Source of the DNA: Spirochaetes bacterium ADurb.BinA120
GTDB taxonomy: Bacteria; Spirochaetota; UBA4802; UBA5368
Assembly (NCBI GenBank): GCA_002069125.1
Contig: MVZN01000033.1
Span: 1 to 32,314 of the forward strand
DNA: 32,314 nt
Direction of reading: 5' to 3'
A program made the position numbers and the translations under genes. Below the pieces are notes generated by a model. That model saw only the letters and a program-made list of their open reading frames with translations. It was not told where the DNA came from and did no database searches. This document shows, one piece after another, positions 1 through 32,314 of this stretch (its first letter is position 1; the number at the start of each line of letters is the position of its first letter).

Positions 1-12
1 TTCGATATGATT

Positions 13-29
13 ACATAACACTGTTATGT
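13..29. repeat. Short palindrome ACATAAC-act-GTTATGT
   Basis: Seven-base perfect inverted arms around a three-base loop at the very left edge. It could be an operator or part of a terminator of a gene outside the window. There is no clear T-tract, so no role is assigned. Confidence 0.4.
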
Positions 30-215
30 TGCCGGCTTTGCAACCATATTTTTTGTGCGATTCGCAAAAATGTTCTCCTTCCTGAAGGCGACCCGGGGCC
101 AAATCCATATTCAATATGTGGGATGCGCTCGTGTTTCCGGCTGATCCAAGCGCCCAAATTCACGCGCCGGGAATCCTGTAAAAAGCGCCTTTTATCTGAA
201 AATAGTACTTGTAAT

Positions 216-236
216 TCGGGGGGTGGCACGGTAGCG
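216..236 (+). repeat. Left copy of a 20-21 bp inverted repeat (TCGGGGGGTGGCAC core)
   Basis: The core TCGGGGGGTGGCAC followed by GTAGCG recurs in reverse complement at 2215-2235, with a single one-base insertion in this copy. The two copies bracket the cysteine-containing ORF and gltS. An AT-rich hairpin (240-261) lies on the inner side of this copy. It looks like a dispersed intergenic repeat or the ends of a cassette. No transposase lies between the copies. Confidence 0.6.
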
Positions 237-239
237 TTT

Positions 240-261
240 ATTTGAATTTTACTATTCAAAT
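240..261. promoter_or_regulatory. AT-rich inverted repeat upstream of the 150-aa ORF
   Basis: ATTTGAAT and ATTCAAAT are perfect 8-base inverted arms separated by TTTACT, ending 23 bases before the start codon at 285. The position suits an operator or the 5' hairpin of the transcript. No factor can be named. Confidence 0.4.
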
Positions 262-284
262 TGTCCGTGTGACTATGGTAAGCG

Positions 285-737
285 ATGAAAAGATTCAACA
301 GCGCACTCGCGCAGTTCATGACCAACAAGGCGATCCGCCTTAACGAGGTCATCAATGTTCCGGAACACCTGTTTTTTATAGACGAGGACCGGGATGAAAT
401 CATGGCCTGGAACCGCGCCCGCGCCCGGCAGACATGGCGTCGGCTTAAGAACAACGTCATCAAGCTAAAATCGGCCGGCATCAATCCCGATTTATGTATA
501 TTCTGCATCTACAACAACTTCAAATACCTCAAGCGCACCGCCTGCAAGGACTGCGGCTACGGCCGGCGCCACGGCCTCTGCGACAGCAAGACCCGGGCCA
601 ACGATTACGCCACCATCATGCGCGCTTTCGGCTATGCCGAGGAGAACCCACTCCGCTTTTTTACCGATTCATATTACCGGCGACTGATAGTCGGCATCGA
701 AAAGGAGCTTGGCATCTACTGGTGGATGCTCTGGTAA
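285..737 (+). CDS. Unrecognised cysteine-containing protein, 150 aa
   Basis: I do not recognise this family. The ORF starts at ATG 285 with only a weak ribosome-binding site. The N-terminal half is charged and rich in Arg/Lys (about residues 40-65). The middle carries CIFC (about 71-74), then CKDC (about 88-91) and one more Cys near residue 99, an arrangement that could bind zinc or an Fe-S cluster. The C-terminus is aromatic (YWWMLW). No signal peptide or membrane helix is visible. The last 22 bases overlap, tail to tail, the 3' end of the convergent gltS gene. Together with gltS it sits between the two arms of an inverted repeat. Codon use looks like that of its neighbours, so I believe it is coding, but function is unknown. 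Confidence 0.6.
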   Translation: MKRFNSALAQFMTNKAIRLNEVINVPEHLFFIDEDRDEIMAWNRARARQTWRRLKNNVIKLKSAGINPDLCIFCIYNNFKYLKRTACKDCGYGRRHGLCDSKTRANDYATIMRAFGYAEENPLRFFTDSYYRRLIVGIEKELGIYWWMLW

Positions 738-2089
738 GGCCCGGGGTGCCGATGGAAGAACCCGGCCGCGGCCGCGACGCCTAAAAATAACAGCATTATT
801 CCCGTTAGAACCAGAAAGGCCCACACGGGACCCATCCCAATCAGCAGCATTGGCGAAATCGAAGTGATCAGCCCTCCCCCCAGGAGCGGCTCGTAAACGA
901 TCTGCTTGAATCCGAAGGAGGGCGCGGCGGCGGTCCTGTATTCCGGGTCCACTATCCTCAGCAATAAAAGCCCGACGGCCGTAACCCCCGTCTGCATTCC
1001 GAATTCCACCACTCCGCGTTCGAACCATGCGTCCGGAAACATCCGCGGCGCGAGAAACCAGGTGAGCGCGAGCATCCAGACAAGCCCGGCAATCATGAGG
1101 ATGGAGAACGGCGCGGCGTAATCGAGAACCACGCGCAAATTGAGGGAAGCGATGGCCGAGGCGACCAGGATGTCGAGGGATAACCCCTGTATTCGTTCGA
1201 AGCTCTGACGGTCCAGCAGCCGGTCGACCTTGAGCCTGGATGAGGCGGCCTGAACGGCAATTCCGCCCAGCATGGCGAGAGGAAATAAGGGAAAGCTCTT
1301 CAGGATGGGATGCAGTCCTCGCATAACGCTGTAGGCCAGCCAGCCGATTAGAATGCTTACCCCTACGAATCCAAGGTGAAATGCCAGTGGCTCGATCGCG
1401 TTCGTGGAAACCGTGGACGTCCCTATGGAGCGGCGATTGCCAATTTCCAATATGCCTGAAAGAACGTCGCGCGGTATGGACCCGGGGCTGTTTATCAGAA
1501 GCGCGTACCTTCGTCTTGCCGCGATATTGACCAGAAGCATGCCGAAAACCACCGAAACTGTAATGCCCACCGTGGCCGACATGAGCCCAAGATCGCAGCC
1601 ATCCGGAAATCCAAGCGCGCCGAAAACCTCGCACATGCCGGACGCGGTGCCATGTCCGCCGGAGAAGCCGATCTCCAGAATGGTCGCGAATATCGGGGGC
1701 ACGCCGAATAGCGGCGTGAGCAGTGTCATCGTAAGGAGAATCGCGACGAAGTATTGTCCGAATCCGGCCAGAAATCCATAACAAATCTGGGGTCCGGCCT
1801 CGCGCCACACAGTCCCCGGCGATGGAATAGCGTGCCCAAGGAACATGCATGCGAACACGACCGAAATAAGCCTGCCTGGAAGCCCGCCCCATATTTCGAT
1901 TATTCCCGCCGGAATGAGGCCAAGGGCCTGAGGCCCCAAGATCAGACCTATAAATCCCGCAATGAGCGAGGATGGCAGGAGTATCCGTTGAAGAAGGCGT
2001 ATGCGAGCGCGCAAAAAGGTCGCGAAAAGCAACAACAACGCCAGAAGAGAAACGGCCAGCATAAGGTTATTTAATTGTTCCGCGGTCAT
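716..2089 (-). CDS. gltS: Sodium/glutamate symporter family protein (GltS-like)
   Basis: A predicted inner-membrane protein of 457 residues with about ten or more hydrophobic segments along its whole length. It fits the ESS (glutamate:Na+ symporter) family, which imports glutamate with sodium. The family signature is visible: an early LPSSLIAGFIGLILGP helix (about 39-53) and the re-entrant-loop motif GGHGTASGM (about 144-152). E. coli GltS is about 400 residues, so this one is somewhat longer, mainly at the C-terminus. The start at 2089 has AAGGGG six bases upstream. The 3' end overlaps the convergent 150-aa ORF by 22 bases. The substrate is inferred from the family; other carboxylates are possible. 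Confidence 0.85.
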   Translation of the reverse strand: MTAEQLNNLMLAVSLLALLLLFATFLRARIRLLQRILLPSSLIAGFIGLILGPQALGLIPAGIIEIWGGLPGRLISVVFACMFLGHAIPSPGTVWREAGPQICYGFLAGFGQYFVAILLTMTLLTPLFGVPPIFATILEIGFSGGHGTASGMCEVFGALGFPDGCDLGLMSATVGITVSVVFGMLLVNIAARRRYALLINSPGSIPRDVLSGILEIGNRRSIGTSTVSTNAIEPLAFHLGFVGVSILIGWLAYSVMRGLHPILKSFPLFPLAMLGGIAVQAASSRLKVDRLLDRQSFERIQGLSLDILVASAIASLNLRVVLDYAAPFSILMIAGLVWMLALTWFLAPRMFPDAWFERGVVEFGMQTGVTAVGLLLLRIVDPEYRTAAAPSFGFKQIVYEPLLGGGLITSISPMLLIGMGPVWAFLVLTGIMLLFLGVAAAAGFFHRHPGPYQSIHQ

Positions 2090-2170
2090 CCGGCCCCTTA
2101 TGATAATATATTTCTACGCAAGACTAATCAACAAGCCCTCCATGTCAACATAGTTGTTCCTTTAATAATT

Positions 2171-2190
2171 GTCCTCTTTAAAAAAAGGAC
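2171..2190. repeat. Hairpin GTCCT(c)TTT / AAAaAGGAC
   Basis: A 20-base inverted repeat with one mismatch lies in the upstream region of gltS, on the inner side of the right inverted-repeat copy. This mirrors the hairpin at 240-261. It could be part of the same repeat element or a gltS regulatory structure. Confidence 0.4.
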
Positions 2191-2214
2191 GTGATGCAAG
2201 CCCAACGCCCCCGG

Positions 2215-2235
2215 CGCTACGTGCCACCCCCCGAG
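2215..2235 (-). repeat. Right copy of the 20-21 bp inverted repeat
   Basis: Read on the minus strand it gives CTCGGGGGGTGGCACGTAGCG-type sequence, matching 216-236 except for one base missing before GTAGCG. The following minus-strand bases (GCCGGGGGCGTTGGGCTTGC) are absent from the left copy, so the shared part is short. Confidence 0.6.
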
Positions 2236-2299
2236 GGGATTTACCTAGTACCGCTTGCCGGATACGGCCCATGCACTGACTGACGCCATCGAACAGCCG

Positions 2300-2461
2300 T
2301 TAAGCAGCATGCACGGACGCGCCCGAGGCGAAGTCGCCCGCTATGCCGTCCTGGCGCGGGCGACACTTCCGACATCCTGGCGGTAGGATATTCCACGATG
2401 GACCTTCCGCAGCCGAACAGAGAGTCCATGGAATAACCAGCAGTAAAACACAAAGAACCAT
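2300..2461 (-). pseudogene. Possible remnant of a secreted-protein gene
   Basis: From ATG 2461 the minus strand encodes a typical signal peptide (MVLCVLLLVIPWTLCSAAEG) followed by only about 33 residues to a stop. There is no good ribosome-binding site, and the residues after the signal peptide look unlike a folded domain. It could be the start of a broken exported-protein gene, a very small secreted peptide, or chance. Confidence 0.25.
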
Positions 2462-2650
2462 TTTTACGGATAATCCCGGATTGCCTTTGATACATTCATG
2501 CTGAAAGTCCAGGCCCCGCGCCGCTTGAGCGGCAAGACCATCGGTGCCGCACAGAACGTGCCAATGTCGGCGAAGCGACAGGAGGTCGCTTCTTTCGTCG
2601 ACCGTTTGAGCGCAGCCCCTCCGGCGACTGATCGAGCGCGTTTTTCTTTG

Positions 2651-2677
2651 CTTCTTTTTCCGCGATGAAAAAGAAAG
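2651..2677. repeat. Hairpin CTTTTTC-cgcgat-GAAAAAG
   Basis: Seven perfect pairs (2654-2660 with 2667-2673), extended outward with a bulge, and embedded in GCGCG...GCGCG flanks. There is no T-tract directly after the stem, so it is not a standard terminator. It may be a repeat element. Confidence 0.4.
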
Positions 2678-2834
2678 CGCGGTTCCCCCATTTACTGAAG
2701 GGTGCGCACCTGGCCCTGGAGGGTTTGGTGGAGAGGCTAACATGAAAATAATTTCTGTTTAGCTCCTTTAGTATCTGGTTGTAGAACTGGTTGAGCCCGA
2801 AAAATGACTTTTTATACCTCCCCCTGATAATCCC

Positions 2835-2863
2835 TTGACAAAATTTAAGTATTATAGTATAAT
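2835..2863 (+). promoter_or_regulatory. Perfect-consensus sigma-70-type promoter for fmdB leader
   Basis: TTGACA (2835-2840), a 17-base AT-rich spacer and TATAAT (2858-2863). Both hexamers and the spacing are exact consensus. Transcription should start near 2870, leaving a leader of about 150 bases before the fmdB start at 3023. This is the strongest promoter visible in the window. Confidence 0.8.
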
Positions 2864-2869
2864 CTAAAG

Positions 2870-3022
2870 TGATATGATGATTCAGGAATAGGCTTGTTCT
2901 AAGTATTTGGTTCTTACACCCGCCAAAGGAGTGAAGCATAAGTTCTGATACTTATTTAGACGGATGCGAAACAGGCAGGCCTGTTATTTGAACAAAGATT
3001 ATTCCATGGACGAGGACAGCTA
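2870..3022 (+). ncRNA. Structured leader or small RNA upstream of fmdB
   Basis: Nested complementary segments are visible: TTGTTC (2894-2899) with GAACAA (2990-2995), and AAGTAT (2901-2906) with ATACTT (2948-2953). A separate hairpin is AACAGG-CAGG-CCTGTT (2970-2985). The loop region contains AAAGGAG. It does not match a riboswitch class I know. It could be a regulatory leader or a short independent RNA read into fmdB. The pairing is seen in the sequence; function is inferred. Confidence 0.35.
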
Positions 3023-3211
3023 ATGCCACTGTACGAATTCTCATGTAAAAAATGCGGTACCATCTTCACGGAACTTCGCAAAATGGGGGACGATAAATCG
3101 GCCAAATGCCCCGAATGCGGCTCCGACGATACCGGAAGGCTCATTTCGAGCTTCGCCTCCGCCTCGTCGGCGAGGGCGGGCGGGAGCTGTTCCCCGTCAG
3201 GAGGCGGTTGA
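3023..3211 (+). CDS. FmdB-family zinc-ribbon protein
   Basis: A 62-residue protein beginning MPLYEFSCKKCG, the characteristic start of FmdB-type putative regulatory proteins. Cys8, Cys11, Cys29 and Cys32 form the two CxxC knuckles expected to bind one zinc. The tail is Ser/Ala/Gly-rich and ends in GGG, as is common in the family. The biochemical role of these proteins is poorly defined; FmdB was named as a proposed regulator of formamidase/amidase genes in Methylophilus. It is a single-gene unit: a consensus promoter and long leader upstream, a terminator six bases downstream, and a convergent neighbour. GAGGA lies a few bases ahead of the ATG. Confidence 0.85.
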   Translation: MPLYEFSCKKCGTIFTELRKMGDDKSAKCPECGSDDTGRLISSFASASSARAGGSCSPSGGG

Positions 3212-3216
3212 CGCCC

Positions 3217-3248
3217 CTTTTAAGGGCCGGTCCGGCCTTAAAAGTTTT
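3217..3248 (+). terminator. Rho-independent terminator after fmdB
   Basis: CTTTTAAGG (3217-3225) pairs perfectly with CCTTAAAAG (3236-3244). The interior CCGG-t-CCGG extends the stem, and TTTT follows. The symmetry means it may also stop transcripts of the convergent glycyl-radical operon ending at 3267. Confidence 0.75.
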
Positions 3249-3266
3249 ACAACCGATATACTATCC

Positions 3267-4109
3267 TCAGAAATTTGTAACGGGCCGTAGCTCGACCGCG
3301 GGGTACACCTGTCCCTGTTTTGGCGGCATGGGATTGTACACCCATTCAATATCGACCGTTCCGAGCCTCCCGCCCCGGTAACGGGAGACACCGTTGAAGG
3401 TGCCCCGCACCAGCACGTCCTCCATATCGAGGCTTAAGCCGAACACCGCGACAGCGGCCCCCCCGGGCACTGCGGCGAGCTCATCCCCGTAGGCCGATGG
3501 CGAGAAGGCGAGCCTCCCGCTTCCCGCGGCCTGGCATTGTATTACCGGTATCAGGACTGGGAAGCCATCACCACCTACATAGGCCAGAAATTTGAGGGAG
3601 TCCATTCGGTTGAAAAGCCCTTCGGCCCATTTCGAGAGTATTCGTTCGCCCGATCTCCCGGCCCCTCCCTTGAAGAGCCCGGTTAGAAGCGCCCCCATGA
3701 CGATTCCGCCCATGGGGAGCTTCTCGCGCCCGTAGGTTTCGACCAGGTCCATGTAGTGGACGGTGTGAATGCCGAAATAGGCATTATATCGGAACATGGG
3801 CTTTCTGTTGAACATCTCGTAGTCGGGCCCCTCCCCTGTTTCGCCGGTCCAGAGGGCCTTGCCTCGCCAGAGCTCTTTTTGGAGCGTCATTATGAGGAAG
3901 CCGGTTTTGGGGTTCTTCTTTACGTGCCTCTTGCTCATGCCTTCAGTAAACTGGCCCCAGTACATGGTATTCGGCGTTTTTGCCTGAAGCGCCGTAATAA
4001 GCGTAATATGCGGCAGCCCGTCCGGATTGACCGTGGCTATAAGGCCTATCTTGGCATCCGGTTCAAATTTCGGCATGTCCGCTTCGTTAAAAGATTTCTG
4101 ACAAGGCAT
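3267..4109 (-). CDS. FMN-binding split-barrel protein (pyridoxamine-phosphate-oxidase-like)
   Basis: A 280-residue cytoplasmic protein. The N-terminal part (about 18-75, IGLIATVNPDGLPHITLI then MSKRHVKKNPKTGFLIMT) has the strand pattern of the PNPOx-like FMN-binding split barrel. A second, weaker barrel-like repeat may occupy about 170-270 (LKFLAYVGGDGFPVLIPV). Proteins of this fold bind FMN, F420 or heme and act as small redox enzymes or reductases. It is the last gene of the glycyl-radical operon, 56 bases after the activase, so it probably acts on the same pathway, for example reducing a product, reactivating the system or sensing flavin. The start at 4109 is preceded by GGAGGGACTCC. The specific substrate is not recognisable. 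Confidence 0.7.
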   Translation of the reverse strand: MPCQKSFNEADMPKFEPDAKIGLIATVNPDGLPHITLITALQAKTPNTMYWGQFTEGMSKRHVKKNPKTGFLIMTLQKELWRGKALWTGETGEGPDYEMFNRKPMFRYNAYFGIHTVHYMDLVETYGREKLPMGGIVMGALLTGLFKGGAGRSGERILSKWAEGLFNRMDSLKFLAYVGGDGFPVLIPVIQCQAAGSGRLAFSPSAYGDELAAVPGGAAVAVFGLSLDMEDVLVRGTFNGVSRYRGGRLGTVDIEWVYNPMPPKQGQVYPAVELRPVTNF

Positions 4110-4165
4110 GGAGTCCCTCCTGTGTTATCGTTCCGTGCGCCCGTAACTCCAACGGCGCAGGCAAC

Positions 4166-5260
4166 TCAGCATGTGGCGCATCCCTTGACGAGCTTAAGGT
4201 GCCCTTTGGTATGGACAGTAGCGGCCTCCTTTTCGACGCGCGGCGCGCCCGTCCATTGGGCTATGGACGGATCGGGAAGCATCTTCCGGGCGGCCTCCAC
4301 AAGTTCGTCGAGCGAGGAGCGCGACAAAAGCGGCGTATCCTGGAATTCCCATTCCATCCCCAGCCTTCGGTATTTATCGCGGCATAGGTTGTTGAACGAG
4401 CAGAGCTCCCAGCGCTCCACCGAGCCGGCCAGGTTTTCCGCTATAAATCCGGCTATGGCCGTCAGGTTCTCGACCGTAGCCGTGGCCCCGGGGATTAAGG
4501 GCGTTCGTATCCAGAGCGATAAAGGCCGCCCGGAGCCCTTTTTGAAGTCCCGAACGAACAGAAGGTTTTCGAGGATGCGCTCGTTAAGGGCGCCGGTGCG
4601 GCGCCTGTGCTCCTCGCTGTCCATTATCTTAAGGTCGAATAGCACCAGGTCCGCGTGCGGAAGAACCGCCTCCAGGGACCGGCGTGAGGCGTATCCGCAG
4701 GTGTCGAGCGCCGTGTGGAGCCCGCGTTCGCGGCAATGGCGAAGGAACTCCGAAACAAACGGCGCCTGCACCGTCGGCTCGCCTCCGGAGGCCGTTATGC
4801 CGCCGCCGGACTGCTCGAAGTAGGCCCTGTCCTTCTCGACCTCGCGCACGAGCATTTCGAGCTCCCACTCTTTGCCAAGCAGCTCCATGGCCGTCGAGGG
4901 GCATACATCGGCACAGATGCCGCAGCCGGTGCAGATGTCGCGGTCTATCGTCATGCCGGAGCCGTCCAGTCGAAGAGCCCCTTCCGGGCAGGCCTCCACG
5001 CAGGTGGCGCATCCTATGCAGCGGTTCTCGATCCATTGCACCTGCGGCCTGCCGGATATGCTCTCGGGGTTGTGGCACCATGCGCAGGCCAGGCCGCAGC
5101 CCTTGAAAAAGACTGTGGTGCGTATGCCCGGACCGTCCTCGGTCGACATGCGCTGGATGTTAAGGACGGTCGCGGTGAGCTTTTTCCCTTCGCTCGAGGT
5201 TCGTGTCATTGTATCGTTCGTTCCGCGGGCCGGGCTCTTCCGGTAACTCCCCCGCCTCAT
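4166..5260 (-). CDS. Glycyl-radical enzyme activating protein (radical SAM)
   Basis: A radical-SAM activase that uses S-adenosylmethionine and a [4Fe-4S] cluster to put the glycyl radical on the neighbouring enzyme. After the family signature NIQRMSTEDGPGIRTTVFF comes the CxxxCxxC site (CGLACAWC, about residues 54-61). Two ferredoxin-type cluster motifs follow (CIGCATCVEACPEG and CTGCGICADVCPST), and then the SGGGITASGGEPT motif. These two extra clusters are typical of activases other than the one for pyruvate formate-lyase. The tail ends in GCATC, two extra cysteines. ATG 5260 was chosen because GGGAGG lies upstream and the gene follows the enzyme by 18 bases. An internal ATG at 5209 is an alternative without a good ribosome-binding site. 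Confidence 0.92.
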   Translation of the reverse strand: MRRGSYRKSPARGTNDTMTRTSSEGKKLTATVLNIQRMSTEDGPGIRTTVFFKGCGLACAWCHNPESISGRPQVQWIENRCIGCATCVEACPEGALRLDGSGMTIDRDICTGCGICADVCPSTAMELLGKEWELEMLVREVEKDRAYFEQSGGGITASGGEPTVQAPFVSEFLRHCRERGLHTALDTCGYASRRSLEAVLPHADLVLFDLKIMDSEEHRRRTGALNERILENLLFVRDFKKGSGRPLSLWIRTPLIPGATATVENLTAIAGFIAENLAGSVERWELCSFNNLCRDKYRRLGMEWEFQDTPLLSRSSLDELVEAARKMLPDPSIAQWTGAPRVEKEAATVHTKGHLKLVKGCATC

Positions 5261-5278
5261 GCCGCGGAAGCGCCTCCC

Positions 5279-7789
5279 TCAGTATTGATTGTGGCTCTCG
5301 CGCGCGATTATCTCGTCCTGAAGCTCGCGCCCAATGGCCGTAAAATACGCGTTGTAACCGGTTACCCGCACCAATAGATGCCTGTACGCCCCCGGATGCC
5401 TCTGCGCGTCGCGCAGCATGTCCGCGTCGATCATGTTTATCTGAAGCGCGGTCCCGCCGTTCTCGGCATAGCCGCGCAGAAAGGCCTTGAACTTGTTTCT
5501 GTGCTCCGGGTCCCTTAAAAGCGACGGATTGAAGGTGATGGTATGGCTCGCCCCGTTCGGAAGGCTGTTGAGGTAGCCCTCCCAGTCGCCTCCGTTAGGG
5601 TCCTTGCCGCCCAGGGCCTTCCCTACCGAGTTTGCATTGGCCGTGGGGCCGTTGATGTCGGCGCCGTTGGACGGGCAGATGGCATTGGAGAGGAACTGTC
5701 CCTTTGGCCTGCCGTCCGGGCTTGCGGCCATTATGAAGCCGTCGCCCACCCAGTAGTTCCACGAGAGCATTCCGGGCCGAAAGCGCCGGCCGGTGGACTT
5801 CGTAGTGTACTTCCAGGTCTCCTCGGTCCACAGGTCCATTACGGCCCGGGCCATCTCGTCGGCTTCGTCGTCGTCGCGTCCATATTTGGGCGCGCGGTTC
5901 TTGGCCTTTGCCTGCAGCACCTCATGCCCCACCCAGTTGTCTTTAAGGGCCTTTATGAGTTCGGCCATTGTACATTCCTTTTTGTCGAAGACGAGGTACT
6001 TCACGGCAAGAAGGGAGTCGACGGTGGTGGCGAAGGTGACCCCCTCTATCGTGGTAAAGCCGAGCTCGGCCCCGCCCTGGGTAATGTCGAGGCCCTTCTC
6101 GGCGCATCCCCTGACCAGGCACGAGAGGTAGGGCGTCGGCGAGAAACGGGCCCTGGCGAGCTCCGACATCTCGTATAGCTCCACGCATTTTCGAACTATG
6201 TATCGGGTCTGCTCCTCGTAGGCCTTCCAGAACTCATCCCAGGATTTGAATCTTTCGGCACCGCCGGTATTTGGCCCCACTCGCGCCGGTTTAGTGGTAA
6301 TTCCGGTAAGGAGGTCGGTGAATGGAAGCATGTCCATGCCGCCCGTAAGCGCGAGTTCAACGGCCTTCAGGAGATTGAGATTGTTGTCCACGGTCCCCGA
6401 GCGATCGTTGCCGACCATGGTGTTCTCCAGGCATCCCACCGATGCGTAATCGTGTACGTTCGATTCGTGGATGAGATGCTCCACCCCCGCGCGCTTTGCC
6501 TCGCGGAGCATGCCCGCCATGGAGCGCTCGTCGAAGTTCAGCAGAAAGGGAGCGCCCTGGCTTGAGGAGATCATGGATACCACCGTGTCGAGGAGCTTTT
6601 CCGGGCTTTTACGGTGCAGGCGAACATTCGGCTTTGGCTCCAAAATCGGCGTCATCTCGTCGATCACCTCCAGAAGCGCATAGCTGAGGTCGTTCGTCAT
6701 ATCCTTTCCCTCCGGACCCAAACCGGAGAGGTTGAAGAGCTGGCCGAATCCCGCCGTTATTCCCTGGTTGCCTCCTACGCGTATCATTGCGTCGTAGGCG
6801 GTGTTGGCGTGCACCCAGAAGCACTTTAGAATCTCCTTTCCGAACTCACGGTCCATGCCGTTTTTAATGGAGTGCTCCCAGTAAGGCAGCATGTACTGAT
6901 CGAGCCTGCCGAAAGAGACGCCGGGGCCCGGATAGTTCTCGTCGCTCATCACCAGCATGTGGGTTAGCCATAAAGACTGAACGGCCTCGTGGAATGTAAC
7001 GGCGGGCTCCCATGGCACGCGCTCGAGATTGGCCGCCATCATCTCGAGCTCCGCCTTACGCGAAGGGACCGCCTCCCTCGACGCGAGCGAGCGGCACTCC
7101 GCGGCATAGGCCGCCGCCACCTCCCGCGGCATGAGCGCGGCGGTTATCATCGCCCGAAGCTGCGCGCCCCGCGGCCCCTGCTTGTCCCGCTTTTGCATGG
7201 CCTCGTAACGGGCCGAGAGATCCGCGTGGATGCCCTTCCAACCCTCGACGAGCACCCTTTTGTAGTCGGGTATAAGATGCCCGGACGTTGCGCCCGAGTT
7301 TCCGAAACCGTGGTCGTGGAACCATTTCATCATGGCCCTTGCGCCTTTCTTTCCATAAATGAGCCTGTCGCGCTCCATAAGCTCCTTTTTGGTCCAGCAG
7401 CGAGATGCCTGAAGGTTGAAGCGCGAGCCCGCCAGGAGGTCCCCCGGGAGGATCTCATGCGGCATGTAGCGCGCCATGACCTCCTTGACGAACCATGCTC
7501 GGCGTTCCGGAAGGCTCCATGTCCAGAAATCCTCGTGGAGTTTAACGGGCCGCGCCATCTGGTGAAATGACGAGCGAAACGTCTGAAGAAAGGCGTAGGT
7601 CTCCGGGACGATGTAATAGGTGATTTCGTCGTACTGCACGTCCCAGTCCGTGCCCGTAGTCCAGGGCATGAATTCGTTGTTCCAGGCCCTGTCCAGCCCC
7701 TTGAAGAAATAATCCCTGAGCCAGCTTATGCGGGGCGAAAGTCCCTTCGGCTCTTTGATTGCAAATTGCGCTGCGGTCGATGTATTCAT
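5279..7789 (-). CDS. Glycyl-radical enzyme of unassigned substrate (PFL-like)
   Basis: An 836-residue enzyme of the pyruvate formate-lyase superfamily. The PFL domain fills most of the chain. The active-site cysteine is in VGCLEN (Cys453, with Glu455 forming a C-x-E pair), and the C-terminal glycine-radical motif is RVTGYNAYF (Gly811). The C-x-E pair fits the dehydratase, lyase and decarboxylase branches and differs from the adjacent CC pair of PFL itself. No small subunit gene is present, which argues against benzylsuccinate synthase and 4-hydroxyphenylacetate decarboxylase. There are no microcompartment shell genes, which argues against the usual choline or propanediol loci. Aryl-acetate decarboxylases without small subunits remain possible. 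AAGGGGGAA precedes the start. The radical is oxygen-sensitive, so the enzyme implies anaerobic growth. Confidence 0.93.
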   Translation of the reverse strand: MNTSTAAQFAIKEPKGLSPRISWLRDYFFKGLDRAWNNEFMPWTTGTDWDVQYDEITYYIVPETYAFLQTFRSSFHQMARPVKLHEDFWTWSLPERRAWFVKEVMARYMPHEILPGDLLAGSRFNLQASRCWTKKELMERDRLIYGKKGARAMMKWFHDHGFGNSGATSGHLIPDYKRVLVEGWKGIHADLSARYEAMQKRDKQGPRGAQLRAMITAALMPREVAAAYAAECRSLASREAVPSRKAELEMMAANLERVPWEPAVTFHEAVQSLWLTHMLVMSDENYPGPGVSFGRLDQYMLPYWEHSIKNGMDREFGKEILKCFWVHANTAYDAMIRVGGNQGITAGFGQLFNLSGLGPEGKDMTNDLSYALLEVIDEMTPILEPKPNVRLHRKSPEKLLDTVVSMISSSQGAPFLLNFDERSMAGMLREAKRAGVEHLIHESNVHDYASVGCLENTMVGNDRSGTVDNNLNLLKAVELALTGGMDMLPFTDLLTGITTKPARVGPNTGGAERFKSWDEFWKAYEEQTRYIVRKCVELYEMSELARARFSPTPYLSCLVRGCAEKGLDITQGGAELGFTTIEGVTFATTVDSLLAVKYLVFDKKECTMAELIKALKDNWVGHEVLQAKAKNRAPKYGRDDDEADEMARAVMDLWTEETWKYTTKSTGRRFRPGMLSWNYWVGDGFIMAASPDGRPKGQFLSNAICPSNGADINGPTANANSVGKALGGKDPNGGDWEGYLNSLPNGASHTITFNPSLLRDPEHRNKFKAFLRGYAENGGTALQINMIDADMLRDAQRHPGAYRHLLVRVTGYNAYFTAIGRELQDEIIARESHNQY

Positions 7790-7809
7790 TTCGTTCCCCC
7801 TTAATCTTG

Positions 7810-8565
7810 TTATACGACCCTCTCAGCCGAGACGGTCGTACTCCTTTGGTCTATGGCCCTGTTAAGATATCGCTCGCCGTGGTCGAGCAGGCGTTTCATC
7901 ACCGCGGCGGCCCTTTTGTCGTCGCGCGCCCTGTACGCCTCCACGAGGCTTCTATGGAAGCCGAACACAACCGGCGCGACGCCCCTGTCGGTAAAGAACT
8001 GTCCTGTTAGGTTTGTATATACGTCCTTGAATGAATTGATGATGAGCGGGTACACCATATTCTCCGTGGCGATGGCGGTGAGAAGATGGAATTCGAAATC
8101 CATACGCACGATCTCTTTCGTGCACGAAAGCTCGCAGGCGTTCTCCATTTCGATGATCTCATGAAATTGGCGCAGGTGCTCCTGGTTCCTGTTCCGTGCG
8201 GCCAGCCGCGCCGTTTCCATCTCGAAGAGCTCGCGCATTCGGAGCATGCTTTTAAGCAGCCCGGGTTCGAGGTTCCCCCTGTGGTAGGCCAGAAGCGATT
8301 CGAGGAGCGAAAGAGAGCCGCTTCGGCGGTAGTCGTTTACATAGGCACCCTTTCGCGGCCTGAGCGTTACAAGGCCCCTGGCCTGAAGCTCTATAAGCCC
8401 CTCGTGCACCACGGGGCGGCTTACCCCCATGCGCGCGGCAAGCTCGCGCTCCGAGGGAAGACGGCTTCCTATTCCGAGCTCACCGGAGATGATGAGCTCC
8501 TCGAAGCGCGCGACAAAGGCCTCTACAAGGCTCGGCGCGCGCAGGGGAGAGAGATAATCGTTCAC
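7810..8565 (-). CDS. FadR-type GntR transcriptional regulator
   Basis: A one-component regulator of about 251 residues. The N-terminal winged helix-turn-helix (about 15-75) holds the family signature LPSERELAARMGVSR followed by VHEGLIELQARGLV. The all-helical FCD ligand-binding domain follows. It is the first gene of the operon, 20 bases before the glycyl-radical enzyme, and probably responds to that enzyme's substrate or product. I chose the GTG at 8565 because GGGGG lies six bases upstream and because a longer frame from 8646 would put the operator and promoter inside the gene. Its family is known to bind TGGT-N3-ACCA palindromes, and one sits just upstream, so autoregulation is likely. Confidence 0.9.
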   Translation of the reverse strand: MNDYLSPLRAPSLVEAFVARFEELIISGELGIGSRLPSERELAARMGVSRPVVHEGLIELQARGLVTLRPRKGAYVNDYRRSGSLSLLESLLAYHRGNLEPGLLKSMLRMRELFEMETARLAARNRNQEHLRQFHEIIEMENACELSCTKEIVRMDFEFHLLTAIATENMVYPLIINSFKDVYTNLTGQFFTDRGVAPVVFGFHRSLVEAYRARDDKRAAAVMKRLLDHGERYLNRAIDQRSTTVSAERVV

Positions 8566-8580
8566 GCTTGGCCCCCAATT

Positions 8581-8631
8581 GGCTGTTGGTATTACCACCA
8601 GCCATTGAATACCAATGGTTTTAAAAGTCAA
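8581..8631 (-). promoter_or_regulatory. Promoter and operator of the glycyl-radical operon
   Basis: On the minus strand TTGACT (8626-8631) and TTCAAT (8604-8609) form a -35/-10 pair with 16 bases between. Overlapping and following it are a 23-base palindrome with one mismatch, centred on TGGTATTACCA (8587-8597), and a second inverted repeat CCATTG/CAATGG (8602-8618). TTGGTATT (8586-8593) is also complementary to AATACCAA (8608-8615), so two half-operators face each other. This is the usual geometry for repression by a dimeric FadR/PdhR-type protein. Confidence 0.65.
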
Positions 8632-8710
8632 GCGCCATTTTATCACCGATCGAATTAATTAGACAGGACAGAATAAACAGGCGAGGAGAGTCTATCCCCC
8701 CCTCCCCCGA

Positions 8711-8730
8711 TCCCTCCTTGCCTGGAGGGA
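8711..8730 (-). terminator. Possible terminator hairpin after the histidine kinase gene
   Basis: TCCCTCC and GGAGGGA are perfect 7-base arms with a six-base loop, 20 bases beyond the kinase stop codon. No T-tract follows on the minus strand, so termination would be weak or Rho-assisted. Confidence 0.35.
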
Positions 8731-8749
8731 AGATGGTACGACTACGATA

Positions 8750-11700
8750 TCAGTTTGACCGCCCCTGTCCGGATTCTGCGCTTATGGCTTTTTTCACGCC
8801 GATGGAGAGCTCCGTTATCGAGTACGGCTTCTGCAGAAAGCCCGCTATGCCGCGGTCCAGCGCGTCCGCCAGAACCGATCCGTCAATCAAGCCGGAAGCG
8901 AGCAGTACGCGAACCCCCGGGTCTATAGCTCGCAACTTTTCAAAAAGCTCGAGGCCGGATACCCCGGGCATCGAAAGGTCGAGTACAACGGCGGCAAAGC
9001 CCCCCGGCGCCTGTTTGAAGATTTCCAGCGCCTCGTAGGCGCTCTCGGCCGAAGACACCTGGTATCCCATCTCCTCGAGCATACCCGCCGCGATTCCGAG
9101 AACCGGTTTCTCGTCGTCCACAAGGAGTATTCGGCCTTCGCCGGCAACCAGCTCGTTTTCCTCCGGAACGGACCCTATACTCACCTCCTCTTCCTCCAGG
9201 GCCGGCAGATATACCTTAAAGGTCGAGCCCGCGCCGGGGCGGCTTGCGATATCGATGAATCCTCCGTGCTGCTGGACTATAGTATAGGCTATTGCAAGCC
9301 CCAGGCCGGTCCCCTCCTCCTTCCGTTTGGTCGTGAAGAAGGGGTCGAAAATCTGCTCGCGAATCTCGTCCGTAATACCGACGCCGGTATCCTCAACCTC
9401 CAGGGTGACATAGGTCGTTCCCGGCGCGGCAACCGCATGGCCAGCGTGAGGGGTTTCTGGATACCGGGCGACAGAGGCGCTTACCTTAAGGACTCCCCCC
9501 TCCCTTTCCCCGGCGGCGCGCATTGTTGTCATGGCGTGCGCCGCGTTTACGCAGAGGTTTAAAAGCACCTGTTCTATCTGAACAGGCTCGGCCCTTACCC
9601 TTAGCGGTTCGGTCGACGGTCGGAATTCGAGTTTTACCGACTTGGGGAGCGTGTTAACGCAGAGCCGGTGAACATCGGCAATCGTGTCGTTTACGTCCAT
9701 AGGCACAGTCTGCAGCCCGCTCTTACGGGAAAGGGTGAGCAGACGCCGCGTCATGTCGGCCGATCGTTTCGACGATTCGAGGGCAATCTCGATGTAGTTG
9801 AGTATAGCGCTTCGGTCCACCGTCCCTTCTTTTTTAAGAATGAGTTTGATAAGGTCGAGGCTTCCCATGATACCCATCAGCATATTGTTGAAATCGTGGG
9901 CTATACCGCCCGCGAGCGTGCCGATGGCCTCCATCTTTTGGGCCTGTATAAGCTGCATGCGGGTTTTTTCCCTTTCTTCTTCGGCGCGTTTGCGGTCGGT
10001 AATCTCGAACCCGATGCCTATCAGATAATTCTCTCCATCGAGCCTCATGCGCGACACGGCCACGTAAAACGCCAGGTGTTCGTCGTTTTTCCGCCTGAAG
10101 TTTATCTCGGCGGCGGCCTGCCCCGCCTCGAATCCTTCGAGCAACTTCGCCGCCGCCAGCTCCCTGTCCCGCGGGTCGACCATGTCGAGCGGGTTCATGG
10201 CCCGCACCTCGTCCGGGCTGTACCCAAAGGCGTCATCGCCCTTAATCCGTCCCTTCCATCGAACGAGTTTCCCCCCGCCGTCGAGGAGGAAGAAGATGCC
10301 CGGCAGAGTGTCGATGATGGTTGCGGCGAAATTCTTCTCCTGGAGAATTCTTTCCTCCGCCTCCCTCCGCTCGTGAATGTCGGTAAGAACACCATTGGCC
10401 CCGGAGAAGACCCCCTTCTGGAAGAGGGGCTGGCTGATGGTGGAGACCCAGCGGTATTCCCCGGTTTTGGTCTTGATTCGATATTCGCTGGGCTCTATCT
10501 CACCCCGTGCGAGCCTCTCGAATCGCCCGGCTATTCTCGCCACGTCGTCCGGGTGTATCAGGGATATGAAATTCAGCCGTGTAATTTCTTCGGCCGTAAA
10601 TCCGGCGATCTTTTCAATCGCCGGGCTGATATAGGTGAGCTTTCCCTCGGAGCCTGCAGAGTAAATCGCCTCATTTATGTTCTCGACCAGGCTACGGTAC
10701 TTCTCCTCGCTGCGCCTCAGTTCGTTTTCCGCCGCGATCAGCTCCTCGTTCTGCGCTTCGAACTCCTCGTTGGTCGCGCTTAGCTCTTCCATCGCGGCAT
10801 TTAGCTCCTCGTTCGTCGCGGCGAGTTCCTGGTTCGCCGCTGTAAGCTGTACGATGGAATTCCCCTGCTCTTCCTTCGCGCCCTTCAGTTGATCGGTCAG
10901 GGTTTTCATCCTGTCTATCATTCCAATCGACGCCGTCAGAACCAAGCACAGGAAGCCGAGCTCCGTACTCCATTCGGTAAAGAAATTCAGGGGAAGCCGA
11001 CCCAGGGCCGTCAGTATGCCCATGACGGTGAATACGGCGATCCCTCCTATGCCGGCCCCGAAATAGCGGACGAAGCGGCTTCCTTTGGCAAGAGCCGTAA
11101 GGACATATATAACAACCGCCGCCGCGATCACGAAAAGCAGCGTATAGGTGGCCAGCAGGCTCAGGCGGGTCGGAAGCACGAAGGCCAGCGCCGCGGACAG
11201 CGGGAAAAGAGCGTAACCGAACAGCCTGAAAAAAAGGTTGAAACGCGGGCTGGCGAGATCGGTCGCCATTGCCGAGCGGATAAAAAGCGCGCTGAACGCC
11301 CCCAGCAGGTTCATGAACACCGGCAGCGCTGTGTTGGCCCATTCCGGTGAATCGGGCCACAGAAACTGGAAGGCATATCCGCGATGGGACATCTGATATA
11401 GAAGCAGAATGGCGGAAAAGAGCGCGAAATACAGGTACATGCGCTCGCGAAGCAGCGCATATACGAAAAAGTTGAATCCGGCAATCAAGGCCAGCATTCC
11501 ATACAACAGCCAGAGGGCGGGGAGAACGCCGTTTTTGCGCTCGATATAGCCCTGTTCGGAGAAAAGGCGCGCGGAGAACCTGAGGGAGCCGGAATTTAGC
11601 GCCCTGATATAGATCGTGTTGGCGCCGGGCTCGAGAATCAGAGGAAACAGTAAATTGGGGTCCCGTATCGGTCGCGAATCGAATCTGAGGCGGTCTCCCG

Positions 11701-12121
11701 TCCGGACGGCCTTAAGGCCGCCGGCTCCATCCGGGGAATACACCTCCACAAGGTCCAGGCTCGGAAAATCTATTTCGAGCAGGGCGCTTGCGGCCGTTTG
11801 GCCGCTGTTCGCGATACGGGCGCGGAACCAGTATGCCGACCGGGAATAGCCGAAGTTGACCGACCCTCCGGGGGTTTCCTTCCATGAGTCTCCCATTCGC
11901 AGGATATCACCGACGGCAAACTTCCGTTCACTGTCCTCGATATACTCCAGATGAGCCGACAGGTTCACCCCGTTCGAGAAAGGCACTATCGGTCGGCCCG
12001 CGGCCATAAGCCCCGCGCTTAGCGCAGGAATGAATATAATCGCCAATACTAAAAGGCCCCACGATCGGACAAGGCCCCTCCGTCTTGCAAGAAGTGCAGC
12101 CGGATGCGCTTTTATATCCAT
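8750..12121 (-). CDS. Hybrid sensor histidine kinase (7TMR-DISM, PAS-PAS, HisKA, HATPase, receiver)
   Basis: A membrane sensor of about 1123 residues. The order is: signal segment; a periplasmic 7TMR-DISMED2-like domain (YWFRARIAN, then EVYSPDG); seven hydrophobic helices (7TMR-DISM); a heptad coiled coil rich in TNEEL units; two PAS domains; the HisKA box GIAHDFNNM with the phosphorylated His near 741; HATPase motifs ([14 protein letters not shown]); and a C-terminal receiver with VVLDLSMPG (Asp near 1048). Diverse intracellular outputs are known for such hybrids, and no partner receiver or output gene is adjacent. The frame stays open to a GTG at 12211. I prefer ATG 12121 because it gives a normal positively charged n-region before the first hydrophobic segment; neither start has a strong ribosome-binding site. 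Confidence 0.92.
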
Positions 12122-12349
12122 CCCGCAAGGATGCCCGATAAAACGCGACATGGCAAGCACAATTCGCTCCGCTACCGGCACCGTTGCCGCGAACATAATC
12201 ACGTTCTCCACGGGCCCTTTGAGACTAGTAAATATTTCGTTTAACTATTTTTCCCTTATGCCGATATTATGGATGGGACATAATGATACAGTCGCGCATG
12301 TTCTTGAATACGCTGTCCTTACCATTTATCACCTGTGAGCGAGGGGCGG

Positions 12350-12565
12350 ATGAAGAAGAAGGCCAAGAGCTTCAAAACGCAGTTAAAAAAGTACCTCGGA
12401 ATAAAAGGGCTCGATATCGTCGTATATCTACGCGACGGCAAATCGATCGAACTGAACAAAAATAGATCTCTCGTAAAGGACCATATCGTCCTCGTCGACA
12501 AGAACAACAGGGAAATGCGCATTCCCATCTCGCAGATCGTTTCGGTTGATTTGTTCGCCGCCTGA
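12350..12565 (+). CDS. Small Sm/Hfq-like-looking protein, 71 aa
   Basis: A short basic protein. ATG 12350 is chosen because GAGGGGCGG sits directly before it. An in-frame GTG at 12335 would include that site. After a Lys-rich N-terminus (about 1-17) the rest has an alternating pattern like a five-strand Sm barrel: LDIVVYLRDGKSIEL, then HIVLVDKNNREMRI and ISQIVSVDLFA. This resembles the Sm1/Sm2 layout (hydrophobic strand, DG turn, closing I-x-x-I-x-S-V strand), but the Hfq-specific residues are not obvious. It may be an RNA-binding or small SH3-like protein. It is alone between the divergent kinase gene and the secretion operon, followed by a terminator. The family is not recognised with confidence. 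Confidence 0.7.
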   Translation: MKKKAKSFKTQLKKYLGIKGLDIVVYLRDGKSIELNKNRSLVKDHIVLVDKNNREMRIPISQIVSVDLFAA

Positions 12566-12600
12566 GGTAAATCGCATTTTTCCCCCGAAACAGACCTTCT

Positions 12601-12626
12601 CCCCGCCGGCAGGCGGGGATTCTTTT
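12601..12626 (+). terminator. Rho-independent terminator
   Basis: CCCCGCC-ggca-GGCGGGG (12601-12618) followed by ATTCTTTT. A strong GC stem and a short T-rich tail, 35 bases after the stop of the 71-aa gene. Confidence 0.75.
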
Positions 12627-12653
12627 ATACCGTCGCTTCGTTAATAATAATTA

Positions 12654-12680
12654 TTGACAGCCCGCCGCCGGCTTTATACT
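12654..12680 (+). promoter_or_regulatory. Promoter of the type II secretion operon
   Basis: TTGACA (12654-12659) and TATACT (12675-12680) with a 15-base GC-rich spacer. The exact -35 and near-consensus -10 suggest a real promoter, although the spacer is two bases shorter than optimal. It would give a leader of about 250 bases before gspC. Confidence 0.55.
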
Positions 12681-12940
12681 GTATCAGGCGACATTTGGAA
12701 TGTATAGCATTTTAAATAGACATCTTTCTTGAATACGTTATATTTCATGGCCGGTCGGGCCACCGCTTCCGCCGGATATCGACACCCGGCCGTAACGACG
12801 GCAGGTCACTGTGTACAATCTCCGTGGCAAGGGGAGCCGTTGATCCGGCGTAATCCGCGCAAGCGCCCGCATGAACGGAAAAACAACGGTCGTTGCGGCG
12901 GGGCGACAACTCAAACGACATCCCGGAGTTTCTACCTTTA

Positions 12941-13777
12941 ATGCAGAATGTCAAATATCACGCCATCAACACCGCGTCCGTCATCGCCTTCGCCCTTGTC
13001 CTCGCCGCAGGGATCAACCAGCTTATACGGTTGAGCATTACTCCGCTGCCCGGACATCAAGAGCGCAAAACCCGTGCCGTCGGAGCGCAGGCCCCGGCCA
13101 GGACCTTCGACGATTACAGGCGGATACTCGACTCGGGCTTTTTCCGCCTTGCGGGGCAGGAGGCCCTTAACGGCGGCTCGACGTTATCGAGCAAACTTAC
13201 CGAACTCCAGTTGATGGGAACGATCTCCGGACCGGCTTCGATTGCCCGTGCTCTCATTAAAAAGAGCACCGAAAAGGACCCGGAGGTCTTCCGGATAGGC
13301 TCCCCGGTATACGGTTACACCCTTGTTAGGATCGACAACACGAAGGTTTATCTTCGGGGGACCGACAAGAAGCTGGAGATGCTGGATATGTTCGCCGGCC
13401 CACCCTCCGCGGATGCCGGCAAAGCGCCCCCCCCGGGAGGCGCGGAAGGCCGGATCAAGCAGACAATCAGCAGGGCCGAACTGCAGCAGAAGGTGCTCAA
13501 CAACATGGATAACGCCCTGGCCGGGCTTCGCGCGGGGCCCTATCGTGTGGATGGGAAGATTCAGGGCTACAAGCTCTTCCGGGTCCAGCCGGACAGCGTA
13601 CTCTATCAGCTTGGAGCCCGAAACGGGGACGTTGTGCGCAGGGTAAACGGACATCCCATAGACAGCACCGAAAAGCTGTATCAGATGTGGAAATCGATCC
13701 AGGGTGATTCCAGAATCACGATCGATCTGGAGCGCGGAGGGAAGCTCGTAAATTATGACTTCACCGTTTCCGAATAG
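12941..13777 (+). CDS. gspC: Type II secretion system protein GspC
   Basis: A bitopic inner-membrane protein of 278 residues that links the inner platform to the secretin. A short cytoplasmic start leads into one membrane helix (about 8-27). The periplasmic part contains the HR domain (LTELQLMGTISGPASIARAL then FRIGSPVYGYTLVRI), which in known systems contacts GspD N0, and a C-terminal PDZ domain (about 180-278, YKLFRVQPDSVLYQLGARNGDVVRRVNG). ATG 12941 is chosen because it gives the usual short N-terminus; an in-frame TTG at 12893 lacks support. It is the first gene of a twelve-gene gsp operon, with a 24-base gap to gspD. Confidence 0.9.
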   Translation: MQNVKYHAINTASVIAFALVLAAGINQLIRLSITPLPGHQERKTRAVGAQAPARTFDDYRRILDSGFFRLAGQEALNGGSTLSSKLTELQLMGTISGPASIARALIKKSTEKDPEVFRIGSPVYGYTLVRIDNTKVYLRGTDKKLEMLDMFAGPPSADAGKAPPPGGAEGRIKQTISRAELQQKVLNNMDNALAGLRAGPYRVDGKIQGYKLFRVQPDSVLYQLGARNGDVVRRVNGHPIDSTEKLYQMWKSIQGDSRITIDLERGGKLVNYDFTVSE

Positions 13778-13801
13778 GGAAATAACAAAGGGGATAAGCA
13801 C

Positions 13802-15739
13802 ATGACCTTTTCAAGATTGCCCAGGACCGTTAGCATCATTACGCTGATCCTCACGTGCGGAGCCCTGGGGGGCCCACGCCTTTTTTCGCAGTCCGTCGAG
13901 GATGGCGCGGCCGAGGCTGTCCGCAAACCCGTCGTCGAGACCCCGCTGAAAGCCGGCACCGAAAACCCGGTCACCCCGGAGGAAAAGGCATCCGAAACGC
14001 CGGCCAACCCCCCACTGGACAGGCAGGACGGGCCCCGGAAAGCCCCCAAAATCGACAGGACCGAAAAATATTTTACGCTCAACTTCAAGGACGTCGAGCT
14101 TGCCGAATTCCTCAATATAATGAGCCAGCTCATTAAAAAGAACATCATGGTCGACGAAAAGGTGCGCGGCAAGATCACTATAAGCTCGGCAAAGCGCATA
14201 CCCGTCGCTCAGGCCTTCGACATACTCAAGTCCATCCTCGAGATCAAGGGATTCGCCGTAATCGAGACCGAGAACTTAATCAAGGTCGTCCCTATAAAGG
14301 ACGCCATCAAGAAAAATGTCGAAATAATCGTGGACAAAGACGGCGCCGCGGCGATTCCGGCCGAGGACCGTACCATCACTTATCTCCTTCAGGTGGATTA
14401 CGCCGACGCCAACGAGATCGCCAACGTGCTGCGCCAGCTCAAATCCAACGATACCGACCTCGTGGTATATCCTCCGCTGAACACAATTATACTCAGCGGA
14501 AACGCCAAGGAGATCGGCGGCCTCACCCGGATCAGCCGCTCCCTGGACAGGAAGATAGAGGAGATCAAGGATGACAGGGCGCGCAAAGGGAACATTCACG
14601 TCATTCATCTCGAAAACGCGGACGCCGAGAAGCTCGCCGCCGTTCTGTCGCGCATTCCATTTTCCGAAACGGCCAAAATCGACACGTCCCCGATAACGCC
14701 CGCCGCCGGAACGACACCGCCACAGCAGGCCCCGGCCGTGCGGCGCTCGGACCGCACCGCCCGAGTCACCCAGACACAGCAGACGGCGCCGCCGTCCGCA
14801 TCGACCCAGAAATTGTCCATCATAGCCAACAAGGAGACCAATTCGCTCATCATCTCGGCTACGCCCCAGGAGTTCGCCGAGATAGAGCGTATCGTAAACG
14901 AGCTGGACACCGTCCGCGAACAGGTTTACATCGAAACCCTGATCGTCGAGGTGAACGCCCAGGATGGATGGTCGCTCGGAATCGACTGGATGATGGGGGA
15001 CCAGAGCGGAAAGCATATATACGGCGGTTCCTCGATAATGGGCGCCCCGCCAAGCTATACGCCTCCGAGCGGCCTTGGCGGCAAGACCCTCGCGGTGCCT
15101 GCCGCCACCGGCTTCCAGCTCGGCTATCTCGCCGACAGGAGCATACTCGGCTATATCCTTCTCAACGCCACCGGGATCGACAATAAGTACAACATCCTCT
15201 CCACGCCCCAGATCCTTACCCTGGACAACCAGGAGGCGGAAATCAACGTGGGGGAGGAAATCCCGGTCCCGACGAACAACCGGATAAGCGACACCGGCGT
15301 GCAGTTCTACACCTACGAGTATAAAACCGTGGGCGTGAAGCTTAAGATCACACCTCATATAACGCAGAAGAACCGCATCACCCTCGATCTCTACCAGGAG
15401 GTCAATTCCGTCACAGGCACCACGACGGTCTCCCCCACCGGCACCGTCATCCCGCCCGAGCTCGGAAAGCGCGACATTAAGACCAAGATAACCGTCCACG
15501 ACGGAAAAACGATCGTTGTGGGCGGGCTAATCCGCAATAATTCGAACGTCGAGGAGACCAAGGTGCCCATACTCGGCGACATCCCGCTTTTGGGCTGGTT
15601 CTTCAAACGCAAGACCGTTCAGAACACGAAGACCAACCTTCTGGTTTTCATAACCCCGCACGTGGTGACCAGGCCCGACCGCGCCGAGGCCCTGACCGAC
15701 CAGAAGCGCGAGGCCCAGCGCCGGGTAAGAGGAAGATAG
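13802..15739 (+). CDS. gspD: Type II secretion secretin GspD
   Basis: The outer-membrane channel subunit, 645 residues. A signal peptide (about 1-30, ending LFSQS) is followed by a Pro-rich linker and the N0 domain (FTLNFKDVELAEFLNIMSQL). Then come N1 (YLLQVDYADANEIANVLRQL), N2/N3 segments with a Pro/Gln/Thr-rich insertion near 290-340, and the secretin domain. Secretin signatures include YIETLIVEVNAQDGWSLGID, the NVGEEIPVP gate region, VGVKLKITPHI and VPILGDIPLLGWFFK. The length is ordinary. AAAGGGG precedes the ATG. No pilotin gene is recognisable next to it, so targeting to the outer membrane is unexplained. Confidence 0.95.
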   Translation: MTFSRLPRTVSIITLILTCGALGGPRLFSQSVEDGAAEAVRKPVVETPLKAGTENPVTPEEKASETPANPPLDRQDGPRKAPKIDRTEKYFTLNFKDVELAEFLNIMSQLIKKNIMVDEKVRGKITISSAKRIPVAQAFDILKSILEIKGFAVIETENLIKVVPIKDAIKKNVEIIVDKDGAAAIPAEDRTITYLLQVDYADANEIANVLRQLKSNDTDLVVYPPLNTIILSGNAKEIGGLTRISRSLDRKIEEIKDDRARKGNIHVIHLENADAEKLAAVLSRIPFSETAKIDTSPITPAAGTTPPQQAPAVRRSDRTARVTQTQQTAPPSASTQKLSIIANKETNSLIISATPQEFAEIERIVNELDTVREQVYIETLIVEVNAQDGWSLGIDWMMGDQSGKHIYGGSSIMGAPPSYTPPSGLGGKTLAVPAATGFQLGYLADRSILGYILLNATGIDNKYNILSTPQILTLDNQEAEINVGEEIPVPTNNRISDTGVQFYTYEYKTVGVKLKITPHITQKNRITLDLYQEVNSVTGTTTVSPTGTVIPPELGKRDIKTKITVHDGKTIVVGGLIRNNSNVEETKVPILGDIPLLGWFFKRKTVQNTKTNLLVFITPHVVTRPDRAEALTDQKREAQRRVRGR

Positions 15740-15741
15740 GC

Positions 15742-17448
15742 ATGGCCCTGCGAGGCAGGAAAACAAAACCGCTCGGAGCCCTGCTCGTCGACCGAAAGGT
15801 CCTCACGGCGGAACAGCTCCAGGAGGCGCTCATCCTACAAAAAACGACGCCGCTTCGCCTGGGGCAGCTTCTAATAAAAAAGGGCCTTGCGACCGAGGAT
15901 GAGGTCCTCGAGGCGCTTGCGGAACAATCCGGCGTTCCCTATCAGAAGAGCATCGCCTTCGACGACCCCGACGATATCTTTTCCCGGGTTCCCACCTATT
16001 TTTTAAAAAAGAACAAGGTGGCGCCCTTCAGGGCGGGCGGCTCGGTTATCTATGTGGCAGCCGCCGATGTGCTCAACATCCACCCCTTCGACGATCTAAA
16101 AATGCTTTACCCCGACCACGACATCGAGGCCGTACTCGCGCCCGAGGCGGAGATATCCAGGATCATCAACAGTCATTACGACATCATGCGCGCAGACTCC
16201 GCCGGGGAAGTGATCGAGGGACTCGCCGGCTCCGATTTCGAGATTTTAAGCTCGCCCGTCCTCGAGACCGAGGACATACTCGACATGGCGAACGAGGCGC
16301 CCATTATCCGCCTCGTCAACACCATGATAACCCAGGCCGTTCAGGACAGGGCGAGCGACATCCATCTGGAGCCCTACGAAAAGGACATGGCGGTCCGCTT
16401 CCGCATTGACGGCATACTGTACCAGATGTTCACCCCGCCCAAGAAGTTCCAGGGCGCCATAATATCGCGCATAAAGATAATGGCGAACCTAAACATCGCC
16501 GAGAACCGCCTTCCTCAGGACGGACGCATCCAGATCAAGATTGGCGGCAAGGACATCGACATACGCGTATCGGTCTTCCCCACCTATTACGGCGAGCGTG
16601 TCGTCATGAGGCTCCTCAACAAGACCGACATGAACTTCGACCTTTCGGCCATGGGCTTCTCCGCGGCCGTACTTAAATCCTTCGAGGCGACCATCCGAAA
16701 GACCTACGGGGTGGTCCTGGTCACCGGCCCGACCGGAAGCGGGAAGAGCACCACCCTATATGGAGTGTTGTCGGGCCTTCGCTCTCCCGAGATCAACATC
16801 CTTACGGTCGAGGACCCCATCGAGTACCAACTGCACGGCGTTGGCCAGATGCAGGTCAAGCCGAAGATCGATCTGACGTTCGCGAACGGCCTGCGCTCCA
16901 TACTCCGTCAGGACCCGGACGTCATAATGATCGGCGAGATACGCGATCTCGAGACCGCCGAGATCGCCGTGCAGGCAGCGCTGACCGGCCACAGGGTGTT
17001 CTCCACCCTGCATACCAACGACGCGGCCAGCGGCGTCACGCGCCTCATCGATATGGGGGTCGAGCCCTTCCTTATCACCTCGTCGGTAAACGCGTTCCTG
17101 GCCCAGCGGCTGGTTCGGACGATCTGCCCGAGCTGCCGGCAGCCCTATCGCCCAACGGCGCAAATGCTCTCGGAGCTCGGCCTTGGCGGGGCAAAGGCCA
17201 AAGGGGCCAGGTTCTTTCACGGCAAAGGCTGCGAAAAGTGCCTGGGTACGGGCTTTATGGGCCGTACCGGTATTTTCGAATTCCTTCCCCTTTCCAACGA
17301 CATCCGCCGGATGATCATAAATCGCGCGGAGGCCTACGAGATCAAGGAACAGGCGATTCGGGAGGGAATGGTGACCCTGCTCGCCGACGGACTCCAGAAG
17401 GCGATGGCCGGCGCCACGACGGTCGAGGAAGTCCTAAGGGTAAGCTGA
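15742..17448 (+). CDS. gspE: Type II secretion ATPase GspE
   Basis: The cytoplasmic hexameric ATPase that drives pseudopilus assembly, 568 residues. The N-terminal MshEN/N1E domain (LGALLVDRKVLTAEQL then LGQLLIKKGLATEDEV) binds GspL in known systems and in some relatives binds c-di-GMP. The ATPase core has Walker A GPTGSGKST (about 329-337), an Asp box, Walker B VIMIGEIRD (about 394-402) and a His box around STLHTNDA. A zinc-binding four-cysteine module is present (CPSC near 465-468, CEKC near 497-500). It follows gspD by two bases with GAGGAAG ahead of the ATG. Confidence 0.96.
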   Translation: MALRGRKTKPLGALLVDRKVLTAEQLQEALILQKTTPLRLGQLLIKKGLATEDEVLEALAEQSGVPYQKSIAFDDPDDIFSRVPTYFLKKNKVAPFRAGGSVIYVAAADVLNIHPFDDLKMLYPDHDIEAVLAPEAEISRIINSHYDIMRADSAGEVIEGLAGSDFEILSSPVLETEDILDMANEAPIIRLVNTMITQAVQDRASDIHLEPYEKDMAVRFRIDGILYQMFTPPKKFQGAIISRIKIMANLNIAENRLPQDGRIQIKIGGKDIDIRVSVFPTYYGERVVMRLLNKTDMNFDLSAMGFSAAVLKSFEATIRKTYGVVLVTGPTGSGKSTTLYGVLSGLRSPEINILTVEDPIEYQLHGVGQMQVKPKIDLTFANGLRSILRQDPDVIMIGEIRDLETAEIAVQAALTGHRVFSTLHTNDAASGVTRLIDMGVEPFLITSSVNAFLAQRLVRTICPSCRQPYRPTAQMLSELGLGGAKAKGARFFHGKGCEKCLGTGFMGRTGIFEFLPLSNDIRRMIINRAEAYEIKEQAIREGMVTLLADGLQKAMAGATTVEEVLRVS

Positions 17449-17449
17449 C

Positions 17450-18700
17450 ATGATCTTCGAGTACCAGGCGCTTAACAGAAAGGGCGACACTGTCGCGGAC
17501 GTGGTGGACGCCCCCAGCGAACAGGCCGCCCGCCAGAAGATCCGCGGTATGGGGCTCTATCTCGTAAAGCTCGAGGAGCACGGAGGGAAGCCCTCGGCGG
17601 CCTCGTCCGCGTCGAGGAGCGGAATCCGAAGGGCATACGAGGGACTGAGGTATTATCTGGACCTCAAGTTCAGCTCCAGACAGGTGGGCATATTCTCGCG
17701 CCAGCTATCCGTGCTTCTGGGCGCGGGGATGCCGCTTCTGGTGGCGATCAACGACATCATCGACCAGGTCGACAACAGAAACTTCAAGAGCATCGTAGTC
17801 GATATAAAGGAGAAGCTCGAGGAGGGATCGTCCTTTTCGGCCTGCCTGGAGCGGCATCCGATCGTTTTCACCGAGATGTACATCAACATGGTGCGAGTCG
17901 GAGAGAGCCTCGGTTCGCTCGACCAGGTGATAGAGCGGCTCGCCGAGCTCGAGGAGAAGAAGAACATACTCAAGGGCAAGATCCAGGCGGCGCTGTGGTA
18001 TCCCGCATTTCTGATATTTTTCGCCATTCTGGTCGTCCTCTTCATCATGATAAACATCATTCCCTCCCTCACGCGGATGTTCCTGGAGCTCGGCAAGGAC
18101 CTCCCCCTGCCCACCAGGGTGGTGATGGGATTCAGCGATTTCCTGGCGAGCTTCTGGCCCCTCCTTCTGGCTGTACTGGCGGCAGGCGCGCTCTTCGTCA
18201 GAAAGTACGTTAAAACACCCGAGGGAAGGCGCAAGGCCGACGAACTCAAACTCTCCATACCGCTTGTCGGAAACCTCTACCGTAAGCTCGTGGTGCTGCG
18301 CTTCACCCAGAACCTCGGGGTGCTTCTTTCCAACCGTGTGGACATAATGAAATCATTCGAAATAGTGAAAAAGATAGTGGTAAACTCCGTCATCGAGGAA
18401 AAGATAGACGAGGCGGCCGACCGGATCCGAGAGGGCTCGTCCGTATCCACGGCGCTTGCCAGGGCCGATTTTCTCCCGAGACTCGTCATCGGGATGATCG
18501 CCGCGGGCGAGGCGAGCGACAGGCTGGACGCCATGCTCCAGAATATTGGACGCGTGTACGAAACCGAGCTCGACCTCACGGTGACCAGCCTCACCAGCAT
18601 GATCGAGCCGATAATCATCATAATCATGGGCGTTGTCATAGGGCTTATCGTCATCGCGGTGCTTCTGCCCATTTTCGAGATGAACCTAATATTACAGTGA
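17450..18700 (+). CDS. gspF: Type II secretion inner-membrane platform protein GspF
   Basis: A polytopic inner-membrane protein of 416 residues with the duplicated GspF/PilC cytoplasmic helical domain. Three membrane segments are visible near 183-205, 235-250 and 384-411. [19 protein letters not shown] in the first repeat and [19 protein letters not shown] in the second are the family motifs. It transmits the motion of GspE to the pseudopilus. The start codon lies one base after the gspE stop, so translation is probably coupled. Confidence 0.95.
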
Positions 18701-18707
18701 GGGAGAC

Positions 18708-19187
18708 ATGAAACGGATTCTAAGAGCAATCGCACAGCGCGCGGCAGCCGCCACTACCGGATTGAGGGGAAACGCGGGCTTCACGCTAATCGAGCTCATG
18801 ATCGTAATCGCCATCATAGGCATTCTATCGATCATCGTGGTGCCGCGCTTCATGGATATTCCGCAGAAGGCCCGCGTTGAGGCGACCAAACAGCAGATCG
18901 CGGCCTTCGGCCTTGCGCTCGATCGTTACAACCTCGACAACGGCATATACCCGACCACCGAACAGGGACTGGCCGCGCTTATAGAACGGCCCTCCTCCGA
19001 GCCCGCCCCGATGAACTACAACGAGGGGGGATATCTCAAGAAGAAGGAGCTTCCCAAGGACCCGTGGGGACGCGATTACATATACCGCTCGCCGGGCGAT
19101 CACGGCAACGATTACGAGATCATGAGCCTCGGCGCCGACGGCAGGGACGGCGGCGAGGGCGTGAACGCGGACATAAAAAGCTGGTAA
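18708..19187 (+). CDS. gspG: Major pseudopilin GspG
   Basis: A 159-residue prepilin with a long basic leader and cleavage expected after Gly24 (G|FTLIE, with the conserved Glu at +5). The hydrophobic helix [17 protein letters not shown] follows. The body has the GspG layout, including [15 protein letters not shown] and [13 protein letters not shown], and the calcium-site region near the C-terminus ([19 protein letters not shown]). It polymerises into the pseudopilus that pushes cargo through the secretin. GAGGGAG precedes the ATG. No prepilin peptidase gene is in the window, so processing must be encoded elsewhere. Confidence 0.95.
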
Positions 19188-19204
19188 GCCCCGCACTCCC
19201 TGCA

Positions 19205-19777
19205 GTGTATACGGCCGGAAGGGCTCATAACCTTAAGGGGCGGGGCGGCTTTACCCTCCTCGAGCTCATCGTGGTGATCGCCATAATCTCGATCATGGCG
19301 ATGCTCATCGTGCCGCGCATTCCGCGCTTTGCGGGCACGGACCGGGGCAGCTTCATCATCCTGACAGGCATAGTCGCCCGCTGCTTCGACGACGCCTATC
19401 TCAAGGGGAACACCAACTACCTCATCGTCCACCTTTACGATCGAGGAACCGAATCCGGGGAATACGATGAAAAGATTTTCAGCCGCGGAAACGGCCTCTC
19501 GGTGGTGACCATGGACCGGCAGGGCAGGTTTTCCGATTCGCGCGATAGGCTGCTCGCCTACCATCGCTTTCCGGACTCGTTTAAAATTGAAGAGGTCATC
19601 GTCCCCGGAGCGGACCCCATAAGGGAGGGAAACGTGTTCATTCCTTTTCACCCCTCGGGTTCCTCCGCGAACGCGATCCTTCATATTCTTACCGGCGGAA
19701 GGGATCGATGGTCCGTGCGCATCAGCCGCTTAAAAAAAGAGGCCAGGATAACGCATGAATACGACGTATTCGAATGA
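19205..19777 (+). CDS. gspH: Minor pseudopilin GspH
   Basis: A prepilin of 191 residues from GTG 19205. The frame is open further upstream into gspG, but those codons are an out-of-frame reading of gspG. The leader ends GRGG|FTLLE (cleavage after Gly15, Glu at +5), followed by the helix LIVVIAIISIMAMLIVP. The rest has a GspH-like beta-rich pattern but weak identity to well-known members, so assignment rests on order between gspG and gspI. The start has no clear ribosome-binding site. The 3' end overlaps gspI by 23 bases. Confidence 0.82.
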   Translation: MYTAGRAHNLKGRGGFTLLELIVVIAIISIMAMLIVPRIPRFAGTDRGSFIILTGIVARCFDDAYLKGNTNYLIVHLYDRGTESGEYDEKIFSRGNGLSVVTMDRQGRFSDSRDRLLAYHRFPDSFKIEEVIVPGADPIREGNVFIPFHPSGSSANAILHILTGGRDRWSVRISRLKKEARITHEYDVFE

Positions 19778-20150
19778 GGGCCGCGGCGGGTTTGCGCTCG
19801 TCGAGATTCTCATCGCAATCGCCATACTCTCCATCGCCATGCTCGCAATCATATCCGGCGTGTCCTCCGGCATAGCCGCCATATCCGGAAACAGGAACAT
19901 GACCCGGGCCATGCTGATAGCGAAGAGCAGGCTGAGCCTTTATTACGTGTACCGCATGCGCGAGCCGGACGCGCAGGAGGAGGCTGTAAAGGAGTATCCC
20001 GGATTCAGCTACAGCAGGAAAACTACGAAGTTCGAGCACGAGCTCTTCGGGCCGGTAAACGCACGGCGGGTCGAGATAACCGTGCACTGGACGGAGAGGG
20101 GGCGCAAACGCAACTACACCCTAAGCTACGTGTATCCGGAGAGGATGTGA
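19755..20150 (+). CDS. gspI: Minor pseudopilin GspI
   Basis: A 131-residue prepilin with a short leader (NEGRGG|FALVE, cleavage after Gly12, Glu at +5) and a hydrophobic helix ILIAIAILSIAMLAIISG. The small C-terminal domain includes VNARRVEITVHWTERGRKRNYTLS, matching the GspI end where strands close the domain. In known systems GspI nucleates the tip complex with J and K. It overlaps gspH upstream and gspJ downstream. Confidence 0.87.
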   Translation: MNTTYSNEGRGGFALVEILIAIAILSIAMLAIISGVSSGIAAISGNRNMTRAMLIAKSRLSLYYVYRMREPDAQEEAVKEYPGFSYSRKTTKFEHELFGPVNARRVEITVHWTERGRKRNYTLSYVYPERM

Positions 20151-20851
20151 AGCGCGGAACCGCCCGTATAATGGCCCAAAACCTTCGCTCCGTCATTGCG
20201 CGCTTGGCGCGGGACCGGGCGGGCTTCTCCCTGCTCGAGGTGATCGTCGCCACTGCGGTCTCCTCGGTCATACTCCTCATGGTGTATTCGGCCCACCGTT
20301 CCATCATGACCTCCGTGTTCGACCTCACCGGAATCGCCGAGTTCCACGAGAACATTACCCTCGCCATCCGGCGCATGGACAGGGACATATCCTACGCGTA
20401 CGCCCAGAAATTCAACGAGCACGTCTGTTTCATCGGCGAGAATCGTTCGGGCCAGACCTCCGACGGGCGCATCGATTTTATCACCACCGACTTCCAGAGC
20501 GAATCCATCTCCCTTACCCCGAAGAGGCAAAACCCGTCCAGCGACATCTACGAGGTTGGATACCACCTGCGCCCCGACCGCGAGGTCCCCGGGCTCCATC
20601 AACTAATGCGGCGAAGCGACCTTCATTACGACGACAACCCTCTCGAAGGGGGCGATGAAGACGTACTGCTCGACAACGTCGTGGATTGCAGATTCGAGTT
20701 CTGGCTGAGGAACGACTGGGTGGACAAATGGGACTCGCGCGAGGCAAAAATACACCCGCAGGCGGTGAGGACCACGCTTCGCGTAAAGAATTACCGCGGA
20801 GTCGTTGAAGATTTCGTGTTCATATCCTACGTAAACCCGGTGAACGAATGA
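20147..20851 (+). CDS. gspJ: Minor pseudopilin GspJ
   Basis: A 234-residue prepilin starting at GTG 20147 inside the gspI stop (GTGA overlap), with GGAGAGG just ahead. The leader of 26 residues ends DRAG|FSLLE with Glu at +5. The helix is VIVATAVSSVILLMVYSA. The large beta-rich globular domain, including NITLAIRRMDRDISYAYA, is typical of GspJ. An in-frame ATG at 20171 is an alternative start. The gene overlaps gspK by four bases. Confidence 0.88.
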   Translation: MKRGTARIMAQNLRSVIARLARDRAGFSLLEVIVATAVSSVILLMVYSAHRSIMTSVFDLTGIAEFHENITLAIRRMDRDISYAYAQKFNEHVCFIGENRSGQTSDGRIDFITTDFQSESISLTPKRQNPSSDIYEVGYHLRPDREVPGLHQLMRRSDLHYDDNPLEGGDEDVLLDNVVDCRFEFWLRNDWVDKWDSREAKIHPQAVRTTLRVKNYRGVVEDFVFISYVNPVNE

Positions 20852-22074
20852 GCCCCCGTAAGCTTTTCCATGCCCTTTCGAAGGCCGCCGTTCGCGACTA
20901 CCGCAGGCGCGAAAAGGAGCTCCTCGAAAAGGGGCTTTTGGGCGCCTTTGCGGGTTCGTCGGGTTATATCCTGGTCATAGTGCTCCTCGTAATTTCGCTC
21001 CTGGTGGCCATTTCGAGCGAATTCATAATCACGGCCCAGACAAACGTGCGGTATATCGGCAAATTCAGCGAGTCCCTGCGCGCCCGCACCATCGCGCGAG
21101 CGGGCGTAAACCTTGCGGTCGCGCTCCTCGAGGCCGACAAAAAGGGGGCCGCCTCCGGCCTTCTTTCCGGGGTTTCGACAAACACGAACGTTGACTCGTA
21201 TCAGGACATCTGGGCCATAGACCTGCCGCCACTGCCGATCGAGGGCGGACATCTGAAGATATCCATAGCCGACGAGAATTCCAAAATCAACATCAACGCG
21301 CTCGCGAATGAGGTGGTGGACAAATCCCCCTATTACACGGTGGCGCAACGTTTCTTTCTCAATATGGGGCTTTCCATGGACCTCGCCGATACGCTTATCG
21401 ACTGGGTGGATATCGACGACAGCCGCTTTCCCTATGGGGCCGAATCCTCCGACTATTATCTGGCGCAGAGGCGGCCTTACAGGGCCAAGAACGCCGCCAT
21501 GGACAGCATCCAAGAGATGCTTATGATAAAGGGCTTTACGCCGGAGATTTACTACGGCCTGGGCGGAGGCAACCACGGCAGGGAAAGCGGAATTGTGGAG
21601 GACAATCGCGGGGCGCGAGTGGTAAACCCCGACGCCGTGTCCGGGCCTGGCTCCGGACGGGCGCTGGACTCGCGTCGAACCGACCCCGCCGAGAGCTCGG
21701 CTCCAATCGGACGCGAGCGCAGCCGCAGGCTCGGCGAGTATTTCCGCGTAACGGGCGAACGGAGCGACTATCTAAGCGAGATGAACAAGATCAACATAAA
21801 CACCGCATCCTACCGTGTCTTATCGGCGTTGACAGACGAAATGACTGATGATAGGGTTACCGAGCTCATTCGCCGGCGCCGTTCCAGGCCTTTCGAATCC
21901 ATCGACGAGGTCGCGGACATCGTAACCGACGAAACCGTCAGGCGGAACCTGCTCACCGTGCGATCTTTCATTTTCCGTCTCGCGGTAACGGGCCGCGTCA
22001 ATAAAACCGAAGTGACGATGATCGCCCTGTACAACAGGCAGAACAGGGTATTCTATTACATGAGCGAGCAATGA
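20848..22074 (+). CDS. gspK: Minor pseudopilin GspK (tip protein)
   Basis: A 408-residue tip pseudopilin, overlapping gspJ by ATGA. The basic leader is long (about 39 residues), ending SSG|YILVI. The hydrophobic helix is YILVIVLLVISLLVAISSEF and lacks the Glu at +5, which is usual for GspK. The large domain carries the family features SKININALANEV, DTLIDWVDIDDSRFPYGAE and the later KININTASYRVLSALTDEM, which lies in a helix-hairpin-helix-like segment. A 78-base gap without an evident promoter follows before gspL. Confidence 0.93.
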   Translation: MSPRKLFHALSKAAVRDYRRREKELLEKGLLGAFAGSSGYILVIVLLVISLLVAISSEFIITAQTNVRYIGKFSESLRARTIARAGVNLAVALLEADKKGAASGLLSGVSTNTNVDSYQDIWAIDLPPLPIEGGHLKISIADENSKININALANEVVDKSPYYTVAQRFFLNMGLSMDLADTLIDWVDIDDSRFPYGAESSDYYLAQRRPYRAKNAAMDSIQEMLMIKGFTPEIYYGLGGGNHGRESGIVEDNRGARVVNPDAVSGPGSGRALDSRRTDPAESSAPIGRERSRRLGEYFRVTGERSDYLSEMNKININTASYRVLSALTDEMTDDRVTELIRRRRSRPFESIDEVADIVTDETVRRNLLTVRSFIFRLAVTGRVNKTEVTMIALYNRQNRVFYYMSEQ

Positions 22075-22152
22075 ACATTTATTCCTTGACATCCGCCGCG
22101 AACCGTTCATCCAACAATAATTCCCCTAACTCCGGGAAGCGGAGGTCTTGAC

Positions 22153-23784
22153 GTGTTCGAAAACATCACCGCGCTTGACATCGGTTCGTCTTCGGTCCGC
22201 ATGCTTACCGCCAGGACTGGACTGCGGAACTTTCAGGTGACCGGGCTATCCATAGAGGACGTAATCCCCGAGGAAGGCGATTCCCCGACAGAGGCCGTGC
22301 GTCGCGCCATCGAGCGTCTCCTGGCCGACAGCGATCCTGGAAACCGTACGATACTGTGCAATCTCCCCATGGAGAGGGCCATAGTGCGCAATATCGCCTT
22401 CCCGTTCAGCGATGTGGAAAAGATATCCGCGGCCATCCCCTACGAGGCGGAGGAGAATTTACCATTCAGCATCGACGAACTAATAATGGACTTCCAGGCG
22501 CTCAAAAGTCCCCGCACCGAGGAGGCCCGCATTATGCTTGCGGCCACGCCCATAGAGGCCGTCCGCGAGCACGTGACCATACTTGCGGACTCGGGCCTGC
22601 GCCCCATAAGGATGGGGCTGGAGGCGAACGCGCTCTTCGAATGCTACCGGTATTTCAACCGCATACCCGGGGAGAACATCATTCAGGTGGACATAGGACA
22701 CGAAAAGACCGTGCTAAACGTGGTCGGCGAAGGGGAGCTTCTCTATACGCGCTGTATTTCGCTAGGCCTTGGGACCGTGCACCGGGAAATCGCGTCCATA
22801 AACCATACCGGCATGCGCGAGGCGAGGCTCCTGTTCGAATCGCTTAACCTGGACCTTACATCCATCGAAAACAATTACCAGCGCGATTTCCATAAAACAT
22901 TGGGCTTGACCAGACCGCGCCTTAAAAAAATATATGATCGCACCGTGTCGCTCGTTGAGGAGCTGGTGGAACAGATCCTTCTCACGCTGCGGGCATTTAC
23001 GGTGGAATACGGCGCGTTGGAATTCGGCCGCATCCTCATCTCGGGAGGCGGCGCCAACCTCGCCGGGATCGGCCACCTGCTGTCGCGAGAGCTGGAGCTT
23101 CCGGTCGCCTCCCTTCCCTTTCTACAGGGTTATCCGGAGCAGGCCATACAGACGCAGTTTCCAATCGTTTTCGGTACAATGCTCTCGTATCTCAACTCGC
23201 GGCGGCAGGCCGTAAATTTCCTAAAGGGCGAATTCGTTCCCGATCTCGCCGGAGGCTCGCGCAGGATATACTATCTCGCCGCCCTTTTTCTCGGGCTCGC
23301 CGGTATTCTGCTCCTTGCCAATCTTGCGGTGTCCTCTTTTCTTGGCTACAGGACCGGGGCCCAGTACCAAAGGGAGATCAACGAGCGATACATGCGGTAT
23401 TTCCACGCGCGGCAACCCGCCGAAGACCCTATCAAGGCGGCGGCCGCCATGCTTAACGAAGAGAAAAAACAACTGGATACGATTGACGCGCTCGTCCAGC
23501 CCGGGGACAGGGTAATCGACCTCATGACCGATATTACGGAAAAATTTCCGGGCGATCCGGATTTCCAGCTCTCCAATATGGTCGTGAACGAGGGTATAGT
23601 CCGAATCGACGGCCAGGTCTCCTCGAGCAGGATCATCGATGATTTTAAAAACAGGCTGCTCGAAACAGGCAAGTTCGGTTCGGTCGATCTAAACACCAAC
23701 ATCAGCAGAAAAAACGAGATCGGTTTCTCGCTCGTAATAAAGCAGTCCGGAAAAAAAACGCCGCCGAAGGAGCGGATGGAGTAA
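22153..23784 (+). CDS. gspL: Type II secretion protein GspL (PilM/PilN-like)
   Basis: A 543-residue inner-membrane protein. The cytoplasmic actin-like domain begins with ALDIGSSSVRML (phosphate-1-type motif) and is PilM-like, longer than in the shorter proteobacterial GspL proteins. A membrane helix (about 372-394, YYLAALFLGLAGILLLANLA) leads to a periplasmic PilN-like ferredoxin fold (VRIDGQVSSSRIIDDFKNRL). It recruits GspE and binds GspM. GTG 22153 is chosen with GGAGG upstream. The single chain corresponds to the separate PilM and PilN of type IV pilus systems. Confidence 0.9.
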   Translation: MFENITALDIGSSSVRMLTARTGLRNFQVTGLSIEDVIPEEGDSPTEAVRRAIERLLADSDPGNRTILCNLPMERAIVRNIAFPFSDVEKISAAIPYEAEENLPFSIDELIMDFQALKSPRTEEARIMLAATPIEAVREHVTILADSGLRPIRMGLEANALFECYRYFNRIPGENIIQVDIGHEKTVLNVVGEGELLYTRCISLGLGTVHREIASINHTGMREARLLFESLNLDLTSIENNYQRDFHKTLGLTRPRLKKIYDRTVSLVEELVEQILLTLRAFTVEYGALEFGRILISGGGANLAGIGHLLSRELELPVASLPFLQGYPEQAIQTQFPIVFGTMLSYLNSRRQAVNFLKGEFVPDLAGGSRRIYYLAALFLGLAGILLLANLAVSSFLGYRTGAQYQREINERYMRYFHARQPAEDPIKAAAAMLNEEKKQLDTIDALVQPGDRVIDLMTDITEKFPGDPDFQLSNMVVNEGIVRIDGQVSSSRIIDDFKNRLLETGKFGSVDLNTNISRKNEIGFSLVIKQSGKKTPPKERME

Positions 23785-23787
23785 AGA

Positions 23788-24306
23788 ATGATAAGCCTTT
23801 CCACCCGCGAAAAAAGACTGCTCAAGGCGCTCGGCGTCGTGGCCGGCGGGGCCATGGTCTGGGGACTGGTTATAAACCCCTACCTGTCCCTAAGCGAAAC
23901 CTCCCGGTCGAGCATCGCCGGCAGCCGCCAGGACCTCGCCCGGCTCGATTCGCTTTACGAGGAGTATCGGGACGTGCGGCAGCGCAAGGCGCGCTATGAC
24001 GCGCTGCTCTCCAACAGGGAGGAAAACATCACCACCCTTATCGAGCAGTGGTCGGCAAGCGCAGACGTGGCCCGCCATATCGCCTATACGCGCAGGACAC
24101 AGTCGAACGTCCAGAACAAGTATTTGCGCATCAGCACCGATATAAAAATCGACGGCGTGCCCATGCAGAAATTCCTTCGCTTTCTCTACGAAATAGAAAG
24201 CTCCGGCCGTCTTCTAAAGGTGAGCTACCTTCGGCTCTACCAGGGACTCAAGGGCGCCGACACCTATGACGTCATCATGAAAATCGACAGCTACTCCCTT
24301 CAGTGA
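23788..24306 (+). CDS. gspM: Type II secretion protein GspM (PilO-like)
   Basis: A 172-residue bitopic protein. A short N-terminus and one membrane helix (about 12-30, LGVVAGGAMVWGLVINPYL) are followed by a coiled-coil-prone stretch and a small periplasmic ferredoxin-like domain (PMQKFLRFLYEIESSGRLLKV). This is the layout of GspM/PilO. It stabilises GspL in the inner-membrane platform. GGAG sits ahead of the ATG, overlapping the end of gspL. Identity is low, as is usual for GspM; position supports the call. Confidence 0.85.
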   Translation: MISLSTREKRLLKALGVVAGGAMVWGLVINPYLSLSETSRSSIAGSRQDLARLDSLYEEYRDVRQRKARYDALLSNREENITTLIEQWSASADVARHIAYTRRTQSNVQNKYLRISTDIKIDGVPMQKFLRFLYEIESSGRLLKVSYLRLYQGLKGADTYDVIMKIDSYSLQ

Positions 24307-24321
24307 CGAGGAAACCGCCCC

Positions 24322-25182
24322 ATGGAAATCCGACAGATACGCGAGAGGATATCCGCGGCCTTTAAATCGGCCGGGCGCTTTCTTCGCGAGACGATCGCCC
24401 TGCCGTACGCCAAGCTTTACATCGCCGCGGCGTTCGCGCTGACAGCCTTCTTTGTCGTTTTGGGATTCCCCTTCGATGTTTTCATTCGCGCGGAGCTGCA
24501 AAAGATGGAGCAGAGGGGCCTTAGAAGCGTTGAGGTCGGGGAAATCGAATTCAATCTGATCGGCAACTCTTATATAGACAGCCTGATTCTGGGTGCCGGA
24601 TCCGAATCCGAGATCGCAATCAGGGATCTCAGATTCAATATCGCGGTCAATCCGGTGACGACCCTGCTTTATAAAACCCTGAAGGGAAGCATCGGCGCCG
24701 GGGAATTTCGGTTTTCCGACGGGGATTCCTCGTTCTCATGCATCCCCACAGGTGAATTCCGCCTGGCCTCGGACCCCGGCTCGGGCGTTCCCCGCAACGG
24801 CTTTTTGAACCTGGAGCTTCAAAATGTCGCCCTGAAGGGTATCACCATAAAAGGCTTCGCCATACCGGCCGTGCGTTTCGGCTCGATCGTAATGAATTCC
24901 GAGCTGCACGAGGGAGAGCTACGCATCATCAAATTCGACGGCGCCGGTCCCGATCTCCGCGGCTCCATCCGCGGCTCCATTACCCTGGCCCCATACGTCA
25001 GGAACTCCACCCTAAACCTCGTAATCGATATCGATGCGCAATCCAAGCTGGTGCAGGATTACAGGATACTGCTCGGCAACCTTGCGAACCAGGGGGATGG
25101 GCGGCTTCGGCTCAACCTTACGGGCACCCTCTCCGCTCCTTCGGTCGCGTTTCCCGGGGCTGAAAAGGGCCACGAGCGATGA
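24322..25182 (+). CDS. gspN: Type II secretion protein GspN
   Basis: A 286-residue protein with one N-terminal membrane helix (about 33-50, LYIAAAFALTAFFVVLGFPF) and a large periplasmic part rich in beta strands, like the AsmA-related GspN family. Segments such as ELQKMEQRGLRSVEVGEIEF and the repeated GSIRGSITL fit that fold. GspN is absent from many T2SS; its exact role is unknown. GAGGAAA lies nine bases ahead of ATG. The stop codon overlaps the next start by four bases (ATGA), so the IspH-UbiA protein is probably coupled to it. Confidence 0.78.
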   Translation: MEIRQIRERISAAFKSAGRFLRETIALPYAKLYIAAAFALTAFFVVLGFPFDVFIRAELQKMEQRGLRSVEVGEIEFNLIGNSYIDSLILGAGSESEIAIRDLRFNIAVNPVTTLLYKTLKGSIGAGEFRFSDGDSSFSCIPTGEFRLASDPGSGVPRNGFLNLELQNVALKGITIKGFAIPAVRFGSIVMNSELHEGELRIIKFDGAGPDLRGSIRGSITLAPYVRNSTLNLVIDIDAQSKLVQDYRILLGNLANQGDGRLRLNLTGTLSAPSVAFPGAEKGHER

Positions 25183-26897
25183 AGATCGAGCTGGCCCGGC
25201 ATTCCGGATTTTGCATGGGGGTCCGGGACGCCATACTGACCATCGTAGAGGAGCTAAACACCGCCGACGAGGAGATACTGGTGTACGGCCCCCTCATCCA
25301 CAATCCGCAGACCGTCTCCATTCTTGGTAGGCGAGGCCTGAAAACCATCAACGACCTCCAAGACATCGACGGAAAAACCATAGCCGTGCGCACTCACGGA
25401 ATTCCAATAGAAAAACTGCGCGACGTAAAGGCTCGCTCCAAACGCTACCTCAACCTGACCTGCCCCCGCGTCTCCCGCGTCCAGGGCCTCATAAAAAACT
25501 ATTCCGGCAGGGGATATTATACGATCATCATCGGCGACAGGGACCATGCCGAGGTGCTTGGATTGAAGAGCTATGCCGCGGCCGGAGTGACCGTAGTCTC
25601 CGACACGCGCGATCTCGACGCAATTCCCTCCGCCGAAAAATACATCGTCGTCTCCCAGACCACCCAGGACCTCGATCAATTTTCAACTATCGTCGCCGAA
25701 CTGGAGAGGCGGTTTTCCGGCGTTACGGTGATCAACACCATATGCGATTCAACTCACAACAGGCAGAGCGATATTCGCGACGGCATAGCGCGCAACATAG
25801 ACGCGCTCGTGGTGGTCGGAGGAAGGGAATCGGCCAACACCGCCAGGCTCGCCCAGATGGGGCGCGAGTGCGGAATAAAGACCTTTCACATCGAGACGGA
25901 GGCGGAGCTTGAAAGCGAAGACTTCCGGGGCATACGGCATGTCCTTGTAACCGCGGGCGCCTCCACGCCGGGCTGGATAATCAACAACGTAATGGAGCGG
26001 CTCTACGAGATACGGTACGCCAACAGCCGTTTTTTCCCGGGGCCGCTAGTCAAACTCTTCGACTTCGTGCTGAGGACAAATATTCTTTCCGCCGCGGCCG
26101 CCGGCCTCCTGAGTCTTTTCGCCCTAAGGTTCGCGGGCTTTTCCGCAGACCCGGCGCCTGCGCTGGCCTCGTTCCTGTATATCTTCGCCATGTACACACT
26201 CAACAATCATTTCGAGATGGAGTCGCTCCTCATTCGGAACCCGGTCAAATACGCCATTCAGAACCGCTTCAAGCACATCCTGCTGCCGGCCGCCGTGCTG
26301 TCGCTGGGGGCCTGCCTGTACCTTGCTGTCCGATACGAACCTCCTATAGCTTTCGGCTACCTTTTGTCCTGCGTGCTGGGAGCGGCATACTCCACGCGCC
26401 CGATGAAGCGGATTGTGGCCGGAACCGGCTCGAGGCTTCTGCAGAAGGCGTATAATCTAAAAAATATCGTCTCCGGATTCGGCTGGCTGATCGTAACCAC
26501 TGTGCTCCCGCTTGCCGCGGTAAAGGCCGGGCCGGTCGTTTTCCTTGCGGCCTGCTCGTACGTTTTTGCTCTGGTGTTCTTCCGAAACATCCTGCTCGAT
26601 ATAATTGCTTTCCAGGGAGATCTGATATTCGGCATGCAGACTTTTTCCACGATGCTCGGGGTGCGCGCTGCCGGTAGGATAGCCATTGCCGTCTCGGCGC
26701 TGGCGGGAATCGCCTTCTCGCTGACGGCCCTGTGGGTCGGGAAGGCGGCCTTTGTCGCCTTTCTGGCGAACCTAATTTATTTCGGGGCGGTATATTACCG
26801 TATACGGTCGAAAAACTATTTTATCGCCCTGAAATACGAAATGCTGCTCGATCTTAATTTCGTGCTCTTCGCGGCGATTTATTTCACAACGTCCTGA
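25179..26897 (+). CDS. ispH: Fusion of IspH (HMBPP reductase) and a UbiA-type prenyltransferase
   Basis: A single uninterrupted 572-residue frame. Residues 1 to about 280 are IspH, the Fe-S enzyme of the last MEP-pathway step that makes IPP and DMAPP. The cluster ligands are Cys12, Cys95 and Cys189, and the active-site residues are His41, His73, His123, Glu125 and the STP motif near 262. Residues about 290-572 form a membrane UbiA-like domain with about eight helices. Its first Asp-rich motif is degenerate (NNHFEME in place of NDxxDxxxD), while the second is kept (DIIAFQGDLIFGMQT). The fused domain could use the prenyl diphosphates made downstream of IspH. The acceptor is unknown. The start overlaps gspN, and the stop codon abuts the stop of the convergent lipoprotein gene. 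No internal stop or frameshift is visible. Confidence 0.88.
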   Translation: MKIELARHSGFCMGVRDAILTIVEELNTADEEILVYGPLIHNPQTVSILGRRGLKTINDLQDIDGKTIAVRTHGIPIEKLRDVKARSKRYLNLTCPRVSRVQGLIKNYSGRGYYTIIIGDRDHAEVLGLKSYAAAGVTVVSDTRDLDAIPSAEKYIVVSQTTQDLDQFSTIVAELERRFSGVTVINTICDSTHNRQSDIRDGIARNIDALVVVGGRESANTARLAQMGRECGIKTFHIETEAELESEDFRGIRHVLVTAGASTPGWIINNVMERLYEIRYANSRFFPGPLVKLFDFVLRTNILSAAAAGLLSLFALRFAGFSADPAPALASFLYIFAMYTLNNHFEMESLLIRNPVKYAIQNRFKHILLPAAVLSLGACLYLAVRYEPPIAFGYLLSCVLGAAYSTRPMKRIVAGTGSRLLQKAYNLKNIVSGFGWLIVTTVLPLAAVKAGPVVFLAACSYVFALVFFRNILLDIIAFQGDLIFGMQTFSTMLGVRAAGRIAIAVSALAGIAFSLTALWVGKAAFVAFLANLIYFGAVYYRIRSKNYFIALKYEMLLDLNFVLFAAIYFTTS

Positions 26898-27329
26898 TCA
26901 CTTTTCTTCGATCCCCCCGGCCTCCTCGTCCGGGGAATCGTCAAAGACGACGAATTCCATCTCGTCGACTATTTTCCCATTCTCGGCGATCAGCAACCGG
27001 TACCTGCCTCTGGCAAGCCCCTCTATTGCGCCGTAGATCACCCTCTGGGCCGGATCGATCCTTTCGGTGCGGGCGCTGACATCGACCCATACTATTTCCC
27101 GCTTCATCAGAATGACGCCGATTGAGTGAACGTCCTTCACCTCCCTGAAGGCATACACCCAGTCGACATGCCCATCCGCCGGAAACTCGGGCACGCCCGC
27201 AACCCTGCGGTATTCGTCGGCAAACGGCTGTCTTAGCGCAAACTCGCCCTTGAGGCCGCCGCAACCCGACTGAAAGAAAAGCGCGAGGGTAATTAGCGCT
27301 CCGAACATCACAGGTCGACCTGTGTCCAC
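26898..27329 (-). CDS. Putative lipoprotein, 143 aa
   Basis: Not recognised as a family. A GTG start at 27329 has GGAGG five bases upstream. The signal segment FGALITLALFFQSGC ends in a lipobox-like site at Cys23. The -3 residue is not the usual Leu, and such relaxed lipoboxes are known in spirochaetes. The mature part has alternating strands (VDWVYAFREV, IGVILMKREIVWVDVS, RYRLLIAENGKIVDEMEFVV) and an acidic tail. It resembles a small beta-sandwich domain. It is the last gene of the operon running from the right edge, after a nine-base gap, and meets the ispH-ubiA gene stop to stop. Confidence 0.65.
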   Translation of the reverse strand: MDTGRPVMFGALITLALFFQSGCGGLKGEFALRQPFADEYRRVAGVPEFPADGHVDWVYAFREVKDVHSIGVILMKREIVWVDVSARTERIDPAQRVIYGAIEGLARGRYRLLIAENGKIVDEMEFVVFDDSPDEEAGGIEEK

Positions 27330-27338
27330 CGGGGCCTC

Positions 27339-27533
27339 CTATTCAATCTTGTACTGGTCTTTGTCCAGCTCGATCACTCTGTCTCTTCCACGAGCGCGCC
27401 TGGGGTCTTCGCGCCTTTCCTCGTAGTTACGGCGCATTCTCCTTGCCCCGAGCGCGAGCGCGCCTCGAACGAAGTTGATAACGAGATATATCCCGAAAAA
27501 AAACAGGAGTATTTTGAGAAGATTTCCAAGCAT
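27339..27533 (-). CDS. Small single-helix membrane protein, 64 aa
   Basis: Unrecognised. One hydrophobic helix (about 5-24, LLKILLFFFGIYLVINFVRG) is followed by a strongly basic and charged tail (RRMRRNYEERREDPRRARGR). Such proteins are inserted with the tail in the cytoplasm. GGAGG is present just before the ATG at 27533. It lies between pdxJ (28-base gap) and the lipoprotein gene (nine-base gap), so it is in the same operon. Confidence 0.65.
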   Translation of the reverse strand: MLGNLLKILLFFFGIYLVINFVRGALALGARRMRRNYEERREDPRRARGRDRVIELDKDQYKIE

Positions 27534-27561
27534 GCATCCTCCGGCGAAACCGGCGGGCCCC

Positions 27562-28296
27562 TTATCGGGGACGGGCGGTTGCGATGATATCGGCGATTTC
27601 CCGCACGGCCCTTGCCAGCCCCAGAAAGACGGCGCGAGAGATTATCGAATGGCCGATATTGAGCTCCTCCAGCCCCGGCGTTTCCAGTATCGGCGGCAGG
27701 TTCCGGTAGCTCAGGCCGTGACCGGCATTGATCCGAATGCCGATGGCTTTGGCATGATGCGCCGCCCGATATATTCGATCAAGCTCTTTTTGGACTTCGG
27801 CCTCTCCGCGCGCTCCACAATAGGTCCCCGTGTGGAGCTCGATAAAATCGGCGCCGGTTTCACGGCTCAACTCCACAATCCGCGGGTCCGGTTCGACGAA
27901 CAGGGAGACAAGCACCCCGATGTCGTGAAACATACGCGCCACCTCGATGATGCGGGCTTTGTTAGCGGCCACGTCGAGCCCGCCCTCGGTGGTAAGCTCC
28001 TGGCGCTTCTCCGGGACCAGGGTTATCTGGTTTGGGACGACACGGCGCGCAACGGAAATGATATCGTCGGACAGCGCCATCTCGAGGTTTAATTTACCGC
28101 GCACTACGTCCCGCAGTCCGGCCACGTCCATATCCTGAATGTGGCGACGGTCCTCCCGCAGATGAACCGTTATTCCAGCGGCGCCATTATCCTCACAGAC
28201 AAGGGCCGCCTCTATGGGGTCGGGTTCGATTCCTCCACGCGCCTGCCTGAGCGTGGCGACGTGGTCGATATTGACGCACAATACTGTTTTCTGCAT
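27562..28296 (-). CDS. pdxJ: Pyridoxine 5'-phosphate synthase PdxJ
   Basis: A cytoplasmic TIM-barrel enzyme of 244 residues that condenses 3-amino-2-oxopropyl phosphate with 1-deoxy-D-xylulose 5-phosphate to make pyridoxine 5'-phosphate (DXP-dependent vitamin B6 route). The start CVNIDHVATLRQARGG is the family signature. AGITVHLREDRRHIQD, QITLVPEKRQELTTEGGLD and INAGHGLSYRN follow in order. The length is normal. GAGGAAG precedes ATG. DXP is also the entry compound of the MEP pathway, so B6 synthesis and the nearby IspH share a precursor. No pdxA is in the window. Confidence 0.96.
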   Translation of the reverse strand: MQKTVLCVNIDHVATLRQARGGIEPDPIEAALVCEDNGAAGITVHLREDRRHIQDMDVAGLRDVVRGKLNLEMALSDDIISVARRVVPNQITLVPEKRQELTTEGGLDVAANKARIIEVARMFHDIGVLVSLFVEPDPRIVELSRETGADFIELHTGTYCGARGEAEVQKELDRIYRAAHHAKAIGIRINAGHGLSYRNLPPILETPGLEELNIGHSIISRAVFLGLARAVREIADIIATARPR

Positions 28297-28303
28297 GGCT
28301 TCC

Positions 28304-29302
28304 TCAGCGCGGCTCGGGGCCGGGCGTCTTTTTCTTAATTTTTATCGTTATGGAATCCGGCAGAACGTGCATGACACGAAAGTCATCCTGTCGGTTCTTT
28401 AATATGACGCTTACCGGACATAGGCGCTCGATGGCCGGATCGGCCCCGGCGTCGTGAAAATCCGCCATCGCCAGCGTCCCCGGATCGACCGACACGTCCA
28501 TCACAAGCCCTTCGGTCGTTTCGCCGTCGTGGAGCGGCTTCAGATAAACCACGACGGTCTCGGCGGCGGGCCGGTATTCATAGCGCTCGTCGGGGTTTCG
28601 AACACGCGCCCTTCCTTCCGCGCGCAACAGCCCGCGCACATCCAGCAGGCGGATGAACACCGTGGATTTTTGCACATCGACGCTAAGATCGGAATTGTTT
28701 TCGACATCCAGACGCACCTCTTTTGTGATATCCCTGGACTGGCCGTCAACATTTATCTCCTTCGTATACAGCGCCTCAATCTCGCGCACCCTGGACTCGG
28801 CGCCCGATACTAACGCGTACGCCGGCAGGACCCTGCTTCCTCCAAGGATGAAACCTTCTTTTGGATCACCCGCGGTCCTCACCACGATCGGGACCCTCTT
28901 CATCAGTTTGCGCTGGACTGAAAGAAGCATCTTCTCTCGCGAGAGATCCACCCGGACCCCCTCCGGTATCCCGGCTTTTACCAGCTCGACCGGATAGCGT
29001 ATCTCGTCGCTCGGGACCGCGTTTTCCAGGTCCACATAGGCCCTTATGTTCTTCGCGTTGACGAGCTTGATGTCCTCCTGCCTGCCGCTCAGTCGCACCG
29101 TAACGAACTGGTCGTGGCTGTTCTCGACGATTAGGGACGCGGGCAGATTGCGCATCTCGACCGGAGCGCGCAGCTTTATTTCGCCTGTCCTGGTGCTCCC
29201 CACGTATGCCCACAGCACGACGGCCGCCATAAGGCACAGGAGCTTCTGCTTGAAGTCCCTGCCGCTGGCTATGTTTTTCAGCTCGTCGACGAAGGTGATC
29301 AT
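28304..29302 (-). CDS. cdaR: CdaR/YbbR-domain protein
   Basis: A 332-residue protein with a single membrane helix near the N-terminus (about 21-36, KLLCLMAAVVLWAYVGS). Repeated YbbR domains lie outside the cytoplasm, each with strands such as LRAPVEMRNLPASLIVEN and TVRLSGRQEDIKLVNAKNIR. CdaR proteins regulate the diadenylate cyclase CdaA, whose gene overlaps this one by four bases upstream. The C-terminus is Lys-rich. In Bacillus and Listeria the pair is followed by glmM; here pdxJ follows after seven bases. Confidence 0.88.
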   Translation of the reverse strand: MITFVDELKNIASGRDFKQKLLCLMAAVVLWAYVGSTRTGEIKLRAPVEMRNLPASLIVENSHDQFVTVRLSGRQEDIKLVNAKNIRAYVDLENAVPSDEIRYPVELVKAGIPEGVRVDLSREKMLLSVQRKLMKRVPIVVRTAGDPKEGFILGGSRVLPAYALVSGAESRVREIEALYTKEINVDGQSRDITKEVRLDVENNSDLSVDVQKSTVFIRLLDVRGLLRAEGRARVRNPDERYEYRPAAETVVVYLKPLHDGETTEGLVMDVSVDPGTLAMADFHDAGADPAIERLCPVSVILKNRQDDFRVMHVLPDSITIKIKKKTPGPEPR

Positions 29303-30108
29303 TTGATCGAGTACTTCTCCTCGTATGCGGTCTTCGGATTCATGAAATACAGTATCATGTTTTTGAGATCGGACACCTTTATACGGGAGTACATCCTCCC
29401 GTTTACCATTATCGATATGCCGCCGGTCTCCTCGGATGTTACGATAACCAGGGCGTCCGTTTCCTCCGCGATGCCCAGGGCCGCCCTGTGGCGGGCGCCG
29501 TGCTGTTTTTTAAGCTGCCTCGAGTCGCTTAGCGGCAGATAGCAGGCGGCCGCCATGATGCGCGCCTCCTGAATAATGATGGCCCCGTCGTGCAGCGCTG
29601 TATTTGGGAAAAAAATGGTCCGGATGAGCTCATCCGTCAGGGTCGAGTTTATTACGACGCCCGACTCGATATACGCCTTAAGCCCCGTGTTGCGCTCGAT
29701 GACTATGAGCGAGCCGATGCGCTCCTCGGACATGGCCACGACGGCGCTCACCATCTCGTCCAGCGGAAAGGTATCGGAGGCGAACGCGTTGGATATCCAG
29801 TTACGCTGGCCAAACTGGGTGAGGAGCCGGCGAAGCTCCGGCTGGAAAAGGATGATGACCGTAATGACAATGTAGGAGGTCAGGTTGGTGATGAGCCAGT
29901 TCAGCGTGTCCAGCCGGAGTATGTGCGATATCGCCGCCACCGCGAAGATCGCGACCAGGCCCTTGAGGAGCTGCATGGCCCGGGTGTTGGAGATGAAGGT
30001 ATACACCCAGTACAATAGAAAGGCCACCAGAAGCACGTCCAGCACGATCCGGAAGTACTCCCAGAAGGTCGAAGCGAGATACACGGCCCTTTCAAATACC
30101 GCTTCCAT
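29299..30108 (-). CDS. cdaA: Diadenylate cyclase CdaA (c-di-AMP synthase)
   Basis: A 269-residue membrane enzyme making the second messenger c-di-AMP from two ATP. Three hydrophobic helices fill about residues 20-90. The DAC domain follows with the catalytic DGA motif (about 174-176, ALHDGAIII) and RHR motif (about 206-208, GARHRAALG). It overlaps folP by 17 bases upstream and cdaR by four bases downstream. c-di-AMP controls potassium and osmolyte balance in studied bacteria; no target gene is in the window. Confidence 0.95.
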   Translation of the reverse strand: MEAVFERAVYLASTFWEYFRIVLDVLLVAFLLYWVYTFISNTRAMQLLKGLVAIFAVAAISHILRLDTLNWLITNLTSYIVITVIILFQPELRRLLTQFGQRNWISNAFASDTFPLDEMVSAVVAMSEERIGSLIVIERNTGLKAYIESGVVINSTLTDELIRTIFFPNTALHDGAIIIQEARIMAAACYLPLSDSRQLKKQHGARHRAALGIAEETDALVIVTSEETGGISIMVNGRMYSRIKVSDLKNMILYFMNPKTAYEEKYSIK

Positions 30109-30919
30109 CCGGCACCCTTAAAAGCATTTTAACCGCCTCCATGGCAAGGCGGTGTTCGCGCACATCGTGCACCCGTATAATGTCCGCGCCCGAGGCCACC
30201 GCTATGGCGTTGAGCGCAATGGTCGCCGGCAGACGGTCGCTCTCTACCGGATACAACCTACCGATAAGCGATTTTCTGGACAGCCCGACAACAACCGGAA
30301 ACCCCAATCGTGTGAAACGCTTAAGGCCCCTGAGAATCGCGTAATTATGCTCCTGGGACTTGCCGAATCCTATTCCCGGATCGATAACGATCCTCTCCCT
30401 CGCTATGCCCGCCCTCATCGCGCGGTCCGCGCGCTCCTCGAGAAAGGCGGCCACCTCGGCGACGACGTCGCCGTAGACCGGATTGTCCTGCATGGTCTCC
30501 GGCGTACCCCGCATGTGCATCAGCACAACGGTGGAACCCGAGCGCGCGGCCAGCGGGGCCATATCCGGGTCGAGCGCCAGAGCGCCTATATCGTTGATGA
30601 TGGTGGCTCCCGAACGAATCGCCTCGGCCGCCACCTTGGCCCTGCGGGTATCGACCGACACCGGAATGCCGAGCTCCCGCGCCGCGTACTCTATGATCGG
30701 GCATACCCGGTCGATCTCCTCCCCGACCGAAATGCCCGAGGCGCCGGGGCGGCTGGACTCGCCCCCCACGTCGAGGATGTCCGCTCCGTCCTCTGCCAGC
30801 TTCCGGGCATGCTCTCGAGCGCGTTCCGCTTCGAAGTATCGCCCGCCGTCATAAAACGAGTCGGGCGTTACGTTTACGATCCCCATTATGCGGGGACTCC
30901 TTTCGCCCTCAATTCCCAT
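30092..30919 (-). CDS. folP: Dihydropteroate synthase FolP
   Basis: A cytoplasmic folate-pathway enzyme of 275 residues that joins para-aminobenzoate to dihydropterin pyrophosphate. The conserved loops are visible in order: MGIVNVTPDSFYDGG, DVGGESSRPGA, INDIGAL, GIGFGKSQEHN and VVGLSRKSLIG. ATG 30919 keeps the first strand complete; an internal ATG at 30886 has a better ribosome-binding site (AAAGGAG) but would cut into it. The gene lies three bases after the upstream PorV-like gene and overlaps cdaA by 17 bases. Confidence 0.95.
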   Translation of the reverse strand: MGIEGERSPRIMGIVNVTPDSFYDGGRYFEAERAREHARKLAEDGADILDVGGESSRPGASGISVGEEIDRVCPIIEYAARELGIPVSVDTRRAKVAAEAIRSGATIINDIGALALDPDMAPLAARSGSTVVLMHMRGTPETMQDNPVYGDVVAEVAAFLEERADRAMRAGIARERIVIDPGIGFGKSQEHNYAILRGLKRFTRLGFPVVVGLSRKSLIGRLYPVESDRLPATIALNAIAVASGADIIRVHDVREHRLAMEAVKMLLRVPDGSGI

Positions 30920-30922
30920 GGA

Positions 30923-31960
30923 TCAGAGCACCAGACTCAGGGATACGGTGTTGTTGTATCCGTAGTCGATTTTATCGACGCTGAACGCGTATCCTATATT
31001 CAATCCAAGCAGCTGAATCGATATGCCGGCGGCGAAATTCGCCTCATTGAGCCCCATGTGCAGGGAAAGCGCGCCGGAGACGTTGTACTGAAGGCCTCCA
31101 TTGAGCTCGTACTTTTCCTGCTCTGTCTTTTTAACGCCGCTTACCGCCAGCGTTATATCGCGGTTGCGGTTGGAGAGCGCGGCCGAAACCTTTAGCGACG
31201 GATAACCGAAATCGTAGCGGCGGCGCATCTCTTCCCTGGTTTCGTCGCCCTGCATGGCCAGCCCTACGTCCTGAATGACGAAGGAGAGGCGCAGAAAGGG
31301 CAGAACGTCCACGTTCGCTCCGAAATCGGCCCCGGCCCCGTAATAGGTCGACAGGCCTATCCGTTCCTGCATCCCTTTGAGCGACACGCCCATCGAGGCG
31401 AGCCCCGTTGTGAAGCCGTATGAGACGAAACCGGTGGAGGCGACGTAATCCAGGTATCCGGTGAATTGACCCGTTGTTTCCGCCCGTCCTTCGATTCCTC
31501 GCGACTGGATGAGGTAGAGCCCTAAGCCCATCACCCCCTTGCCGAACCCGAATGCGACTCCGGCGAAGCCCGCCTCGCGCTCCACGTCGAGCATCGAAGC
31601 GGACACACCGGCCTGCACGAACGCCCTTGTGTTTCCCTCGTCCGAAAAGCGGATGAGGTCCTGCTCGGAAATACCCTTAATGTCGCCCTTTTGCACCTTC
31701 TCGCGGATCTCGTCGGGCGAGAGCGTCTGCTGGTCGCGCAGGTCCACAAGGCCGGCCGGGTTCCAGTAGATGGCGTATACGTCGTCGGCTATGGCCTCGG
31801 CAGCCTTCCCCATGGCGATGTATCGCGCGCCGACCCAGCCGCTTCGCGTGAACGCGCCACGAGAGCCGGCGTCCTGGGCCGTAAGTTGAGAGGCCGAGAG
31901 CGCTAAGAATGTTACACAGAGCGCGACGAGCGGCGGGAATTTCCAGAAAAATGCCTTCAC
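30923..31960 (-). CDS. PorV/UPF0164-type outer-membrane protein
   Basis: A 345-residue exported protein starting at GTG 31960. The signal peptide is about 1-28 (ends SQLTAQ). The family signature ARYIAMGKAAEAIADDVYAIYWNPAGLVDL follows in the N-terminal part (about 46-75). A charged helical insertion (about 78-110) precedes a run of alternating beta strands with an aromatic, short-strand barrel pattern to the C-terminal Leu. PorV/PorQ-like proteins of the FadL-type barrel group and spirochaete UPF0164 proteins share this layout. It may be a transport or surface-attachment barrel. Its start shares one base with the stop of the gene upstream (TAGTG), so coupled translation is likely. Confidence 0.8.
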   Translation of the reverse strand: MKAFFWKFPPLVALCVTFLALSASQLTAQDAGSRGAFTRSGWVGARYIAMGKAAEAIADDVYAIYWNPAGLVDLRDQQTLSPDEIREKVQKGDIKGISEQDLIRFSDEGNTRAFVQAGVSASMLDVEREAGFAGVAFGFGKGVMGLGLYLIQSRGIEGRAETTGQFTGYLDYVASTGFVSYGFTTGLASMGVSLKGMQERIGLSTYYGAGADFGANVDVLPFLRLSFVIQDVGLAMQGDETREEMRRRYDFGYPSLKVSAALSNRNRDITLAVSGVKKTEQEKYELNGGLQYNVSGALSLHMGLNEANFAAGISIQLLGLNIGYAFSVDKIDYGYNNTVSLSLVL

Positions 31961-32314
31961 TATCTGTAATCCACCAGGATGCGGATGAGCTTCTTGCCGT
32001 ACTCGCCGTTGCTGCCTTCAGCTGACACTTTGATTATATAAAGACCTGGTTTTACCTTACGGCCACTCAGATTACGCCCATTCCACACAAATAATCCTAC
32101 CGAGGAATACTCTCTATTAAATACAAGGTCACCATTGATATCAAAAATGCTAATTTTAATAATTCCGCTAATATCAGGAACTGCTGGAAGAAGTAATTTA
32201 AGACCTATACTTTTTTCCGGATTGTACGGCACCGGATACGCCCTCACCCCGCTCATGTCGAGCGCGAGGGCGCCCGAGCACACGACGCAGCACGCGCACA
32301 TCATCACAATAATG
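31960..32314 (-). CDS. FlgD/T9SS-CTD-like Ig-domain protein, start outside window
   Basis: The visible part runs to the right edge. It begins in a hydrophobic signal segment (CACCVVCSGALA) with no charged n-region, and the frame remains open to the edge, so the true start is probably just beyond the window. The mature part (about 90 residues) is one beta-sandwich domain: AYPVPYNPEKSIGLKLLL, then IIKISIFDINGDLVF, WNGRNLSGRKVKPGLYIIKV. This is the pattern of FlgD-type Ig domains and of type IX secretion sorting domains, here without any passenger. The middle of the gene (about 32030-32220) is much richer in A and T than anything nearby. It sits directly upstream of the PorV-like gene. Confidence 0.7.
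   Translation of the reverse strand, partial: IIVMMCACCVVCSGALALDMSGVRAYPVPYNPEKSIGLKLLLPAVPDISGIIKISIFDINGDLVFNREYSSVGLFVWNGRNLSGRKVKPGLYIIKVSAEGSNGEYGKKLIRILVDYR

Follow-up and report, generated by a model that had tools for sequence, protein, structure and literature searches.

The enzyme IspH is essential, serves as a drug target and is usually regarded as soluble. The closest described counterparts of the protein examined here are the 47 fusions of IspH to UbiA reported from sulfate-reducing bacteria as a 'Rosetta stone' case (Rao et al. 2015; PMC4746011). Two DXXXD motifs were reported in these proteins and prenyltransferase activity was favoured; the full-length protein was not obtained, and membrane localisation with a local supply of IPP and DMAPP had already been proposed. 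Neither spirochaetes nor Brachyspira appear in the main text of that study, and a literature search on 'IspH-UbiA', outside of which most subscription papers fell, returned just one paper besides it. An earlier note on the present locus treated the fusion as an undescribed system, a view that the 2015 report on sulfate reducers overturns. The spirochaete version with its altered site has apparently not been described before; what is new is its distribution in spirochaetes and the altered site, within a known fusion type.

The window, by which we mean the whole analysed stretch of 32,314 nucleotides, contains the fusion gene at 25179..26897 on the forward strand, where a single uninterrupted frame with an ATG start and a TGA stop encodes 572 amino acids. 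A complete IspH (LytB) domain (25185..26003, forward strand) is followed by a UbiA-fold membrane domain spanning residues 286-572 (26034..26894, forward strand). In the Pfam search that the earlier note had called for, LYTB matched residues 3-275 strongly (E=3.7e-79) and UbiA matched residues 328-546 weakly (E=1.9e-4), with a score of 23 bits that is below the curated cut-off of 34. NCBIfam gave no partner domain above cut-off beyond IspH. The weak single-sequence UbiA score is the one observation that would suit an artefactual or chance joining of the frames of two genes, and this reading can safely be dismissed since the same single frame recurs in dozens of independent genomes, the trees of the two domains are congruent and the sequences are under purifying selection. 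A sequencing artefact is excluded by the recurrence of the frame. The clean frame proposed in the earlier note thus stands, its own caveats about joined frames or a stop between the halves are not borne out, and the fusion is real.

The IspH half is of full length and scored 266 bits against PF02401 and 258 bits against TIGR00216 (cut-off 188). All three Fe-S cysteines (C12, C95 and C189) are present, and these together with H41, H73, H123, E125, T161/T162, S218, N220 and S262 make up IspH ligands that are invariant in an alignment of 32 fusions, which confirms that the ligands are intact. A Foldseek comparison of the model with solved IspH structures yielded E=1.6e-18. From the intact and invariant ligands, the N-terminal domain would be expected to reduce HMBPP to IPP and DMAPP. 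The genome also encodes ispG. A candidate for a second ispH was rejected: it consists of a LYTB fragment on another contig (G000:C28:33877-34131), which covers profile positions 75–156 only, is located where the contig ends and comes after an antisense frame, and which looks like a chimeric assembly end rather than a gene. The fusion gene encodes the main, and probably the only, IspH of the cell.

For the C-terminal half, the Pfam UbiA model matched 25 of the 32 fusion members (E<=0.01; best value 6e-10), and two relatives scored above the curated cut-off. AlphaFold models of the full chain (pLDDT 87.6) and of the C-terminal domain (pLDDT 89.7) show an IspH fold followed by a UbiA fold. Using the C-terminal domain as query, Foldseek retrieved AfUbiA from A. 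fulgidus, ApUbiA and the archaeal DGGGP synthase (DGGGPS) with a probability of 1.00 and TM values of about 0.6, and the 8-9 transmembrane helices of the UbiA fold are found in the model. A sequence search against solved structures gave nothing significant. As judged from the predicted structure, the C-terminal half is a polytopic UbiA-fold domain, and attachment of the fusion to the membrane is highly likely.

In AfUbiA, Mg is bound by N68, D72, D198 and D202, and mutation of the equivalents of these ligands in EcMenA abolishes or nearly abolishes function, those of D72 and D198 being essential (PMC4106721). We placed the AfUbiA numbering on the fused domains by motif alignment, without structural superposition. 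In the window, the first motif reads NNHFEMESL (N342-L350; 26202..26228, forward strand) in place of NDxxDxxxD, as the earlier note had suspected when it called this motif degenerate. The N68-equivalent N342 is retained in nearly all fusions, the D72 position is occupied by Asp or Glu in about half of them, and the Asp at the D76 position has been replaced by Leu, Met, Ile or Phe in every one. The second motif, which had been reported as present, is not fully so. In the segment R469...D474-II-A477-F-Q479-G-D481...G485 (26583..26633, forward strand), with the core DIIAFQGD, the first Asp of DxxxD is Ala (A477) and only the second, D481, is kept. This D202-equivalent is retained in all fusions, while the D198 position holds Ala, Gly, Ser, Thr, Phe or Asn in 44 of about 47, the exceptions being one member of the order (L019, family f5) and the fusions of family f34. 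The Y139-like Y404 is found in nearly all fusions. In addition, R469 is conserved in all fusions but one and Q479 in most, and both are absent from a standalone spirochaete UbiA (L120) and from the menaquinone UbiA. Hence, the NDxxDxxxD and DxxxD pair of the UbiA family is lacking in the fused domains, and the alignments indicate that both motifs are altered in a patterned way.

These changes support the doubt raised earlier as to whether the domain is catalytic, and they make it likely that ordinary transfer activity has been lost. A rather unlikely alternative is that the domain is an active non-canonical prenyltransferase, in which Arg and Gln stand in for a Mg-coordinating Asp and which is fed locally by IspH to make a prenylated lipid other than menaquinone. 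Such an enzyme would be in keeping with the newly conserved R469 and Q479, which stand next to D481 and Y404 as retained residues, and with a polyprenyl synthase gene located directly upstream of the fusion in one of two f34 genomes, and prenyltransferase activity was the function favoured for the two-DXXXD fusions of sulfate reducers. Against it are the loss of the D76 and D198 equivalents, given the requirement for the D72 and D198 equivalents in EcMenA, the lack of a conserved acceptor-pathway gene adjoining the fusion, and a rate of evolution that is higher than for the catalytic UbiA of the same genomes.

To the question of whether other spirochaetes carry the fusion or a separate ispH, the answer is that the fusion is recurrent and normally the sole complete IspH of its genome. 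Among 59 relatives, most IspH frames from within the order have a length of 550–660 residues, and rebuilt profiles recovered the layout of IspH followed by the C-terminal domain across the order outside family f3, except in frames cut by contig ends. Relatives of this order that have names, such as UBA5368, are MAGs of uncultured Spirochaetota. When the C-terminal domain was used as a profile, 73 of the 393 genomes in the phylum gave a match, almost always within a long frame, and a few weak matches were to standalone UbiA-like proteins. The fusion-bearing groups are the order itself and f15, f17, f44, f34 and f31, of which f15 includes Brachyspira, as placed by one genome (G114) with 1868 bases 99% identical to plasmid pBHWA1 of B. 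hyodysenteriae. A profile built from the order only recovered the domains of Brachyspira, f17, f44, f34 and f31 (E 7e-9 to 3e-26) and also matched the standalone UbiA of f28 (E 5e-19; hhalign 98%). In the contig collection, matches to the C-terminal domain came from spirochaete MAGs and one 'uncultured bacterium'.

Two genomes depart from having the fusion as sole IspH, one with an added standalone IspH (G055) and one with an IspE–IspH fusion (G029). The latter gene (L048, G029:C76, 2118-3845, forward strand) has a frame of 576 amino acids that scored 229 bits for ispE and 254 bits for IspH. An ispG-like gene follows it, the IspH–UbiA fusion is encoded in the same genome as well, and Rao et al. 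do not list IspE–IspH among their fusions. Three f7 genomes further have, beside a normal fusion, a diverged LYTB-like protein of about 300 amino acids (E 6e-7 to 2e-11), at 2088-2747 in L049 (G037:C4), 2406-3059 in L050 (G031:C41) and about 2376-3317 in L051 (G034:C6).

In phylogenetic trees, the fused C-terminal domains form one group (support 91/74) that is separate from standalone and menaquinone UbiAs, and its division into two main clades mirrors that of the IspH domains. These topologies are consistent with one fusion event, early on, from which the fusions descend. An unfused IspH of 280-315 amino acids is found in two f3 genomes (G009 and G018), at the same locus and as sister to the fusions of the order, and loss of the domain is the simplest explanation.

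Within the genus, dN/dS values were about 0.09–0.20 for the C-terminal half, as compared to 0.05–0.11 for IspH. Beyond the genus, identity to the window's protein was 24–48% for the C-terminal domain and 54–71% for IspH; in the same genomes, the menaquinone UbiA was mostly 54–67% identical, apart from a single outlying value of 36%. The C-terminal domain, which is under purifying selection yet diverges faster than the menaquinone UbiA, is functional, though under weaker constraint than a UbiA at work. The motif erosion, the rapid divergence and the absence of the domain in the two f3 genomes might instead point to a passive membrane anchor that is decaying from a former UbiA and binds no ligand. 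We consider this improbable, given dN/dS values of about 0.1-0.2 and the polar residues R469, D481 and K428, which are invariant or nearly so across deep lineages.

The fusion is preceded by a type II secretion operon (12893..24306, forward strand; PDZ/gspC-like, gspD, gspE, gspF, ..., gspK, gspL/PilM-like and gspM genes) and by an ORF in the gspN position (24322..25182, forward strand) that follows the gspM-, gspK-, gspF-, gspE- and gspD-like genes. The start of the fusion inside the stop codon of this ORF, as claimed earlier, is confirmed, with the ATG at 25179 overlapping the TGA at 25180-25182 (a 4-base overlap). The name gspN, on the other hand, derives from position, and the ORF gave no Pfam match. 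With a profile of this gene built from order members only, the gene was found to be kept beside ispH throughout the order and in the order only, including f3, where ispH is unfused. In Brachyspira, the fusion is preceded by an rpmB-like gene, as read by eye from the sequence, and in f17 and f44 its neighbours are unrelated. The suggested tie to the secretion operon is accordingly not upheld, and a functional link with secretion was rejected in view of the order-limited linkage and the other neighbours elsewhere. Downstream of the fusion, at 27562-30108 on the reverse strand, pdxJ-like, YbbR-like and diadenylate-cyclase-like (CdaA) ORFs, identified by eye, lie in a row.

Another UbiA of the window's genome is canonical and belongs to a menaquinone operon of the futalosine type with ubiX/ubiD/ubiE/mqn-like genes (named by eye from the ORFs); it is probably the menaquinone enzyme. 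In the Brachyspira genomes we found no other UbiA-family protein; the fusion alone scored, weakly, or nothing did. A quinone role, which had been put forward as one option for the fusion, is unlikely because the genome has this menaquinone-operon UbiA and Brachyspira keeps the domain without any other UbiA, and menaquinone as the main role was set aside on these grounds.

IspH requires low-potential electrons, and the membrane domain could in principle place it near a membrane electron source such as Rnf-reduced ferredoxin. RnfC-like proteins are encoded in the window's genome, in the tested members of the order and in Brachyspira. There was, however, no RnfC match in the fusion-bearing f17 and f44 genomes, and f3 has RnfC but not the fusion, so that we regard this explanation as very improbable.

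Our preferred reading, to which we assign a probability of roughly 0.5, is that of a membrane-bound IspH with a repurposed UbiA-fold module, probably not a transferase, that serves as a tether and may bind isoprenoid diphosphates. The ancestor of the C-terminal domain would be a UbiA prenyltransferase whose motifs were canonical; the domain then lost the equivalents of D76 and D198, and often of D72, kept those of N68, Y139 and D202, and acquired, next to the second motif, an Arg that is almost invariant and a Gln that is conserved widely. It would most likely no longer be a canonical Mg-dependent prenyltransferase. Instead, it would tether IspH to the membrane on its inner face and, at that site, probably bind an isoprenoid diphosphate, for hand-over of the product or for feedback; we offer the diphosphate binding as a hypothesis. 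A fuller version is put forward more tentatively, namely that the UbiA fold was turned once and early in the Spirochaetota into a non-transferase isoprenoid-diphosphate-binding module, with Arg and Gln partly replacing the Mg site and the products of the membrane-bound IspH being handed over or sensed.

Some observations go against the preferred reading. R469, Q479, D481, Y404 and K428 are conserved far beyond the needs of an anchor, as would also suit an altered catalytic site; at the D72 position, about half of the fusions still have an acidic residue, and L019 and f34 keep the D198-equivalent; and the polyprenyl synthase upstream of the fusion in one f34 genome favours a prenyl-diphosphate substrate. 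As it stands, Brachyspira and most of an order of uncultured spirochaetes have a single IspH, for which membrane attachment is predicted, and the swine pathogen Brachyspira hyodysenteriae is among the carriers of a fused sole IspH. Since Brachyspira is culturable and no other UbiA was found in it, the long-open role of IspH–UbiA proteins could be addressed there without background. If the preferred reading is true, the repurposed UbiA fold would serve a purpose other than transfer, which is unusual for a prenyltransferase scaffold.

A search of plasmids for a fusion of the sulfate-reducer type gave IspH only. The viral collection contained one contig with IspH and a membrane domain (L134, IMGVR_UViG_3300032018_000387; 1049-2683, forward strand), in which IspH is fused to another polytopic membrane domain that has no Pfam match and no significant similarity to the spirochaete domain; it shares the stretches NFINRDA and LQTDGFLPRS at the motif positions.

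The IspH-RPS1 fusion (NF000907) likewise joins IspH to a C-terminal partner, but that partner consists of ribosomal S1 repeats, and no S1 domain is present in the window's fusion. The standalone UbiA of f28 (L120:214-1071) is the nearest standalone relative found in the phylum and differs in being unfused and in keeping the canonical D72, D76, D198 and D202. It is the first of two tandem UbiA-like genes (L120, G088:C247, 214-3116), the second of which is broken, and these are followed by a geranylgeranyl-reductase-like gene and then by a gene for a weakly V4R-like protein. With the UbiA family at large (PF01040; AfUbiA, E. coli UbiA and MenA, MqnP), the fused domain shares the fold, the cytosolic motif positions and the equivalents of N68, Y139 and D202, whereas it lacks D76 in all members and D198 in most, has R469 and Q479, and is joined to IspH. 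The fusions of sulfate reducers resemble those of spirochaetes in having IspH followed by a UbiA-like membrane domain, a similar length and a separate UbiA or MenA elsewhere in the genome. By their published description, they differ in having two DXXXD motifs where both motifs are altered in the spirochaete fusions, and they have been described from sulfate reducers only, whereas those described here occur in spirochaetes, including Brachyspira without any other UbiA.
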